A stretch of 64,000 nt of DNA from Tsukamurella paurometabola (GTDB taxonomy: Bacteria > Actinomycetota > Actinomycetes > Mycobacteriales > Mycobacteriaceae): the NCBI RefSeq assembly GCF_900631615.1, contig NZ_LR131273.1:3194850-3258849 (forward strand). Direction: 5' to 3'. The notes under the pieces are model-generated. The model worked only from the letters and a program-made list of their open reading frames with translations, did no database searches and was not told the origin of the DNA. Below, piece by piece: positions 1-64,000 of this stretch. The translations under genes and the position numbers were made by a program. How positions within the stretch are numbered: the stretch's first letter is position 1; every line of letters starts with the position of its first letter.

Positions 1-635
1 GCCCCGCCCTCGGCGACGCGGGCGGCGACCACCTCGCGGCGCTGCGCGGGCTTGCCCGCCTCGAAGGGGCTGGCGTTGAGGCACAGGACCGCGTCGACGC
101 CGAGCTCGCCCAGCCCCGCGACGGGACCGTCGGGCCACCAGACGTCCTCGCAGATCGCGAGGCCGAGCCGGACGCCGTCGATGTCGAGCACCACCAGGCG
201 GTCGCCGGGCGTGAACCAGCGCTTCTCGTCGAAGACGCCGTAGTTGGGCAGGAAATGCTTGTCGTACCGCGCGACGAGCTCGCCCCCGTGCAGCACGCCC
301 GCCGCGTTGCGCGCGCCGCCGGTGGGGTTCGTACTGGTCTCGGGAGCGTCCGGATCGCGGTCGAGGAACCCGACCACCACGATGATGTCGCCGCAACCCG
401 CCGCGTCCAGGGAGCGGGCCAACTCGTGCACCGCCTCGCGCGAGTCGACCGCGAACGACCGGCGCAGCAGCAGGTCCTCCACCGGATAGCCCGTGAGGGC
501 CATCTCGCCGAAGACCGCGACCTGCGCGCCGCGCTGCGCGGCGTCCCGGGCTGCGGCGGTGATCCGAGCGACATTCGCGTCCAGGTCACCCACGACGGGG
601 TTGATCTGGCACGCCGCGACACGAAGGGGCGTCAT
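1..635 (-). CDS. nadE: NAD+ synthase, glutamine-hydrolysing (N-terminal part)
   Basis: Reading leftward from ATG at 635, the frame stays open to the window edge and encodes about 211 residues of a nitrilase-fold glutaminase domain. The start reads MTPLRVAACQINPVVGDLDA. The catalytic triad of the family is visible: Glu in FGEMALTGYP, Lys in RYDKHFLPNYG and Cys in LAICEDVWWPDG. In bacterial glutamine-dependent NAD+ synthases this domain supplies ammonia to a C-terminal synthetase domain, which would lie beyond position 1, so the ligase half is not seen. A free-standing nitrilase-family amidase is possible, but the YDKHFLPNYGVFDE stretch is typical of NadE. It is divergent from the lipoprotein gene at 690 with about 54 bp between the starts. 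Confidence 0.85.
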   Translation of the reverse strand, partial: MTPLRVAACQINPVVGDLDANVARITAAARDAAQRGAQVAVFGEMALTGYPVEDLLLRRSFAVDSREAVHELARSLDAAGCGDIIVVVGFLDRDPDAPETSTNPTGGARNAAGVLHGGELVARYDKHFLPNYGVFDEKRWFTPGDRLVVLDIDGVRLGLAICEDVWWPDGPVAGLGELGVDAVLCLNASPFEAGKPAQRREVVAARVAEGG

Positions 636-689
636 GGCTCAACCCTAGCGTCCCCGGAACCGGGAGCGGCGCGTGGCAGGATCGGGAGG

Positions 690-2297
690 ATGAAGGCAGG
701 TAAGCCCGTCCTGACCGCGGTGGCGGTCGTCTCCGCGGCCGTGCTCGCGGGATGTTCCGTCCAGATCGCGGGGACCGCGGAGCCGTCGGGCGGATCCGCC
801 GCACCCGGCAGCGCCACGCCCACGTCGACGAGGGCGGCGGGCGTCCCCGCGGCCCTGCAGAAGTACTACGGCCAGAAGATCACCTGGGGTTCGTGCGCGG
901 CGATGGCGCGTGCCGACGACATCGCCGAATACGACAAGAACCGACTGGAATGCGGGAACCTGACGGTCCCGATCGACTACGACGACCCGTCCGCGGGGGA
1001 GACGAAGCTGGCCGTCGCCCGGGTTCCGGCGTCGGGGCAGCGGCGCGGCTCCCTCCTGATGAATCCCGGCGGCCCTGGGGGCTCCGGCGTGCAGCAGGTC
1101 GCGGGCAAGTCGATGGAGGCCGACAAGTACGAGATCTCGAGCAGCTTCGACCTGGTCGGCTGGGACCCGCGCGGCGTCGGCGCGAGCTCGCCGGCCGTGA
1201 AGTGCTTCAGCGACAAGCAGCGCGACGAGAACCGCCTGTCCACCCTGGCCTTCGACAACTCGCCCGCGGGCATCGCGAAGCAGGAGGCGTTCAACAAGTC
1301 CCAGGCGGATCTGTGCGCCGAGAAGATGGGCAAGACCTTCCTCGCCAACGTCGGCACCGCCGACACCGTCCGCGACCTGGACGTGCTCCGCGCGGTGCTC
1401 GGCGACGAGAAGCTCACCTACCTGGGGTACAGCTACGGCACGTTCATCGGTGCCATCTACGCGGAGACCTTCCCGGAGCGGGTGCGGGCGATGGTGCTCG
1501 ACGGTGCGGTCGATCCCGCCCAGGACCAGATCACCTCGAACGTGCAGCAGATGGCCGGATTCCAGACCGTCTTCGACGACTGGGCGAAGGACTGCGCCAG
1601 ATACCCCGACTGCCCGGTCGGGACCGATCCGGGGCAGGCGACGGCCCGCTACCAGCAGCTGGTGCGCCCGCTGATCGACAAGACCGTCCGCGGCCAGGGC
1701 GGCCGGCAGCTCAGCTACAGCGACGCCACCACCGCGACCATCCAGGCCATGTACGCGCAGCAGCTGTGGGAGCCCCTGCGGCGCGGGCTCACCGGCCTGC
1801 GGCGCGGCGACGGCTCGCTGCTGCAGCGCATCGCCGATCTCTACCTCAACCGCGACGAGCTCGGGCGGTACTCGCCGATGATGGACGCGAACACGGCGAT
1901 CAACTGCGTCGACGGTCCCGCCGTCACCGATCCCGCCGACCTCGCCCGCCTGGACACCGAGATCCGTAAGGCCGCGCCGTTCCTCGACGACGGCCGCGGC
2001 ACCGGGCGCGGCGCCAAGAGCACCTGCGCGTTCTGGGCGGCCGCGCCGACGCTCAAGCCGCACGAGGTGAACGCCGTGGGCGCCCCCAGGGCGGTCGTCG
2101 TCTCGACCACGCACGACCCGGCGACGCCGTACGAGAACGGCGTCAACCTGGCGCGGCAGATGGGGGCGTCCCTGATCAGCTTCGAGGGCAGCCAGCACAC
2201 CGTCTCGCTCGAGGGCAACGCCTGCGTCGACGACGCGGTCACGGCCTACCTGCGCGACCTCACGCTCCCGGCCGAGGGTCTGCGCTGCACGGCGTGA
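690..2297 (+). CDS. Secreted alpha/beta-hydrolase lipoprotein, Hip1/CaeA (TAP-like) family
   Basis: A 535-residue exported serine hydrolase. A GGGAGG ribosome site directly precedes ATG 690. The N-terminus is a lipoprotein signal ending in the lipobox LAGC (Cys near residue 20). The hydrolase core carries an oxyanion segment NPGGPGGSG, a nucleophile elbow GYSYGTF with Ser near residue 248, and a C-terminal TAP-like region with THDPATPYENG and GSQHTVS supplying the likely Asp and His. Hip1 (Rv2224c) and Rv2223c of M. tuberculosis are this family and also lie next to glnA2, which supports orthology to one of them. Hip1 is a cell-envelope serine protease. The substrate here cannot be told from sequence. 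The gene ends back-to-back with the convergent FKBP-like gene with no gap. Confidence 0.85.
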   Translation: MKAGKPVLTAVAVVSAAVLAGCSVQIAGTAEPSGGSAAPGSATPTSTRAAGVPAALQKYYGQKITWGSCAAMARADDIAEYDKNRLECGNLTVPIDYDDPSAGETKLAVARVPASGQRRGSLLMNPGGPGGSGVQQVAGKSMEADKYEISSSFDLVGWDPRGVGASSPAVKCFSDKQRDENRLSTLAFDNSPAGIAKQEAFNKSQADLCAEKMGKTFLANVGTADTVRDLDVLRAVLGDEKLTYLGYSYGTFIGAIYAETFPERVRAMVLDGAVDPAQDQITSNVQQMAGFQTVFDDWAKDCARYPDCPVGTDPGQATARYQQLVRPLIDKTVRGQGGRQLSYSDATTATIQAMYAQQLWEPLRRGLTGLRRGDGSLLQRIADLYLNRDELGRYSPMMDANTAINCVDGPAVTDPADLARLDTEIRKAAPFLDDGRGTGRGAKSTCAFWAAAPTLKPHEVNAVGAPRAVVVSTTHDPATPYENGVNLARQMGASLISFEGSQHTVSLEGNACVDDAVTAYLRDLTLPAEGLRCTA

Positions 2298-2864
2298 TCA
2301 GTTCGCGGCGAGGACCCGGATCGCGAAGACGAGGGTGTCGCCCGGATCGGCGCCCGCGCGGGGCTCGCCCTTGGGGTAGCCGTCGGCGGAGGTGACCGCG
2401 GTGACCACCGTCGCCCCGGAGCGTTGCCCGACGAGCGCCGCCCGGAAGCCGGGGACCACGTCGGGCAGCGCGACCTCCGCCGAGGTCGCGCGCGCGAAGG
2501 CGTCGTCGAAGACCGCGCCGGTCCGGCCGTTCACCCCCTGATAGCAGACGGTGACCACCGATTTCTCGGTGAGCGTCGCGCCGGACCCCGGCTCGGCGAC
2601 CACGGATCGGGATCGGTCCACCCGGAACGGCGCCTCGACGGTGACGCGCGGGGCCGTCCGATCGGTGGGTGGCACGACGGTGGCCCGGCCGGTGACCCCG
2701 TCGAGCGTGATCGCCCTGGCCGAGGCGGCGGGCGGGGCCGCCGGGCAGGTGTCGATGGTGCCGGTGGCGGGGCTCGGCGGGGGCGCCTCGGTGGACGCCC
2801 CGCACCCGGCGAGCGCGAGGGAGCCGGCCGCGGCGACGGCGAGGCGGGCGAGCTGTGCATCCAC
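2298..2864 (-). CDS. FKBP-like peptidyl-prolyl isomerase lipoprotein
   Basis: An exported lipoprotein (lipobox LALAGC) with a C-terminal FKBP-type domain of about 95 residues: VTVCYQG, FDD, VVPGF and DGYP sit where FKBPs have their conserved Tyr, Asp, Val-Ile and Tyr pocket residues, and the domain ends DTLVFAIRVL. Between signal and domain lies a low-complexity Pro/Ala stretch. I choose GTG 2864 over GTG 2873 because a TAGCGT -10-like box lies exactly seven bases before it, as for a leaderless message. Isomerase activity is inferred. A paralogue of the same layout lies at 8397-8939, on the other side of glnA2-glnE. Confidence 0.75.
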   Translation of the reverse strand: MDAQLARLAVAAAGSLALAGCGASTEAPPPSPATGTIDTCPAAPPAASARAITLDGVTGRATVVPPTDRTAPRVTVEAPFRVDRSRSVVAEPGSGATLTEKSVVTVCYQGVNGRTGAVFDDAFARATSAEVALPDVVPGFRAALVGQRSGATVVTAVTSADGYPKGEPRAGADPGDTLVFAIRVLAAN

Positions 2865-2952
2865 GCCCGGCACGCTACTCGGAATCCGCGTCTCCGGTGG
2901 GCGACGGACGGAACCCGGGACGGGCGTACGGCGGTCACGACCTTCGCGGGTT

Positions 2953-2985
2953 GTAACACGCCGTTAACACCTCCTCGCTTAGGGT
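2953..2985 (+). promoter_or_regulatory. glnA2 promoter with GlnR-like box
   Basis: GTAAC (2953-2957), six bases, then TTAAC (2964-2968) resembles the actinobacterial GlnR half-site pair GTnAC-n6-GAAAC. A TAGGGT box (2980-2985) sits six bases before ATG 2992, fitting a leaderless transcript. The GlnR assignment is inferred from the pattern. Confidence 0.5.
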
Positions 2986-2991
2986 CGAGCC

Positions 2992-4332
2992 ATGGACCGG
3001 CAGCAGGAGTTCGTGCTTCGCACCATCGAGGAACGGGACATCCGCTTCGTGCGGCTGTGGTTCACCGACGTGCTCGGTTTCCTCAAGTCCGTGGCGATCG
3101 CGCCCGCGGAGTTGGAGGGCGCGTTCACCGAGGGCATCGGCTTCGACGGGAGCTCGATCGAGGGCTTCTCCCGCGTCTCGGAAGCGGATACCGTCGCCAA
3201 GCCCGACCCGTCGACCTTCCAGGTGCTGCCCTGGACCAGCGGCGACGGCGAGATGCACTCGGTCCGGATGTTCTGCGACATCGCGATGCCCGACGGGACA
3301 CCCTCCTGGGGCGACAGCCGGCACGTGCTGCGGCGCCAGCTGAACCGCGCTGCCGACCTCGGCTTCTCCTGCTACGTGCACCCGGAGATCGAGTTCTACC
3401 TCCTGAAGAAGGAGACCGGGCCGCACGGCATGCCGATCCCCGCCGACAACGGCGGCTACTTCGACCAGGCGGTGCACGAGTCGGCGCCGAACTTCCGGCG
3501 CAAGGCGATCGAGGCCCTGGAGGCGATGGGGATCTCGGTCGAGTTCAGCCACCACGAGGCGGGCCCCGGCCAGCAGGAGATCGACCTCCGGTACGCGGAC
3601 GCGCTCTCCATGGCGGACAACGTGATGACCTTCCGCTACCTGGTCAAGGAAGTCGCGATGACCGAGGGGGTGAAGGCGTCCTTCATGCCGAAGCCCTTCT
3701 CGGCCCACCCCGGCTCGGGTATGCACACCCACATGAGCCTGTTCGAGGGCGACTCCAACGCCTTCCACGACCCGGACGACGAGCTGCAGCTCTCGGCGAC
3801 CGGCAAGGCCTTCATCGCCGGCATCCTGCACCACGCGCCCGAGATCTCGGCCGTCACGAACCAGTGGGTCAACTCCTACAAGCGCCTGGTGACCGGCGAC
3901 GAGGCGCCCACCGCCGCCACGTGGGGCGCCGCGAACCGCTCCGCGATGGTCCGGGTGCCCCTGTACACGCCGAACAAGGCGAGCAGCCGCCGCATCGAGG
4001 TGCGCTCGCCGGATTCGGCGTGCAACCCGTACCTGGCGTTCGCGGTGCTCTGCGCCGCCGGGCTCGAGGGCATCAAGGGCGGTTACGAGCTGCCCGAGGC
4101 GGCGGAGGACGACGTGCGGCAGATGACCGCCCGTGAGCGCCGCTCGATGGGCTTCAAGGACCTGCCCGCCAGCCTCGATGATGCGCTCGTCCTGATGGAG
4201 AAGAGCGAACTCGTCGCGGAGACGCTGGGGGAGCACGTCTTCGAGTACTTCCTGCGCAACAAGTGGTCCGAGTGGAACGACTACCGCGCGGTGGTCACCC
4301 CGTTCGAGCTCGACCGCTTCCTCTCGCTGTAG
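2992..4332 (+). CDS. glnA2: Glutamine synthetase, GlnA2 type
   Basis: Encodes 446 residues, the length I recall for mycobacterial GlnA2, with glutamine synthetase landmarks: [10 protein letters not shown] near residue 50, a Glu-rich active-site strand in [22 protein letters not shown], and the [13 protein letters not shown] and [18 protein letters not shown] blocks of the glutamate and ATP sites. The family condenses glutamate and ammonia to glutamine using ATP. It is shorter than GlnA1 (477 aa) at 21803-23236. glnE begins 13 bp downstream, so the two are probably co-transcribed, as in other Mycobacteriales. The promoter has a GlnR-like box and no room for a leader. Confidence 0.93.
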
Positions 4333-4345
4333 AACGGGGTCGACG

Positions 4346-7300
4346 GTGCCGCCGACGAACCGCGAGGTCCGCCGCCCGAGTGCGGGCAGATTGGGCCTGC
4401 TGGACCCGAACGCCGAGCCGAACCTCGCATCGCTGGGGTGGGCGGACGCCGAGAGCGCTGACGTCCTGTGGGCGCTCTCGCGGGCCGCGGACCCGGACTG
4501 GACGCTGCGGGCCCTCGTGCGGCTGCGGGAGTCGGCGGGCGCGGACTGGGCCGAGATCGACGGCCTGATCCGCGGCGACCGGACCTTCCGCGGCAGGCTG
4601 TTCGGGCTCCTCGGCGCCTCGGACGCGCTGGGCGACCATCTCATCAGCCACCCCGCGTCCTGGCGTCTGTTGCGCGACACCGCGCCCCTGAAATCCCGCG
4701 ACGACCTGATCGCCGCGATGCTCGCCACCGTCGGCGCCGTGAAGGTGCCCGGCCGGCGTGACGACGACCTCCTCTACCGCGCGGCGGTCACCGGCGGCGC
4801 CGCGATCGCCGCACTGCGGGACGGCTACCGCGACCTGCTCATGGTGCTCGCCGCCCGCGATCTCGCCGAGCTCGTGGAGAACGAGCCCACGCTGCCGTTC
4901 GCGATCGTGGGCGCGCACCTCGCCGACCTCGCCGACGCGGCGCTCACCGCGGCCCTCGCCGTCGCCGTCGCCACCGTGCATCCCGACAGCGACCCGCAGG
5001 GCCGCCTCGCCGTGGTGGCCATGGGGAAGTGCGGTGCGCGGGAACTCAACTACGTCTCCGACGTGGACGTGATCTTCGTGGCGGAACCGGCCGACGGGGC
5101 GTCGGCCCGGCTCGCGGGGGAGATGATGCGGATCGGCTCCGCCGCGTTCTTCGACGTGGACGCCGCACTGCGCCCGGAGGGTAAGGCGGGCAGCCTCACG
5201 CGCACGCTGGAATCGCATGTGGCGTACTACAAGCGGTGGGCGAAGACCTGGGAGTTCCAGGCGCTGCTCAAGGCCCGGCCGCAGACCGGCGACATGGAGT
5301 TGGGCTACGACTACCTGGCCGCGGTGAGCCCGATGGTGTGGGAGGCCGCCGAGCGCGAGGACTTCGTGCAGGACGTGCAGGAGATGCGCCGTCGCGTGGA
5401 GGAGAACATCGCGCCGGAACTCCGCGAACGCGAGCTCAAACTGGGGCGCGGCGGCCTGCGCGACGTCGAGTTCGCCGTCCAGCTCCTGCAGCTGGTGCAC
5501 GGCCGCACCGACGAGACGCTGCGCGAACGGAGCACGGTCGACGCCCTCGCCGCGCTCACGGTGGGCGGCTACGTCGGCCGCGACGACGGAGCGAACTTCA
5601 CCGCGTCGTACGAGTTCCTGCGCGGCCTCGAGCACCGTCTGCAACTGCGCCGCATGGAACGCACGCACCTGTTGCCGCCGCCCGACCACGAGGAGGCGTG
5701 GCGCTGGCTGGCCCGCGCCGCCCACATCCGCCCCGACGGCGACCGCGATGCCGCGGGCGTGCTGCGCGCGGAGCTCAAGCGGCAGTCGGCGCGGGTCCGG
5801 CGCCTGCACACCAAGCTGTTCTACCGCCCGCTGCTCGACTCGATCGCGAACCTCGACGCGGACGCCGTGAGCCTGAGCGACGACGCGATCGTCGCGCGCC
5901 TGGCAGCGCTCGGCTTCCTCCAGCCGCAGAACGCCCTCGCGCACCTCAAGGCGATGGCCGACTCGTCGCGGCGCGGCCGGATCCAGACGATCCTCCTGCC
6001 CACGCTGCTCGAGTGGCTCAGCGAGACGCCGAACCCCGACGCCGGGCTCCTGAACTACCGCAAGCTCTCCGAGGAACTCCGTGACGTCGAGTGGTACCTG
6101 CGGGTGCTCCGGGACGAGTCGGTGGTCGCGCAGCGCCTCATGACCGTGCTGGGCTCGTCGAACTTCGTGGCCGAGCTGCTGGGCCGCTCGCCCGAGGTGA
6201 TCCGCCTGTACTCCGACGGCGCCACGGGCCCGAAGCTCGTCGAACCGTCGCCGCGCGAGGTGTACAACGGGATGCTCGCCGCGGTCAGCCGGGCGCACCA
6301 CCGGGATCGGGCGATCGCGGTGGCGCGGGCCATGCGGCGCAGCGAGATCGCCCGCGTCGCCTCCGCCGACATCCTCGGGATGATGACGGTGCCCGAGGTG
6401 TGCGCGGCGCTGTCCTCGGTGTGGGGCGCGGCGCTGGACGCCGCGCTGGTCTCCGAGATCGCGACCTCCGTGGTCGAGCGCGAGTCCAGCCGCAGTGCCT
6501 ACCCGCCCGGCGCGCCCGCCCGGATCGCGGTCATCGGTATGGGGCGCCTCGGCGGGCACGAGATCGGCTACGGCTCCGATGCCGACGTGCTGTTCGTCTG
6601 CGTCCCCAACGAGGGGTACGAGGATTCCGACGCGGTGCGCTGGGCCAATCAGGTCGCGGACGCCGTGCGCACCCGGCTCGGAGCACCGTCGGTGGATCCG
6701 GGCCTGGAGGTGGACACCGGCCTGCGACCCGAGGGGCGCAACGGTCCCGTCGTGCGGACCCTGGCCGCGTACCGCGCGTACTACCGGCAATGGGCGCAGC
6801 CCTGGGAGGTGCAGGCGCTGCTGCGGGCCACACACGTGGCCGGCGACGAGGAGATCGCCCGCGAGTTCCTGCACATGGTGGACGAGACGCGGTACCCGGA
6901 CGGGGGCGTCTCGCCCGCCACGGTCAACGAACTCCGGCGCATCAAGGCCCGCGTCGACTCCGAGCGACTACCCCGCGGCGCGGATCCGGCGACGCACACC
7001 AAGCTCGGCCGCGGCGGTCTCTCCGATGTGGAGTGGACGGTCCAGCTCGAGCAGCTGCGACACGCCAGCGCGGTTCCCGCGCTCCGCAACACCTCGACCC
7101 TCGAGTCGCTCGACGCGATCGAGCAGAACGAACTCCTGCCGGCGGCCGACGTCGAGCTGCTGCGCGCGGCGTGGCTCACCGCCACCCGCGCCCGCAATGC
7201 TCTGTTCCTGGTGCGCGGCAAGCCCGTCGACCAGTTGCCGGGACCCGGGGCGGTGTTGTCCAACGTCGCCTACGTCGCGGGATGGCGGGGGAGTTCGCTG

Positions 7301-7375
7301 GACTACCTCGACGACTATCTGCGCACCACCCGGCGCGGGCGCGCCGTGGTCGACCGGGTGTTCTGGGGCGAGTAG
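4346..7375 (+). CDS. glnE: Bifunctional glutamine synthetase adenylyltransferase/deadenylase
   Basis: A 1009-residue protein that attaches AMP to, or removes it from, glutamine synthetase in response to nitrogen signals. Two nucleotidyltransferase modules are visible, each with the G-x11-DxD signature: [18 protein letters not shown] near residue 230 and [18 protein letters not shown] near residue 733. Each is followed by an EGK/EGRxG segment and a helical domain containing KLGRGGL(R/S)DVE. By analogy with GlnE proteins the N-terminal half deadenylylates and the C-terminal half adenylylates. The likely target is GlnA1, whose LYELPPEEA loop has the modifiable Tyr. Start is GTG 4346, 13 bp after glnA2. 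Confidence 0.93.
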
Positions 7376-7399
7376 CGGCGCACCGGGCAGGATGTCCGC

Positions 7400-8338
7400 A
7401 TGGGATTCTTCTGGCGGACGGCGGCGAGCATCGTCGGCACGGCGGCTCTGCTGGGCGCGCTCCTCGCGCTCGCGCTGCACTTCTGGCCCGGCACCGACCG
7501 GGTGACGGTGGCCGCGGCCGCGGTCTCACCGGTCCTGTGGGCGGCGTGCGCGGCCCTCGCGCTGGTGTGCCTGCTGTACGTCCGCGCGCTGCTGCGGCTG
7601 GTGCTCGTCGCGGCGGTGATCGCGGCGGGTGTCTGGGTGCAGGCGCCGCTGTGGCGCGGCGAACCGGCGCCCTCCGGTACCGCGCTGACGGTGCTCACGG
7701 CGAACATCCAAGTCGGAGCAGGCGACGCGGACGCGCTGGCGAAGCTGGTGCGCGAAGACCGCGTCGACGTGCTCGCCGTGCTCGAGCTGACGGAGGACGC
7801 CGCGCAGCGGATCGCCGCGTCGACTATCGCGACCGACCTGCCGTATTCGCTGGTGCGGCCCGCGGGCCTCGCCAACGGCACCGCGCTCTACAGCCGGTAT
7901 CCGTTGACGAGCACCGGCACGGTGCCCGGTTTCGTCATGACCGCGCTGACCGCCGTCGCCGCGGTTCCCGGTCGGGGAGACGTCCAGCTCTTCGCGCTGC
8001 ACCCGATGCCGCCGCTCGACCCCGGCACGTGGGACTCCGAGCTGCGCCGCATCGGGACGCTGCTGCAGGGCGTGCCCGAGGGACGACCCGTCGTGGCGCT
8101 CGGGGACTACAACGCCACGTACGACCACGTGCGGTTCCGGAGCCTCCTCACGGGCGGGTACCGCGACGCCGGGCAACTCGCCGGCGCCGGATGGCTGCCC
8201 ACCTACCCGACGGACAAGACCTACCCGCCGGTCGTCGGCATCGACCACGTCCTGCTGCGCGGGCTCGGCGCCGCCGAGGTCAGCCGCCACGAGGTGCCCG
8301 GCGCCGACCACCGCGCGCTGCTCGCGCGGGTGGGCTGA
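7400..8338 (+). CDS. Membrane-anchored endonuclease/exonuclease/phosphatase (EEP) family protein
   Basis: 312 residues. The first 100 or so contain three hydrophobic segments (for example ALLGALLALAL and LVLVAAVIAAGVWV). The rest is an EEP-fold domain with TANIQVG, an acidic VLELTE, a histidine in LHPMPP, GDYNATYDH, GIDHVL and GADHRAL, which match the metal-binding and catalytic residues of the fold. Members include nucleases and phosphodiesterases; the outward-facing catalytic domain and true substrate are not deducible. It follows glnE by 24 bp and may be read through from it. Confidence 0.75.
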   Translation: MGFFWRTAASIVGTAALLGALLALALHFWPGTDRVTVAAAAVSPVLWAACAALALVCLLYVRALLRLVLVAAVIAAGVWVQAPLWRGEPAPSGTALTVLTANIQVGAGDADALAKLVREDRVDVLAVLELTEDAAQRIAASTIATDLPYSLVRPAGLANGTALYSRYPLTSTGTVPGFVMTALTAVAAVPGRGDVQLFALHPMPPLDPGTWDSELRRIGTLLQGVPEGRPVVALGDYNATYDHVRFRSLLTGGYRDAGQLAGAGWLPTYPTDKTYPPVVGIDHVLLRGLGAAEVSRHEVPGADHRALLARVG

Positions 8339-8396
8339 ACGACGCCGTCTCCCACGGCGGCCACCGCGCGGCGGGCAGGAGGACGTACCGGGGGGA

Positions 8397-8939
8397 TCAG
8401 GACGCGGACAGGATCTTGATCGTGAAGATCAGGGTGTCACCGGCCCGGATACCCGCCGAGGGCTCACCCATGACGTACCCGTCCATCGGCGCGACGGCCA
8501 CACCGATCGACGAACCGACCTTCTGCCCGGCGATGGCCTTCTTGAAGCCCGGGATCACGCCGGCCAGAGGGAAGGACGCCGGCTTCCCATCGTCGTACGT
8601 GCTGTCGAAGCGCTGCCCGGTGCGGCCGTTGACCCCCAGATAGCAGACCGAGACCCTCGCGGTCTCCGCGACGACGGCACCGTCGCCGGGCGGATCGAAC
8701 GCCTCGACGGTGGTCTCGTCCACCGAGAAGGGTTGCTCCACGGTGATCTGCGGGGCAGCGGTATCGGTGGGGCCGGTCACCACGATCGAGCCGCTCCGTC
8801 CCCGGAGGTTCCAGTCCGGTGCGTTCGCCGTATCGGGTGCGCCCGACGGGCACGTGGCGTCGGGAGTGCCGCACGCGGTGAGCGCGCCCGCCGCGAGGAC
8901 GGCGGCGGTGACGGCGAGGGTCGGGCGGGAGACGCGCAT
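8397..8939 (-). CDS. FKBP-like peptidyl-prolyl isomerase lipoprotein (paralogue)
   Basis: 180 residues with a lipoprotein signal whose lipobox is LTAC (Cys near residue 23) and a C-terminal FKBP-like domain: VSVCYLGVNGRTGQRFD, a VIPGFKKAI segment and DGYVMGEPSAG. It shares the unusual VNGRTG insertion and PGF motif with the protein at 2298-2864, so the two are paralogues. ATG 8939 is preferred over an upstream start because it leaves a normal signal peptide. Convergent with the EEP gene. Isomerase activity is inferred. Confidence 0.75.
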   Translation of the reverse strand: MRVSRPTLAVTAAVLAAGALTACGTPDATCPSGAPDTANAPDWNLRGRSGSIVVTGPTDTAAPQITVEQPFSVDETTVEAFDPPGDGAVVAETARVSVCYLGVNGRTGQRFDSTYDDGKPASFPLAGVIPGFKKAIAGQKVGSSIGVAVAPMDGYVMGEPSAGIRAGDTLIFTIKILSAS

Positions 8940-9046
8940 GACACACGAACCTACCGCCACGTGTCTGCGGACGTGACCGCCACACGCCGCCGGCCCAGCC
9001 GGGCCGGCCGCGCCCGTCGCCGGGGAGCCGGGCGTACGGTCGGGGA

Positions 9047-9586
9047 GTGAGCAGCCTGATCCTCGTCAACGGCGCGCCCGGCTCGGGGAAGTCGACGATC
9101 GCGTCGGCCCTGGCGGCCGAGGTGCCGATGATGCTGGCGCTCGACATCGACGGGTTGAAACACGCTCTGGGGCAGTGGGACACCGATCCGATCGCGGCGG
9201 GCCTCCGGGCGCGCAGCATCGCGCTCGCCGCGCTGGGGGAGCACCTCGCCGCCGGCTTCGACGTGGTCCTCGGTCAGTTCCTCGCCCGCGAGGGCTTCAT
9301 CGAGGAGTTGGCGCAGGTCGCGGAACGCCGCAGTGCCCGCTTCCACGAGTTCGTCCTCGACCTCGACGCGGAGACGCTCGCGGACCGTCTGGCGGCACGC
9401 GCGGCCGCACCCGACCGGCCGGAACACGCGATCAACAACCGGCTCGTGGGACCCGACGACGCGCCGGACCTGCGGGACGCGATGGTCACGGTCATGCGGA
9501 GGCGCCCCAGGGCCGTCCGGATCGACGCGACGCGTCCCGTCGCCGACACCGTCGCCGCCGTTCTGGCCCGCCTCGCCCGCCCCTGA
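9047..9586 (+). CDS. P-loop kinase-like ATPase (AAA/zeta-type fold)
   Basis: 179 residues. Walker A GAPGSGKST is at residues 9-17, followed by a D-x-D-G segment (ALDIDGLKHAL), a mid-domain Q-F-L-A-R region, and a C-terminal Arg-rich part. The arrangement fits small nucleotide or antibiotic kinases, including zeta-like and chloramphenicol phosphotransferase-like proteins. I see no partner antitoxin beside it, so a toxin role is not supported. Start GTG 9047 lies six bases after a TACGGT box (9035-9040), consistent with leaderless transcription. Confidence 0.7.
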   Translation: MSSLILVNGAPGSGKSTIASALAAEVPMMLALDIDGLKHALGQWDTDPIAAGLRARSIALAALGEHLAAGFDVVLGQFLAREGFIEELAQVAERRSARFHEFVLDLDAETLADRLAARAAAPDRPEHAINNRLVGPDDAPDLRDAMVTVMRRRPRAVRIDATRPVADTVAAVLARLARP

Positions 9587-9656
9587 TACCTCCCCTCCGT
9601 CCGGCTCGCGGAGCGGTCCCGGTGTCGCCCGGCGATGCTTCTGCAACAATCGCGAT

Positions 9657-10805
9657 ATGGGGAGACGCCACGGTTGGGCCGTGAGTGCCGCGCTCGTCGC
9701 GGCGCTCACCGGCTGCACCACCACCGTCGACGGTGTAGCGACGGCCGGGGACCCGCAGCTCGACACCGGCGGCTACCGGGTGGGGCCGCGCGAGGTGCCG
9801 GAGCGGAAGGGCGACGACGCGATCGTGCAGATGAACATCCTCCTGTCCGACTACGTGATCGCCCCGCCCGACCTCGACGCGAAATTCGATTGGTACGCGT
9901 CCCGGCCCTATCCCAGCCTCGCGGGGTACACCTCGCAGTACAACGTTCTCGGCGCGCAGCTCGCCGATGCCGTCTCGCCCGGGCAGAAGGCCGGCGTGAT
10001 CGGCGCGTTCACGGAGTCCCGCGCCGCGGACGCCCCGACGATGGCGGTGTTCGTCATGCGCTACTCGTCGGAGGAGCGTGCCGTGAGTGCCTTCGAGGCG
10101 GCGCGAGCACTCGTGCCGGGCGGCCGCCGGCTCGGCCCCGGTGTCGTCGAGGGACCCACACCGACGTCGTTCGCGCCCGGCGTCGCATTCTGGTCCCGCA
10201 CCGCCGACTACGTGCTGTCCGCGGTGTTCCGGGGCGTCGACCGCCCGCGTGCCGAGGCCTTGGCCGCGGCGTGGTTCGAACGCCAACCCGCCCGCCTGAG
10301 AGAGGTGCCGTTCGCGGCGTCGCCGATGCCGCCCGCCGACAAGGACGGCATCATGCGGTACACCCGCCTCGACGAGGTCGGCGAGTCCGTGACGAGTTTC
10401 GTATCCGGTTACTTCTCCAACCGGGCGCTGGGCCTGGTCGCCGACGGCAGGTGGTCGGTGGGCCTGCGCACGCGGACGACGTTCCAGATCGAGCTGATCG
10501 GCGTCCAGGGTCGCAATCAGGTGATGCGCGCCGCCAGCGCGAACTTCGCCGCCGACTGGGTGGCGAACCAGGCGAGGATGTACGGGGCGCCCGGCGCGGA
10601 CGACGGAGGCCGCGTCGAGGAGCGGATCCGCGGCCTGCCGCAGTCCGTGTGCGTGTCGCGCATCGCCCTGCTCCTGCAGCAGACGAACCGGGTGTTCGCG
10701 TGCCAGGTCGCACGAGGGCGGTACATCGCCGCCGCGCACGCATCCACCCTGGCGCAGGCCCAGCAGTCCACCTCCGCCGGATACCTCACGCTGCCGCAGC
10801 CCTGA
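9657..10805 (+). CDS. Large exported lipoprotein of unknown function
   Basis: 382 residues with a short Arg-rich n-region, hydrophobic core and lipobox LTGC (Cys near residue 18), followed by TTTVDGVATAGD, the kind of start seen in many mycobacterial lipoproteins. The body has alternating helical and beta-like stretches, one Cys pair late in the chain (SVCVSR, VFACQVA) and no catalytic motif I recognise. It may belong to a large Mycobacteriales lipoprotein family of unknown role. It is the last host gene before the integrated element. Confidence 0.7.
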   Translation: MGRRHGWAVSAALVAALTGCTTTVDGVATAGDPQLDTGGYRVGPREVPERKGDDAIVQMNILLSDYVIAPPDLDAKFDWYASRPYPSLAGYTSQYNVLGAQLADAVSPGQKAGVIGAFTESRAADAPTMAVFVMRYSSEERAVSAFEAARALVPGGRRLGPGVVEGPTPTSFAPGVAFWSRTADYVLSAVFRGVDRPRAEALAAAWFERQPARLREVPFAASPMPPADKDGIMRYTRLDEVGESVTSFVSGYFSNRALGLVADGRWSVGLRTRTTFQIELIGVQGRNQVMRAASANFAADWVANQARMYGAPGADDGGRVEERIRGLPQSVCVSRIALLLQQTNRVFACQVARGRYIAAAHASTLAQAQQSTSAGYLTLPQP

Positions 10806-10845
10806 TTCCCGGGGCGCCGGCTCGCCCGCCCCGGGACAGACGAAT

Positions 10846-10884
10846 CGGCCCGCGCCGTGATCGTCGTGATCAGGGCGCGGGCCG
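10846..10884. terminator. Strong hairpin, probable original glnA1 terminator
   Basis: CGGCCCGCGCC (10846-10856) pairs perfectly with GGCGCGGGCCG (10874-10884) around a 17-base loop. No U-tract on either strand, as is common in high-GC actinobacteria. Without the element it would lie about 60 bp beyond the glnA1 stop and could serve both glnA1 and the lipoprotein gene. A second, bulged hairpin lies at 10902-10927. Confidence 0.55.
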
Positions 10885-10942
10885 ATGCGGTGGACACTCC
10901 GGACCCGGGATTCAGGATCCGCGGGTCAGTGGGCCACGAGGC

Positions 10943-10964
10943 TCACACGTCGTAGTAGAGCTCG
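10943..10964. repeat. attL core (left copy of the 22-bp direct repeat)
   Basis: Identical over 22 bp to 21803-21824, the last codons of glnA1. Read on the minus strand the copy still spells ELYYDV and a TGA stop, a remnant of a glutamine synthetase C-terminus. Similarity continues imperfectly for about nine bases (7 of 9 match) into 10965-10973. Confidence 0.85.
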
Positions 10965-11069
10965 GACCCGTACCTGCGGCTTTGGTGAAGCGAGCATCGG
11001 TGGGGAGTCGGAATACCGCGAGGTCAGAGCGTGACTAACGATGGGTGGTGACTGGCAGTGCTGAATCTA

Positions 11070-11090
11070 CTGCGGGCCATCTGCGGGCGA
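11070..11090 (+). repeat. Integrase arm-type site pair, left arm
   Basis: CTGCGGGCCA (11070) and CTGCGGGCGA (11081) form a tandem pair with an 11-bp period, about 105 bp inside attL. The same pair with the same period occurs at 21746-21766 near attR. Arm-site function is inferred. Confidence 0.55.
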
Positions 11091-11160
11091 TCTGGTGTGA
11101 CACCGCAGCTTGCGCTCGTTCCACCCGAACGAGTCGGTGCTTCGCAGTACCGTGCTCGGC

Positions 11161-11604
11161 ATGAAGAGCACGGAGTGGGCGCCCCTGCGCCGCACAGCAG
11201 AACCGAAGGTCGACCCGACGAAGAATGACGGCCTGTACCAGGCCATCATGCCGCTCAGCGGCGTGGCCCCCGACGAGTGGGTATCGAACTTCAACGAGGG
11301 GATGAAGGCGAACGGACTGCGTGCGAACTTGAGCCACAGCGGGCGGCGGCACAACATCTCCCTCACGACCACTGAAGACGCGATCGAGCGTGATGTCGAC
11401 GCGATCGACAAGGCCATCGAGAGCGCGAACCGCAACTACGAGACCAACCACCTCGAGGTGCTGCGCGCGAGGGAGGAGCGCAAGGCGCGCGAGGCCCAGG
11501 AACGCGAGGATGCCCTCGAGCGTGTCCGTGGCATCGCGGCCCGTCTCACCCCTCCGGCCGGGCCCGGTGCTGCACCGGAAGACCCTACCGGCGGCCAGTG
11601 GTAG
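11161..11604 (+). CDS. Element-borne hypothetical protein with C-terminal coiled coil
   Basis: 147 residues, not recognised. The N-terminal half is a compact mixed region (PLSGVAPDEWVSNFNEGM, then a Lys/Arg-rich LSHSGRRHNISLTT). The C-terminal half is highly charged and probably helical coiled coil (EVLRAREERKAREAQERE), with a short disordered Pro/Gly tail. ATG 11161 lies seven bases after a TACCGT box (11148-11153), so a leaderless start is likely and the gene appears to have its own promoter, opposite to the main operon. Its place between the arm sites and the end of the main operon is where satellites often carry accessory cargo. No function is claimed. Confidence 0.6.
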   Translation: MKSTEWAPLRRTAEPKVDPTKNDGLYQAIMPLSGVAPDEWVSNFNEGMKANGLRANLSHSGRRHNISLTTTEDAIERDVDAIDKAIESANRNYETNHLEVLRAREERKAREAQEREDALERVRGIAARLTPPAGPGAAPEDPTGGQW

Positions 11605-11639
11605 TTCGGAGGGGCGGAACGTAGGCGCGGGGCGCACGG

Positions 11640-11846
11640 TTACGAGGTCGATGGTGCCGTGTCGATGTTCACCGATCGGACCTCGCGGATCCCGTGGTGC
11701 ACCTTCTCCGACCACACGCATCGATCCTCCGCCGTGTCCCACACCTCGTACAGGCCGAGCCCGCTCTCGCGGACCTCGTAGCTGTTGCCGATGTAGACCT
11801 GCTGGTGGCCGTCGAGCTGCAGGGTGATTCGTCGTCTCTCAGTCAT
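11640..11846 (-). CDS. Small element-borne hypothetical protein
   Basis: 68 residues, not recognised. The sequence is beta-rich: RRITLQLDGHQQVYIGNSY, then YEVWDTAEDRCVWSEKVHHG, a pattern like a small single-sheet fold. ATG 11846. It converges on the gene at 11161-11604 with 35 bp between the stops. Codon third positions are mainly G/C, as in neighbours, which supports coding. It lies beyond the terminator of the long leftward operon and so is probably transcribed separately. Confidence 0.5.
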   Translation of the reverse strand: MTERRRITLQLDGHQQVYIGNSYEVRESGLGLYEVWDTAEDRCVWSEKVHHGIREVRSVNIDTAPSTS

Positions 11847-12121
11847 GCCCGGAGAGTAGCCCCGAGCCCCGACTCGTTCAGGTTCATCAGGCGGTTTCTA
11901 CGACCTGCTGCTTCGGCGCCGGGCGCGGCTGCAGCCCTTCATGCCAGGCAACGCGCGTCGCGTGTCCGATTCGAGCGCACGACACACGGGCCGCGTGCAC
12001 GCGACAGCACCACGCCCGGTTGGATCGCGTCCCAGCACGACGAAACCGGGGCCTGGATCAGCTCTCGGAGCCGCCATCGTGCCAGTTCAAGGCCAGAAAC
12101 GGCCCCCGCTCGCGCCGCCCG
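11847..12121. other. Gene-free stretch in the element
   Basis: I see no convincing gene here on either strand. The short open frames have poor codon bias. The stretch probably holds the promoter of the small gene ending at 11640 and separates it from the terminator of the main operon. Confidence 0.4.
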
Positions 12122-12154
12122 TAAAAAAAGGGACCTGACTACCGGCCAGTCAGG
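12122..12154 (-). terminator. Intrinsic terminator of the long leftward element operon
   Basis: On the minus strand CCTGACT pairs perfectly with AGTCAGG (7 bp, 7-base loop; 12134-12154) and is followed by TCCC and seven T residues (12123-12129). It is the only classic U-tract terminator I found in the window. Its stem overlaps the stop codon of the CheR-like gene. Confidence 0.85.
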
Positions 12155-12773
12155 CTGTGGGGTGGTCGGATTTTTCGGGCCGGGGGGTGAGGATGGTGTC
12201 TCCGGGGACGCGCTTGTCGGTGAACAGGTCGGGGATGCCGGCGGGGGTGATGGGGTGGAGGTTCCGGTCGAGTAGGTCGGCGCCGCCGAGCAGTAGGAGC
12301 CCGTTCGGGGTGAGGCTGTCGGCGATGGTGTGTGCGGCGCGCTGCTGGGCGTCGGGCGTGAGGTGGCGCCATACGTTGCGGGCGAGGACGACGTCGTACC
12401 GGCCGGGTGCGGGGTCGTCGGTGCCGAGTGCGCTCACGGCGAACGTGACGCGGTCGCGGATCGCGGTCCGCGGGTGCCAGCGGTTCTTGTGGCCGATGAG
12501 CCAGCGGTGGAGGTCTGGGTCTTCGGTGTCGTTGATGCTGCGGCTGGTGTAGGCGGCCTGGGTCGCGGCCCTGATGTGCTGCCGGTTGATGTCGGTGCCG
12601 TGGACTGTGCCGGGGATGCCGGCGCGCTCGAGGACGATCGCCATGGAGTAGGCCTCCTCGCCGGTTCCGCAGGCCGCGCACCACACGGATGCTGGCCGGT
12701 CGAGTGTGGCGAGCGTGTGGGCGGCGTATTCGAGGTCGCGGTGTAGTCGGAACCATCCGGTGACGATGGTCAT
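12150..12773 (-). CDS. CheR-like SAM-dependent methyltransferase
   Basis: 207 residues with the features of the CheR methyltransferase catalytic domain: WFRLHRDLEYAAHTL at the start, the SAM-binding WCAACGTGEEAYSMAI, GTDINRQHI, an A-x-x-A-A-Y segment, YDVVLARNVWRHL (CheR proteins have a similar RNV block) and NGLLLLGGAD. CheR enzymes methylate glutamates of chemoreceptors, but this protein lacks the N-terminal helical domain, and the element has no chemotaxis genes, so the real substrate is unknown. ATG 12773 overlaps the stop of the upstream CmoA-like gene by four bases (ATGA). It is the last gene of the operon. Confidence 0.75.
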   Translation of the reverse strand: MTIVTGWFRLHRDLEYAAHTLATLDRPASVWCAACGTGEEAYSMAIVLERAGIPGTVHGTDINRQHIRAATQAAYTSRSINDTEDPDLHRWLIGHKNRWHPRTAIRDRVTFAVSALGTDDPAPGRYDVVLARNVWRHLTPDAQQRAAHTIADSLTPNGLLLLGGADLLDRNLHPITPAGIPDLFTDKRVPGDTILTPRPEKSDHPTA

Positions 12774-13450
12774 TGGGTGACCGCCAGGACACCGCGGAAG
12801 CCGAGGCGTCGATGCACCTCGTGAGTCTCGAAGCCTGCCTCGTTGAGTGCGGCGTCGCTGTCGCGGTCGGTCATGCAGTGCATCACTCCGCGGAGGCTGG
12901 TGGACTTGCCGAGGATCTGCTCTGCGGTGAGTCCTTGGCTCGTCTTGAAGTCGTGGTAGAGCTGGGTCTCGATGTCCTGGGCGAACGCTGTGGCGGCCCG
13001 TACCTTCTCGTAGACGATCAGGGCGCCGCCGCGGCGTAGCTTGGCGGCGATCGCGCGGTACAGGGTGCGGCGTTCGTCGGCGGTGAGGAACTGCACCACG
13101 TGGTAGGCGATCACCAGGTCGAGGGGGCCGGGCGGTAGGTCGGTGGTGGCGTCTCCGACTGCGAACGTGGCGGCTGTGGTTCGGCGTCGGGCTTCGGCGA
13201 TCATGTCGGGTTCGATGTCGAGGCCGTGCACGGGCGTTCGTGGGTGCCGGGCGGCGAGCTGGCCGGTGAGGGTGCCGGTGGAGCATCCGGCGTCGACGAT
13301 GCCGGCGCCGGTCGCGAACCAGTCCGACAGGGCGAGGACGAGGTGGTGTCCGTGGTGGTAGTCCGGGATGCTGCGTGCGGCGTGGTCGTCGAAGGTCTCG
13401 GGCGTCGGGGAGGCGAAGCTCCAGCGGCGCTGTGAGGTGGGTGTCGTCAT
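12770..13450 (-). CDS. CmoA-like SAM-dependent methyltransferase
   Basis: 226 residues of class I methyltransferase fold: DAGCSTGTLTGQLA (motif I), GLDIEPDMIAEARRR (motif II), VIAYHVVQFL, GGALIVYEK. The overall pattern, including an N-terminal SIPDYHH, YHDFKTSQGL, a conserved VMHCMTD and AGFE, follows tRNA carboxymethyl-pathway protein CmoA, which makes carboxy-SAM. Aligned from memory with E. coli CmoA, the arginine (Arg199) that holds the extra carboxylate appears replaced by Ala in SDAALNEAGF, so ordinary methyl transfer is more likely. Substrate unknown. It overlaps the CheR-like gene. About 216 bp containing a strong hairpin separate it from the capsid module. Confidence 0.75.
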   Translation of the reverse strand: MTTPTSQRRWSFASPTPETFDDHAARSIPDYHHGHHLVLALSDWFATGAGIVDAGCSTGTLTGQLAARHPRTPVHGLDIEPDMIAEARRRTTAATFAVGDATTDLPPGPLDLVIAYHVVQFLTADERRTLYRAIAAKLRRGGALIVYEKVRAATAFAQDIETQLYHDFKTSQGLTAEQILGKSTSLRGVMHCMTDRDSDAALNEAGFETHEVHRRLGFRGVLAVTQ

Positions 13451-13475
13451 CGGGGGTCCTCGGCTTGGTGGTGGG

Positions 13476-13521
13476 AAGCCCCCGACTGCTGGCCTGGGAG
13501 GGGTTCAGCGGTCGGGGGCTT
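13476..13521. terminator. 11-bp perfect hairpin between capsid and methyltransferase modules
   Basis: AAGCCCCCGAC (13476-13486) pairs with GTCGGGGGCTT (13511-13521), loop 24 bases. There is no U-tract. It could attenuate leftward transcription from the capsid genes into the methyltransferase pair. A structured leader for those genes is the alternative. Confidence 0.5.
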
Positions 13522-13666
13522 CGGTCACGGGCGCTGGTGAGCTGCCTGGCGAACTCCGGGGAGACCCGTGTCTCGCTCTACCATCGGTCCGCGGTGTCCT
13601 GCTGGCGACCAGGGGACCTGTGCAGGTGCGGTGGCGTTGACGCCCGTGAGGTTCAGGGGGGCAGGG

Positions 13667-14197
13667 CTATCGGACCCACCCGGGGGCGCCGGTGTCGTCG
13701 TCGGTGTCGACGCTGTGCCCGATCTCGCTCATGGGTACCGCGGTCTCGCGGGGGATGGACGCGAGGACCTGCTTCATGGCGGGGTCGGCGGCGCAGAGGG
13801 TGATCCAGTGCTGTCGGCGGCCGCGGGTGATCTTGCCCTGCCGTACGGCGTCGTCGACGGCTGCCTCGATGTCGGCCTTGGCGGCTGCCGCCTTGATCTG
13901 TGCGCCTTCGGCGGCCTGGGCCTTGAGGGCGTTGAGGCTGTCGCGGTCGATGACCTGCATGCCGATGCGGCCGGCGGCCGCGGCGATCGCGGACGGCTTG
14001 CCGACGGTCGCGGCTTCGCTGGTCGCGAGGTCGGAGACGGCGGCGATGACCTCGTCGGCGCTGGCTTCGTGAGCGAGGCCGAGGGCGGCGAGGAGTGCGC
14101 CCCACTGCTCGGGGGTGATCTCCGGGGGCTCGATGGGCTCCGGCGTGGCGGCCGGGTCGAGGGTGGGGTCCGCGGGTGCGGTGTCCTTGGTGGGCAT
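13667..14197 (-). CDS. Phage scaffold-like protein (Mu I/Z C-terminal type)
   Basis: 176 residues. An acidic Pro-rich N-terminus (DPAATPEPIEPPEITPEQ) precedes helical repeats: ALGLAHEASADEVIAAVSDL, a central Ala-rich LNALKAQAAEGAQIKAAAAK, then VDDAVRQGKITRGRRQHWITLCAADP. This run (helix, Ala-rich linker, then G-K-I-T-x-x-x-R followed by AADPA) resembles the C-terminal scaffold domain of Mu-like protease I proteins. Here it is a separate gene located after the capsid gene, so protease and scaffold functions appear split. ATG 14197 lies 10 bp after the capsid stop. Confidence 0.65.
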   Translation of the reverse strand: MPTKDTAPADPTLDPAATPEPIEPPEITPEQWGALLAALGLAHEASADEVIAAVSDLATSEAATVGKPSAIAAAAGRIGMQVIDRDSLNALKAQAAEGAQIKAAAAKADIEAAVDDAVRQGKITRGRRQHWITLCAADPAMKQVLASIPRETAVPMSEIGHSVDTDDDTGAPGWVR

Positions 14198-14207
14198 GGC
14201 GGGTTCC

Positions 14208-15089
14208 TTACGCGAGGCCGTTGATGAGCTTGACGGCGGCGGGCTTGTTGACGGCGAACGCGGGCACGGCGTAGCTCTGCACCCACGTGGAGCGGGTGGC
14301 CTCGTCGCGCCAGGTGGTGACGGTGACGGGCTTCTCGAAGGCGATGACACCCGCCTCGCCGGCCTGGGCGACGAACGCGGACCCGACGGGCACGAGGGTG
14401 TTGGAGACGAGCTTGAGGCCGGCGCCTTCGAGCATCTTCCCAATGTCCTCGGCGTAGGCGGTGCGCAGAGCCGCGGCCTGGGTCGGGTGCACGACGAGCG
14501 TGTCGTGGACGACGCCGAGCTCCTCGAGGTCGGCGGCGAGCTGCGCGGCCGCGAAGTCCGCAGTCGGTCGGGACGCCGACGGCGTGATCTGGTCGAGAGG
14601 CCCGTCGAGGACGAGGCTGCCCCAGCTGTGACCGCTGACGGTCGACGCGGGGTCGTCGTCGAGGGCGTCGAGGAGCACCGACAGCGCGCGGGTGTCGAGC
14701 TTGCGGGCGATCCGGTTCGCGAGCTGCGTGGTCTGCATGTCCAGGTAGGACACATCGTTGCGCTCGATCTGCTCGTCGGTGATCTTGAACTTGCCGCCCC
14801 AGTCCTCGACGCGGGCGAGGCGCTGCTCGGGGTCGACGCCCTCGACGACCTTGTACTCCTGGCCGGGGGTCCGCTGCTCGACGTCGGAGCTGTACTGGTC
14901 GGAGGCCCGCAGGACCTGGTACAGGACGCCGCCGCCTTCGACGGGGTTGCCGAGCGAGTGGAAGAAGTTCGGGGCGACGAGCTGGGTGTCGGCGATCTTC
15001 GCGATCTGGTCGCGGATGGCGGTCGGGTGCTTGAGCGCGGCGTCGACGGTGAGCGTGCGGCCGGTCAGCGTGGGGAGCAGGGTAGGCAT
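14208..15089 (-). CDS. Phage major capsid protein
   Basis: 293 residues. It begins TLTVDAALKHPTAIRDQIAK followed by FFHSLGNPVEGGGVLYQV, a start shared with actinophage major capsid proteins of the HK97 fold, and ends with a beta-rich domain (AVIAFEKPVTVTTWRDE, then an SYAVPAFAVNKPAAVKLI tail). A long helical spine-like section lies near residues 110-150 (RKLDTRALSVLLDALDD). It sits between the decoration protein and the scaffold gene. No encapsulin features or cargo enzyme are next to it. ATG 15089. Confidence 0.8.
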   Translation of the reverse strand: MPTLLPTLTGRTLTVDAALKHPTAIRDQIAKIADTQLVAPNFFHSLGNPVEGGGVLYQVLRASDQYSSDVEQRTPGQEYKVVEGVDPEQRLARVEDWGGKFKITDEQIERNDVSYLDMQTTQLANRIARKLDTRALSVLLDALDDDPASTVSGHSWGSLVLDGPLDQITPSASRPTADFAAAQLAADLEELGVVHDTLVVHPTQAAALRTAYAEDIGKMLEGAGLKLVSNTLVPVGSAFVAQAGEAGVIAFEKPVTVTTWRDEATRSTWVQSYAVPAFAVNKPAAVKLINGLA

Positions 15090-15103
15090 GTCGTGGGTTC
15101 CGT

Positions 15104-15481
15104 TCAGTAGAGGGAGATTTCGGCGACGCCGTTGCTGCTGGCGGCGGTGACGGCGTATCCGATGGCGACACCGGTGGTCTTGGTGACGACACGGCCGGCG
15201 GTGCCGACCTCGACCTCGGCGCCGGGGTCGATCGCACCTCCCGCGGTGACCCGGAGGACACCATCACGGGCGACGCCGACGAGGTCCCCGACTGCGGCGT
15301 CGTCGACGGCGACTCCGAAGACGCGGCCGCCGGCGGTGGCGTGGGCGACGGACAGGTTGCCGCCGGAGGCGCGGGCGGCGGAGATGAACACGAGGCGGCG
15401 GGCGGTGACCGCGGCGGTGGCCTGGGCGGTGACGTCGGCGCCGGGTGCGTAGACGCGAGGCTGCGGGATGGGAGTGGACAC
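15104..15481 (-). CDS. Capsid decoration protein (DUF2190-like)
   Basis: 125 residues, Gly/Ala/Val-rich and predicted all-beta: VTAQATAAVTARRLVFISA, GVAVDDAAVGDLVGVARDG, AGGAIDPGAEVEVGTAGRV and IGYAVTAAS. This is the usual pattern of DUF2190-type head-stabilising proteins, which bind capsid surfaces and are encoded just before the capsid gene, as here. Start GTG 15481 follows an AAAGG ribosome site. The stop lies 14 bp before the capsid start. Confidence 0.75.
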   Translation of the reverse strand: MSTPIPQPRVYAPGADVTAQATAAVTARRLVFISAARASGGNLSVAHATAGGRVFGVAVDDAAVGDLVGVARDGVLRVTAGGAIDPGAEVEVGTAGRVVTKTTGVAIGYAVTAASSNGVAEISLY

Positions 15482-15492
15482 GGTTGGACCTT

Positions 15493-16116
15493 TCAGTCGT
15501 TCCAGCGGTTGAGCCGGGCCCGGCGGGCGGCGGCGAGTCGTACCCGGTCGCGGGTGACGTTCTGCGGGGAGCGGGAGGCGGCGACGAAGTCGCGGAGCTC
15601 GGCGAGGTTCCCGATCGCCGGGGCGGTGGCGCCGAGCAGCGCTAGGCCGGTGAGCACGAACGGCCAGACGGTGCCGTCGGCGTCCTCGTAGTCGAAGGTG
15701 GCTTCGAGGCTGCGGTTCGGGAAGTGCGATGGCGCGCTGTCGGCGACCCACTGCGGGACCCCGGCGAGGTCGCCGATGAGGACCTGCCCGCCTTCAGCGA
15801 CGCGGAGGTTGTCCACCCACCCGATCGACGGGGAGCCGTCGAACCGGGGGTCGTAGTGGCCGACCTTGAGGACGGGCTTCGGGTGCACGCCGGCCTTGAA
15901 CGCTCGGACCGCCTCGGCGAAGTCGTCGCTCGTGAGTGTCGTGCGGCCGGTGCTGGCCTCGAAGGTGCCGGCGCGGCCGATCTCGACGCCGCGGATGGTG
16001 ACCCGCTTAGGCGGCGCGGCGCTCCGCTCGGGCGACGACGTCCGCGGAGAAGACGAGCCAGCGGCCGCCAGCGCGGAACGCGGGTAGGGTGCCTCGTCGG
16101 ACGAGCGCGCGGACAC
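15493..16116 (-). CDS. Prohead protease (Mu I-like), start uncertain
   Basis: The conserved part starts VTIRGVEIGRAGTFEASTG near 16002 and continues VLKVGHYDPRFDGSPSIGWV, SHFPNRSLEATFDYED, LTGLALLGATAPAIGNL. These are typical of phage head proteases of the Mu I type, which cleave the scaffold during capsid maturation. His in KVGHYDP and Ser in PNRSLEA are candidate catalytic residues. No ATG, GTG or TTG exists between the stop of the upstream HTH gene (16007) and the conserved domain. The nearest in-frame candidate is GTG 16116, giving 207 residues with a 110-bp overlap with the HTH gene, and is used here. A non-canonical start near 16000 is possible. Confidence 0.65.
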   Translation of the reverse strand: MSARSSDEAPYPRSALAAAGSSSPRTSSPERSAAPPKRVTIRGVEIGRAGTFEASTGRTTLTSDDFAEAVRAFKAGVHPKPVLKVGHYDPRFDGSPSIGWVDNLRVAEGGQVLIGDLAGVPQWVADSAPSHFPNRSLEATFDYEDADGTVWPFVLTGLALLGATAPAIGNLAELRDFVAASRSPQNVTRDRVRLAAARRARLNRWND

Positions 16117-16402
16117 CGTCCGGGGTGATCCCGAGGATCCGGGCCGCGTCCGCGGTGTCGAGGAGGTCATACGGTCGAGGATCGTCGTTCTGTGCTCCCG
16201 GTGCTGGATCTGTCGCGCCTACCGAATGTCCCTGTCGCGTAACGGGCGTCGAAACGCGACGGAGGCGGTCGATGAACGCTTCGGCGCGCGGTGAGCGGCG
16301 GATCCCGTGGCGCGTCAGCGCGGTCTGCGTCTCGGTGAGGACGTCGAGCAGGTAGCGGATCTCGCTGTCGGTCAGGATGATCGCGTCGAGACGTTCAGGC
16401 AT
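16007..16402 (-). CDS. Small MerR/excisionase-type HTH DNA-binding protein
   Basis: 131 residues in two parts. The N-terminal half is helical (SEIRYLLDVLTETQTALTRH). The C-terminal 50 residues form an excisionase-family winged helix: LLDTADAARILGITPDGVRA followed by LVRRGTLPAFRAGGRWLVF, the usual 'helix-turn-helix then R-G-x-L-P-x-x-R-x-G-x-R-W' layout. Because a separate Xis-like protein lies beside the integrase side of the switch, this one more likely regulates the operon or the capsid genes just downstream. Start ATG 16402 overlaps the upstream gene stop by eight bases. Confidence 0.7.
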   Translation of the reverse strand: MPERLDAIILTDSEIRYLLDVLTETQTALTRHGIRRSPRAEAFIDRLRRVSTPVTRQGHSVGATDPAPGAQNDDPRPYDLLDTADAARILGITPDGVRALVRRGTLPAFRAGGRWLVFSADVVARAERRAA

Positions 16403-16676
16403 CGCCGGTCTCCTCGTCGGGCACCGAGTAGAGCGTGGTGAGGCGGTCACGGAGTTCGGTGGGCTCGCCGACGCCTCGCGGGAGGCGCTGCAGCGCCCAC
16501 AGCAGCAGCGGGAACACCTCTAGCATCGTCGGTTCCGCCGCGGCGAGGTCGGCGAACGCGTCCCCGGCGCCGTAGGAGTCGCGGGCGTAGCCGTGCACCA
16601 CGATGCCGAGAACAGCGCGCTCGATCCGCAGCTCGCGCCGCACGGCAGACAGCGGACGTTCGGGGTGGTCGCTCAT
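16395..16676 (-). CDS. Element-borne hypothetical protein, helical
   Basis: 93 residues, not recognised. A mainly helical acidic protein: RRELRIERAVLGIVVHGYAR, then DAFADLAAAEPTMLEVFPLL and ALQRLPRGVGEPTELRDRL. It has no Cys and no membrane segment. The ATG at 16676 overlaps the WhiB-like stop by four bases (ATGA), and its own stop overlaps the HTH start, so it is translated as part of a tightly coupled run. Confidence 0.6.
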   Translation of the reverse strand: MSDHPERPLSAVRRELRIERAVLGIVVHGYARDSYGAGDAFADLAAAEPTMLEVFPLLLWALQRLPRGVGEPTELRDRLTTLYSVPDEETGDA

Positions 16677-16990
16677 GCTGCGGGACTTCCTTTCGCGGGG
16701 CGGCCCGGTGCGGCCGGGAGGTTGGGGCGGCGGCCGGCGACGACACCGGCGGGCCGCTGTGTGGGGGTGAGCTGGGCCGCCCAGGCGGTGCACTCGGCCA
16801 GCGCGGGGCAGGTGTGCCGGCAGATACGGGCGGCGGCTTCGTGGCGGCGGCGGATGACGTGGGGCGGCTCGGTCTGCCCTGCGGGGGCGAACAGGTCGGT
16901 CTGCCCGATGCAGGCGGCGCCGGCCAGCGGTGCGGAGCCGGTGAGGATCCGCGTGAGGAGCCGGATCGCGCCCTCCTGGTCGTAGCTCAC
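16673..16990 (-). CDS. WhiB-like Fe-S transcription regulator
   Basis: 105 residues. It has the four-cysteine signature of WhiB proteins: AACIGQTDLF near residue 27, then CRHTCPALAEC (C-x3-C-x5-C) near residue 60, followed by WAAQLTP and a Gly turn AGVVAGRRP. WhiB proteins hold a [4Fe-4S] cluster and bind the primary sigma factor; several actinophages encode them, and they can alter host cell division or superinfection. GTG 16990 overlaps the upstream stop (GTGA). In this element it could tune host or helper promoters; that is inference. Confidence 0.8.
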   Translation of the reverse strand: MSYDQEGAIRLLTRILTGSAPLAGAACIGQTDLFAPAGQTEPPHVIRRRHEAAARICRHTCPALAECTAWAAQLTPTQRPAGVVAGRRPNLPAAPGRPAKGSPAA

Positions 16991-17415
16991 CGCAGACCCG
17001 CCAAGACGATCAACGGCAGCGAGATCAGCGCGAGGGTGCGCCGGTCGTGGGGCAGCCAGTGAGCCGCGGTGGGTGGCTGCCGGACTCCGTTTACCCACTC
17101 ACCGCATCCACACTCGCCGGTGAACGCGTGACCGCAGTCGAAGTAGAAGCCGTAGGAGCGAACCAGTGCACCCGAGTACGTGTCCAGGCCGACCAACTCG
17201 ACCCTGCTGGCCCGAACCGCTGGCCCCGTGCGCGCATACGCCCAATCCGGAACCCTTGGGCCGTTGCCGGGCCGCACGCGTCCGAACGCGTGGAACTCCT
17301 CATCAGGCATCGCGGTGTCGAGTTGGAGGTACACCGACTTGGTGATCTGGCGGTTGCCGACCTGGAGGACGCGGACCTCAGCGGTCAGCGTCTCCACGTT
17401 TGCGGTCGTGGTCAT
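16987..17415 (-). CDS. Hypothetical protein with Cys-rich segment and C-terminal hydrophobic tail
   Basis: 142 residues, not recognised. The first 90 residues look beta-rich (VETLTAEVRVLQVGNRQITK, SRVELVGLDTYSGALVRSYG). A Cys/His cluster CGHAFTGECGCGEW near residue 98 could bind a metal. The last 15 residues (LALISLPLIVLAGLR) are hydrophobic and could be a tail anchor. ATG 17415 overlaps the stop of the replication-like gene by four bases, and its stop overlaps the WhiB-like start, so it belongs to the coupled operon. Confidence 0.6.
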   Translation of the reverse strand: MTTTANVETLTAEVRVLQVGNRQITKSVYLQLDTAMPDEEFHAFGRVRPGNGPRVPDWAYARTGPAVRASRVELVGLDTYSGALVRSYGFYFDCGHAFTGECGCGEWVNGVRQPPTAAHWLPHDRRTLALISLPLIVLAGLR

Positions 17416-18245
17416 GCGGATCTCTCCTTCAGGTACTTCGCGGCCGCGTGGCCGTCGGTGGTGAGGGCATCGACCCACGTGTGCCACTCGTCGGGGAGTG
17501 GCCCATAGGTGGCCTCGATGAGGGCGTAGAGCGCGTGCAGGCTGTGATCCGTGCTCAGGTCCGGGGCGTCGACGGTCGGACCGCCGATCAGCTGATCGAG
17601 GCTCCGGAGCACCACGCTCACGACTGGCGCCCAGTCCGTGCGTCTTTCCGCGGTGGTCGCAGACCACCGCCGCATCAGCGCGTTGACGACGTCGAGCCGC
17701 AGATGGAGATCCGCAGCCTGCTTCGTCAGCGAGGCCGTCGTCAGCCCGTCGGGCGGGAACAGCCGCTTGCCGTCGGCGCCGACCGAAGCGCGCGCGCTCG
17801 CGCTGGATACTTCACTGGGTACTTCTATGGATACTTCGGGGGACATGGGTGTCCCTACCGAGGTGACACCGGCGTCCCTAGGTAGGGACACGGGTGTCCC
17901 TAGGGTCGCTGGTGTCCCTAGGGACGTGGGTGTCCCTACCTCGGGGATGACAAGTTCGTACCGCGTCGACCGGTTCGGGCCGCCCGCGACGCGCACGATC
18001 CACCCGGCCGTCTCGATGTCGGTCAGGTGCCGTTGCACGTGCCGACGGCTCAGGCCCGAGTCGTCCGCGAGGGTGGTCAGGGACGGCCAGCAGATGAACC
18101 GGCCGTCCTTCAGCTCCGCCCGGTCAGCCAGCGCCCACGCGACAGCGTGCAGCCGATGCGGGAGCTTCGCGCCCTCCGATCGGTGGATCGCGTTCGACCA
18201 CTCGTAGCCCGTGGTCGGGTGTCGGTGGGCGCTGGCGGCCGTCAC
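17412..18245 (-). CDS. Putative replication initiator with winged-helix N-terminus
   Basis: 277 residues. The N-terminal 100 are a helix-turn-helix domain of the kind found in phage replication proteins: HRLHAVAWALADRAELKDGR, then FICWPSLTTLADDSGLSRRH, VQRHLTDIETAGWIVRV. A low-complexity middle (repeated GTP, SLP and EVS units) is encoded by an iteron cluster at 17805-17938. The C-terminal part is helical (AADLHLRLDVVNALMRRWSA). Having the origin repeats inside the initiator gene recalls lambda O. No helicase or primase motif is seen, so it would need host or helper functions. Start GTG 18245. A plain transcription regulator is the alternative. Confidence 0.65.
   Translation of the reverse strand: MTAASAHRHPTTGYEWSNAIHRSEGAKLPHRLHAVAWALADRAELKDGRFICWPSLTTLADDSGLSRRHVQRHLTDIETAGWIVRVAGGPNRSTRYELVIPEVGTPTSLGTPATLGTPVSLPRDAGVTSVGTPMSPEVSIEVPSEVSSASARASVGADGKRLFPPDGLTTASLTKQAADLHLRLDVVNALMRRWSATTAERRTDWAPVVSVVLRSLDQLIGGPTVDAPDLSTDHSLHALYALIEATYGPLPDEWHTWVDALTTDGHAAAKYLKERSA
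17805..17938. repeat. Iteron cluster, candidate replication origin
   Basis: Three copies of GG(A/G)TACTTC at an exact 12-bp period (17805, 17817, 17829) are followed by five copies of GG(T/C)GTCCCTA at 17848, 17871, 17893, 17911 and 17929 (18-23 bp apart). One inverted copy TAGGGACAC lies at 17883-17891 and a partial inverted copy at 17919-17925. All lie in the middle of the putative initiator gene. Such spacing is typical of initiator-binding sites. Confidence 0.65.
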
Positions 18246-18592
18246 TCGCCGGCCTCCCGTAGTCGCTCAGCGCATGGCGTCTCCCTCGTGCAGGCCCACA
18301 CCCGCTGGGGGCGGCCGGGCCGACGACGGGAGTCCGTCCACCCGACGTGCGCGATCCGGCGCTGATCCGACACCCGATGGAACAGGGCGCCCAGCACCGA
18401 GGGGTGATCGTCGAGCCACTCGCTCGTCTCGGTGCCCACGTGGTCGTGGAGGTCGTCGGCGGTGAACGTGCGCCCCGTGCCGCTGAGCGTGTCCAGGGCC
18501 TCCCTGGCGGCGTTCAGGTACCCGATGCCCAGGACTGTGGTGGCGGCGGCCTCAGCGGCGCTCTCGCCGTCCCCGCGGTCGCGCTTGGTCAC
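18242..18592 (-). CDS. Element-borne hypothetical protein, possible winged-helix
   Basis: 116 residues, not recognised with certainty. An Ala-rich helix (AAEAAATTVLGIGYLNAARE) precedes a segment that reads like a winged-helix unit: FTADDLHDHVGTETSEWLDD, HPSVLGALFHRVSDQRRIAH, VGWTDSRRRPGRPQRVW. The last part with RPGRPQRVW resembles the wing of DNA-binding domains common in phage early genes. GTG 18592 overlaps the upstream stop (GTGA) and its stop overlaps the replication gene start, so it is co-translated with that gene. Confidence 0.6.
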   Translation of the reverse strand: MTKRDRGDGESAAEAAATTVLGIGYLNAAREALDTLSGTGRTFTADDLHDHVGTETSEWLDDHPSVLGALFHRVSDQRRIAHVGWTDSRRRPGRPQRVWACTRETPCAERLREAGE

Positions 18593-18924
18593 GTTGCCTC
18601 CCGCAGCTTCTCGGGCCCGTCGATCGCGTCGCACTCGTCGGCGAGGATCCGCATCGATTCCGCCAGCGCGCGGGCGTCCTTCGCGAGCAGGGACCAAGGT
18701 CCGAACTCGATCCGCGTTCCGAGCCCCGACTGGTACACCGCCGTCCCTGCGATCCACTGGAACTCGTCCTGTCCGTCGTGGCACAGCTGGTGCCAGTGCC
18801 GCTCAAGGAACCGCCGCTCGCAGCCGTCAATCGTCGGGTGCGCGGGGTCCTCGGGGAGCTCGTCCCACTTCGCGGGGATCGGGGCGTGCGGCGGCCGCGG
18901 GGCCTCCCAGAATCGGTTCGTCAC
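18589..18924 (-). CDS. Element-borne hypothetical protein
   Basis: 111 residues, not recognised. It opens with a Pro-rich stretch (EAPRPPHAPIPAKWDELPED), then a Cys/His/Trp-rich part (GCERRFLERHWHQLCHDGQD) and a helical tail (DARALAESMRILADECDAID). The Cys and His could bind a metal, but no known finger pattern fits. ATG 18924 lies two bases after the upstream gene's stop; the downstream overlap is GTGA. Confidence 0.6.
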   Translation of the reverse strand: MTNRFWEAPRPPHAPIPAKWDELPEDPAHPTIDGCERRFLERHWHQLCHDGQDEFQWIAGTAVYQSGLGTRIEFGPWSLLAKDARALAESMRILADECDAIDGPEKLREAT

Positions 18925-18926
18925 GG

Positions 18927-19607
18927 CTACACCTCCTCTCGGGCGGCGTCGACGAGGAGCAGCAGCGCGCGGGCAGTGGCCGCGGCCTCATCGAGCGACA
19001 GCACGAACCGTGCACGATCGTGGTGCGGCACCGGCTCCCCGTCTCGGTAGAAGCCCAGGCGGGCCAGCCGAATTCCGGGCTCCCGATTGCCCCCCGCCAT
19101 CTGAACCAGGCTGGCCGACACGTACGCCGCCTTGAAACCGCCCTCGTCGGTCTTCTGCCCATACGACCGGCTGAGCGGGATCTTCAGCGGCGTGCTGGTC
19201 CACTGCACGTCGAACTTCGAGATCGCCTTGCTGCCGCGCTCACCGAGGTGATCCCGCGACGGATCGGACCAGTGCGGGCGGTTCTCCTCCAGCCACGGAT
19301 GCTGCGCCCCAGGTTCGACCTCGATCTGTGGGTCGTACTCGGCGCGGAACCGATCGAGGGCCTTGAGTGCCGGGCTGTCGTCGGCTGGCGGGTGCGCGGC
19401 CGCCTCCCGGGCGGCGGCGTCGAGGATCGCGACGAGCTGCGTGCGGCGGTCAGGGTGCTTCTCCCGCGCCACGGCGGCGATCCGGGCCAGCTGGGCGGGA
19501 GTGAACTCCGACTCGGGCAGCATCTCGAGGAGCTGGTCCTCGACGGCCGCGACGGTGCGGAACTGGATCGGCTCGTCGAGCTGGACGAGGGCGGTAGACT
19601 CGGTCAT
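18927..19607 (-). CDS. Element-borne hypothetical protein (226 aa)
   Basis: Not recognised. The N-terminal 80 residues are helical and charged (VEDQLLEMLPESEFTPAQLA, RRTQLVAILDAAAREAAAHP). The C-terminal half is mixed and polar with a recurring strand pattern (SKFDVQWTSTPLKIPLSRSY, GFKAAYVSASLVQMAGGNRE, ARLGFYRDGEPVPHHDRARF) and ends in an Ala-rich helix. Its position just after the Xis-like gene, where satellites and phages often carry recombination or early functions, is suggestive only. ATG 19607 overlaps the stop of the small reading frame upstream (ATGA). Confidence 0.6.
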   Translation of the reverse strand: MTESTALVQLDEPIQFRTVAAVEDQLLEMLPESEFTPAQLARIAAVAREKHPDRRTQLVAILDAAAREAAAHPPADDSPALKALDRFRAEYDPQIEVEPGAQHPWLEENRPHWSDPSRDHLGERGSKAISKFDVQWTSTPLKIPLSRSYGQKTDEGGFKAAYVSASLVQMAGGNREPGIRLARLGFYRDGEPVPHHDRARFVLSLDEAAATARALLLLVDAAREEV

Positions 19608-19756
19608 GATCGGTTCTCCTTCTGGGTGTTCTGGTCGTTGCCCTCGGTGGTCTTCTTGGTGGGAGAGGCCGAGGGCTTCGTGCTGAGTAGGGGCGTGTTG
19701 TCGTCCTCGATCAGGCCGAGGTCGCAGTGGTGTTCCTGGGGGCGGTTGAAGTCCGT
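19604..19756 (-). CDS. Small coding-like frame without a standard start codon
   Basis: A 50-codon frame with strong G/C bias at third positions reads TDFNRPQEHHCDLGLIEDDN and goes on with a Ser/Thr/Lys-rich tail ending QKENRS. Its TGA overlaps the ATG of the next gene, as elsewhere in this operon. There is no ATG, GTG or TTG in frame. It begins right after the Xis-like stop (19758-19760) in the next frame, so a frameshift fusion to that protein, a rare start codon, or a decayed gene are all possible. Confidence 0.45.
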   Translation of the reverse strand, partial: TDFNRPQEHHCDLGLIEDDNTPLLSTKPSASPTKKTTEGNDQNTQKENRS

Positions 19757-19757
19757 C

Positions 19758-19961
19758 TCAGGCGGTCTCCTGCTCGCTCCGAGCGGAGATCCAGCGCTCG
19801 ACGACGTCGACGTCGTACAGGATCTTCCGCTTGCCGAGTACGACGGCCGCGGGTCCCGTGCCGCACTGGCGCCAGTAGCGCCACGTGTTCACGGAGATTC
19901 CGTAGCGCTCCTCGAGTTGCTTCGCAGACAGCAGGGTCCGTGTGGTGGTGGGGTACGTCAT
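19758..19961 (-). CDS. Excisionase/AlpA-like small HTH protein
   Basis: 67 residues: LLSAKQLEERYGISVNTWRY followed by WRQCGTGPAAVVLGKRKILY and DVDVVERWI. This is the standard layout of the MerR-like excisionase fold (HTH, then a wing with K-R-x-I-x-Y and a D-V-x-x-W-I helix). It is the first gene of the leftward operon and is divergent from the repressor gene, the classic place of xis in phage satellites. It probably bends DNA for excision and may also regulate the integrase. ATG 19961. Confidence 0.75.
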   Translation of the reverse strand: MTYPTTTRTLLSAKQLEERYGISVNTWRYWRQCGTGPAAVVLGKRKILYDVDVVERWISARSEQETA

Positions 19962-19984
19962 GAGGGAGGTCCTTACGGGAGTGG

Positions 19985-20065
19985 ACACGTAACGTGTTCG
20001 AGCGCGAACACGTGTTATGTCTAGCACGGAGTGTGTTTCGTGGCAAGCACGTGATGTGTGCACAC
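19985..20065. promoter_or_regulatory. Operator cluster in the divergent xis-repressor intergenic region
   Basis: Palindromes crowd this 147-bp gap (19962-20108): ACACG-TAA-CGTGT (19985-19997), ACGTGTTCG-AGCG-CGAACACGT (19992-20013), AACACGTGTT (20007-20016) and GTGTGCACAC (20056-20065), all built on an ACACGTGT-like core. They are good candidates for binding by the repressor, controlling both operons. Confidence 0.65.
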
Positions 20066-20108
20066 GTGGCGTGTTGTAGGCGGGTGGCTGAGTGTGTCAT
20101 CGTTGGGC

Positions 20109-20627
20109 ATGGCGACTAGCGACGAACGGTTTGGAGCTGCGGTGCGGCGGCGCCGCGACGAGCTGGGGCTCTCACGCAATCAGCTCGCGGTGATTGCACA
20201 GGACTCCGGTCTGACCAACTTTCATCCGACGACGATTGCTCGCGTCGAATCGGGTGAACGCGCAGTGAAGCTCCACGAGGCGATGGCGCTTGCGTCGATA
20301 CTGAACACGACGCTCGAGCGTCTCACCGTCGACAACGAGAGCCATGCGACCGAGGTTGCGGACATCGAAGACCAGCAGGGCGTAGTAGAAGGTCTCGCTC
20401 CCGAAATCGCCGACGTTGTAGGGCGATTCGAAGCCGAGCAGCGGAAGCTCTCCGCCATGCTGTCGGGGCTTTCTCCAAGCGCGCGGGTGCTGCTCACGCC
20501 AGAGCGCCTCGAGGACATCGACTACTGGGCCAATCACGCAGATCCAACCGACGCGCTCGACTACGGGAATTCGATCCGTACGGCGGCACAGTGGAGACGA
20601 GACCATGAGCCAGCAGAGGAGGAATAG
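20109..20627 (+). CDS. Cro/C1-type HTH repressor of the element
   Basis: 172 residues. The N-terminal 70 are a classic HTH_3 domain: FGAAVRRRRDELGLSRNQLA, then FHPTTIARVESGERAVKLHE and ALASILNTTLERLTV. A C-terminal helical region (IADVVGRFEAEQRKLSAMLS) probably mediates oligomerisation. No LexA-type Ser-Lys autoprotease motif is seen, so derepression by self-cleavage is unlikely; helper-protein binding, as in PICIs, would fit. ATG 20109 is chosen because the upstream ATG 20058 would start inside the operator. The stop overlaps the integrase start by 23 bp. Confidence 0.8.
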   Translation: MATSDERFGAAVRRRRDELGLSRNQLAVIAQDSGLTNFHPTTIARVESGERAVKLHEAMALASILNTTLERLTVDNESHATEVADIEDQQGVVEGLAPEIADVVGRFEAEQRKLSAMLSGLSPSARVLLTPERLEDIDYWANHADPTDALDYGNSIRTAAQWRRDHEPAEEE

Positions 20628-21780
20628 GCGCGCTGGCGTCGAGGACCGCTGGCGCAGGGCCGACGGCACGCCCAGCGCGAAGGCCGGTAAGGGCTCGCGC
20701 TGGCGCGCCCGCTACGTCGACGCAGGCGGTGGTGAGCACGAGAAGCTATTCGCCCGGAAGGTCGACGCGCAGAAGTGGCTCGACGGCCAGACCGCGGCAA
20801 TCGTCGGCGGCACCCACATCGCGCCCCGCGACGCCGCCCTGACGTTCCACGAGTGGGCCGAGCAGTGGCTCGCCGGCTACGCCGTGAACCGGAAGTCGAC
20901 CCTGCGGCAGGCCAAGAGCCACGTGAAGCGGATCGAGGAGACGTTCGGCGACACGCCGATCCGCGACATCCGGCCGTCGTCGGTCAAGACCTGGGTCGCG
21001 GCCCTGCAGCGCGAGGGCATGGCGGCCTCGACGGTGCACGCCTACCACTCGCGGCTACGCCGGATCCTCGACGACGCCGTCCACGACGGCTACCTGCCGC
21101 GCAACCCGTGCTCGAAGCGCACCGCCCCGCCGATGGGAAAGACCAAGGTGTACGTCGCGACCACCGAGCAGGTGTGGGCGGTCGCCGACGCGGTGCCGGC
21201 GCACTACCGGGCCGCGGTGCTGCTCGGCGCGTTCGCCGGATTGCGCGTCTCCGAGGCCGTCGCGGTACGGACCCACGAGGACGTCGACTTCATCCGCGGG
21301 ATCGTGCACCCGCGCGAGCAGTGGACCGCCGACGACCCGCGGTCACCGCTCAAGACCGAGGGCAGCGAGGCGGCCGTGCCGATCCCGAACGAGCTCACGC
21401 TCGAGCTGGCCGCATCGGTGAAGCGCTGGCCGGGGGAGACGCTCGTGACCGACGGCGCGACGGGCGCGCGGGTCGGGCCGTGGCGCATCGAGGCGGCGAT
21501 CCGCGACGCTCGCAGCACCGTCGAGGGGCTGCCTGAGACGTTCGTCTTCCACGACCTGCGGCACTACTTCGCGAGCGCGCTGATTGCCGGGGGAGCGGAC
21601 ATCAAGACCGTGCAGGCCCGGCTGCGGCACGCGAAGGCCAGCACCACGCTCGACGTGTACGGGCACCTGTTCCCCGATGCAGACGAGTCGACCCGCGCCG
21701 TGATCGCTGGGATCTTCAAGGCGCGGGCCGACTCGTTGCGGACTGCTGCGGGCCAACTGCGGGCCACCGACCAGGAATGA
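20605..21780 (+). CDS. int: Tyrosine site-specific integrase
   Basis: 391 residues. An AP2-like arm-binding N-terminus (SRWRARYVDAGGGEHEKLFA), a SAM-like core-binding domain (TFHEWAEQWLAGYAVNRKST) and a C-terminal catalytic domain are in order. Catalytic residues seen: Arg in FAGLRVSEA (near 215), His-x-x-Arg in HDLRHYFASA (near 315-318), the second His in RLRHAKAST and the nucleophile Tyr352 in LDVYGHL. The stop is 22 bp from the glnA1 stop, so the target is the glnA1 3' end. The last codons contain the right arm-type repeat pair. Confidence 0.92.
   Translation: MSQQRRNRRAGVEDRWRRADGTPSAKAGKGSRWRARYVDAGGGEHEKLFARKVDAQKWLDGQTAAIVGGTHIAPRDAALTFHEWAEQWLAGYAVNRKSTLRQAKSHVKRIEETFGDTPIRDIRPSSVKTWVAALQREGMAASTVHAYHSRLRRILDDAVHDGYLPRNPCSKRTAPPMGKTKVYVATTEQVWAVADAVPAHYRAAVLLGAFAGLRVSEAVAVRTHEDVDFIRGIVHPREQWTADDPRSPLKTEGSEAAVPIPNELTLELAASVKRWPGETLVTDGATGARVGPWRIEAAIRDARSTVEGLPETFVFHDLRHYFASALIAGGADIKTVQARLRHAKASTTLDVYGHLFPDADESTRAVIAGIFKARADSLRTAAGQLRATDQE
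21746..21766 (+). repeat. Integrase arm-type site pair, right arm
   Basis: CTGCGGGCCA occurs at 21746 and 21757, an 11-bp period, inside the last codons of the integrase and 37 bp from attR. It matches the pair at 11070-11090. Confidence 0.55.
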
Positions 21781-21795
21781 CCTGGTCAGCGGCCC
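21761..21795. terminator. Hairpin between the integrase and glnA1 stops
   Basis: GACCAGG (21769-21775) pairs with CCTGGTC (21781-21787) around a five-base loop holding the integrase stop. An outer GGGCC/GGCCC stem (21761-21765 and 21791-21795) extends it. It may end both convergent genes and replace the native glnA1 terminator. Confidence 0.5.
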
Positions 21796-21802
21796 GGAGA
21801 GG

Positions 21803-21824
21803 TCACACGTCGTAGTAGAGCTCG
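21803..21824. repeat. attR core (right copy of the 22-bp direct repeat)
   Basis: Identical to 10943-10964. It encodes the last residues ELYYDV and the TGA stop of GlnA1, so integration rebuilds the gene's end rather than breaking it. Confidence 0.85.
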
Positions 21825-23236
21825 AACTCGTACGGGTGCGGGCGGAGGTTCACGGGGGCGATCTCCACGTCGCGCTTGTACTGGATCCAGGTCTCGATGA
21901 GGTCCTCGGTGAACACGCCGCCGGCGGTGAGGTACTCGTGGTCCCCCTCGAGGCGGTCGATCACGGCCGGGAGCGAGGTCGGGGCCTGCGGGATGCCCTT
22001 GGCCTCCTCGGGCGGCAGCTCGTAGAGGTCCTTGTCGACCGGGGCGTGCGGCTCGATCTTGTTCTTGATGCCGTCCAGGCCGGCCATCATCATGGCGGCG
22101 AAGGCCAGGTACGGGTTGCCCGAGGAGTCGGGGCAACGGAACTCGATGCGCTTGGCCTTCGGGTTGTTGCCCGTGATCGGGATACGCACACAGGCCGAGC
22201 GGTTGCGCTGGCTGTACACCAGGTTGATCGGGGCCTCGTAGCCCGGAACCAGGCGCTTGTACGAGTTGATCGTCGGGTTGGTGAACGCGAGCAGCGACGG
22301 GGCGTGGTGCAGGATGCCGCCGATGTAGTAGCGCGCGATGTCCGACAGGCCGCCGTAGCCGGCCTCGTCGTAGAACAGCGGCTTGCCGTCCTTCCACAGC
22401 GACTGGTGGGCGTGCATGCCCGAGCCGTTGTCGCCGAACAGCGGCTTCGGCATGAACGTGACGGTCTTGCCCTCCTGCCACGCCGTGTTCTTCACGATGT
22501 ACTTGAACAGCTGGACGTCGTCGGCGGCGTGCAGCAGCGTGTCGAACTTGTAGTTGATCTCGGCCTGGCCGCCGGTGCCGACCTCGTGGTGGCCGCGCTC
22601 GAGCGTGAAGCCGGCGTTCTGCAGGTTCGTGGAGATCTTGTCGCGCAGGTCGACGTAGTGGTCGTACGGGGCGACGGGGAAGTAACCGCCCTTGTTGCGG
22701 ACCTTGTAGCCGCGGTTCGGGGAGCCGTCCTCCTCGATCGCCCGGCCGGTGTTCCAGGAGCCGGAGATCGAGTCGACCTCGTAGAAGGAACCGTTGATGT
22801 TCGAGTCGTAGGAGACCGAGTCGAAGATGTAGAACTCGGCCTCGGCGCCGAAGAAGCAGGTGTCGGCGATACCCGTGCTGAGCAGGTACTCCTCCGCCTT
22901 GCGCGCGATGTTGCGCGGGTCGCGGGTGTAGGCCTCGCGGGTGAACGGGTCGTGGACGAAGAACGAGACGTTCATGGTCTTCGCGGCGCGGAAGGGATCG
23001 ATGCGCGCCGTCGTGACGTCGGGCAGCAGCATCATGTCCGACTCGTCGATCGACTGGAAGCCGCGGATCGACGATCCGTCGAACGCCAGGCCGTCCTCGA
23101 AGACGCTCTCGTCGAACGCCGCGGCGGGGATGCTGAAGTGCTGCATCGTGCCGGGCAGATCGCAGAAGCGGATGTCGACGTACTCGACGTTCTCCTTCTT
23201 CAGGTAGTCGAGAAGTTCCTCTTTGGTAGTGAACAC
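21803..23236 (-). CDS. glnA1: Glutamine synthetase type I
   Basis: 477 residues, full length for the dodecameric GS-I family. Visible blocks: [11 protein letters not shown] near residue 23, [10 protein letters not shown] near 53, [11 protein letters not shown] (metal ligands), [37 protein letters not shown] and [29 protein letters not shown] near residue 405 carries the Tyr that GlnE adenylylates. Start GTG 23236 follows GGAG about 12 bases upstream. The last codons are the attachment site of the satellite element and are intact. GlnA1 is the main ammonia-assimilating enzyme; the promoter region has a close GlnR box. Confidence 0.96.
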
Positions 23237-23344
23237 CTGTTACTTGCTCCTTCGTCGTCCGGCGGTGACGTTCACGGTCGTACCGTTTTGCACCACCACC
23301 GAGGTTACGAGAATGAACGGTATGGACGGGGTGTTGCCCGAGAA

Positions 23345-23370
23345 CTAACGCAATGTTTCAACGGTGTTAC
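23345..23370 (-). promoter_or_regulatory. GlnR-type box upstream of glnA1
   Basis: On the minus strand GTAAC (23370-23366), six bases, GAAAC (23359-23355) matches the actinobacterial GlnR pair GTnAC-n6-GAAAC exactly. A weaker second half with GTTAG follows. It lies about 120 bp upstream of the glnA1 start. Confidence 0.65.
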
Positions 23371-23425
23371 ACATCGCGGGCCGTCCGCGGGACGGTGGAA
23401 TCGGACTCCCACGTACCCTGGGACC

Positions 23426-23908
23426 ATGCGTCGAGAAACGGGATCATGGCTGTCCGGTGCGTCCGCGGCACTGCCGGAGGGCTCCCACGGTGAGTACCGC
23501 GGGCAGGCGCTGGGATTGCCCCGGGACGGTGCCGGGGCGGCCGCCGGATCGGGACGCCGCGTCCTGGGACTGTTCCTGGACTGGGTGCCGTCCGCACTCA
23601 TCGCGGTCGCGATCGTCGGCCCCGGTCGGGTCTTCGCGGGGGAGCCCACGGCGTTCGACACGCTCGCGCTGGGGATCTGGTTCGCCGTCGGCGTGCTCTC
23701 GGTGACCCTCTTCGGCTTCACTCCCGGTCAGTATTTCGCGGGCCTGCGGGTCGCCCGGATCGAGGACCCGCGGATGCGCGTGGGCATCGTCCGCGCGCTC
23801 GCTCGCAACCTGCTCATCGTCTTCATCGTGCCGCCGCTCATCCAGGACGTGGACGGCCGCGGCATGCAGGACCGGGCCACCGGCACCGTCGTCGTCAAGG
23901 CCCGCTGA
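23426..23908 (+). CDS. RDD-family membrane protein
   Basis: 160 residues. An RDD domain is visible: Arg in GSGRRVLGLFLDWVPS, Asp in FLDWVP, and a second Asp in IQDVDGRGMQDRATGT. Three hydrophobic segments occur near residues 48-65, 78-97 and 125-138 (LLIVFIVPPLI). The substrate is unknown; family members include putative transporters. An RDD gene also neighbours glnA1 in mycobacteria. ATG 23426 lies six bases after TACCCT (23414-23419), so the message is probably leaderless. Divergent from glnA1. Confidence 0.8.
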   Translation: MRRETGSWLSGASAALPEGSHGEYRGQALGLPRDGAGAAAGSGRRVLGLFLDWVPSALIAVAIVGPGRVFAGEPTAFDTLALGIWFAVGVLSVTLFGFTPGQYFAGLRVARIEDPRMRVGIVRALARNLLIVFIVPPLIQDVDGRGMQDRATGTVVVKAR

Positions 23909-23924
23909 CGGCCCGGCGATAGCA

Positions 23925-23952
23925 CTCGGGGCCCGCCGTGGCGGGCCCCGAG
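23925..23952. terminator. Bidirectional hairpin terminator
   Basis: CTCGGGGCCCGCC (23925-23937) pairs perfectly with GGCGGGCCCCGAG (23940-23952), 13 bp with a two-base loop, between the convergent RDD and DUF4191 genes. No U-tract. Confidence 0.7.
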
Positions 23953-23959
23953 ATCGGTA

Positions 23960-24721
23960 TCAGTTGGATCCGGTCTTACGCCGGACCGTGCGCTGCACGC
24001 TGCGCATCTTGGCGCCCTGCGGCAGAGGGCCGCGCGGCATCTGCGCGCCGCCGGTGCGCGTGGACAGCGCCGCGAGGCGGCCCTCCAACTCGTCGATCTT
24101 CTTGCCGCTGATGTTCGACGGGAGCTTGTTCAGGGAGCGCTGCAGCTTCCGCAGCGGGACCTGGCCCTCCTCGTTGCCCACGGTGAACTCGTAGATCGGC
24201 GTCTGGCCCACGACGCGCGCGGTCTTCTTCTTCTCCTGCGCGAGCAGGCCCTTGATCCGCCCCTCGTTGCCCTCGGCCACGAGGATCACGCCCGGCTTGC
24301 CGATCACGCGGTGCACGGCGTCGGCGTGGGTCGTGCGGGCGACGGCCTGCGTCACGCGCCACGAGCCGCGCATGTTGTCGAGCGCCCAGCCGGCCGCACC
24401 GACCTGACCCTCGTTCTTCGTGTACACACTGCGCTCGAGGCGGCGGGTGAACACGATGAACGCGCCGAGCGCGCCGAGCAGCACGCCGAGGATGAGGAAC
24501 ATCCACCACGAGCCGGCGAAGTAGCCGACCACCAGTGAGAGCGCCACGGCGAAGATGAAGACGCCGACCATGATCGGAATCAGCGCCTTGTCTTCCTTGC
24601 GCTGCATCTGGAACGCCTGCCACATCTGCTTGCGGCGTTCCTTCGACGCGGCCTTCCGTGCCCGCTTCGCCTCGGCCTTCTGCGCCTTGAGCTTGTCGGC
24701 CGCTGACTTGTCCTGTGCCAT
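23960..24721 (-). CDS. DUF4191-type membrane protein (Rv2219-like)
   Basis: 253 residues. A basic N-terminus (KRARKAASKERRKQMWQAFQ) precedes two adjacent membrane helices (PIMVGVFIFAVALSLVVGYF and MFLILGVLLGALGAFIVF) and a cytoplasmic domain with VIGKPGVILVAEGNEGRIKG and a Lys/Arg-rich tail. The corresponding gene lies between lipA and glnA1 in M. tuberculosis. Function unknown. It starts 39 bp downstream of lipA and is probably in the same transcript. Confidence 0.8.
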   Translation of the reverse strand: MAQDKSAADKLKAQKAEAKRARKAASKERRKQMWQAFQMQRKEDKALIPIMVGVFIFAVALSLVVGYFAGSWWMFLILGVLLGALGAFIVFTRRLERSVYTKNEGQVGAAGWALDNMRGSWRVTQAVARTTHADAVHRVIGKPGVILVAEGNEGRIKGLLAQEKKKTARVVGQTPIYEFTVGNEEGQVPLRKLQRSLNKLPSNISGKKIDELEGRLAALSTRTGGAQMPRGPLPQGAKMRSVQRTVRRKTGSN

Positions 24722-24760
24722 GTCTCCCAGCTTAATGTGCGATTACTACGCGCTGAACCG

Positions 24761-25780
24761 CTACTTGGCCGCGGCGGCCATGCGGCTCAGCACCGAGGTG
24801 GCCTCCTGTGCCGCGTCGCCCTCGGCGGTCAGGTGCGCCATGTTCGCCGGGATCGGCCGGCCGTGGTGCGCCATCGCCTTCGCGTAGAGCTTGCCCGCGC
24901 GGTACGACGAGCGGACCAGCGGTCCGGCCATGACGCCGGCGAAGCCCATCTCCTCGGCGGCCTGCGTGTGCTCGACGAACTCCTCGGGCTTGACCCACCG
25001 CTCGACGGGGTGATGCCGCGGCGACGGGCGCAGGTACTGGGTGATGGTGATGATGTCGCAGCCCGCGTCGTGCAGGTCGCGCATCGCCGCGGTCACCTCC
25101 TCGGGCGTCTCGCCCATGCCGAGGATGAGGTTGGACTTGGTGACCAGACCGAAGTCGCGCGCCTGCCGGATCACGTCGAGCGAGCGCTCGTAGCGGAACG
25201 CGGGGCGGATGCGCTTGAAGATGCGCGGCACCGTCTCCAGGTTGTGGGCCAGCACCTCGGGACGCGACTCGAACACCTCGGCCAGCAGCTCGGGCTTGCC
25301 GTGGAAGTCCGGGATCAGGTTCTCGACGCCCGTGTTCGGGTTGAGCTTGTGAATCTGCCGGACCGTCTCGGCGTACAGCCACACGCCCTCGTCGGGCAGG
25401 TCGTCGCGCGCGACGCCCGTGATGGTGGAGTACCGCAGACCCATCGCCTGCACCGACTCGGCGACGCGGCGCGGTTCGTCCCGGTCCAGCTCCGCCGGCT
25501 TGCCCGTGTCGATCTGGCAGAAGTCGCAGCGGCGGGTGCACTGCTCGCCACCGATCAGGAAGGTGGCCTCGCGGTCCTCCCAGCACTCGTAGATGTTGGG
25601 GCAGCCCGCCTCCTCGCACACCGTGTGGAGGCCCTCGCGCTTGACGAGGCCCTTGAGCTCGGTGAATTCAGGGCCCATCTTCGCGCGCGTGCGGATCCAG
25701 TTCGGCTTGCGCTCGATCGGGGTCTGCGCGTTGCGGACCTCGAGGCGGAGTAGCTTGCGGGGGTTCTCCGGGGTACTCAC
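24761..25780 (-). CDS. lipA: Lipoyl synthase (radical SAM)
   Basis: 339 residues. Both Fe-S clusters are visible: the auxiliary cluster C-x4-C-x5-C in [12 protein letters not shown] and the radical-SAM C-x3-C-x2-C in [10 protein letters not shown]. The enzyme inserts two sulfurs into octanoyl groups on lipoyl domains, such as the two in SucB encoded at 32287-34077. I prefer GTG 25780 ([11 protein letters not shown]) over ATG 25789 because a TAGCAT box lies seven bases before it. lipB is at 30657-31358, separated here by two exporter genes and an HxlR regulator. Confidence 0.93.
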
Positions 25781-25886
25781 CCCGTCCATGCTACGCCCGG
25801 TCCCGCAGGTCGACGGTGGCGCGGGTCACGCCCGATCGCCCCTGATTGTTCGATCATCTAATGTGGCTCCGGCAGGAGGTGCGGCG

Positions 25887-27131
25887 ATGGCGCAGGGGAG
25901 GACCCCGTGGGGCACGTTCGGCGTGCTCTACCTGGTGTTCTTCCTCATGGGCGCCGAGATGAACCTCGTCGCCCCGCTGCTGCCGGACATCGCCCGGTCG
26001 TTCGGCGCGTCGACCGGGGCCGCGGGCAACGTCGTCACAGCCTACGTGCTCTGCTACGCCGTCACCGGGCCGCTGTTCGGGCGCCTCTCGGACCGGCTCG
26101 CGCGCAGGCACGCCATCGCCGTGGGCATGGCGGTCTTCGCCGTGGCCGACGTCCTGAGCTACATCGCGCCGTCGCTGCCGCTGCTCGTCGCGGCCCGCGC
26201 GCTCTCGGGGCTCGGAGCCGCCCTCGGTGCACCGTCGATCTGGGCCTACCTCGCCGAGTACGCCGCGCCCGCCCAGCGCGGCCGGGCGGTCTCCCTGGGC
26301 GCCGCCGCGTATGCGGGCGGACAGGTGCTCGGCGTCCCGCTCGGCGCATTCCTCGCGCACGGCCTCGGGTGGCGGGCGCCGTACCTGTTGATCGGTGTGC
26401 CGATGCTCGTGGTCGCCGCGGTGACGGCGCTGCGCCTGCCGTCCGCGGGCCCGAGCGACCCGCGGCCGGACCGGGGCGGCTTGTTCGCGCCGTGGCGCGA
26501 CCGCCGGATCGCGCTGGCCTTCACGTCGTCCCTTCTGCTCCAGGCCGGAAGGCTCGGCGCGTACACCTACGTGGGCGTACTCCTCTCGCAGCGGTTCGGT
26601 TACGGCCTCACCGCGCTGGGCATGATCGGCCTCGTCGTCGGCATCGGCTCGATGACGGGCTCCGTGGCGACGGGCGCACTCGTCGACCGCCTCGCCCGGC
26701 GCGGCGTGCACCCCGCGTGGGTGCCCGCGGGCGCCGCGCTCGTCGTCGCCGCGGGCGTTGCCACGGCCACCACGGCGACCGCCCCGGCGGTGGTGATCGC
26801 GGCGATCGCCGTGTGGTGCGCGGGCGGCGGCGCCTTCTTCTCGGCGCAGCAGACGTACCTGTCGTCCGTCGACCCCGACAACCGCGCCGCCGTGCTCGGC
26901 TGGAACAACGCGTGCACCAACGCCGGGATCGCGGCGGGCACCTCGGTGCTGGGCGCCGTGGCCGTGGGCGGCCCCTGGTTCGCCGCGGCGGCCACGGGTT
27001 TCGCCGTGGCCGCGGCGGTCCTCTGCTTCGCCTCGGTCCGCCTCGGCGCCGCACCCGGTCGCGGCCGCACCGCGGGCGGCGATCCCGTCACGGCTTCGAG
27101 GGCCACCACACCCGGTCCCCGAGCGCGGTGA
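25887..27131 (+). CDS. MFS drug/solute exporter
   Basis: 414 residues with about 12 hydrophobic segments. It begins GVLYLVFFLMGAEMNLVAPL and carries the MFS loop motif LFGRLSDRLARRHAI between helices 2 and 3, and GAALGAPSIWAYLAEYAAPA around helix 4-5. It resembles the DHA1 proton-antiport group (arabinose/bicyclomycin-like). Substrate unknown. ATG 25887 follows AGGAGGT. It is a gene not present at this spot in the M. tuberculosis order I recall. Its last 44 bp overlap the convergent MMPL gene. Confidence 0.85.
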   Translation: MAQGRTPWGTFGVLYLVFFLMGAEMNLVAPLLPDIARSFGASTGAAGNVVTAYVLCYAVTGPLFGRLSDRLARRHAIAVGMAVFAVADVLSYIAPSLPLLVAARALSGLGAALGAPSIWAYLAEYAAPAQRGRAVSLGAAAYAGGQVLGVPLGAFLAHGLGWRAPYLLIGVPMLVVAAVTALRLPSAGPSDPRPDRGGLFAPWRDRRIALAFTSSLLLQAGRLGAYTYVGVLLSQRFGYGLTALGMIGLVVGIGSMTGSVATGALVDRLARRGVHPAWVPAGAALVVAAGVATATTATAPAVVIAAIAVWCAGGGAFFSAQQTYLSSVDPDNRAAVLGWNNACTNAGIAAGTSVLGAVAVGGPWFAAAATGFAVAAAVLCFASVRLGAAPGRGRTAGGDPVTASRATTPGPRAR

Positions 27132-30100
27132 TCGCCGCCGGTACGAAGACGGTGCGCACCACCACGATGTCGATCAGCAGGCCGATGCCGATGGTCGAGC
27201 CGATCTGCAGCAGGTTGATCACGCTGCCGCTCATGAGCGCGAACATCGTGATGGCGAAGACCAGCCCGGCGGTGGTGATGACGCTGCCCGTCGTGCCGAA
27301 CGCGCGGAGCACGCCGCGCACCGTCGAATCCCCGGCGGCCTCCTCGCGGATGCGGTCGGCGAACAGCATGCTGTAGTCCGCGCCCACCGCGACCAGCGCC
27401 ATGAAGGCGATGGGCAGCACCGACCAGTCGACGGGGATGCCCAGGCCGTGCTGCCAGAGCAGGACCGACGCGCCCGCGGCCGCCGCGAACGACAGCACGA
27501 CGGTGGCGACCATGAGCGCCGCCGCGATCACCGCGCGGAGCAGCACCAACAGCACCAGGAAGACGCCGGCCACCGCGACCAACCCGAAGAGCAGGAAATC
27601 GCGCAGCACCTGCTCGCGCATCTGCGCCGAGATCGAGGCCAGGCCGAAACCGTCCATCGTCGCGGACTCGAGCACGGTGCCGTGCGCCGCCGCCCGCGCG
27701 GCGTCGGGGATCGACGCCGCCGTGTTGAGGGCCTCGTCCGAGTACGGGTTGATGCCCCACACCACGAGCATGCGGGCGGACCTGCCGTCGGGCGACAGGA
27801 GCACCCGCGAGCCGTCGACGAAGCGGTCGGACTGCAGGCCCTGGGCGGGCAGGTAGAAGCCGCGGCCCGGTCCCTCCGTGGTGCCGGCGCTGAGCCCGGT
27901 CAGGTAGTCCGTCGCCGTGCCGAGGCCCTCCTGGAGGCGGCCCGTCATCTCGACCACCTGGTCGGTGCCCGTCTTGACCTGCCCGAGGCCCGTGCTGAGC
28001 TGTGCGAGGCCGGTCGACAACTGGGTCACGCCCGCGTTGAGCTCGGCGAGCTGTGCCTTCATCTGCTCGGGACTGAGCCCTCCGAGCCCCGCGAGCAGCC
28101 CCTGCAGGCGGGCGAGTGCATCGTCGGCCTGGGCGAGGGCCGTCGCGGCGCGGTCCGTCGTGCCGGCGGGCAGTACGACGGTCGCCGCGCGCACCGCCGC
28201 CGACGCCCGTCCGGACGTGGCGCGGTCGAGTTCCGTGAACGCACGACGCGCGGCGGTGCAGTTCGCGTCGGCGGCGCACGACGGGGAGGCGGGGCCGATC
28301 AGCGGTCCGAAGACCTCGCCGATCCCGGCCGCGGACTGCTGCCGTTGCGCGGTCCGCACCGCGTCGGCGGCGGTGGTCAGGGTGGCGACCGCGCTGCGCA
28401 GGAGTGCGGTCGCACCGTTCACGTCGACGGTGCCGCCGCTCGCGGTCGCGAGCGCCTGCTGCGCGGAGGTCAGCGCGTCCAGCACACCCGACGCGAGCCC
28501 GGTCACCCGCTGGGTTCCGGCGACGAGCTCCGGGACCCGCCGCGACGCCTCGCTCGCGCCCGCATTGAGCTGATCCACGCCGGAAGCGAGGGCCTTGAGC
28601 TGCGGCGAGGCCTCCTTGAGCTGACGGTTCGCGTCGCCCAGGCCGTTCGCCACCTGCTGCGTCTGGTAGCCGACGGCCGACTCGGGGATCGGCTCACCGT
28701 CGGGGCGGGTGATCGATCGGACGTACGCGACCTGCGGCAGGTTCGACACCCCGATCGCGATGGACTCGAGCGCCGCCAGGTCGTGCGTGTTCCGCATGTC
28801 GTGATCGGCGCGGATCAGCAGGAACTCGGGGACCGCCTCGTTGACGCCCCAGTGCTCCATGACCGTCTCGTAGCCGTTGCGGGAGTCGGTGGCCCGCAGT
28901 TGCATCCGGTTCTCGTCGAAGCCGATGACCATGCTCGGGAGCACCGCCGCGGCGGCGATCAGCACCACGAGTGCGGCGGCGGACAGCGGCACCGCGCGGC
29001 GCATGACCCGGGCACCCGTGCGACGCCAGCGCTTCTCCGTGCCGGGCCGGGGTTCGACCCAGCCGCGCGCGCCGAGGTACCGCAGGAGAGCGGGCGGCAG
29101 AGTGAGGGCGATGAGGCAGGTGACGGCGATCGAGATCGTCGTCGGGAGGCCCGCGGTGACGAAGATGCCGACCTTGCAGAAGATCATCGCGCCGCTCGCC
29201 ACGGCGATGGTGAGGGCCGACGCCACGATGATGCGTCCCACCCGGGTCGAGGCGGCGACCGCGGACTCATCGGACGGGAGCCCGGCCCGGCGCGCCTCGT
29301 GGTAGCCCGCGACGGCGAAGATCGCGTAGTCGGTGGCGGCGCCCAGCACCATCGCGGTCATGATCGCGATGGAGAAGTTGGACACGGGGATCACCTCGTG
29401 CTCGCCGAGCAGCGAGACGATGGGCCGCGCGACCGCGAGCGAGAGCCCGATGGTGAGCAGCGGGACCAGAGCCGCGCCGATCGAGCGGTAGGTGATCAGC
29501 AGCAGCGCCATGATGAGCACCACCGAGACCGCGGTGATGATGAGCAGCGAGGCGTCGATCGCCGTGAACAGGTCCGAGAGCGTGGGCGCGGTGCCGGTGA
29601 ACTCGACGGTGGTGCCCGCCGGTGCCGGGATCGAGCGGATGGTCTCCCGGATGGCCTCGGTACTCGACTGCGCCCGGGTCGAGCCGATGTCGCCGACCTC
29701 GGCGACGAGCAGGTTGATGGCCTTGCCGTCGGGGCTCAGGCCCACCTCGCGGGCGGCCGGCCTGCCGAAGGTGTCGATGACGTAGGCGACGTGCTCCTTG
29801 TCGGCCTGCAGCGCGGCCGTGAGGGCGCGGTAGTACTGCTCCTGCTCGGGGCCGATCCTCCCCTCGGCCGCGACGATGACGTTGCCCTGCGCGGTGGACG
29901 ACGGGGTGCCGAACTCCTCCGCCATCGCGCGCAGTCCGTCGACGCCGGGCAGATCCCCGGGGATGAACGGCGCGGAGTGCTTGTGGACCGTGACCTCCAG
30001 CTGCGGCACCGCGACGTTGAGGACGCCGGCCAGGCCGACCCAGAACAGCAGGATCCAGGCCGCGTTGCGCACGCAGAGCCGTCCGAGTCGCGCGAAGAAG

Positions 30101-30144
30101 GGCGGCTTCGCTGTGCAATTACGATGGGCGTCGATCACGGTCAC
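27088..30144 (-). CDS. MMPL/RND-family transporter
   Basis: 1018 residues. Two repeats of an extracytoplasmic domain plus membrane bundle: helix 1 near residue 30 (WILLFWVGLAGVLNVAV), a first bundle near 195-380 containing ATDYAIFAV, and a second bundle near 840-1000 containing GADYSMLFADR. The paired Asp-Tyr residues are the proton-relay signature of MmpL proteins. The second periplasmic loop is large and has coiled-coil repeats (TQLSTGLAQLSTGLGQVKTG), an extension known in some actinobacterial MMPLs. Substrate may be a lipid or drug. Likely controlled by the divergent HxlR gene. Confidence 0.85.
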   Translation of the reverse strand: MTVIDAHRNCTAKPPFFARLGRLCVRNAAWILLFWVGLAGVLNVAVPQLEVTVHKHSAPFIPGDLPGVDGLRAMAEEFGTPSSTAQGNVIVAAEGRIGPEQEQYYRALTAALQADKEHVAYVIDTFGRPAAREVGLSPDGKAINLLVAEVGDIGSTRAQSSTEAIRETIRSIPAPAGTTVEFTGTAPTLSDLFTAIDASLLIITAVSVVLIMALLLITYRSIGAALVPLLTIGLSLAVARPIVSLLGEHEVIPVSNFSIAIMTAMVLGAATDYAIFAVAGYHEARRAGLPSDESAVAASTRVGRIIVASALTIAVASGAMIFCKVGIFVTAGLPTTISIAVTCLIALTLPPALLRYLGARGWVEPRPGTEKRWRRTGARVMRRAVPLSAAALVVLIAAAAVLPSMVIGFDENRMQLRATDSRNGYETVMEHWGVNEAVPEFLLIRADHDMRNTHDLAALESIAIGVSNLPQVAYVRSITRPDGEPIPESAVGYQTQQVANGLGDANRQLKEASPQLKALASGVDQLNAGASEASRRVPELVAGTQRVTGLASGVLDALTSAQQALATASGGTVDVNGATALLRSAVATLTTAADAVRTAQRQQSAAGIGEVFGPLIGPASPSCAADANCTAARRAFTELDRATSGRASAAVRAATVVLPAGTTDRAATALAQADDALARLQGLLAGLGGLSPEQMKAQLAELNAGVTQLSTGLAQLSTGLGQVKTGTDQVVEMTGRLQEGLGTATDYLTGLSAGTTEGPGRGFYLPAQGLQSDRFVDGSRVLLSPDGRSARMLVVWGINPYSDEALNTAASIPDAARAAAHGTVLESATMDGFGLASISAQMREQVLRDFLLFGLVAVAGVFLVLLVLLRAVIAAALMVATVVLSFAAAAGASVLLWQHGLGIPVDWSVLPIAFMALVAVGADYSMLFADRIREEAAGDSTVRGVLRAFGTTGSVITTAGLVFAITMFALMSGSVINLLQIGSTIGIGLLIDIVVVRTVFVPAAITALGDRVWWPSKP

Positions 30145-30197
30145 CTTCCGGTCCGCCGGAGCACGTCCGGCCGTGGTCCAAAAATCGAACTGGACTG

Positions 30198-30222
30198 ATA
30201 GGTGTGAACCGTATCTCTATCG
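30198..30222. promoter_or_regulatory. Dyad in the MMPL-hxlR intergenic region
   Basis: GATAG (30198-30202) and CTATC (30218-30222) form a spaced inverted repeat between the two divergent starts (30144 and 30283). It is a weak candidate for the HxlR-type regulator. Confidence 0.3.
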
Positions 30223-30282
30223 GCGAGGCGCGCCTAGTGCCTTCCGGTGTGGGTTCCGACGCAGAGCGGTAGGTGGAGTGAC

Positions 30283-30666
30283 GTGGGTCACAACGAGGGT
30301 GAGGTGGAGCGCCCGCTGCCCGGGCGGCCCGTCCGCGGATCGGACACCGGGCGGCCGATGATGGCCGCGCTCGATCTCTTCGGCAGGCGGTGGGCCCTGC
30401 GGATCGTGTGGGAACTGCGATTCGGGAAGTCCCGGTTCTCCGACCTGCGCAATGACATCGAGGGCATCTCGTCCAGCACGCTCTCGCAGCGCCTGTCCGA
30501 GCTCACCGCGGCGCACATCGTGACGCAGACGTCCGACGGCGCCTACCGTCTCAGCTACCAGGGCAAGGCGCTGCTGCTCGCCCTGGGGCCGCTCGAACTG
30601 TGGGCCAAGGCGTGGGCCAAGGCCGTCCGGGAGGACGCCGAGGAGGACCCTGCCGATCAGGCGTGA
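30283..30666 (+). CDS. HxlR-family transcriptional regulator
   Basis: 127 residues of winged-helix HxlR type: [20 protein letters not shown], then [31 protein letters not shown] and a wing [14 protein letters not shown]. The usual N-terminal cysteine of redox-sensing HxlR members is absent here. GTG 30283 is chosen for its AGGTGGAG ribosome site. It is divergent from the MMPL gene and is its likely local regulator. Its 3' end overlaps lipB by 10 bp, tail to tail. Confidence 0.8.
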
Positions 30667-31358
30667 TCGGCCGCGTGCAGCGTCGCGTCGGTGACGGGGA
30701 GGTCGCCGTCGAGCGCGCGCTGCACGGCGTCCACGACGGCGTCCCGCACCTCGCCGACGGTGACGTCGCGGCCCAGTTCGGAGCTCAGCGTCGTCACCCC
30801 CGCGTCGGGGATGCCGCACGGGATGATCGCGTCGAAGCCGCCGAGCGTGTTGTCGCAGTTGAGCGCGAAGCCGTGCAGGGTGACACCGCGCGCCACCCGG
30901 ATGCCGATCGCGGCCACCTTGCGCTCGGGGCGCGCACCGTCGGCGGGGAACCAGACGCCCGAGCGGCCCTCGACCCTCCCCACCGAGAGCCCGAGGCCCT
31001 GACAGACCTCGATGAGGGCCTGCTCGATCCGGCGCACGTAGTCGACGACATCCATCGCGGAGCCGAGCTTGATGATCGGGTAGCCGACGAGCTGGCCCGG
31101 TCCGTGCCAGGTGATCTTGCCGCCCCGGTCGACGTCGATGACGGTGCTGCCGTCCCGCGGCAGATCCTGCGGCTCGGTCCGCTTGCCCGCGGTGAAGGTG
31201 GGCGGGTGCTCGAGGAGGAGGAGGCGGTCGCCGATGGCTCCGTCGGCGCGCTGGTTCGCGAGATCGTGCTGGAGGTCGAACGCCTCCTGGTAACCGATGG
31301 TGCCGAGGTCCTCGACCACGATCGGGGAGGAATCGGCGCGGGCGGAGCGTGCGGGCAT
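30657..31358 (-). CDS. lipB: Octanoyl-ACP:protein transferase
   Basis: 233 residues. LipB landmarks: [14 protein letters not shown] near residue 55, [17 protein letters not shown] near 80 (substrate pocket), [18 protein letters not shown] with the catalytic Lys, and [10 protein letters not shown] with the acyl-carrying Cys. It moves octanoate from acyl carrier protein to apo-lipoyl domains, the step before LipA. ATG 31358 lies seven bases after a TAGCGT box, so it is probably leaderless with its own promoter although 10 bp downstream of the epimerase gene. Confidence 0.92.
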
Positions 31359-31368
31359 GACCTCGACG

Positions 31369-32265
31369 CTACGCCTCGTCCGCCAGCGCCGCGGCGAGTG
31401 CCGCGGGAAGCGTGGTGTGCGCGAACCGGAACCCGCTGTCGTGCAGGACCCGGGGGACCGCGCGCTGGGACGTGAGGAGGCTCTCGTCGGCGACCTCGCC
31501 GACGGCGGCGCGCAGCGCGAACCGCGGCACCACCCACCGCGCCGGGCGACTCACCGCCCGGCCGAGTGCCTCGCTGAAGGCCTGCTGCCGCACCGGCGCG
31601 GGCGCGACGATGTTGACGGGGCCGGTGACGGCACCGTCGAGCACGTGGAGGACCGCGCGGGCGGCGTCGTCGCGCGAGATCCACGACATCCACTGGTGGC
31701 CGCTGCCGAGCCTGCCGCCCAGGCCCAGGCGGTAGATCCGGCGCAGCACCGGCACCAGGCCGCCGGCCGCGGAGAGGACGTGCCCGAAACGCAGGTGCGC
31801 GACCCGCACGCCGGCGGCCCGCGCCGGGTCGGCGGCCGCCTCCCACTCGACGCACAGGCTCGCGAGGAAGCCGGAGCCGGGCGGTGTGCCGTTCGGCCCG
31901 TCGACGCACTCGATCTCCCCGGCATCGCCGTAGACGCCGATCGCGCTCGCGCTCAGGAACACCGGCACGCCGGCGCGTGCGGCCGCCTCGGCCAGGGCCG
32001 CGACCGGTTCGATGCGGGAGTCGCGCAGGTCCTGCTTCACCGCGCCGGTCCAGCGCCGGCCCGCGATGGGGGATCCGTTGAGGACGATCACCGCGTCGAA
32101 GCCGGCGAGATCGGGAGCCTCGCCGCGCGCCGGATCCCACGGGATCCCGCGTGCGGAATCGTCCCGAACGAGCGGAACGACGGTGTCGCCCCGCCGCGTC
32201 AGCGCTCTCGACACCGCAGTGCCGATGAGCCCCGACGATCCGGCGAGGGCGACCCGTCGTTCCAT
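31369..32265 (-). CDS. TIGR01777-type NAD-binding epimerase (Rv2216-like)
   Basis: 298 residues. The Rossmann loop [20 protein letters not shown] is at the N-terminus. [12 protein letters not shown] carries the YG signature of the SulA/YfcH epimerase group, and the [20 protein letters not shown] block is typical. The C-terminal DUF1731 part includes [17 protein letters not shown]. The reaction is not known for this group. It follows sucB by 21 bp and is likely in its operon, as in M. tuberculosis. Confidence 0.85.
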
Positions 32266-32286
32266 GAGATCGGGCGGTTCCTTCGG

Positions 32287-34077
32287 TTACAGGCCCAGAT
32301 CCGCCTCGAACGCGCCCTCCTCGAGACGGTGCTTGACCGTCGTGAGGAAGCGGCCCGCGTCGGCACCGTCGATGAGGCGGTGGTCGTAGGTCAGCGGGAG
32401 GAAGGCCATCGGGTGGATGCCGATGGACTCGGTGCCCGCCGCGTCCTTGACCACGACCGGGCGCTTGACGATCGCGCCGGTGCCCAGCATCGCCGCCTGC
32501 GGCGGGACGAGGATCGGGGTGTCGAACAGCGCGCCCTCACTACCGATGTTGGTGATGGTGAACGTGCCGCCGGACAGCTCGTCGGGCTTGAGGCCGCTGC
32601 CCCGGGTGCGCTCGGCCAGGTCCGCGATGGCGCGGGCCAGACCGGCCAGCGACAGGTCGTCGGCGTTCTTGATCACCGGCGACAGCAGCCCCTGCGGCGT
32701 GTCCACGGCGATGCCCAGGTTCACCCCACCGTGGTAGGTGATCTCCTTGAAGTCGTCGCTGATCGACGCGTTGATGTTCGGATGCACCTTGAGCGCCTCG
32801 ATGACCGCCTTCGCGATGAAGGGCAGGTACGTGAGGTTGACGCCCTCGTTCGCCTTGAACGCGGCCTTGGCCTGCGCTCGCAGCGCCACGATCCGGCTGA
32901 AGTCCACCTCGAACACCTGGGTGAGCTGCGCGGAACCCTGCAGCGACTCGCGCGTGACCTTCGCGGTGATCTGGCGGATGCGGTTGGTCTTCTGCGAGGT
33001 GCCGCGGAGGGCGGCCAGCTCCGGGCGGGCGCCCTTCGGAGCCGACGGTGCCGCCGGGGCGGCGGCCGCGGGAGCGGCCGGCGCAGCCGGGGCGGGTGCC
33101 TTGGCCGCCTCGGCTGCGGCGAGCACGTCCTGCTTGCGGATGCGGCCGCCGACGCCGGTGCCCTTCACCGAGTTCAGGTCGACGTTGTTCTCCGCGGCCA
33201 GCTTGCGCACCAGCGGGGTGACGTAGGGCGTCGAATCCGACGACGATGCGGCCGGAGTAGCGGGAGCGGCAGAGGCGGCCGGTGCGGCGGGGGCCGCCGG
33301 CGTCGCCGGAGCCGGCGCGGGGGTGGGCTCGGGAGCCGGCGCGGGCGCTGCCGGAGCCGGCGCGGGGGTGGGCTCGGGAGCCGGCGCGGGCGCTGCCGGA
33401 GCCGGCGCGGGGGTGGGCTCGGGGGCAGGTGCGGGTGCGGCGGGCGCGGACGGGGCGGCCGGAGCACCGGAGCCGACGATGGCGAGCACGCCGCCGACGG
33501 CGATCACGTCGTCCTCGTTGGCCTTGATCTCCAGGAGCGTGCCGGCGACGGGCGACGGGATCTCGGTGTCGACCTTGTCGGTCGAGACCTCGAGCAGCGG
33601 CTCGTCGACGGCGATCTCGTCGCCGACGGCCTTGAGCCAGCGGGTGACGGTGCCCTCGGTGACGGACTCGCCCAGCTCGGGCATCTTCACCTCGGTGCCG
33701 GACGTCGGTGCGGCGGGGGCGGGTTCAGCGGGAGCGGCCGGAGCCGCGGGAGCGGCCGGCTCGGCCGGAGCCGCGGCCTCGGGAGCCGGCGCGGGTTCGG
33801 CGGCGGGCGCGGGAGTGGATTCGGCGGGCGCGGACTCGCCGGCCTCGCCGATGGTGGCGAGGTCGCCGCCGACCTCCACGACGTCGTCCTCCTGCGCCAG
33901 GATCTTCAGCAGCACACCCGATGCCGGTGCGGGGATCTCGGTGTCGACCTTGTCGGTGGAGACCTCGAGCAGGGGCTCATCGACGGTGACGGTGTCGCCC
34001 TCCTGCTTGAGCCACCGGGTGACGGTGCCTTCGGTGACGCTCTCGCCGAGTGCCGGCATCTGGACGGAGAAGGCCAT
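32287..34077 (-). CDS. sucB: Dihydrolipoamide acyltransferase E2 (SucB/DlaT) with two lipoyl domains
   Basis: 596 residues. Two lipoyl domains with the lipoylated Lys in [10 protein letters not shown] at residues near 43 and 160, Ala/Pro linkers, an E3-binding domain ([20 protein letters not shown]), and a catalytic domain ending in [13 protein letters not shown] with the active His and Asp. In Mycobacteriales this single E2 serves pyruvate dehydrogenase, and perhaps other complexes. The linker before the E3-binding domain contains a 45-bp tandem repeat. Its substrates of modification are made by the nearby lipA and lipB. The 14-bp dyad at 34201-34214 lies upstream. Confidence 0.93.
33308..33423. 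repeat. 45-bp tandem repeat in the SucB linker
   Basis: About 2.6 near-identical copies of a 45-bp unit (starts at 33308, 33353, 33398) encode 15-residue Ala/Pro linker units containing EPTPAPAPA. Copy number could vary by slippage. Confidence 0.85.
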
Positions 34078-34200
34078 TTCCTCTGACTCCTCAGGTTCGG
34101 TTATCTGCTGTGATACGAGCTGAACGCGGGTTTCGGCTGGTGGCCTCCACCGACACCTGACCCTACCCTCAGGGGCCCGGTCCGCGCGGCGGTTGGGGGC

Positions 34201-34214
34201 TTACTCGCCGGTAA
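34201..34214. promoter_or_regulatory. 14-bp dyad TTACTCGCCGGTAA upstream of sucB
   Basis: Its reverse complement is identical to 49260-49273 upstream of the hemolysin III gene. It lies between the pepA stop and the sucB start, about 125 bp upstream of sucB. The shape (TTAC-n6-GTAA) suits a dimeric repressor such as TetR type. Confidence 0.5.
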
Positions 34215-34232
34215 CTCCCAGGGTGCGGGACG

Positions 34233-35762
34233 TCATCCCCGCTGCGCGATGTCGCGGAGCACCGCGAGCATCGTGCGGACCGGGACGCCCGTACCACCCT
34301 TGGTGATGTAGCCGAACGGGCCGCCCGTGTTGAACGCCGGGCCCGCGACGTCGATGTGCGCCCACTGCACCCCGTCGGCGACGAACTCCTTGAGGTAGAC
34401 GCCGGCGGTGAGCATGCCGCCCCAGCGGTTCGGGCTCACGTTCGCCAGATCGGCGACGCGCGAGTTGATATCGGCGCGCAGCTCCTCCGGGAAGGGCATC
34501 GCCCAGCCGTTCTCGCCGACCGAGCGGGAGAGCTCCGCGACGCGGTCCCGGAAGGCGTCGGTCCCCATCACGCCGGGGGTACGGGTGCCGAGGGCGACCA
34601 TCTGCGCGCCCGTGAGGGTCGCCGTGTCGATGAGGTAGTCGGGCTCGTCCTCGCAGGCGCGGACGATGGCGTCGGCGAGGATGAGACGGCCCTCGGCGTC
34701 GGTGTTGATGACCTCGACGGTGATGCCGCCCTTGCCGGCGCCCGGGTACTGGGTGAGCACGTCGCCGGGGCGCTGCGCGGTGTGCGACGGCATGTTCTCG
34801 GCCATCGGCACGGTCGCGGTCACGTCGACCGGCAGGCCCAGCTGCGCGGCCAGGATCACGGTCGCGATGACCGCCGCGGCGCCGCCCATGTCCGAGGTCA
34901 TCTGCTCCATGCCCGCAGCCGGCTTGATGGAGATGCCGCCGGTGTCGAACGTGATGCCCTTGCCGACCAGCGCGACGTGCTTGGCGCCGTCGGCCCCGGA
35001 GACGTGGCGCAGCCGTACGAGCCGCGGCGGGCGGGAACTGCCCTGGCCGACCCCGACGATGCCGCCGTAGCCGTTCGCGGCGAGGTACTGCTCGTCGAAG
35101 ACCTCGACCTGAAGGCCGGCCTCGGCGCCGAGGCGCTGCGCGCGGTCGGCGAACTCGCCGGGGGAGAGGACGTTCGGCGGGGTATTGACGAAATCGCGGG
35201 CCAGCGCCACCGCGCCGGCCGTGAGGCGCGCCTGCTCGACGGTGCCGCGGGCCTCGTCCGCGAGGGCCTCCGACGCGGGCGCCGAGAGCAGCGCGAGCGA
35301 ACCGAGCACCTCCTTCTTCGGTGCGGACGTGGTGCGGAACTCGGCGAACCGGTACGAACCGAGGATCGCGCCCTCGACGGTGGCCGCCAGGTCGATCGTG
35401 GAGAGCGTGGTGGCCGCTGCGGCGACGCCCTCGAGCGCGCGGGCCGCGACGCCGGCGGCGCGGCGGACGGCCTCCGGGGTCACCGCCGCCTCGGTGCCGA
35501 GACCGACACCGAGCACCGTCGCCGCGCCGAGACCGGTCCCGGCCGGAACCGGGACGCGCACGGCCTCGCCGGCCTTGCCCTCGGCGCCGAGCAGCGCGAG
35601 CGCCTCGGCGATCGGTGTACGCGCCGCCTCCGGCACGCCCGCATCGACCGTGATCGCCGCCCCGTCGCCCTCCGCGGAGAACACGCCCACGATCAGCGCG
35701 TCGGTCGCCGCCGCGAGATCGTCGGTCAGCGTGATGGCGGGTCCGGTGAACGGCGTGCTCAA
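34233..35762 (-). CDS. pepA: Leucyl aminopeptidase (M17)
   Basis: 509 residues. The M17 signature [14 protein letters not shown] and the metal-binding [15 protein letters not shown] (Lys, Asp, both near the centre) are clear, as is the Arg/Lys-bearing [18 protein letters not shown]. It removes N-terminal residues from peptides with two divalent metals; usually hexameric and cytosolic. The start is TTG 35762 ([14 protein letters not shown]), supported by AGAGGA six bases upstream; longer frames upstream are not coding-like. It ends 155 bp before sucB starts. The gene order pepA-dlaT fits mycobacteria. Confidence 0.9.
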
Positions 35763-35806
35763 GGGGTTTCCTCTCGTCAGGGCGGCGGGTGTGCTTGCCT
35801 GTACGG

Positions 35807-36901
35807 ATGTTACGCCTGGGACTCCGGGGCGCGCCGCCGCCCGGGGCTGCGGACTATGCGGCCGCGATGCCCGCGCCCGTCGTCGCGCACCTGATGGAGG
35901 CGCTCGCACGCGAGGGGCACCCGGTGGAGCTGTGGGCGGCGCGTGCCGGGATCCGCCGCGGGGAACCGGAGGCCGATCTCGAACTCGCCTTCCCGCAGGT
36001 GGTGCGCTTCCTCACCGAGGCGGTCCGCGCGCTCCCCGGCCGACCGCTCGGATTCGAGGCGGGCGTCCGGCCCCTCCTGCAGTCCTTCGGGATGCTGGGT
36101 GTGGCGGTGCAGACCGCCGACGACGTGGCGGGAGCCGTCGCCGCGGGACTGGAGTACCACCAGGCGGCGGGCAGCCTCGTCGACTTCGCCGTGGACGCGG
36201 ACGCCGACCTCGTGGCCCTCACCGTGGTGCCGCGCTCGGCGGAACCGGAACTCCTGCCGTTCCTGTGCGAGGAGACGCTGCTCAGCGTGACGACTCTGCT
36301 GCGCTCGGCGCTCGGCGACGAACACTGGTCGCCGGCGGCGGTCGAACTGCCGTACCCGGCACCCGGCTACGCCGCCGAATACGGCGCCCGGTTCGGCTGC
36401 GCCGTGCGGTTCGACGCCCCCGCCGGCCGGATGACGGTGCCGCGGCGCCTGCTCGGCACACCGCTGCCCCGGCGCGAGCCGGCCGTGCACGCCGCCGCGC
36501 TGGCGGCCTGCCGTGCCATCACCGGGTCCACCGCGGAGGCGCGCGACCTCGATCACCTGTGGGCCGTCGAACAGTTACTCCGGGCGGACCTGCGCCGCCC
36601 GGTCACCATGGCCGGGGTCGCCCGACAGCTGAACACCACTGAGCGCACCCTGCGCCGGCACCTCGCGGACGCGGGGGAGTCGTTCCGGGCGATCCACGCC
36701 CGGGTCCGGCGCGAACGGGCCGAAGTGCTGCTGCGCACCACCGACCTGCCGGTGCGGGCCGTGGCCGAAGCGGTCGGTTTCGCCGACGCCCGCGACTTCC
36801 GGCGCGCCTTCACCCACTGGACGGGGAGCACTCCCGCCCAGGTCCGGGCCTCCGGGGAGAACCGGACGGACGAGGGGGGATCTGCGGTCACGCCGCGCTG
36901 A
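35807..36901 (+). CDS. AraC-family transcriptional regulator
   Basis: 364 residues. The N-terminal half matches the AraC-binding-like domain found in OruR/ArgR-type regulators ([46 protein letters not shown]-like [13 protein letters not shown]). The C-terminal 100 residues are a double HTH ([20 protein letters not shown], then [20 protein letters not shown] and [14 protein letters not shown]). It is encoded just upstream of, and in the same direction as, the PLP enzyme and oxidase genes, which it may control. ATG 35807 is preferred over GTG 35789. Confidence 0.85.
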
Positions 36902-36932
36902 AGCACCCCCTCCGCACGTACGATCGGTGCTC

Positions 36933-38249
36933 ATGACGGGGAACGGCACGGGCGAGACCACGACCGGAGCGGGCGCACTGGACCTGGCGGCGGCACCGTC
37001 GTCGCTCGACCGGGACTGGGAGATCGACCCCGCGTCCTACTGGGCCACGATCGACGCCGCGACCCACGGGCTCGACGCGCCGATCCTCGCCGCCGACCTC
37101 GATGCCCTGCGCTACAACGTCGCCGACATGCTGCGCCGCGCGGCGGGCAAGCCGATCCGCGTGGCCTCGAAGTCGATCCGCTCGCGGCCGGTGCTCGACG
37201 CGCTGCTGCGGGTGCCGGGGTACGCGGGCGTGCTCGCGTACGACGTCGCCGAGGCCCACTGGCTCGCGGCCGACGGCGTGGATCACGCCGGCGCCGCCCG
37301 CCCCGGCTGCACGGATGTGCTCGTGGCGTACCCCAGCGCCGACCTCGCGGCGATCGCCGCGCTGGCCGCCGACCCGGCCGCGACGATGCGGGTGACGCTG
37401 ATGATCGACGACGCCGAGCAACTCGACCTCATCGACGCGGCCGTGCCGCCGAGTCGCCGTCCCGAACTGCGGGTCTGCATCGACGTCGACGCCTCGTACC
37501 ACGCCCCCGCGCTGGGCGCGATCGGCGCGCGCCGATCGCCGGTCCGGACCCGCGCCCAGGCCTCGGTCCTCGCGGCGACGGTGGCGGGACGCAAGGGTTT
37601 CCGGCTCGTGGGCGTCATGACCTACGACGCCCAGATCGCGGGCGTCGGTGACCTGAGCATCCGCCGGCCCGGAGCCGGGGCGCTGCTGCGCACCATGCAG
37701 CGCGCCTCGTGGGACGAGCTGGTGGCGCGCCGCCGCGAGATCCTCACCGACCTGCGTCGCATCGCCGACCTCGAGTTCGTCAACGGCGGCGGCACCGGCT
37801 CGCTGGAGCGCAACGCCGAGGACCCGAACATCACCGACATCGCCGCGGGCAGCGGCCTGTACGGGCCGCACCTGTTCGACGGCTACTCCCACTTCCGGCC
37901 GGCGCCCGCGATGGGCTTCGGACTCGCCGTCGTCCGGCGTCCCGCACGGGACACCGTCACCTGCCACGGTGGTGGCTGGATCGCTTCCGGCGCGCCGGGC
38001 TCCGACCGGCTGCCGCGCCCCGTCTGGCCCGAGGGGTTGTCACTGACCGGCCGGGAGGGAGCGGGGGAGGTGCAGACACCGCTCACCGGGGACCGGGCCG
38101 ACCGGATCTCGCTCGGCGACCGGGTGTGGTTCCGGCACACCAAGGCCGGGGAGCCGGCCGAACACGCTGACGACATCGTGATCGTCTCCGACGGTGCCGT
38201 GCACACCACGGTCCCGACCTACCGCGGCGAGGGGAAGTGCTTCCTGTGA
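36933..38249 (+). CDS. PLP-dependent amino acid deaminase/aldolase (alanine racemase fold)
   Basis: 438 residues of fold-type III PLP enzyme. The N-terminal barrel has APILAADLDALRYNVADM and IRVASKSIRSRPVL with the PLP Lys near residue 75. FVNGGGTGSLERNAED and ITDIAAGSGLYGPHLFDGYS bind phosphate and pyridine. The C-terminal beta domain ends VSDGAVHTTVPTYRGEGKCF. Relatives are D-threonine aldolases and D-serine dehydratases. ATG 36933 lies eight bases after TACGAT (36919-36924). Stop overlaps the next gene start (GTGA). Confidence 0.8.
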   Translation: MTGNGTGETTTGAGALDLAAAPSSLDRDWEIDPASYWATIDAATHGLDAPILAADLDALRYNVADMLRRAAGKPIRVASKSIRSRPVLDALLRVPGYAGVLAYDVAEAHWLAADGVDHAGAARPGCTDVLVAYPSADLAAIAALAADPAATMRVTLMIDDAEQLDLIDAAVPPSRRPELRVCIDVDASYHAPALGAIGARRSPVRTRAQASVLAATVAGRKGFRLVGVMTYDAQIAGVGDLSIRRPGAGALLRTMQRASWDELVARRREILTDLRRIADLEFVNGGGTGSLERNAEDPNITDIAAGSGLYGPHLFDGYSHFRPAPAMGFGLAVVRRPARDTVTCHGGGWIASGAPGSDRLPRPVWPEGLSLTGREGAGEVQTPLTGDRADRISLGDRVWFRHTKAGEPAEHADDIVIVSDGAVHTTVPTYRGEGKCFL

Positions 38250-39583
38250 ACAAGTGGATTCCGGGCCTGGGCCAACTGACCGGCAAGGTCGGCGAGTGGC
38301 GCAACTGGGGACGCACCGCGTCGGCGTTCCCGTCCTACGTCTCGCGGCCGGCGAAGATCGAGGACGTGGTGCGCACCGTCGAGCGGGCGCGCGAGCGCGG
38401 CGGCACCGTCAAGGCCCTCGGCGCCGGGCATTCCTTCACCGCGATCTCCGCACCGCGCGACGTGGCGCTCGCGCCCGACCACCAGGGCGGTCTCGTCACC
38501 GTCGACGTGGACGCCAAGCGCGTGACCCTGCGCGCCGGCACGCGCCTCTACGACGTGCCCGCGCTGCTCGAGCCGTACGGTCTCGCGATGGCGAATCTCG
38601 GTGACATCGACCGGCAGACCATCGCCGGCGCGATCTCGACGGGCACGCACGGTACCGGTCTCGCCTTCGGCGGGATCGCCACCCAGGTGGTCGGGGCGAC
38701 CCTGGTCTCGGGGACGGGGGAGGTGGTCACCCTCGGCGAGAACGATCCGCGGCTGAAGGCCGTGGCTCTCGGGCTCGGCGCGCTGGGGATCCTCGTCGAG
38801 GTCACGCTGCAGTGCGTGGACCGGTTCGTGCTCGAGGCCACTGAGGCGCCGATGGCGTTGGCGGAGACGGTCGACGGCTTCGTCGAGCGCGTGCGCGGAG
38901 TGGATCACTTCGAGTTCTTCTGGTTCCCGGGGACCGACGGCACGCTGACCAAGTCGCAGATCCGCCGGCCGGGCGACCACAAGCGCAAGCCGATCGGCGC
39001 GGTGCGGCGGTTCGTCGACGACAAGGTGGTCGGGACCGGCGCCCTGCTGGCCGTGTGCGAGGCGGGACGCGCGGTCCCGTCGCTGACGCCCCGGCTGGTC
39101 TCGCTCGCCACGTCGATGCTCTCCGAGCACACCGAGATCGACTACTCGACCAACGTGCTCACGACCGACCGTTCTGTGCGCTTCCGGGAGACGGAATGGG
39201 CGGTGCCCCTGGAGAACACGATGCCGGCGTTCGCCGCGCTCAAGGCCGCGACCGAGACGCACGACTGGAACCTGACCTTCCCGATCGAGGTGCGCGTCGC
39301 CGCCGCCGACGACCTCATGCTGTCGACGGCCTCGGGGCGGCAGTCCGGGTACATCGCCGCGCACCGGTACGTCCGCGACAGGCCCGGCGACTACTTCGCC
39401 GAGGTCGAGCGGATCATGATCGAGCACGGTGGGCGCCCGCACTGGGGCAAGATGCACACGCGCACCGCCGACTTCTTCCGCGAGGCCTATCCCCGGTTCG
39501 ACGACTTCCTGGCCGTGCGGGACGAGCTCGACCCGGACCGCGTGTTCGCCAACGACCACCTGGACGCGGTGCTCGGCCGCTGA
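38246..39583 (+). CDS. FAD-linked sugar-1,4-lactone oxidase (ALO family)
   Basis: 445 residues. The N-terminal FAD-binding PCMH domain is clear: GGTVKALGAGHSFTAI, and the flavin-binding ISTGTHGTGLAFGG. The C-terminal ALO domain ends with PHWGKMHTRTADFFREAYPR, a hallmark of gulono- and arabinono-lactone oxidases. It would oxidise an aldonolactone using FAD and an electron acceptor. The usual covalent-FAD His could be in GHSFT. Co-translated with the PLP enzyme upstream (GTGA overlap), though the metabolic link between the two is not obvious. Confidence 0.85.
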   Translation: MNKWIPGLGQLTGKVGEWRNWGRTASAFPSYVSRPAKIEDVVRTVERARERGGTVKALGAGHSFTAISAPRDVALAPDHQGGLVTVDVDAKRVTLRAGTRLYDVPALLEPYGLAMANLGDIDRQTIAGAISTGTHGTGLAFGGIATQVVGATLVSGTGEVVTLGENDPRLKAVALGLGALGILVEVTLQCVDRFVLEATEAPMALAETVDGFVERVRGVDHFEFFWFPGTDGTLTKSQIRRPGDHKRKPIGAVRRFVDDKVVGTGALLAVCEAGRAVPSLTPRLVSLATSMLSEHTEIDYSTNVLTTDRSVRFRETEWAVPLENTMPAFAALKAATETHDWNLTFPIEVRVAAADDLMLSTASGRQSGYIAAHRYVRDRPGDYFAEVERIMIEHGGRPHWGKMHTRTADFFREAYPRFDDFLAVRDELDPDRVFANDHLDAVLGR

Positions 39584-39603
39584 CTCGTGCATGATTTCCG
39601 GCC

Positions 39604-40854
39604 ATGAAGACTTTCGGCTGGACGCCGACCACTGACGGTGCGGGCGTGGTGGGGCCCGGAGAGCGGCTGAGCTGGCCCAAGACGTTCGGCATCGGCGTGC
39701 AGCACGTGGTGGCGATGTTCGGCTCCACGTTCCTGGTGCCGGTCCTGACCGGCTTCCCGCCGGCGACGACACTGCTGTTCTCCGGCGTCGGCACCCTGCT
39801 GTTCCTGGTGATCACCGGCAACCGGCTGCCCAGCTACCTCGGGTCGAGTTTCGCGGTGATCTCGCCGATCACCGCGGCGACCGCCTCGCAGGGCACGGGC
39901 AGCGCGCTGGGCGGCATCGTCGCCGTGGGGGCGCTGCTGATCCTGGTGGGCGGCGTGGTGCATCTCGTCGGCACCGCGTGGATCGAGAAGCTGATGCCGC
40001 CCGTCGTGACGGGCGCGATCGTCGCGCTGATCGGCCTCAACCTGGCCCCGGCGGCGAAGGCGAATTACGAGAAGGCCGCCGTGACGGCCACGATCACGCT
40101 GGTGTGCCTCATCCTGTCCCTCGCGCTGTTCAAGGGCATGCTCGGCCGGCTCGCGATCTTCACCTCGGTGCTGATCGGGTACGTGGTCGCCTGGATCCGG
40201 GGCGAGGTCGATTTCTCGAAGGTCGCGGCGGCGTCGTGGGTCGGCTTCCCGGAGTTCCACGCCCCGTCGTTCTCGTGGGCCGTTCTGCCCATGTTCCTGC
40301 CCGTGGTGCTCGTGCTCGTGGCGGAGAACGTCGGGCACGTGCGGTCCGTCGCGCAGATGACCGGGGAGGACTACGACCCGGTGATGGGGCGTGCGCTCGC
40401 CTCCGACGGGCTCGCGACGGTGCTCGCCGGCGCCGGCGGCGGATCGGCCACCACGACCTACGCGGAGAACATCGGCGTCATGGCCGCGACCCGCGTGTAC
40501 TCGACGGCCGCGTACTGGGTGGCGGGCGTCGCCGCGATCCTGCTCGGCATGTCGCCGAAGGTCGGCGCCGTGATCGCGTCGATCCCGCCCGGCGTGCTCG
40601 GCGGCATCACGACCGCGCTCTACGGCCTCGTCGGCATCCTCGGCGTGCGGATCTGGGTGGAGGCGCGCGTGGACTTCTCGCAGCCGATCAACCAGCTGAC
40701 CGCGGCCGTGCCCCTCATCATCGGCATCGCCGACTTCACCTGGTCCGTCGGCGACGTGACCTTCACCGGTATCGCGCTCGGTTCCGTCGCCGCGATCGTG
40801 ATCTACCAGGGGATGCGGCTGTTGGGCCGATCCGGCAGCGCGGCCCTGGACTAG
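39604..40854 (+). CDS. Nucleobase:cation symporter-2 (uracil/xanthine permease)
   Basis: 416 residues with about 13 hydrophobic segments. NCS2 markers: [20 protein letters not shown] (His in helix 1), the re-entrant strand [33 protein letters not shown] with the substrate-binding Glu, and [20 protein letters not shown] with the second Glu and NIG motif. This is the UraA-like pattern, so uracil is the most likely substrate. It starts 20 bp after the oxidase gene and could be in its transcript. Confidence 0.88.
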
Positions 40855-40864
40855 AGTGCCGGGC

Positions 40865-41965
40865 ATGAGTGAGACGCTGATCGAAGGCCCCCTGAACGCC
40901 GTGCACACCGAGCTGGGGGCGGCGTTCGCGCCGTTCGGCGGCTGGTCGATGCCCGTCAAGTACGCGGGGACCGTCGGCGAGCACACCGCCGTCCGCGAGG
41001 CCGTGGGGATCTTCGACGTCAGCCATCTCGGCAAGGCCACCGTCGCCGGGCCGGGCGCCAAGGACTTCGTCAACCGCGTGCTCACCGCCGACCTCGGCAA
41101 GATCCATCCCGGCAAGGCCCAGTACACCCTGTGCACCAACGAATCCGGCGGCGTGATCGACGACCTCATCGTGTACTACGTCTCCGACGACGAGCTGTTC
41201 CTCGTGCCCAACGCCGCGAACACCGCCGCGGTCGTCGCGCACCTGCGCGAGCGCGCACCCGAGGGCATCACCGTCACCGACCAGCACCGCGACTACGCGG
41301 TGCTGGCCGTGCAGGGCCCGAAGTCCGCCGAGGTGCTGCAGGCCGTCGGGCTGCCCACCGACATGGAGTACATGGCCTACCAGGACGCCTCCCTGAACGG
41401 GACGCCCGTGCGCGTCTGCCGCACCGGCTACACCGGCGAGCACGGTTACGAGCTGATCCCCGCGTGGGGCGACGCCGAGACGGTCTTCCGGGCGCTGCTG
41501 CCCGAGATCACGGCGCGCGACGGCCAGCCCGCCGGCCTCGGCGCCCGCGACACCCTGCGCACCGAGATGGGCTACCCGCTGCACGGGCACGAGCTCACCG
41601 TCGACATCACGCCCGTCCAGGCGCGCGCGGGCTGGGCCGTCGGCTGGAAGAAGCCCGAGTTCGTCGGCCGCGAGGCCCTGCTGGCCGAGAAGGAGGCCGG
41701 CCCCGCGCGTCGACTGTGGGGGCTCCGTGCCACCGGCAAGGGCGTGCTGCGCGCCGACCTGACGGTCCTCGGTGCCGATGGCGAGCCGATCGGCACCACC
41801 ACGTCGGGCACCTTCAGTCCCACGCTCAAGACCGGAATCGCCTTGGCGCTCATCGATTCCACGGCGGGCGTGGAGAAGGGCACCGTCGTCAGCGTGGACG
41901 TGCGCGGCCGTGCGATCGAGTGCGAAGTGACCCTGCCGCCGTTCGTCGAGGCGAACACCAAGTAG
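40865..41965 (+). CDS. gcvT: Aminomethyltransferase (glycine cleavage T protein)
   Basis: 366 residues. The N-terminal start [20 protein letters not shown] and [20 protein letters not shown] with the folate-binding Asp near residue 50 are typical. [14 protein letters not shown] and [20 protein letters not shown] follow, and the C-terminal barrel includes [19 protein letters not shown]. The protein moves the methylene group from the H-protein to tetrahydrofolate, releasing ammonia. No other gcv gene is nearby and I see no glycine riboswitch. TAGAGT (40852-40857) lies seven bases before ATG 40865, fitting a leaderless message. Confidence 0.93.
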
Positions 41966-42052
41966 CTCCGCAGAGGCCCCGGAAAAATACTCGGGGTTCC
42001 TACTGATTGGTACGGCCCGCGCCCGCGCGCGCGGGTCGTAGAATCAGATCCC

Positions 42053-43156
42053 ATGACAACTGGCACGGCCTTCGCCCTCACCCGCAACGACCACCCCCGC
42101 TCTGCGGCTGAGCGCTCCGAGATCCTGGCGAACCCGGGATTCGGCAGGTACTTCACCGACCACATGATCTCGCTCCGCTGGAACGAGCAGCAGGGCTGGC
42201 ACGCGCCCGAGGTGCTGCCCTACGGCCCGATCCCCATGGAGCCGTCGGCGTCGGTGCTGCACTACGCGCAGGAGATCTTCGAGGGCCTCAAGGCCTACCG
42301 CCAGCCCGACGGTTCCGTCGCCACGTTCCGGCCCGAGGCCAACGCCGCACGCTTCCAGCGCTCCGCTGAGCGGCTCGCGATCCCGCCGCTGCCCGAGGAC
42401 GTCTTCGTCGAGTCGCTCAAGCAGCTCGTCGCGATCGACGGCGAGTGGGTGCCCGCCGCGGGCGGCGAGGAGGCCCTGTACTTCCGGCCGTTCATCTTCG
42501 CCGACGAGGAGACCCTCGGCGTCAAGCCGTCGAACAGCTACCGGTTCCTGGTGATCGCCTCGCCCGCGGGCGCCTACTTCCCGGGCGGCGTGAAGCCCGT
42601 CTCCGTGTGGCTCTCCCGCGAGTACGTGCGCGCCGCTCCCGGCGGCACCGGTTTCGCGAAGTGCGGCGGCAACTACGCCGCCTCCCTCGTCGCGCAGGCC
42701 CAGGCCGCGCAGCAGGGCTGCGACCAGGTCGTGTGGCTCGACGCCATCGAGCACGAGGCGATCGAGGAGATGGGCGGCATGAACCTGTTCTTCGTCCTCG
42801 GCTCCGGCTCGTCGGCCCGGATCGTCACCCCGGAGCTGTCCGGTTCACTGCTGCCCGGTGTCACCCGTAGCTCGCTCCTCCAGCTCGCGCGCGACGCGGG
42901 CTTCGAGACCGAAGAGCGCCGCATCACCGTCGACGAGCTCAAGGAGGGCGTCGCCTCCGGTGCCATCACCGAGGTCTTCGCCTGCGGTACCGCCGCCGTC
43001 ATCACGCCCGTCGGCCGGGTCAAGGGCGCCCAGGAGGACTTCACCATCGGTGACGGCCAGCCGGGCGAGATCACCATGGCCCTGCGCGAGACCCTCACCG
43101 GTATCCAGCGCGGCACCGTGCCCGACACGCACGGCTGGATGCACACGCTCGGCTGA
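42053..43156 (+). CDS. ilvE: Branched-chain amino acid aminotransferase
   Basis: 367 residues, fold-type IV PLP aminotransferase. PLP Lys is in [15 protein letters not shown] near residue 203. Other blocks: [20 protein letters not shown] near residue 70, [19 protein letters not shown] and [19 protein letters not shown]. It interconverts branched-chain 2-oxo acids and Leu, Ile and Val with glutamate, using the glutamate pool fed by the gln genes. TAGAAT (42039-42044) lies eight bases before ATG 42053. A hairpin terminator follows the gene. Confidence 0.93.
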
Positions 43157-43178
43157 TTCGCCCGCCTGACGCCCGCGG

Positions 43179-43199
43179 CCCGCACCGATTCGGTGCGGG
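43179..43199 (+). terminator. Hairpin terminator after ilvE
   Basis: CCCGCACCG (43179-43187), ATT loop, CGGTGCGGG (43191-43199): a 9-bp perfect stem 23 bp after the ilvE stop. The next bases are TCGTTCG, without a long U-tract. Confidence 0.7.
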
Positions 43200-43262
43200 T
43201 CGTTCGCGTCAGTACGCGGCACTCGCGACGAACTCCCCCGAGTTCCATGCCGCCCTCGGCGG

Positions 43263-44474
43263 CTACGCAGTGACGTGATGCGCCGAATGGCCGACGGCCG
43301 CCTCTTCGTTCAGGGCGCGCATGAATTTGGCCTGGCTCGCGTCGCCACGGCGGGCTGCGCGCTCGCGGCCGCCCGGCAGCTGGTTGAGGGCGGATTCGAC
43401 GAGGTGGAGCGGGATACGCAGGGCGGGATACCAGGGGAGGGTCGGCGGGACGCCGAGCTCCTTCATCGCCGCCGCGCCCAGGTAGGCGGTCGCGATCGAC
43501 AGGTGCTGCGAACGGGCGATCCTGCGCCTGAGCCCGGTGAGCGGCCCGAACTCCCACCGCATCGGGTCATCCGCCATCGGCTGCGCGAGCGCCCGGCTCG
43601 TCTCGTCCGGCGTGGACAGCGCCCGGGAGGTCTGGAACAGGATCCGTAGGCTGTCGCGGAAGCTGTGCGGCAGGAAGTCGTCGTGCACGCCCATGAGCCT
43701 TCCGACGTATCTCGTCAGGTGCGCGGCGGCCTCGTACTCCCTCGGGTGCGCGAGCATTCCGATCCCGATGCCCGTGGCGACGGGCGCGATGAGCGCGCCC
43801 ACCAGTGTGGCCGCCATATCGGTCTGGTTGATCGGCAGGCCGTAGGTCTCGTAATCCCAATCGGGGAGTGCCATGACGTGCCGTCGCACCACCGAATGGA
43901 TGAATCGCACGTGCAGTGTGGACCGGTAGCCCGGTCCGCCCGGCCGCAACCCGTCGGGCACGATCACGTCGAGCGCCCACTGGGAGGTCTCCGCGAATCG
44001 CTTGTTCGACCCCTTCTCGAGCGCACCGGTGCGGAGCAGGGTCTGATTGAAGCCGGAGAACAGGTATCCGCCCATGAGCGCAACGTCGCGGGCGATCGAG
44101 AAGCCGTCCGCGCCGCCGCTCCGCATGAGCTGGCCGCCGAGGAGGATCTTGTCCCAATCGACCCAGTCCGGCGCGGTCTCCATCTCCTCGAAGAACTCCC
44201 GCAGCATGTCGGGCGCCTCCGGGACGGACGCGATGCCCTCGTTCAGGGCCCGGTCGAACATCGGCTTGCGTGTCTCGCGATCCTGGTAGATCCAGTCGAC
44301 GAGCTCATCCATCGGTGCGTCGCCGACCGTGAGGAGCTCGCCGAACCGGCGGAACTCCGCCTCGGTGGGCTCCGGGAGGCGCAGCGCCAGGCTCACCATG
44401 CGGATGCCCGGTGGCACTCGCCGGGGACGGTCGGGATGACGCACGGGTACGTGCACGGGTGCTGGTGCGGACAT
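43263..44474 (-). CDS. Oxygenase-like MpaB/DUF2236-family protein
   Basis: 403 residues, mainly helical. The family pattern includes DKILLGGQLMRSGGADGFSI, a long run with TLHVRFIHSVVRRHVM (Arg-x2-His-x3-Arg-x-His), INQTDMAATLVGALIAP and a C-terminal LGVPPTLPWYPALRIPLHL. DUF2236/MpaB proteins include haem-dependent oxygenases related to rubber-cleaving Lcp, with His and Arg residues near the haem; here the HSVVRRH histidines are candidates. Substrate unknown. ATG 44474 is chosen over GTG 44480 because of the GAGGTGG just upstream. A dyad-rich region lies beyond at 44525-44554. Confidence 0.75.
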   Translation of the reverse strand: MSAPAPVHVPVRHPDRPRRVPPGIRMVSLALRLPEPTEAEFRRFGELLTVGDAPMDELVDWIYQDRETRKPMFDRALNEGIASVPEAPDMLREFFEEMETAPDWVDWDKILLGGQLMRSGGADGFSIARDVALMGGYLFSGFNQTLLRTGALEKGSNKRFAETSQWALDVIVPDGLRPGGPGYRSTLHVRFIHSVVRRHVMALPDWDYETYGLPINQTDMAATLVGALIAPVATGIGIGMLAHPREYEAAAHLTRYVGRLMGVHDDFLPHSFRDSLRILFQTSRALSTPDETSRALAQPMADDPMRWEFGPLTGLRRRIARSQHLSIATAYLGAAAMKELGVPPTLPWYPALRIPLHLVESALNQLPGGRERAARRGDASQAKFMRALNEEAAVGHSAHHVTA

Positions 44475-44524
44475 GTCCACCTCGTCGTTCGAGCGATCGG
44501 GCCTCGCATCTAAGTTAGCCGATG

Positions 44525-44554
44525 TTCTTCCATGGTGGGAGAATGTTCCTGAAC
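44525..44554 (-). promoter_or_regulatory. Dyad cluster upstream of the MpaB-like gene
   Basis: An imperfect dyad TTCT..CCA...TGG.AGAA (44525-44543) is followed by GTTC-CT-GAAC (44545-44554). It lies 50-80 bp upstream of the start at 44474 and is an operator candidate without a known regulator. Confidence 0.3.
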
Positions 44555-44574
44555 TTCCGGGCGCGGTCTCGGTG

Positions 44575-45330
44575 TCACGGTACGCACAACACGGTGAGCG
44601 CCACCACGGTCGCGAGCTCGATACCGAACCCCAGGACGTCGCCGCTGATCCCTCCGAAGCGGCGCACGCAGTGCCGCATCGCGACCGTCGCCAGGAGGAG
44701 GCCGACCGCCACGGCGAGGGGGCCCTGCCACGGGCGCTCCGGCGCCGTCGGCACCGCGGCGGCCAGAGCGAGGGCGATCCACAGGACCTGCGCCGCGAGG
44801 CCCTGGGTGCCCGCCGTGAGAGCCCCGAAGCCGTCGGGGTTCGACGGTGCCCAGCCCCTCCGGCACCCGAGTACGGCCGCCACCCGGGCGGCGCCCACGG
44901 CGACGCCGATCGCGAGCCACGCGCCGCGATCGGCGAGCGCGCCCACCGCGGCGGCTTCCGCCAGCAGGAGGAGCGTCAGCGCGGCGGCGCCGAACGGTCC
45001 GACGGTGCCCTGGCGCATGATCTCGCGCGCCCGCTCCGGCGGGCCGTAGCTGCCCAGGCCGTCCACACAGTCGGCGAATCCGTCGAGGTGCATGCCCCGC
45101 GTCACGAGCGCCCCGGTCGCGACGGCCAGGGCGCCGGCCAGCACCGTCGGGAGGCCCGCGGCGTGCGCGGCCCACGCGACCGCGACCACGACCGCCCCCA
45201 CGAGAGCACCCGCGAGCGGGACGCGGGCGATGATGCGGGCACCGTCGGCGCGCGTGACCGGACTCGGCTGCAGCGAGCCGGGCACGGGCAGCACCGTCAT
45301 CCAAGCGACGGTGGCGGCGAGGTGCCGCAC
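44575..45330 (-). CDS. cobS: Adenosylcobinamide-GDP ribazoletransferase
   Basis: 251 residues with several hydrophobic segments. CobS markers: TVLPVPGS at the N-terminus, RGMHLDGFADCVDGLGSYG near residue 78 with the Asp-rich metal site, REIMRQGTVGPFGAAALTLL and a C-terminal RRFGGISGDVLGFGIELATV. It joins adenosylcobinamide-GDP to alpha-ribazole at the membrane, the last step of B12 nucleotide-loop assembly. GTG 45330 lies one base after the CobUT stop, so it is translationally coupled. Confidence 0.92.
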   Translation of the reverse strand: MRHLAATVAWMTVLPVPGSLQPSPVTRADGARIIARVPLAGALVGAVVVAVAWAAHAAGLPTVLAGALAVATGALVTRGMHLDGFADCVDGLGSYGPPERAREIMRQGTVGPFGAAALTLLLLAEAAAVGALADRGAWLAIGVAVGAARVAAVLGCRRGWAPSNPDGFGALTAGTQGLAAQVLWIALALAAAVPTAPERPWQGPLAVAVGLLLATVAMRHCVRRFGGISGDVLGFGIELATVVALTVLCVP

Positions 45331-45331
45331 G

Positions 45332-47014
45332 TCAGTCGGCGGCCTTCCCGGAGACGCCGGCGGCGTCGAACGTGGCCATCTCGCCGAGCACGGCCACGGC
45401 GGAGCGGACGAGCGGCAGCGCGAGCGCCGCGCCGCTGCCCTCGCCGAGGCGCAGGCCCAGGTCAAGAAGCGGCTCGAGGTCCAGACGGTGCAGAGCGAGC
45501 GCGTGCGCGGGCTCGGGGCTCTTGTGCCCGGCGACCCACCAGCTGACCGCACCGGGCGCGAGATCGTTCGCGACCAGGGCCGCCGCCGTCACCACGACGC
45601 CGTCGAGGATCACCGGGGTGCGCCGGACCGCGGCCTGTGCCAGGAACCCGGCCATCGCGGCCAGGTCGGCGCCGGCGACGGTGCGCAGCAACGCCTTCGG
45701 GTTGCCCGTGTGCGGCCGCGCGCGGTACATGCCGTCGCGAACGGCGGCGGCCTTGCGCATCCACGCGTTGTCGTCGATGCCGGTGCCGCGGCCCACGACC
45801 AGCACGGGCTCGGTGTCGGTGAGCGCGCCCACCAGCACCGCCGCCGGAGTGGTGTTGCCGATGCCCATGTCGCCGGCGATGAGCAGGTCCGCGCCGGCGT
45901 CCACCTCCTCGTCGGCGATCCGGCGGCCCGCCGCGATCGCGGCGATCGTCTCCTCGTCCGTCATCGCGTCCGTCACGGCGATGTCGCCCGACGCGCGGCG
46001 GATCTTGTTGCGGCTCAAGTCCTCGCGAGTGTCGCCCGCAACGGCGATGTCCTCGATCCGGACCGTCGCCCCGGCCTGCGCGGCCAGCACGTTGATCGCC
46101 GCGCCGTCGGCGGCGAAGTTCGCCACCATCTGCGCCGTCACCTCCGGCGGGTACGCGGACACCCCGCCCGCCGCGACGCCGTGATCGCCGGCGAAGACGA
46201 CGATGCGCGCGCGCTCGAACTGCTTCGGCGGGCACACGCCCTGGCAGGCCGCGATCCACTCGCCGAGCTGCTCCAGGCGGCCCAGTGAGCCCGCCGGCTT
46301 GGTCAGCTCCAGCTGGCGGTCGCGGGCCTCGCGGCCGACGAAGGGGTCGGGCGGGGAGAGCTGGGGGAAGGAGAGCGGGTCGGCGCCCGGCTCGAACGGC
46401 GGGAGCACGATCGGCGGTGCCGCCGGGACCTCCGGAACCTCTTTGACCAGGTGCGGAGCGGGTGCCGCAGGGGCGATCCCCGTGCCGGGGAGCGGCGCAC
46501 CGTCGAGCGCGACCGGGATGCCGGCGACGACGAGCTCGGCCCGGTCGGCGATCGCCGCGAGCCTGGCGTTGAGTGCTCCCAGCAGGTCCTGGAAGACCCG
46601 GCCGGCGTGGGTCTCGGGGACGATCGACAGGCCCACCTCGGGACTCACGATCACCAATTCGCCGGCATAGGCCGCCGCGGCGGCGACCAGGCCGTCGAGG
46701 TCGGCGTTCACGTTCTCGGGCGTCTTCCACCCGGCGGCGTCGAGCCGCGCGGCGAGCCAGCCGCCCACGTCGTCGATGAGTGTGGGCACGGAGCCCTCGG
46801 ACAGCACGGCGCGCAGGTCCTGCGTCTCCACCGTCGACCACGATGACGGGCGCCGGTCGCGGTGCGCGGCGACGCGCGCGGCCAGGTCGGGGTCGCCGTC
46901 GGGCCGCGGCGCCGTGGCGACGTACCGGACGAGACTTCCGGATGCGGCGATCAGCTGCTCGGCGCGGGCGGACTTGCCGGAGCGGACCCCGCCGAGAACG
47001 AGGGTGAGCGCCAC
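45332..47014 (-). CDS. cobUT: Fused CobU-CobT: cobinamide kinase/guanylyltransferase and DMB phosphoribosyltransferase
   Basis: 560 residues. Residues 1-175 are CobU: P-loop [14 protein letters not shown], a [12 protein letters not shown] start of the guanylylation region, and [20 protein letters not shown] near 120. A Pro-rich linker (residues 180-215) leads to Cob[50 protein letters not shown] and [15 protein letters not shown] with the catalytic Glu. The fusion puts both ends of the nucleotide-loop assembly (GDP-cobinamide and alpha-ribazole phosphate supply) on one chain, ahead of cobS. Confidence 0.92.
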
Positions 47015-47017
47015 GGG

Positions 47018-47704
47018 CTAGACCGCGTCGCCCGGCTTGACCCGCGGCCGCGGGATACGCATGCGCCGCAGCTGGGTGGAGCGCATGAAGGCGTACCAAC
47101 CGAGGCGGAAGCCCGTCTCCGTGGTGTCCGGCCAGCGCTCGCGGACGCGGTTGTTGACGCGGCGGCCGGTGAGGATGCCCTCGATCGCCATCACCGCGAC
47201 CATGACCAGCAGGATCAGCATGGGCACGCCCGCCATCTCCGGCCGGTTGGCGGTCACGAACATGAACACCATCACGACGACCGCGAACGGGATGAACATG
47301 GTGGAGACGTGGCGCTTCGCGTCGATCAGGTCGCGCACGTACGCCTTCACCGGGCCCTTGTCGCGGACGGGGAGGTACCGCTCATCGCCCTGCATCATGA
47401 GTTCGCGGCGCTCGTTGGCCTGCGTGCGGCGCTCCGCCGCGGCCGCCTTCCGCTCCTCCTTGCTCATGGAGTTGCGCAGTTCCTTCTTCCGCGCGCGGGC
47501 CTCCGCCCGCGTCATCGGCGCGGGCGCGACGGGGCCGCGCTTGCGCCCCTGCGCCTCGCGGCGGCTGGGCGTGGGGCGGCCCTTGCCCGGCGTCTGCGAG
47601 GGCTTGGCGAGGGAATCGGCGGCGGGCTCGGCGGCGCCGTCGGCTGCCGCGGCCTCGGCCGCCTCGGAGGTCGATTCGTCGGCCTTCTGCCAGGGGAGTT
47701 TCAC
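47018..47704 (-). CDS. DUF3043-type membrane protein (Rv2206-like)
   Basis: 228 residues. A charged N-terminus rich in Ala/Glu and Arg/Lys (TRAEARARKKELRNSMSKEE) precedes two membrane helices (STMFIPFAVVVMVFMFVTA and VPMLILLVMVAVMAIEGIL) and a basic cytoplasmic C-terminus. Function unknown. The stop is three bases before the CobUT start, so it heads the cobalamin operon, as Rv2206 heads cobT-cobS in M. tuberculosis. Start GTG 47704 (MKLPWQKADES). Confidence 0.82.
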   Translation of the reverse strand: MKLPWQKADESTSEAAEAAAADGAAEPAADSLAKPSQTPGKGRPTPSRREAQGRKRGPVAPAPMTRAEARARKKELRNSMSKEERKAAAAERRTQANERRELMMQGDERYLPVRDKGPVKAYVRDLIDAKRHVSTMFIPFAVVVMVFMFVTANRPEMAGVPMLILLVMVAVMAIEGILTGRRVNNRVRERWPDTTETGFRLGWYAFMRSTQLRRMRIPRPRVKPGDAV

Positions 47705-47825
47705 GCCGTCCAGGGTATTCGATCGCGCCGGGTGCGCCACGACGCGGGTGATGCTGACTCCCGGGAATGCGCGGCGGGGGAGTACCGTTGAAGCAGACAC
47801 CGACGTGCGTCTGTGAGGAGAACCT

Positions 47826-48173
47826 ATGACTACTGCTGAGAGCGAAACCACCGGTGTGGTGCTGACCGAGGCCGCTGCCTCGAAGGCGAAGGCGCTGCTG
47901 GACCAGGAGGGTCGGGACGACCTGTCGCTGCGCATCGAGGTGCAGCCGGGCGGATGTGCGGGTCTGCGGTACCAGCTGTACTTCGACGATCGCACTCTCG
48001 ACGGTGACGTGGTGTCCGAGTTCGGCGGCGTGAACCTGTCGGTCGACCGGATGAGCGTTCCGTTCCTGATCGGCGCGAAGATCGACTTCGTCGACACGAT
48101 CGAGAAGCAGGGCTTCACCATCGACAACCCGAACGCCACGGGCTCGTGCGCCTGCGGCGATTCGTTCAACTGA
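47826..48173 (+). CDS. A-type iron-sulfur carrier (HesB/IscA/ErpA family)
   Basis: 115 residues. The three cluster-ligating Cys are visible: PGGCAGLRY near residue 40 and the C-x-C in GSCACGDSF at the C-terminus. The fold segment EAAASKAKALLDQEGRDDLS starts the domain. The protein delivers [Fe-S] clusters to apo-targets. Its genomic position near the cytochrome bc1 and LipA genes is consistent with that need. ATG 47826 follows GAGGAGAAC. Divergent from the cobalamin operon. Confidence 0.9.
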   Translation: MTTAESETTGVVLTEAAASKAKALLDQEGRDDLSLRIEVQPGGCAGLRYQLYFDDRTLDGDVVSEFGGVNLSVDRMSVPFLIGAKIDFVDTIEKQGFTIDNPNATGSCACGDSFN

Positions 48174-48184
48174 CGCACGACTGA

Positions 48185-49246
<1,062 letters not shown>

Positions 49247-49259
49247 GTCACAAACCTGA

Positions 49260-49291
49260 TTACCGGCGAGTAACCTACGGTATCGTAGGTT
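49260..49291 (+). promoter_or_regulatory. Overlapping operators and -10 box of the hemolysin III gene
   Basis: TTACCGGCGAGTAA (49260-49273) matches 34201-34214 in reverse complement. AACCTACG-GTAT-CGTAGGTT (49272-49291) is a perfect 8-bp dyad that spans TATCGT (49281-49286), a -10 box seven bases before ATG 49293. Binding here would directly block a leaderless promoter. Confidence 0.6.
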
Positions 49292-49292
49292 C

Positions 49293-49949
49293 ATGACGAT
49301 CGCCGGTGCCCCCGAGGCCAAGCCGCGCCTGCGGGGCGTGATCCACCAGTTCGGTGCGCTCGGCGCCGCCGTGCTAGGGGTGCCGCTCGTCGTCGCGGGC
49401 TTCCGCGAGAGCGCCGCCGCCGGCCTCAGCCTGCTCGTGTACGCGATCACCGTGATCGGCGTCTTCGGGGTGAGCGCCGCCTACCACCGGGGGAAGTGGA
49501 CCGACGCGCAGCGCATCTGGATGAAGCGCGCCGACCACTGCATGATCTTCGTCTTCATCGCGGGCAGCTACACGCCCATCGCGGTGCTCGCGCTGCCGTC
49601 GTCCGTCGCGCGCTGGGTGCTCGCCGTCGTCTGGGGCGGCGCCCTGGCCGGTGTCGCGCTGAAGGTGCTCTGGCCGCACGCGCCGCGGTGGGTCGGAGTG
49701 CCGCTCTACATCGCCCTCGGCTGGGTCGTCGTCGCCGTTGCCGGCGACCTCGTGCGCGGCGCCGGCTGGACCGCGGCGGTCCTGCTGGCCGTCGGCGGTG
49801 TGCTCTACAGCGGGGGAGCGGTGCTGTATGCGACCCGCTGGCCGAATCCCTGGCCCGCCGTCTTCGGGCACCACGAGTTCTTCCACGCCGCGACCGTCGT
49901 CGCCGCGCTGTGCCACTACATCGCCATGTGGATCACGCTGCTGCGCTGA
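49293..49949 (+). CDS. Hemolysin III/PAQR-type membrane protein
   Basis: 218 residues with seven hydrophobic segments. PAQR/HlyIII family marks: [11 protein letters not shown] near residue 65 (Ser and His), [20 protein letters not shown] near 85 (Asp-His) and [19 protein letters not shown] near the end (His-x3-His). These His and Asp ligate zinc in the family. Membrane protein of uncertain role; hemolysis is historical. Regulation by the operator overlapping its start is likely. Confidence 0.87.
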
Positions 49950-50088
49950 TCGTCCGTGCAACCGCGGCCGTGGGAACTCGGGGCGGCGCACGGCCGAGAT
50001 CGAATCGAGCGAAGGCCGCGCCTCGTCCGACCTTGACCTTGACGCGGCGCCAACGTGTGTACTGCTTCCATCGGCACAGGAGGCAGAG

Positions 50089-50841
50089 ATGAGAATCGGC
50101 GACATCGCCCGCATCGTCGGGGTCTCGACCCGCACGATCAGGCACTACCACCGGATCGGGCTGGTCGCGGAGCCCGCGCGCGAGTCGAACGGGTACCGGA
50201 CCTATGCACTGGCCGATGTGGTTCTCCTCCTCCGGATCCGGCGGCTCGCCGAGGCCGGCATGTCGCTCGATGAGATCGCCGACGTGCTCGACGGCGACGA
50301 ACGGCACCGCGACCTCGACGAGGTGCTCGCGGAACTGGATGCGGATCTCGCACGCCAGGAGCAGTTGATCCGGGAACGCCGGCGCAGTCTGGCGCAGTTG
50401 CGCGTCACCGCAGCGGGCGCAGTGGTATCCGGACGGGTCGACGCGATCGCGCGGCGGATCGCTGCAGTATACGACCCCGATGGTGCAGCCGGGCGCATGG
50501 AACTGGCCGTCATGGAAGTGCTGACCAGCGTCGTCCCCGGGGCGATAGAGCTGTACGAGGCCGCGCTCGACGATCCGGCGATCGGTGCGGCGTCCGGCGA
50601 CATCGCTGCTGAGTTCGACGCGCTCACCACCGTGGAGCCCGACGCGCCGCAGGTCCGCGCGCTCGCGGAACGGCTCGTCGCGGCCGCGGGCGGACTCGCC
50701 GTTCAGGCCGGCGCCGTTACGGATGTCGTGCGGATCGCGCCGGACGACGTGACCGCATGGTTCGACTCCGCGGAGTGGATGTCCGCCGCGCAGCGGCGCT
50801 GCATCGAACTCGTGATGCGCGGATTGGAGGCGCGGCGATGA
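50089..50841 (+). CDS. MerR-family transcriptional regulator
   Basis: 250 residues. The N-terminal MerR DNA-binding domain is clear: MRIGDIARIVGVSTRTIRHY, HRIGLVAEPARESNGYRTYA and LLLRIRRLAEAGMSLDEIAD. A helical dimerisation segment (EVLAELDADLARQEQLIRER) follows, then an Ala-rich effector-like domain with no Cys metal site, so organic effectors are more likely. ATG 50089 follows AGGAGG. Its stop overlaps the ATG of the next gene (ATGA), so the two are a coupled unit. Confidence 0.87.
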   Translation: MRIGDIARIVGVSTRTIRHYHRIGLVAEPARESNGYRTYALADVVLLLRIRRLAEAGMSLDEIADVLDGDERHRDLDEVLAELDADLARQEQLIRERRRSLAQLRVTAAGAVVSGRVDAIARRIAAVYDPDGAAGRMELAVMEVLTSVVPGAIELYEAALDDPAIGAASGDIAAEFDALTTVEPDAPQVRALAERLVAAAGGLAVQAGAVTDVVRIAPDDVTAWFDSAEWMSAAQRRCIELVMRGLEARR

Positions 50842-51491
50842 GTTTCTGGCGCGTTGAGGCCGCGCTCCGCAAGGTGCTGCCCGCGCGGGTCGTGACGATG
50901 CTGCTCGCCGAACCGCGGGGTGCGGTGGCCGTGTACCGCTGGATCCTCCGCAGGCGGCCGGCGGGGGAGGCGTTCTCGCACCACGGAGACGTCGTGATCC
51001 TGCTGTGGGTCATCGTCGCGATGACCGTCCTCGAAGGAGTCGTCGTCGAGGTACTGCTCCGGGTGATCCTCGGCCCGTCGCCGTGGGTGTGGATCGCATT
51101 GGGCCTCCACGCGTACGCGGTCTACATGATCGTCGCGGTGTACGCCGGGATGGTGACCCGCCCGCATTCGCTCGACGACGGTGCTCTGCACCTGCGGACC
51201 GGACTGGGCGCTGAGGTCGCCGTCGGACTGGAGGCGATCGACGTGGTGCACGCCGGGCGGTTCCCGGATTTCGACCGATCCGGCTGGAGGGTAGACGGCG
51301 ACGGGAATGCGACGCTCGCGCGCGGTGACGCGAACCTGCGGCTCGAGTTGGTGCCGGGTGCCCTCGTCGTCGTGAACGGCGTCGCGCGGAACGGAATCCG
51401 GGCGGTGCACGGCACCGTCGATGAGCCGCAGCGCCTGGCCGCGGCGGTGATGCGGGCGCGCGAGGCGGCTGCCGCGGTGCCGGAGCGCTGA
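50838..51491 (+). CDS. Small membrane protein co-translated with the MerR regulator
   Basis: 217 residues, not recognised. Two hydrophobic segments near residues 55-75 (VVILLWVIVAMTVLEGVVVE) and 85-105 (WVWIALGLHAYAVYMIVAVY) precede a soluble beta-rich domain (LHLRTGLGAEVAVGLEAIDV, NLRLELVPGALVVVNG). The layout resembles small membrane-anchored PH-like domains. The ATGA overlap suggests that the MerR protein and this protein work together or that the regulator controls its production. Confidence 0.7.
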   Translation: MSFWRVEAALRKVLPARVVTMLLAEPRGAVAVYRWILRRRPAGEAFSHHGDVVILLWVIVAMTVLEGVVVEVLLRVILGPSPWVWIALGLHAYAVYMIVAVYAGMVTRPHSLDDGALHLRTGLGAEVAVGLEAIDVVHAGRFPDFDRSGWRVDGDGNATLARGDANLRLELVPGALVVVNGVARNGIRAVHGTVDEPQRLAAAVMRAREAAAAVPER

Positions 51492-51540
51492 GGTCGGCGT
51501 CGCGGCCGACGCGGCACGCCGGGCAGCGCGAGCGCGACGG

Positions 51541-53505
51541 CTAGAGGCGGACGGGGTAGACCGGCTCCTCGATGGCGGGGTGGATGCGGTCCTCGACGAA
51601 GATGCCGTGCCACACCATGAACACCAGGACGGTCCAGATCCGTCGGGAGTGGTCTGTGCCGCCGGGCCAGCCCTCGGGGGCCTTGGCCTTGTGCTCGTCG
51701 AGCATCGCCAGCACGGCGCGACGGTCGATCCACTCGTCGGTCTGCGACTCCTCGATGACGTTCCGCGCCCAGTCGTACAGCTCCGGACCGGCCAACCAGT
51801 GCCGCAGCGGCACGGGGAAGCCGAGCTTCTTCCGGTGCAGCACGTGCGGCGGGATGATCTCCTCCAGCGCACGGCGCAGCGCGTACTTCGACGTGCCGCC
51901 GGCCAGCTTGAGGTCGGCGGGCAGGGTCTCCGCGACGCGGAAGACCTCCTTGTCCAGGAACGGGACGCGCAGCTCGAGCGAGTTGGCCATCGTCATCTTG
52001 TCGGCCTTGACCAGGATGTCGCCGCGCAGCCAGGTGAACTGGTCCAGGTGCTGCATCCGCTCGACGGGACCCCACCCGCGGGTCTTGGCGTAGATCGGCG
52101 CGGTCACGTCGGTGTGCGTCCACTCGGGCCGGAAGTCGCGCAGCACGTAGTCGAGCTGCGCGTCGTTGAACGACCGGGCGTTGCCGTAGTACCGCTCCTC
52201 GAGCGGCAGCGAGCCCCGCTGCAGCAGCGACTTGCCGCGCTTGCCCTCGGGCATCCGGTCGCCGATGCGGCCCGCGGTGCGCCGGGCCCAGGCCGGCAGC
52301 TTGTCGAACGGGGCGAGGGAGAGCGGTTCCTTGTAGATGGTGTAGCCGCCGAACAGCTCGTCGGCGCCCTCGCCCGACAGCACGACCTTGACGTGCTTGC
52401 GGGCCTCCTTGGCCAGGTAGTACAGCGGCACGAGTGAAGGGTCGGCCACCGGATCGTCGAGGTACCAGACGATGGCCGGGATCGCGTCGCGGAACTCCTC
52501 GGGGGAGACGGTCTTCACCACGTGCCGGGCGCCGATCGCCTCGGCGGACTCGGCGGCCACGTCGACCTCGCTGTAGCCCTCGCGCTGGAAACCGGTGGTG
52601 ATGGTGATCAGATCGGGGTTGTGCTGGATCGCCAGCGCCGCGACCGCCGTCGAATCGATGCCACCCGAGAGGAACGACCCGACGGTCACGTCGGCGCGCA
52701 TGTGCATCTTCACCGAGTCGCGCAGCGCGTCCGCGATATCGCGGTACACGGCCTTCGCCTCGGCGGACTCCAGCCCGCCCGCGAGGGGCTTCACCGGGAA
52801 GCGGGGCTCGAAGTAGCGCTGCCCGACGACCTCTCCGCCGGGGACCACGGTGGCGTAGCAGCCCGACTCGAGCCGGCGGATGCCCAGGTGCAGCGATTCG
52901 GGCTCGGGAACGTACTGCAGCACGGTGTAGTGCTGCACGGCGCGGGCATCGAGGCCCGGCTTCAGCCCCGCCTCGTCGGCCAGCGCGAGCACCGACTTCT
53001 TCTCCGACGAGAAGACGGTGCCCTTCGAGCCCGTCGCGACGTACAGGGGTTTGATGCCGAACGGGTCCCGCGCGAGGGTCAGCTCCCGCTTCTCGGTGTC
53101 CCAGATCGCGAAGGCGAACATGCCGCGCAGCTGTCCCAGCACCCCGTCGATGCCCCAGTGGTGGAATCCGGCGACGATCGGCTCGCCGTCTCCCTCGGTG
53201 CGGAACTCGGCGCCGAACTCGTCCGCGAGCCGCTGCCGCAACTCGAGGTAGTTGTAGATCTCGCCGTTGAACGTCAGGGCGTACCGGTCCGGGTTCTCGG
53301 GCGGGCCCCAGCGCAGCGGCTGGTGCGCGTGCTCGATGTCGATGAAGGCGAGGCGGTTGAAGCTCAGCGCCAGGTCGTCGTCGTGCCACGACCCACCGAA
53401 CTCGTCCGGGCCGCGGTGCCGCATGCACCGGCCGGCGGCGGTCACCGCGTCGACGACGTCGCCCGCGTGCTGATCGGCGGACAGGAATCCCAGGAGGCCA
53501 CACAC
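51541..53505 (-). CDS. asnB: Asparagine synthase (glutamine-hydrolysing)
   Basis: 654 residues. The N-terminal Ntn glutaminase domain starts CGLLGFLSA with Cys2 exposed after Met removal (GTG 53505), followed by HRGPDEFGG, SFNRLAFIDI and FNGEIYNYLEL. The C-terminal synthetase domain has the P-P loop SFLSGGIDSTAVAAL and LSGEGADELFGGYTIY. It makes asparagine from aspartate, glutamine and ATP. It is divergent from ctaC, the arrangement in M. tuberculosis. A CATACT box lies eight bases before the start. Confidence 0.93.
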   Translation of the reverse strand: MCGLLGFLSADQHAGDVVDAVTAAGRCMRHRGPDEFGGSWHDDDLALSFNRLAFIDIEHAHQPLRWGPPENPDRYALTFNGEIYNYLELRQRLADEFGAEFRTEGDGEPIVAGFHHWGIDGVLGQLRGMFAFAIWDTEKRELTLARDPFGIKPLYVATGSKGTVFSSEKKSVLALADEAGLKPGLDARAVQHYTVLQYVPEPESLHLGIRRLESGCYATVVPGGEVVGQRYFEPRFPVKPLAGGLESAEAKAVYRDIADALRDSVKMHMRADVTVGSFLSGGIDSTAVAALAIQHNPDLITITTGFQREGYSEVDVAAESAEAIGARHVVKTVSPEEFRDAIPAIVWYLDDPVADPSLVPLYYLAKEARKHVKVVLSGEGADELFGGYTIYKEPLSLAPFDKLPAWARRTAGRIGDRMPEGKRGKSLLQRGSLPLEERYYGNARSFNDAQLDYVLRDFRPEWTHTDVTAPIYAKTRGWGPVERMQHLDQFTWLRGDILVKADKMTMANSLELRVPFLDKEVFRVAETLPADLKLAGGTSKYALRRALEEIIPPHVLHRKKLGFPVPLRHWLAGPELYDWARNVIEESQTDEWIDRRAVLAMLDEHKAKAPEGWPGGTDHSRRIWTVLVFMVWHGIFVEDRIHPAIEEPVYPVRL

Positions 53506-53736
53506 GGTTGACCAGTATGCCGGAACGGGCGCCTTCCGCCGGAACGCCGCAGGCCCGTCACCCGGGCACGCGAAACGACGCGCCATTTGCCGACCCCGCA
53601 ACGTGGACCCCGTCCCGTTGGTCTACGCTGCGTAGTACAAGGGGAACGTGCAGCCCCGGCCGTGAGTTCCCGGACGGGGAGACGGTCCGGATCGGGCCCC
53701 GTAGCACTGACCGTGTTTCAGCAGGAAGGCGCGACA

Positions 53737-54843
53737 TTGGCACCCGGAAGTAACGCCCACGGTGGGGCCGCGTCCTGGCGTAAGCGCCTGGTTCTGGCCG
53801 CCGGGCTCGTCGTCAGCATGTTCGCTCTCGCGGGCTGCGACGTCGACGAGGTGATGCGTTTCGGTTGGCCCGAGGGTGTGACCCCCGAGGCCCGTGACAT
53901 GACGGAGCTGTGGAGCTGGTCCGTCGTGGCCGCCCTGATCATGGGTGTCCTCGTCTGGGGCCTCACGTTCTGGACCATCACCAAGCACCGGCGCAAGGCG
54001 GACTCGCCCGATTTCCCCCGGCAGACCGCGTACAACGTGCCGCTGGAGCTGCTGTACACCGCGATCCCGTTCCTCATCATCGCGGTCCTCTTCTACTTCA
54101 CCGTGGTCGTGCAGACCAAGGTCGAGAAGATCGAGGACAACCCGGGCGTGACCGTGGACGTCACCGCCTTCCAGTGGAACTGGCGCTTCGCGTACCGCGA
54201 GGTCACCCTCGACGGCAACAAGGTCAAGCTCGAGCGGGAGAACCCGTACGGCAAGCAGCCCGACATCGCCAAGCTCAACGAAGAGGCTGCGAAGATGAAG
54301 GAGCACGGGCACGTCGAGGCGCAGCCCGAACGCGGCCCGAACCACGGCCGCTTCCAGGAGATCCGCGACTACCTGAAGTTCAGCACCGTCGAGGTGCAGG
54401 GCTCGTCCGCCGAGATCCCCGTCCTGGTCCTGCCGACCGACACCCGCATCCAGTTCGACCTGGCCTCCGCCGACGTCGTGCACTCGTTCTACGTCCCGCA
54501 GTTCGCCTTCAAGCGCGACGTGATGCCGAACCCGGTGCAGAACCACACCCAGAACAAGTTCCAGGTGTCCAGCATCGACCGGCCCGGCGCCTTCGTCGGC
54601 CGCTGCGCCGAGATGTGCGGCGACTACCACTCCATGATGAACTTCGAGATCCGCGCCGTGACGCCGGAGAACTTCAAGAAGTACATCGAGGCGCGCCAGG
54701 GCGGTAAGGACAACGTCGCCGCGCTCGAGGCGATCGGCGAGGTCGGTGTCTCCACCAGCACCTTCCCGTTCGACACCCGCCGCACCGGCCGCACCCCGTC
54801 GGGCAACAGCACCGCGCCCGTCAACGCAGAAGGAGCGAACTGA
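53737..54843 (+). CDS. ctaC: Cytochrome c oxidase subunit II (aa3 type)
   Basis: 368 residues. A lipoprotein signal (LVVSMFALAGCD) leads into two membrane helices (SVVAALIMGVLVWGLTFWTI and TAIPFLIIAVLFYFTVVVQT). The periplasmic CuA domain has DVVHSFYVPQFAFK and CAEMCGDYHSMM, supplying His, C-x3-C, His and Met ligands. An actinobacterial insertion with a charged EKIEDNPG... and a long loop between strands is present. The start is TTG 53737, with AGGAAGG seven bases upstream; GTG 53713 is the alternative. Together with ctaF below it is part of the bc1-aa3 supercomplex. Confidence 0.92.
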   Translation: MAPGSNAHGGAASWRKRLVLAAGLVVSMFALAGCDVDEVMRFGWPEGVTPEARDMTELWSWSVVAALIMGVLVWGLTFWTITKHRRKADSPDFPRQTAYNVPLELLYTAIPFLIIAVLFYFTVVVQTKVEKIEDNPGVTVDVTAFQWNWRFAYREVTLDGNKVKLERENPYGKQPDIAKLNEEAAKMKEHGHVEAQPERGPNHGRFQEIRDYLKFSTVEVQGSSAEIPVLVLPTDTRIQFDLASADVVHSFYVPQFAFKRDVMPNPVQNHTQNKFQVSSIDRPGAFVGRCAEMCGDYHSMMNFEIRAVTPENFKKYIEARQGGKDNVAALEAIGEVGVSTSTFPFDTRRTGRTPSGNSTAPVNAEGAN

Positions 54844-54846
54844 CCC

Positions 54847-55278
54847 ATGAAGGTCGAAGCGAAACTCTTCGAGTTCCTCACCGCGTTCTTCTTCCTCGCG
54901 GGCATCCTGTACACCGTCGCGACGGCGATCTGGGGCCCGGGCTACGGCTACGGCGCCGTGGAGTGGGTCGGCGTCACCGGCATGTTCCTCACCGGTGGCC
55001 TGACGCTGATCATCGGCACGTACTTCCGGTTCGTGTCCAACCGCGTCGACACCCGCCCCGAGGACTACGAGGACGCCGAGGTCTCCGACGGTGCCGGCGA
55101 GCTGGGCTTCTTCAGCCCGCACTCGTGGTGGCCCATCCTGCTCTCGGCCTCGGTCGCCGTCGTCGGCATCTCCGTCGCCCTGCAGCTGTACTGGCTGTGG
55201 TTCTTCGGCGGCCTGCTCGTCGTGGGCGCTGCGTGGGGCCTCGTCTTCGAGTACCACAAGGGTCCCGAGAAGCACTGA
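54847..55278 (+). CDS. ctaF: Cytochrome c oxidase subunit IV, actinobacterial
   Basis: 143 residues with four membrane helices: [58 protein letters not shown] and [16 protein letters not shown]. The [14 protein letters not shown] start and the [20 protein letters not shown] loop are hallmarks of the small subunit CtaF. ATG 54847 is three bases after the ctaC stop. The pair ends at a strong terminator at 55298-55342. Confidence 0.9.
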
Positions 55279-55297
55279 CGCAGTAGCCGTCGAAACG

Positions 55298-55342
55298 ACG
55301 CCCGCCCCGGTTCTGAGAGAGTCAGTTCACCGGGGCGGGCGT
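55298..55342 (+). terminator. Terminator after ctaC-ctaF
   Basis: ACGCCCGCCCCGGT (55298-55311) pairs perfectly with ACCGGGGCGGGCGT (55329-55342), 14 bp with a 17-base loop. Followed by CGTTCTTC, a weak T-rich tail. Confidence 0.8.
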
Positions 55343-55408
55343 CGTTCTTCCGTCCGCGTTCACCGCGGCGCCCTCCGCAGGTCGTCTCCGCCTGATTGCA
55401 TGCAAGCC

Positions 55409-56131
55409 ATGACGCAGGCCAGAGCCGGGCTGTCCGTACGCAAGCTCACCGCCGACGAGGTGCGCGGCAGGGGCGGCACCGTCGCTCCGCCGAGGACCAA
55501 ATTCGACTTCGCCGACGCGGAGCCCGAGGCGTACGGGGGCGGAGCGTACGGCACCGTCGGGCACCTCGGCGTCGTCGAGGCACCGCGTCGCTCCTACCTG
55601 GCCGTGGATGCGGTGGGCAGCCCCCGCACCTCGGACGACTTCCGCGCGGCCGCGGAGGCGCTCTACGCGGCCGCCTACGGCGTCAAGGTGCGCAACAAGG
55701 CGCTCTACCGGCGCGGCACTCCCGGCGCCGACGAGGCCGCACGCACCGACTTCCGGATGCCGCCCCTCGAACGTCTTCGCGGCGACGTGACGCCCCAGGA
55801 CACCGCTGCCGCCCGCTGGACCCTGCTCCTGCGCAGGCCGGTGTGGATCGACGAGGCCGAGGTGGGGGACGTGCTCGAACAGCTCGAGGCCAGCAAGGGA
55901 CTCAGCCTGGCCCGGGTGCACTGCCTGGACCTGCCGGCATCGTCGTACCTGCAGACCCGCGTCGACGGGCGGTGGTCCGCCGCGCTGACGCCCACCGCGA
56001 AGGCCTTCGCCGTGCAGCTGCGCGAGCGGGGGCTGATCGCCGTCGATGGTGCCTGGCACGAGGTCTGCCTCGGCGAGCCGGGAGCTCCCGTCGGGCAGAA
56101 GAGCTACCTGCTGCGGCTGCGCCTGGCATGA
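55409..56131 (+). CDS. GyrI-like/effector-binding domain protein
   Basis: 240 residues. RRSYLAVDAVGSPRTSDDFR, then AAAEALYAAAYGVKVRNKAL and the C-terminal DLPASSYLQTRVDGRWSAAL and QKSYLLRLRLA blocks match the GyrI-like small-molecule-binding family (DUF-type, seen in stand-alone proteins beside respiratory genes). No DNA-binding part is present. Ligand and role unknown. ATG 55409 is preferred over ATG 55400. It converges with the nitroreductase gene with one base between the stops. Confidence 0.7.
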   Translation: MTQARAGLSVRKLTADEVRGRGGTVAPPRTKFDFADAEPEAYGGGAYGTVGHLGVVEAPRRSYLAVDAVGSPRTSDDFRAAAEALYAAAYGVKVRNKALYRRGTPGADEAARTDFRMPPLERLRGDVTPQDTAAARWTLLLRRPVWIDEAEVGDVLEQLEASKGLSLARVHCLDLPASSYLQTRVDGRWSAALTPTAKAFAVQLRERGLIAVDGAWHEVCLGEPGAPVGQKSYLLRLRLA

Positions 56132-56132
56132 C

Positions 56133-56723
56133 TCACCGAGGGGCGTCGCCCCGGGCCCGCGCCCAGGTCACGTCGTCCCGGCTGCGCCGCTCCCGCGCGA
56201 CTCCGGCGACGGCACCCGCCGCGTGCGCGGCGACCCCGAACGCCGTCATCGACGTCACCTCCCACTCCTGCGGCACCGCGAACTCGGCGGCGACGGCCTC
56301 GCGGTCGAAGGCGCGGAACTGGTGCGCGTCGATGCCGATCGACAAGGCCTGCAGCGTCATGTGCGCGACGGCCTGGCCCAGGTCGTAGCGGGAGAACTCC
56401 GAGTACTCCCAGTCCGTGTCCGCGACGAGCACCCGGGCGAGGTTCACGACGATCGCGGAGGCGTCGGGCGCCCACCGAGCGGAGCTCCCGGCGAGATGGC
56501 GCACGATCCGCGCGTGCACGGCGTCGTCCCGGCGACCGGCGATGAACGCCCACGGCTGCGAATTGCCGGCCGAGGGCGCGAGGCGGCCCGCGTCGAGGAT
56601 CGTGTCGAGCATGGCGTCGCTGATCTCGACGCCGTGGTCGAAGACCATCGGGCTGTGTCGGCGCAGGACGGCCGGATGGATCTCCGGGACGGCCGGGATC
56701 TCGCAGGTGCTCACGGCGTCCAT
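56133..56723 (-). CDS. Nitroreductase-family flavoprotein
   Basis: 196 residues. Nitroreductase-fold hallmarks: an RRHSPMVFD start, LDAGRLAPSAGNSQPWAFIA (FMN contacts) near residue 45 and DLGQAVAHMTLQALSIGIDA near 125. Substrate is not deducible; the family reduces nitro-groups, quinones or flavins with NAD(P)H. It stands alone between the ctaCF and qcr transcripts. Confidence 0.8.
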   Translation of the reverse strand: MDAVSTCEIPAVPEIHPAVLRRHSPMVFDHGVEISDAMLDTILDAGRLAPSAGNSQPWAFIAGRRDDAVHARIVRHLAGSSARWAPDASAIVVNLARVLVADTDWEYSEFSRYDLGQAVAHMTLQALSIGIDAHQFRAFDREAVAAEFAVPQEWEVTSMTAFGVAAHAAGAVAGVARERRSRDDVTWARARGDAPR

Positions 56724-56852
56724 TGTGCGCGATGCACCCGAGCGCGTGTCCTGGTGCGTGACCTCCGCGTGCGGGAGGGTGTCCCGCCGGGAGTCGCGTA
56801 CGCAGGGGCCGGCGGACCGCTGGGTACTTCCCGCGTGCCGCGCACGCCGACG

Positions 56853-56890
56853 CGGCGGAGACCGCCGGCCCGGCGCGGCGGAGACCGCCG
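56853..56890. repeat. Two copies of a hairpin-forming GC repeat
   Basis: CGGCGG-AGA-CCGCCG occurs at 56853-56867 and 56876-56890 (23-bp period) in the intergenic region between the nitroreductase gene and the qcrB terminator. Function unknown; possibly a transcription barrier. Confidence 0.5.
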
Positions 56891-56909
56891 GCGTCGGACC
56901 CGGAAACGA

Positions 56910-56945
56910 CTGCGGCCCCTCCCCGGGGTGGGGGAGGGGCCGCAG
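56910..56945. terminator. Terminator of the ctaE-qcrCAB operon
   Basis: CTGCGGCCCCTCCCC (56910-56924) pairs perfectly with GGGGAGGGGCCGCAG (56931-56945), 15 bp with a six-base loop. It lies 15 bp beyond the qcrB stop, leftward. Confidence 0.8.
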
Positions 56946-56959
56946 TGGCTTCGTCAGGA

Positions 56960-58585
56960 CTACTCGACGTCGATCTTGCCGCCGTTGTCCTGGACCTTCT
57001 TCAGCGCCTCGAGCGCCTTGAGCTCGTTCTCGTGATCGCGCTCGGCGTTCTCACGCTGCTCGTCGGCCGGGTCGGCCCGCAGGAACGAGCCCGTACCGGG
57101 CTTGCCGGCGGCGCCGAGCTGGTTGGCCTTGGTCGGGACGACCGCGCCCTCGTAGGGGAGCGGCACGGCGTGACCGTGATCGTCGACCGGGCCGAGCGGC
57201 TGGTGGAGCTCGATGAACTCGCCGTTCGGGCGGCGCACGATGACGCCGGTCTCGATGCCGTGCTCCAGCACAGCGCGGTCCGCGCGCTGCAGGCCGATGC
57301 AGAACCGGTAGGTCAGCCAGTAGGCGACCGGCGGCACGATGACCAGGCCGATGCGGAAGAGCCACGTGGTCGCGTTCAGCGAGATGTGGAACTTCAGCGC
57401 GATGATGTCGTTCACGCAGGCCAGCGTCAGCAGGATGTAGAACGACAGGGCCATGGCGCCGATCGCGGTGCGCACCGGCACGTCGCGGGGACGCTGCAGG
57501 ATGTTGTGGTGCGCATCGTCGCCGGTGAGCTTCTTCTCGACCCAGGGGTACACGAACATCAGGCCGATGATGACGCCGACGATCGCCGCGACGAAGGCCG
57601 CACCCGGAACCGTGTGGCCCCAGAAGTACAGCTCCCACGCCGGCCACAGACGGGCCAGGCCGTCCGTCCACATCATGTAGATGTCGGGCTGGGAACCCGC
57701 GGAGACCTTCGCCGGATCGTACGGGCCGATCGTCCACACCGGGTTGATCGTGAAGATGCCCGCCATGAGGGCGAGGATGCCGAAGGTGGCCGCGAAGTAG
57801 GCGCCGGTCTTGACCGCGAAGACGGGGAGGATGCGGACACCCACCACGTTCTCCTCGGTGCGGCCGGGGCCCGCGAACTGAGTGTGCTTCTGGTACCAGA
57901 CGAGGGCGAGGTGGCCCGCGATGAGCGCCAGGATGATGCCCGGGAACAGCAGGATGTGCAGCACGTACAGGCGCGGGATGAGCAGCTCGCCGGGGAAGTC
58001 ACCGCCGAACAGCGCCCAGTGGACCCAGGTGCCGATCACGGGGAGACCCACGACGATGCCCGACATCGCGGCGCGGACGCCGGTGCCCGAGAGCAGGTCG
58101 TCCGGGATCGAGTAGCCGAAGAAGCCCTCGAACATCGCGAGCAGGAGCAGCGCGCAGCCGATGACCCAGTTGGCCTCACGCGGGCGGCGGAACGCACCGG
58201 TGAAGAAGATGCGGGCCATGTGGATGATGATCGACGCGGCGAACATCAGGGCAGCCCAGTGGTGGATCTGCCGGACGAACAGGCCGCCGCGCACCTCGAA
58301 CGAGATGTCCAGGGTGGTGGCGTAGGCGCGCGACATCGCGACGCCGTGGAGGGGCTCGTAGGCGCCCTCGTAGTGGACCTCCGACAGCGACGGGTCGAAG
58401 AACAGCGTGAGGTACACGCCCGACAGCAGCAGGATCACGAAGCTGTACAGCGCGATCTCACCCAGCATGAACGACCAGTGCGTGGGGAAGACCTTGTTGA
58501 TCTGGCGACGGATGCCGGGCGCGAAGTGGTACCGCGAATCCAGATCGTTGGCCTGGTGGCCGATCCGATCTCCGAAGGATGTCAT
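56960..58585 (-). CDS. qcrB: Cytochrome bc1 complex, cytochrome b subunit
   Basis: 541 residues, longer than classic cytochrome b because of a charged C-terminal cytoplasmic tail, normal for actinobacteria. Haem ligands are in [20 protein letters not shown] and [20 protein letters not shown] (His pairs). Quinone site PEWY-like region is present as WPAWELYF. This is the target of Q203-type inhibitors in mycobacteria. Start overlaps the qcrA stop by one base. The four genes ctaE-qcrC-qcrA-qcrB form one operon. Confidence 0.95.
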
Positions 58586-59766
58586 CAGTGCGTCGCCTCC
58601 CAGAAGGCCGGTCCGACCTGTTCGATGAAGTCGCCGTTGGCGACCATGTAGCCCTGCTCGTTGACCGAGATCGGCAGCTGCGCGAGCGCGCGGGCGGCGG
58701 GGCCGAAGACCGGCTTGCCGTACTCGAGCGCGTTGAACTGCGACTGGTGGCAGGGGCAGAGGATGCGGTTGGTCTGCTGCTCGTACAGCGACGTGGGGCA
58801 GCCGAAGTGGCTGCAGACCTTGGTGTAGGCCCAGTAGTCGCCGTAGTTGAAGCTCTCCTGGCCCTTCCGCTTGACGGCGCGCACGGCGTCCTCGGGGCGG
58901 AGGCGGATCAGCATGACGGGGTTGCGGATGCCCTTGAGGCCGTGGAGCAGCTTGAGCCGCGACTCCTCGGTCTCACCGAAGCCGTCCGACGCACGCCACG
59001 GGAAGACCGTCATCATGCCGCCGGCGTCGAGGTCCTCGGCGCGCACGAGCTTGACCTTGTAGGGGTCGCCCACGTCGTTGCGGAGGAACACGGGCTCGTC
59101 GTTGAGCTCGCTCGAGAAGTCGTTCTCCAGCGAGTTCCAGTACGGCGACCAGCCGGTGTGCCACAGCGGCGAGGCCTCGCGCTTGGCCCACGGGTTCTTG
59201 ATCAGGCCGCCGATGAAGCCGGCCGCGGCACCGAGGCCGAGCACGCCGACACCGAAGCCGGCCGAGGCGATGATCATCTTCCGGCGGGGGAGCGTGGAGG
59301 TCTCCAGCGCGTCCTTGAACAGCGCCGCCGTGGTGGTCTTGTCCAGCTTGGACGAGCCGCCGGCGTCGTGCCGCTGCTGGACCGCGATCTCCTCGGGGAT
59401 GAACTTCTTCGTGAACTGCACGGTGCCCGCGAAGACGCAGAGCAGCGACAGGCCGAAGGTGATGCCCAGCATCGGGGTGTACAGCGTGTACCACCAGTAG
59501 TGGGCGTCGTCGATGCCCTGGTACTTCCACGGCCAGAACAGGAAGACACCGAGCAGTGCGGCGCCGAAGATGCCGGCGAGCACGAACCAGAGCGCGACGG
59601 TGCGCTCGGCGCGCTTCTCGGCGCGGGTGCCGGGCACGGGCCAGCGGGGCTCGCGGTAGACCAGCTCGACACCGTCGAGGTTGGTCCCGAGCTTCACCAG
59701 CTCATCGTGGGACAGGTTGTCCAGTTCGTCGTCCGACGGGACGTTGTTCAACGGCTTGGCGGTCAA
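58585..59766 (-). CDS. qcrA: Cytochrome bc1 complex, Rieske iron-sulfur subunit
   Basis: 393 residues. Three membrane helices ([39 protein letters not shown] and [20 protein letters not shown]), the actinobacterial form, then the Rieske domain with [10 protein letters not shown] and [12 protein letters not shown] (C-x-H ... C-x2-H cluster ligands plus the disulfide Cys). The start is TTG 59766, which overlaps the qcrC stop (TTGA), supported by an AGGA just upstream. Confidence 0.94.
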
Positions 59767-60683
59767 TTCCTGCTCCCAACCCACATCGCGGCTCCGACCA
59801 CGGCGATCATCCCGGTGGCCCACATCACCATGCCCTCGGCCGCAGGACCGAAGCCGCCGATGGCGTGGCCGCCGGGGGACTGGGTCTCGCCGACGTTCTT
59901 GATGAAGCCGATGATGTTCTTCTTCTCTTCAGGCGACAGTGCACGGTCCGAGAACTTCGGCATGTTCTGCGGGCCCGTCAGCATCGCCGCGTAGATCTCC
60001 TGCTCGTTGGCGGGATCCAGCGTCGGCGCGAACTTGCCGCCGGACAGGGCGCCGCCCCGGCCGGTGAAGTTGTGGCAGGAGGCGCAGTTGAGGCGGAAGA
60101 GCTCGGCGCCGGCGCCGAGGTTCTTGCCGCGCAGTGACTCCTGCGCGATGACGCGGTTGCCGTTCTCGTCGCGCTTGATCGAACCGTCCGGGTTGTACTC
60201 CCACACGATCGACGGGCCGCCGCCGATGGACTGGATGTACGCGCCCATGGCGTCGATCTGCTTGGCGTCGAACTTGGCGGGCTTGCGCACGATCTGCGCC
60301 GAGTTGACGGTCGCGGGCATGCGGCCCGAGTGCACCTGGAAGTACACGGCCGAATCGCCGACACCGACCAGGCTCGGACCGCGGTCCTTCACGCCCTCGA
60401 GGCTGGCGCCGTGGCAGCTGATGCACGAGGTCTCGTACAGGCGCTTGCCGTTCTCGACCTGCGCGGCGTCGAAGTCGTCCGCGATCGCGACCTGCGGAGT
60501 GGGGCTGGCGATCGTGGCGACACCGCCCGCGGCGAGGAGGCCGCCGACCAGCAGCGTCGCGCTCGCGAGCTTGCGGCGGAGCTTGCGCTGCTTCCGGGCC
60601 TTCTGTGCCGAGGCGTTGGACGCGCGCCCGGCACCGTCGGGCTCGCCTCCCTCGCCGGCGGGCTCAAAGTTGGCTGAACTCAT
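59763..60683 (-). CDS. qcrC: Cytochrome bc1 complex, dihaem cytochrome c subunit
   Basis: 306 residues. Two c-type haem motifs, CISCH (residues 87-91) and CASCH (near 195), the dihaem form that replaces a soluble cytochrome c in actinobacteria. An N-terminal helix near residues 40-60 and a C-terminal anchor ([20 protein letters not shown]) hold it in the membrane. It transfers electrons directly from the bc1 complex to the CtaC CuA centre. ATG 60683, 38 bp after ctaE. Confidence 0.95.
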
Positions 60684-60721
60684 CTGCTATCCCTCTGTGA
60701 TGGCGACTGAGATAAACGTCT

Positions 60722-61336
60722 TTAGCGAATGATGTAAATGACGGCGAAGAGGCCGATCCACACCACGTCGACGAAGTGCCAGTAGTAACTGACGACGATC
60801 GCCGAGGTCGCCTGGGCGGGCGTGAACTTGGAGGCGCGGCTGCGGGCCAGGATGAAGATGAAGGCCACGAGGCCGCCCATCACGTGCAGGCCGTGGAAGC
60901 CGGTGGCCATGTAGAACACCGAGCCGTAGACCGAGGAGCTGAGCGTGAGGCCCTCGCCGATCAGGGTCTTGTACTCGTTCAGCTGGCCCGCGATGAACGC
61001 GGCACCCATCAGCAGCGAGACGAAGTACCAGATGCGGAACTTGAAGACGTCGCCCTTCTCCGCGGCGAAGACGCCCAGCTGGCAGGTGACCGACGAGGCG
61101 ATCAGCACGATGGTGGGCGGCAGGGCCGCCGCCAGGCTGATGTTCGTGTCGACGGGGGGCCATCCGTTCTCCCCAGCTCCGGCTCGTGCCACGAAGTACA
61201 TGGCGAAGAGCCCGGCGAAGAACATGAGCTCGCTCGACAGCCAGACGATGGTCCCGACGCTGACCATGTTGGGCCGGTTGAGTGAGTGCACGCGCTGGGT
61301 GATGGCTGTAGCTGAGGTCGGTGCGGCGCTAGTCAC
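60722..61336 (-). CDS. ctaE: Cytochrome c oxidase subunit III
   Basis: 204 residues with about five membrane helices ([57 protein letters not shown], and a C-terminal [20 protein letters not shown]). [10 protein letters not shown] and [10 protein letters not shown] are hallmark subunit III motifs. It begins the bc1 operon. GTG 61336 lies six bases after a CATACT box, so the operon's message is probably leaderless. Confidence 0.94.
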
Positions 61337-61485
61337 TCCGCAAGTATGACCGGTCGTAGTATCGAATGCCTACCCGGGTCGCAGATTGGGCGCGTCGAAT
61401 GTCGCGGGCAGGCTCCACGCCCTCCGCTCGTACACTCGAAACACCACGTCAACGGCCCGATCGGCATCGGAAGATAAGGCGGACC

Positions 61486-61941
61486 TTGCCCTACGACCTC
61501 AACGGCAGACCCGAACAGCGGACCCGTCTGGGGCGTCTGCTCGGCCGCCTCTCCGCGCGCACCGTCGAAGAGTTAACGCCCGGGCACCCCGGTTTGGTTC
61601 CCGTGGCCGAGTCGGGCGACGACGCGGCCGCCTCGTCCTCCGTCCTCGACGCCGCGGAGGGCTTCGACCCGGAGGCGCAGAGCGTGCTGCGGCACGTCCT
61701 CCAACTGCCGCCCGGGGAGGTCGACGAGGTGCTGCGGCTCGTCGCGCAGGACCGGTACGAGCGGGTGGCCCCCGACGGTGCCGGGACGCCCGGCCCGGAG
61801 GGACTCGAGACCGTCGCCGTCGCACGGGTGCAGAAGGTGGACGCGCTGCACGTCTCCCAGGAGCGGTCGAGGATGGCCGGTGTGACCGCGCGGCACGGCG
61901 GGAGGGCCGTGTTGTGGCAGGTGCTCCAGATTCCCGCTTGA
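61486..61941 (+). CDS. Small hypothetical protein
   Basis: 151 residues, not recognised. Charged helices dominate: RTRLGRLLGRLSARTVEELT, then LRHVLQLPPGEVDEVLRLVA, and a C-terminal VARVQKVDALHVSQERSRMA. No Cys, no membrane segment. TTG 61486 is preferred for an AAGGCGG ribosome-like site 10 bases upstream. Divergent from ctaE. It ends 23 bp before trpD. Confidence 0.5.
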   Translation: MPYDLNGRPEQRTRLGRLLGRLSARTVEELTPGHPGLVPVAESGDDAAASSSVLDAAEGFDPEAQSVLRHVLQLPPGEVDEVLRLVAQDRYERVAPDGAGTPGPEGLETVAVARVQKVDALHVSQERSRMAGVTARHGGRAVLWQVLQIPA

Positions 61942-61964
61942 CCGTCCCGATTACAGTTGCGGCC

Positions 61965-63011
61965 ATGGATTGGCCGACGGTTCTCACCGAGCTCACCTCG
62001 CAGCGCGACCTCAGCGCGGAGCAGGCCCGGTGGGCGATGTCCGAGATCATGAGCGACGGGGCGACCCCGTCGCAGATCTCCGCCTTCGGCGTGGCGATGA
62101 AGATGAAGGGACCGTCGCCCGTCGAGGTCCGCGCCCTGGCCGATGTGATGCTCTCGCTGACCACCGCCGTGCCGTTCGCGGGGCGTGCGGTCGACATCGT
62201 CGGCACCGGTGGTGACCGCTCGCACTCGGTGAACATCTCCACGATGAGCTCGATCGTCGTGGCCGCGGCCGGGGTGCCCGTGCTTAAGCACGGGAACCGG
62301 GCGGCGTCGTCGAAGTCGGGCGGCGCCGATTGCCTCGAGGCGCTCGGGGTCGCGATCGGGCTGAACGCGGACGGGGTGGCCCGCACCACCGCCGAGTTGG
62401 GAATCGGCTTCTGCCTCGCCTCCGTCTTCCACTCGGGCCTGCGCTTCGCCGGCGCCACGCGCAAGGAGATCGGCATCCCGACCGTGTTCAACGTGCTCGG
62501 CCCGCTGACGAACCCCGGCCGTCCGTCCGCGGGTCTCATCGGCTGCGCGTTCGCCGACCTCGCGCCCGTCGTGGCGCAGGCCTTCGCGGACCGGGGCGGC
62601 CAGGATCACGTCATCGTCGTCCGCGGCGACGACGGCCTCGACGAGCTGACGACCACGTCGACGTCCACGGTGTGGCGCGTCCAGGAGGAGGGCGTCGGCG
62701 TCGAGTCCGTCGACCCGCGCGAATTGGGCCTGGCCCGCGTGGGGATGGAGGACCTGCGGGGTGGTGACGCCTCGGTGAACGCCGCGATCGCCCGGGCCTT
62801 CCTCGCCGGCGAGACCGGTCCGGTCCGGGACGCCGTCCTGCTGAACTCGGCCGGCGCCGTCGCCGCCTACGAGGGGCTCACAGCGGGGGAGTCGGTGCAG
62901 GACGCACTGGCGGCGCGTCTGCCGCGCGTCGCCGAGGCGGTCGACTCGGGCGCGGCGGCCGCGTTGCTCGACCGCTGGGTCGCCCTGTCGCAGGAGATCG
63001 CGGGATCGTGA
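61965..63011 (+). CDS. trpD: Anthranilate phosphoribosyltransferase
   Basis: 348 residues. The PRPP-binding GTGGDRSHSVNIST near residue 78 and KHGNRAASSKSGGADCLEAL (the KHGNR motif) are clear, followed by FHSGLRFAGATRKEIGIPTV and FNVLGPLTNPGRP. It joins anthranilate and PRPP in tryptophan synthesis. It stands apart from other trp genes, as in M. tuberculosis. TACAGT (61952-61957) lies seven bases before ATG 61965, so the message is probably leaderless. Stop overlaps the next start by four bases. Confidence 0.94.
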   Translation: MDWPTVLTELTSQRDLSAEQARWAMSEIMSDGATPSQISAFGVAMKMKGPSPVEVRALADVMLSLTTAVPFAGRAVDIVGTGGDRSHSVNISTMSSIVVAAAGVPVLKHGNRAASSKSGGADCLEALGVAIGLNADGVARTTAELGIGFCLASVFHSGLRFAGATRKEIGIPTVFNVLGPLTNPGRPSAGLIGCAFADLAPVVAQAFADRGGQDHVIVVRGDDGLDELTTTSTSTVWRVQEEGVGVESVDPRELGLARVGMEDLRGGDASVNAAIARAFLAGETGPVRDAVLLNSAGAVAAYEGLTAGESVQDALAARLPRVAEAVDSGAAAALLDRWVALSQEIAGS

Positions 63012-63475
63012 GCGAGCCGGGGCTGGACCGGATGCGTGCGGACGCGGCCGCCCGGGGGCTGACGGTGACCGTTCGCGCGCGCCCGGCGGCGCGGAGCCTG
63101 GAGGAGGCGGCGGCGCTGATGGACCTGCCGCCGTCGCAGCTGGTGAAGTCGCTCGTGGTGCGGCGCGGCGAGGGTTCGTACCTGTTCGCGCTGGTCCCCG
63201 GCGATCGGTCGATCGCGTGGCCCAAGCTGCGCGCCGTCGTCGGCGTGAACCGGCTCGCGATGCCGCCCGCGGACGAGGCGCTCGAGGCCACCGGGTACGA
63301 GCGCGGCACGATCACGCCCGTCGGGGCGCGCGGCGACTGGCCGGTCTACGTCGACGAGCGGATCCCCGGGGCGACGGTGGCCCTCGGCGCCGGCGCGCAC
63401 GGACACAGTGCGATCGTCGACGCGGACGCGCTCATCGCGGCGTACGACGCGACGGTCGCCGACATCTCCGACTAG
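63008..63475 (+). CDS. YbaK/EbsC-type aminoacyl-tRNA deacylase
   Basis: 155 residues. A Pro-x-x-Q-L-V-K-S-L-V core (MDLPPSQLVKSLVVRRGEGS) with the catalytic-type Lys, VPGDRSIAWPKLRAVVGVNR and GYERGTITPVGARGDWPVYV are typical of YbaK/ProX-like proteins, which clear mis-charged Cys or Ala from tRNA. Specificity is not clear. GTG 63008 is co-translated with trpD (GTGA). Confidence 0.85.
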   Translation: MSEPGLDRMRADAAARGLTVTVRARPAARSLEEAAALMDLPPSQLVKSLVVRRGEGSYLFALVPGDRSIAWPKLRAVVGVNRLAMPPADEALEATGYERGTITPVGARGDWPVYVDERIPGATVALGAGAHGHSAIVDADALIAAYDATVADISD

Positions 63476-63501
63476 GCACACAATGAACAGAACGCGCAAA
63501 A

Positions 63502-63542
63502 GATTCCATTTCGTGGAATCAGGCGTTCCACGCGCCTAATCT
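63502..63542 (+). promoter_or_regulatory. Operator dyad and -10 box of the citE-like gene
   Basis: GATTCCA-TTTCG-TGGAATC (63502-63520) is a perfect 7-bp dyad. A second TTCCA lies at 63526-63530 and TAATCT (63537-63542) is the -10, eight bases before GTG 63550. The TTCCA/TGGAA form suits an IclR-type regulator. Confidence 0.55.
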
Positions 63543-63549
63543 TGGCGGC

Positions 63550-64000
63550 GTGAGTAAGCGCACCGTCTCCCCGCAGATCGCCCGTTCCTGGCTGCTCGTT
63601 CCGGCCTCCCACCCCGAGTCGTTCGCCGTGGCGCAGGCCAGCGAGGCCGACGCGGTCATCATCGACCTCGAGGACGCCGTCGCCGCGAAGGACAAGGAGC
63701 AGGCCCGGGCGGACACCGTCGAATGGCTGTCGACGGGCCACCGCGCCTGGGTACGCATCAACGACGCGGCGAGCGAGTACTGGAGCGCCGACTGCGCCGC
63801 GCTCAAGCAGTGTGAGGGCCTCGAGGGGGTCATGCTCGCGAAGTCCGAGGGATCGAGTCATCTCGACGACACCGCCGACCGGCTGCCCGACGGCACCCGG
63901 ATCCTCGCGCTCGTCGAGACCGCCCGCGGGATGCAGAACGTCGAGCGGATCGCGTCGGCCCCGTCGACGTTCCGGATCGCCTTCGGCACGGGCGACTTCA
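63550..64000 (+). CDS. CitE/HpcH-type CoA-ester lyase-like protein (5' part)
   Basis: Truncated by the window edge after about 150 residues. The barrel start reads RSWLLVPASHPESFAVAQAS, then ADAVIIDLEDAVAAKDKEQA (the acidic metal motif) and RAWVRINDAASEYW. Family members (citrate lyase beta, malyl- or citramalyl-CoA lyase) cleave CoA esters of hydroxy acids with magnesium. A stand-alone CitE as here is common in actinobacteria. GTG 63550 is leaderless-like, and a dyad upstream suggests control by a local regulator. Confidence 0.82.
   Translation, partial: MSKRTVSPQIARSWLLVPASHPESFAVAQASEADAVIIDLEDAVAAKDKEQARADTVEWLSTGHRAWVRINDAASEYWSADCAALKQCEGLEGVMLAKSEGSSHLDDTADRLPDGTRILALVETARGMQNVERIASAPSTFRIAFGTGDF

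What the first reader, a model, noticed from the sequence alone, without database searches (positions are those of the whole stretch)
10943..21824. Phage-satellite-like (PICI-like) element integrated at glnA1
About 10.9 kb bounded by a 22-bp direct repeat. The layout is integrase and repressor divergent from a long leftward operon with Xis, replication-like protein with iterons, WhiB, capsid genes and methyltransferases. Portal, terminase, tail and lysis genes are missing. Phage-inducible islands share this layout; a capsid-carrying version targeting glnA in Mycobacteriales is one I do not know to be described. A reduced prophage is the competing explanation.
Basis: partly seen in the sequence, partly recalled or inferred. 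Interest (0 to 1): 0.88.

Follow-up and report, generated by a model that had tools for sequence, protein, structure and literature searches.

The report
Shell-making phage satellite with cos site
A 10.9-kb mobile element beside a glutamine-synthetase gene looks like a parasite of viruses: it seems to build its own small capsid shell but carries the DNA-packaging site of tailed phages, so it could borrow their packaging motor and tail.

Summary
In detail: a 10,860-bp unit lies between exact 22-bp repeats (10943-10964, 21803-21824), the right one being the end of glnA. It encodes integrase, repressor, Xis-like HTH, an O-like replication protein with iterons, WhiB, and a head module of protease, cement, major capsid protein (MCP) and scaffold; no portal, large terminase (TerL), tail or lysis gene was found. 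It is not a random wreck. The head module, without portal or TerL match and with the phages' protease-scaffold gene split so that the scaffold follows the MCP, recurs in 21 of 24 loci found by MCP profile (Tsukamurella, Gordonia, Williamsia, Mycobacterium, Mycobacteroides; several cut by contig ends). Thirteen elements sized by repeats are 9.8-12.6 kb (median 10.6). An 80-nt non-coding motif (window 12113-12192, -), strong in 14 of 25 element loci, also lies just upstream of the small-terminase gene in full phages, and the deposited genome ends of Schnabeltier, Opie and Rem711 fall inside it: it is a cos packaging site. Best reading: a satellite packaged at cos by a helper's terminase into its own small shell, with helper portal and tail. 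Capsid-carrying mycobacterial PICIs were already proposed; shell without portal plus helper-type cos is new. No experiment shows mobilisation.

The parts
10943..10964 (.). attL, 22-bp core
   Evidence: Exact copy of 21803-21824; only two in the window.
21803..21824 (.). attR, 22-bp core = last codons and stop of glnA
20605..21780 (+). tyrosine integrase, 3' end facing the glnA 3' end
   Evidence: PF00589 3.4e-15, phrog_1 1.2e-60; relatives next to glnA in 17 of 19 non-own loci.
20058..20627 (+). HTH repressor-like (start uncertain; gene caller gave 20142)
   Evidence: PF13560, PF01381.
19758..20063 (-). Xis-like HTH_17 protein (gene caller gave start 19961)
   Evidence: PF12728, phrog_66 excisionase.
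18927..19607 (-). orfA, no family; 51% match in the T. conjunctivitidis element
18242..18924 (-). orfB and orfC, small proteins; orfC hits phrog_21939 (unknown function)
17412..18245 (-). replication initiation O-like protein
   Evidence: HTH_36 1e-9; phrog_391 2.3e-11.
17848..17938 (.). iteron-like repeats inside the replication gene (candidate origin)
   Evidence: 6 matches, up to 1 mismatch.
16987..17415 (-). orfD, no family
16673..16990 (-). WhiB-like protein
   Evidence: PF02467 3.4e-5.
16395..16676 (-). orfE, conserved in several Tsukamurella and Gordonia elements
16007..16402 (-). HTH_17 protein just before the head module, where phages have portal
   Evidence: PF12728 3.8e-12; 19-sequence alignment A4.
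15493..16116 (-). head maturation protease domain alone (start uncertain)
   Evidence: phrog_3894 7.7e-54, profile 4-153 of 458.
15104..15481 (-). capsid cement/decoration protein
   Evidence: PF09956 6.3e-12.
14208..15089 (-). major capsid protein
   Evidence: phrog_1650 4.4e-60, PF25209 3.6e-16.
13667..14197 (-). scaffold domain = C-terminal part of the phage protease-scaffold protein, placed downstream of MCP
   Evidence: phrog_2976 2.7e-24 (profile 235-376), phrog_3894 profile 273-437; Schnabeltier protease residues 312-455.
12770..13450 (-). methyltransferase cargo
   Evidence: phrog_4752 9.8e-45.
12150..12773 (-). CheR-type methyltransferase cargo
   Evidence: PF01739 4.4e-29.
12113..12192 (-). 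cos packaging site (predicted cut, by analogy with Schnabeltier, between 12140 and 12139)
   Evidence: Model R1 68.4 bits (a training member); same motif upstream of TerS in phages and at deposited phage genome ends.
11640..11846 (-). orfF, small ORF
11152..11604 (+). orfG, ORF of unknown function

Best explanation
The element is an intact-looking integrative phage satellite (PICI-like). Integrated at glnA by its tyrosine integrase, it is held by its repressor. When a helper phage with a Schnabeltier/Rem711-type terminase enters or is induced (inferred), Xis and Int excise it and the O-like protein replicates it from the iterons (inferred). Its late genes make a complete shell: MCP, cement protein, protease and a free-standing scaffold. 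The helper's TerS/TerL recognises and cuts the element's cos site and fills that shell through the helper's portal; helper connectors, tail and lysis genes finish the particle (inferred). Shown by sequence: gene content, missing portal/TerL/tail, recurrence, narrow size, purifying selection, cos type. Inferred: induction, small capsid, use of helper portal, tail and terminase.
For: 1. Recurrence: MCP-profile scan of genome contigs gave 24 loci; 21 have the shell module without TerL/portal match, 1 has HTH and MCP only, 2 are full phages; 3 more shell-type loci among 80 IMG/VR loci. 2. Split scaffold: scaffold match after MCP in 19 of 21, the other 2 (L055, L065) cut by contig ends; in full phages it is part of the gene before the MCP. 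3. Size: 13 elements with repeats, 9,753-12,613 bp, median 10,618, unchanged when the whole held locus was searched. 4. cos: the motif model hits 14 of 25 element loci with 55 bits or more (13 of these trained it, L060 did not). In 96 other loci it hits 18; the 13 examined all lie 37-335 bp before a TerS match, some being copies of one prophage. A pattern scan of IMG/VR gave 17 contigs (two of them already seen), 16 with TerS next to it, one cut. Deposited ends of Schnabeltier, Opie and Rem711 lie inside it. In 16 genomes of the genus it has 8 hits: 5 in elements, 1 at a contig end without TerS, 2 before TerS of prophages. 5. Selection: dN/dS 0.06-0.53 in all 23 gene pairs with a defined ratio. 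6. 11 phage MCPs of the family form a 100/100 clade with no element inside it.
Against: No helper with this cos resides in the window's genome, though non-resident helpers are known for other satellites (PMC11389934, passage). No induction or packaging data. Some relatives have no or only weak cos: L056 and L066 none, L052 and L053 marginal, L047, L048, L050 weak, L076, L078, L079 none. MalagasyRose and GMA4, with related MCPs, do not end in the motif. L056 (M. gordonae) has a connector-like and a tape-measure gene, so element and phage modules mix. A shell with an MCP about 40% identical to phages must accept a foreign portal; not shown. Absence tests are imperfect: the portal profile found 5 of 6 portal-bearing control loci (it missed L186, found by Pfam), the TerL profile 3 of 6 (tblastn found all 6) and the TerS profile none of the control loci.
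Confidence: 0.82

Rival explanations
1. Satellite, but its capsid proteins work by poisoning or resizing the helper's capsid (mixed shells, like SaPIbov5 Ccm) rather than by building a wholly own shell.
For: Three relatives (L036, L037, L066) have MCP without protease, cement or scaffold matches, and L036 has the cos. L037 is cut soon after the MCP, and the L066 MCP is broken into two frames, so L036 is the best case. Ccm is a capsid-protein homolog in a cos-type SaPI and sits in the pentamers (PMC8569155 abstract).
Against: The shell-type members keep protease, cement and scaffold as well, under purifying selection in the pairs tested, which a resizing subunit would not need; MCP is only about 40% identical to phage MCPs, unfavourable for co-assembly.
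Confidence: 0.2
2. Defective remnant of a full prophage that lost portal, terminase, tail and lysis genes.
For: Head genes are homologous to those of tailed phages; L056 carries a tape-measure gene; the L066 relative has a broken MCP.
Against: Same gene set and same protease-scaffold split in five genera, at different sites with different integrases; narrow size; MCP outside the phage clade; intact ORFs with dN/dS below 1; no full prophage found beside glnA in 18 regions.
Confidence: 0.05
3. The conserved 80-nt motif is only a transcription terminator after the late operon, and packaging is not by this site.
For: It contains a short stem followed by a T-run, a terminator-like form.
Against: In phages it lies before the terminase genes, and three phages have their deposited genome ends inside it; the GGTA of the loop, not only the stem, is conserved; in 16 genomes it has 8 hits, none elsewhere than in elements, a contig end, or before TerS.
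Confidence: 0.06

Closest known systems
Candidate PICIs of Mycobacterium, including phiRv1/phiRv2 (PMC10654092; section 9 read in full, passages elsewhere)
   Same: Integrase plus major capsid gene in a small integrated element; some with scaffold, helicase or terminase genes; proposed as helper-dependent.
   Different: The section read does not describe a cos site, a protease-scaffold split or a size constraint; its drawn tyrosine-integrase examples sit at tRNA genes, this one at glnA. Homology of phiRv heads to this MCP lineage was not tested here.
Capsid-forming PICIs (definition as quoted in PMC10690885, passages read; original paper not read)
   Same: Make their own capsid and rely on a helper tail.
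   Different: They also encode portal, connectors, TerS/TerL and HNH; this element has none of the portal, connector or TerL genes by our searches.
cos-type SaPIs such as SaPIbov5 with Ccm (PMC8569155, abstract read)
   Same: cos-type packaging and a capsid-protein homolog.
   Different: Here a full shell kit with protease, cement and scaffold, in Actinomycetota; homology to Ccm or other SaPI proteins was not tested.
Streptomyces satellites MulchRoom and MiniFlayer (PMC10690885, passages read)
   Same: Actinobacterial satellites with own capsid genes.
   Different: They encode TerS, TerL and portal and lack known primases; this element lacks portal and TerL and has a replication protein.
Schnabeltiervirus and other full phages
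   Same: Homologous protease, cement and MCP; Schnabeltier shares the cos.
   Different: 40-56 kb records, with TerS-TerL-portal before the head genes and a fused protease-scaffold gene.

Membership tests
PICI (phage-inducible chromosomal island) | Small element, integrase and repressor divergent from an operon with xis and replication genes | tested here: met
PICI (phage-inducible chromosomal island) | No complete phage morphogenesis or lysis set | tested here: met
   No portal, TerL, tail, lysin.
PICI (phage-inducible chromosomal island) | Phage-type packaging signal or packaging-redirecting gene | tested here: met
   cos motif at 12113-12192.
PICI (phage-inducible chromosomal island) | Induced and mobilised by a helper phage | not testable with these tools
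   Needs experiment.
Capsid-forming PICI | Encodes MCP and head protease | tested here: met
Capsid-forming PICI | Encodes portal, connectors, TerS and TerL | tested here: not met
   None in the window element. In the family, 0 of 25 loci for portal or TerL; one TerS-like gene (L053), two connector-like genes (L056, L052).
Candidate mycobacterial PICI (PMC10654092) | Region with integrase and major capsid gene, not a prophage | tested here: met
cos-type SaPI with Ccm | cos recognised by the helper terminase | tested here: inconclusive
   A phage-type cos is present, but the helper is unknown and recognition untested.
cos-type SaPI with Ccm | Ccm pentamers in a helper shell | not testable with these tools
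   Needs particle structure.
MulchRoom/MiniFlayer satellites | TerS, TerL, portal and MCP block | tested here: not met
   definition.
Defective prophage | Remains of a full phage with broken genes and full relatives at the site | tested here: not met
P4-like satellite | P4 alpha primase, Sid, Delta/Psu (recalled) | not tested
   No such family name came up, but it was not searched for specifically.

The most novel reading that the evidence does not exclude
The window element belongs to a widespread class of Mycobacteriales satellites, not found described in our paper searches, that stand half-way between capsid thieves and capsid-formers: they supply the entire shell (with a scaffold freed from the protease to build a head for roughly 10.6 kb, perhaps T=3) but take the portal and packaging motor from a helper by carrying its cos. 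Members range from MCP-only to full shell kit, and at least one (L053) adds a TerS-like gene of its own.
Probability: 0.6. Interest if true: 0.85.

Novelty: new variant of a known kind. Interest (0 to 1): 0.77.

Why it matters
It turns 'capsid gene in a small island' into a mechanistic prediction: shell from the satellite, portal, motor and tail from a phage that shares its cos. The cos motif names likely helpers, including a prophage in the same strain (T. conjunctivitidis) and isolated phages (Schnabeltier, Rem711), so satellite biology in mycobacteria and relatives, proposed from sequence but not shown experimentally (PMC10654092, section 9), becomes directly testable. It also poses a structural question: how a diverged shell accepts a foreign portal, and whether freeing the scaffold sets head size.

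Tried and rejected
Defective prophage: rejected as main reading on recurrence, size, selection and tree. glnA as a satellite-specific site: rejected, the integrase is shared by other elements. HTH protein 16007-16402 as a small terminase: only phrog_57 at E 0.0023 and no TerS-profile hit, but that profile also found nothing in the control loci, so this is left open; a regulator is as likely. Rfam over the element: 5 weak microRNA matches, all below their gathering scores, taken as chance. Cargo as defence: PADLOC gives only mad2, for both methyltransferases, not taken as evidence. Resident helper: the two prophage regions of the same genome have no cos-model hit. A single-protein IMG/VR scan with the MCP found nothing; the protease profile did. 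A DNA search of phages with the cos region alone found nothing; the model did. The first gene-caller script failed. The tape-measure profile missed the L056 gene that blastp found, so absence of tail genes rests on tblastn, ORF sizes and Pfam as well. Treating the satellite MCPs as one clade: the tree needs 3 label changes and is unresolved there, so only the phage clade is claimed. Two of the 13 sized elements (L050, L066) hold a second integrase inside the span, and the L062 repeat is only 15 bp.
Full report
WHAT IS THERE. The window is 3194850-3258849 of a 4.70-Mb single-contig genome. Contigs of its genus-mates agree in length with contigs of Tsukamurella spumae, T. conjunctivitidis and T. 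sputi, so the host is a Tsukamurella. Between exact 22-bp repeats at 10943-10964 and 21803-21824 lies a 10,860-bp unit. The right repeat is the end of glnA. Three genus-mates (G011, G013, G001) have glnA without an integrase match beside it; two (G008, G014) have partial integrase matches there. Genes from right to left: integrase, repressor, then leftward Xis-like HTH, small genes, an O-like replication protein with iterons inside its gene, WhiB, orfE, an HTH protein, protease, cement, MCP, scaffold, two methyltransferases, a non-coding motif, and two small ORFs.

MISSING GENES. Pfam and PHROGs found no portal, large terminase, tail or lysis gene among the element's proteins; the Pfam portal family has one hit in the genome, at 3.31 Mb, outside the window. 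tblastn with head, packaging, tail and lysis proteins of prophiGD51-1, Schnabeltier and GMA4 hits only protease, cement, MCP and scaffold in the element, while the same queries find TerL, portal and tail genes in full prophages of the genus. Profiles made from 23 portals and 24 TerLs give 0 hits in 25 element loci. Controls: the portal profile found 5 of 6 portal-bearing loci (it missed L186, whose portal Pfam finds), the TerL profile 3 of 6 loci in which tblastn finds TerL. Pfam on large ORFs of ten related elements gives AAA_25, DUF3631, DUF3987, D5/DUF5906 or HTH matches, or none, and no terminase.

THE FAMILY. The MCP query matches 5 of 16 genomes of the genus (some matches are full prophages) and 14 of 397 sampled genomes of the order (the weak ones were not all examined). 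A profile scan of the species-representative collection returned 24 loci. Twenty-one (L043-L062, L065) carry the shell module with no TerL or portal match; L066 has HTH and a broken MCP; L063 and L064, with the lowest MCP identity (39%), are full phages with TerL, portal and an unsplit protease. Protease upstream of MCP is seen in 18 of 21 (L052, L058 and L060 begin too late) and scaffold downstream in 19 of 21 (L055 and L065 end too early). Three further members are among 80 IMG/VR loci; 72 of the 80 have TerL or portal, 5 have neither in the stretch held but lack the satellite order. A tRNA gene lies at an element end in 16 of 21 loci scanned; this element is at glnA. The integrases and the large replication genes differ. 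What is constant is HTH-protease-cement-MCP-scaffold.

A SHARED REARRANGEMENT. In Schnabeltier one 480-residue gene before the MCP carries protease (residues 19-152 match) and scaffold (312-455). In the element these match two genes, the second placed after the MCP; PHROGs says the same. A scaffold after the MCP was not seen in the full phages compared (L019-L021, L038, L039, L063, L064). GMA4-type phages have an extra scaffold gene, but before the cement gene.

SIZE AND SELECTION. Repeats could be placed for 12 relatives plus the window: 9,753, 10,178, 10,336, 10,578, 10,581, 10,590, 10,618, 10,678, 10,860, 10,869, 11,472, 11,554 and 12,613 bp. A first search looked only some kilobases beyond the scaffold; repeating it to the end of each held locus changed nothing. 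Left out: L048, L055, L056, L057, L059 (no clear repeat) and L036 (9.4 or 15.2 kb). L050 and L066 contain a second integrase inside the span, and the L062 repeat is short (15 bp). Records of phages with related MCPs are 40-56 kb. The narrow range despite different gene content suggests a packaging limit; by volume scaling it could fit a T=3 head (inference only). dN/dS is below 0.54 in all 23 gene pairs with a defined ratio from five pairs of elements; one further pair was identical. In an MCP tree of 39 rows the 11 phages of this family form a 100/100 clade that contains no element; branching among elements is mostly unresolved.

THE COS SITE. Comparing regions downstream of the scaffold showed a conserved non-coding stretch: a C-rich tract, an A-rich core, CTGACT, a loop ending in GGTA, GTCAG and a T-run. 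A model built from 13 elements finds 14 of 25 element loci with 55 bits or more (L060 not being in the training set); L047, L048 and L050 score 27-34 bits (in L048 and L050 the hit lies upstream of the head module), L053 and L052 are marginal. L055, L057, L065 and L037 end too early to tell; L056 and L066 have none. In 96 other loci there were 19 hits at E 0.5 or better in 18 loci; the 13 loci examined all have the motif 37-335 bp before a TerS match, followed by TerL and portal. Some of these are copies of one prophage (L017 and L118 have identical motifs; L095 and L245 have identical MCPs). A scan of IMG/VR with a short pattern gave 17 contigs, two of them the contigs of L095 and L104: 16 have TerS next to the motif and one is cut there. 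The deposited linear genomes of Schnabeltier and Opie end in ...CGCGGTA and begin with GTCAGG, and Rem711 ends ...GCGGTGA and begins GTGGGAATTTT: by eye, the ends fall inside the motif. MalagasyRose and GMA4 ends do not. In 16 genomes of the genus the model has 8 hits (150 candidates scored per genome): the window's element, elements of T. spumae, T. conjunctivitidis and G006, the T. sputi element's 3' end (contig C222), a T. sputi contig end without TerS (C77), and two full prophages before TerS. In T. conjunctivitidis the element and a full prophage share nearly the same core, CTGACTGCCCC(C)GGTAGCCAGGGATTTTTTTAC, a candidate satellite-helper pair. The window's own genome has no second hit; its two resident prophage regions lack it.

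MECHANISM. Carrying the terminase cut site of phages that have TerS/TerL, while lacking TerL and the portal, is what a satellite packaged by a helper terminase needs. Because it also encodes MCP, cement, protease and scaffold, the simplest reading is that it builds its own small shell and borrows portal, motor, tail and lysis. Steps shown by sequence: cos type, shell genes, absences, selection, size. Steps inferred: induction, excision, replication, use of the helper portal. A variant, shell proteins as capsid-resizers like Ccm of SaPIbov5 (PMC8569155, abstract), remains possible, the more so as MCP-only relatives exist (L036 with cos; L037 and L066 less clear). One relative, L053, has a TerS-like gene after the scaffold (4.7e-10). 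That some satellites encode a small terminase is noted in PMC10690885 (passage).

CARGO. In T. spumae the post-scaffold stretch and the cos region are contiguous; in the window they match in two blocks separated by the two methyltransferase genes, which therefore look like an insertion at a cargo position. Their role is unknown.

PRIOR WORK. PMC10654092 (section 9 read in full) defined candidate Mycobacterium PICIs as regions with integrase and MCP, included phiRv1/phiRv2, noted that some have scaffold or terminase genes, and says helper induction was not yet shown. The kind is therefore known. Searches for satellites with cos, capsid or Schnabeltier-type packaging listed no paper whose title or abstract covers these points; listings were capped, only open-access papers are held, and a relevant paper could have been missed. 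PMC10690885 (passages) supplies the definition of capsid-forming PICIs used here.

Noticed in passing
window 10829-10942: Scar resembling the 3' end of a glnA-type integrase just left of attL: an older element probably used the same site. The kinase gene at 9047-9586 has a 74% homolog near the integrase remnant at glnA in G008.
   Followed up: partly
L148-L166 (17 of 19 loci): A conserved integrase family places many different elements without this capsid module at glnA across Mycobacteriales; what those elements are was not worked out.
   Followed up: partly
L014-L016 (same genome, C1 about 46-72 kb) and L186 (C1 about 3.31 Mb): Two prophage regions in the same genome, one GMA4-like with an MCP 36% identical to the element's; neither has the element's cos type.
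   Followed up: partly
L053 11465-11893: M. ahvazicum element with a TerS-like gene after the scaffold; it is also the largest sized element (12.6 kb) and has only a marginal cos hit.
   Followed up: no
L056 11375-15569: M. gordonae locus with a connector-like and a tape-measure gene after the scaffold: a hybrid or transitional element.
   Followed up: no
L036, L037, L066: Elements with HTH and MCP but no protease, cement or scaffold match; L036 carries the cos, L037 is cut, L066 has a broken MCP.
   Followed up: partly
L213 166-516 (phage Opie): The gene in the TerS position is annotated HicA-like toxin, whereas its counterpart in Schnabeltier is called terminase small subunit: conflicting annotation.
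   Followed up: no
L060 (CAJCHX010000239.1): Record titled Acidobacteriaceae bacterium, but a contig of the same length and match lies in a genome of the window's genus (G006): probably a binning or naming error.
   Followed up: no
L246 about 10116-10197 (T. sputi C77): Second cos-like copy at a contig end, beside a gene of unknown function and no TerS match: perhaps another element broken by assembly.
   Followed up: no
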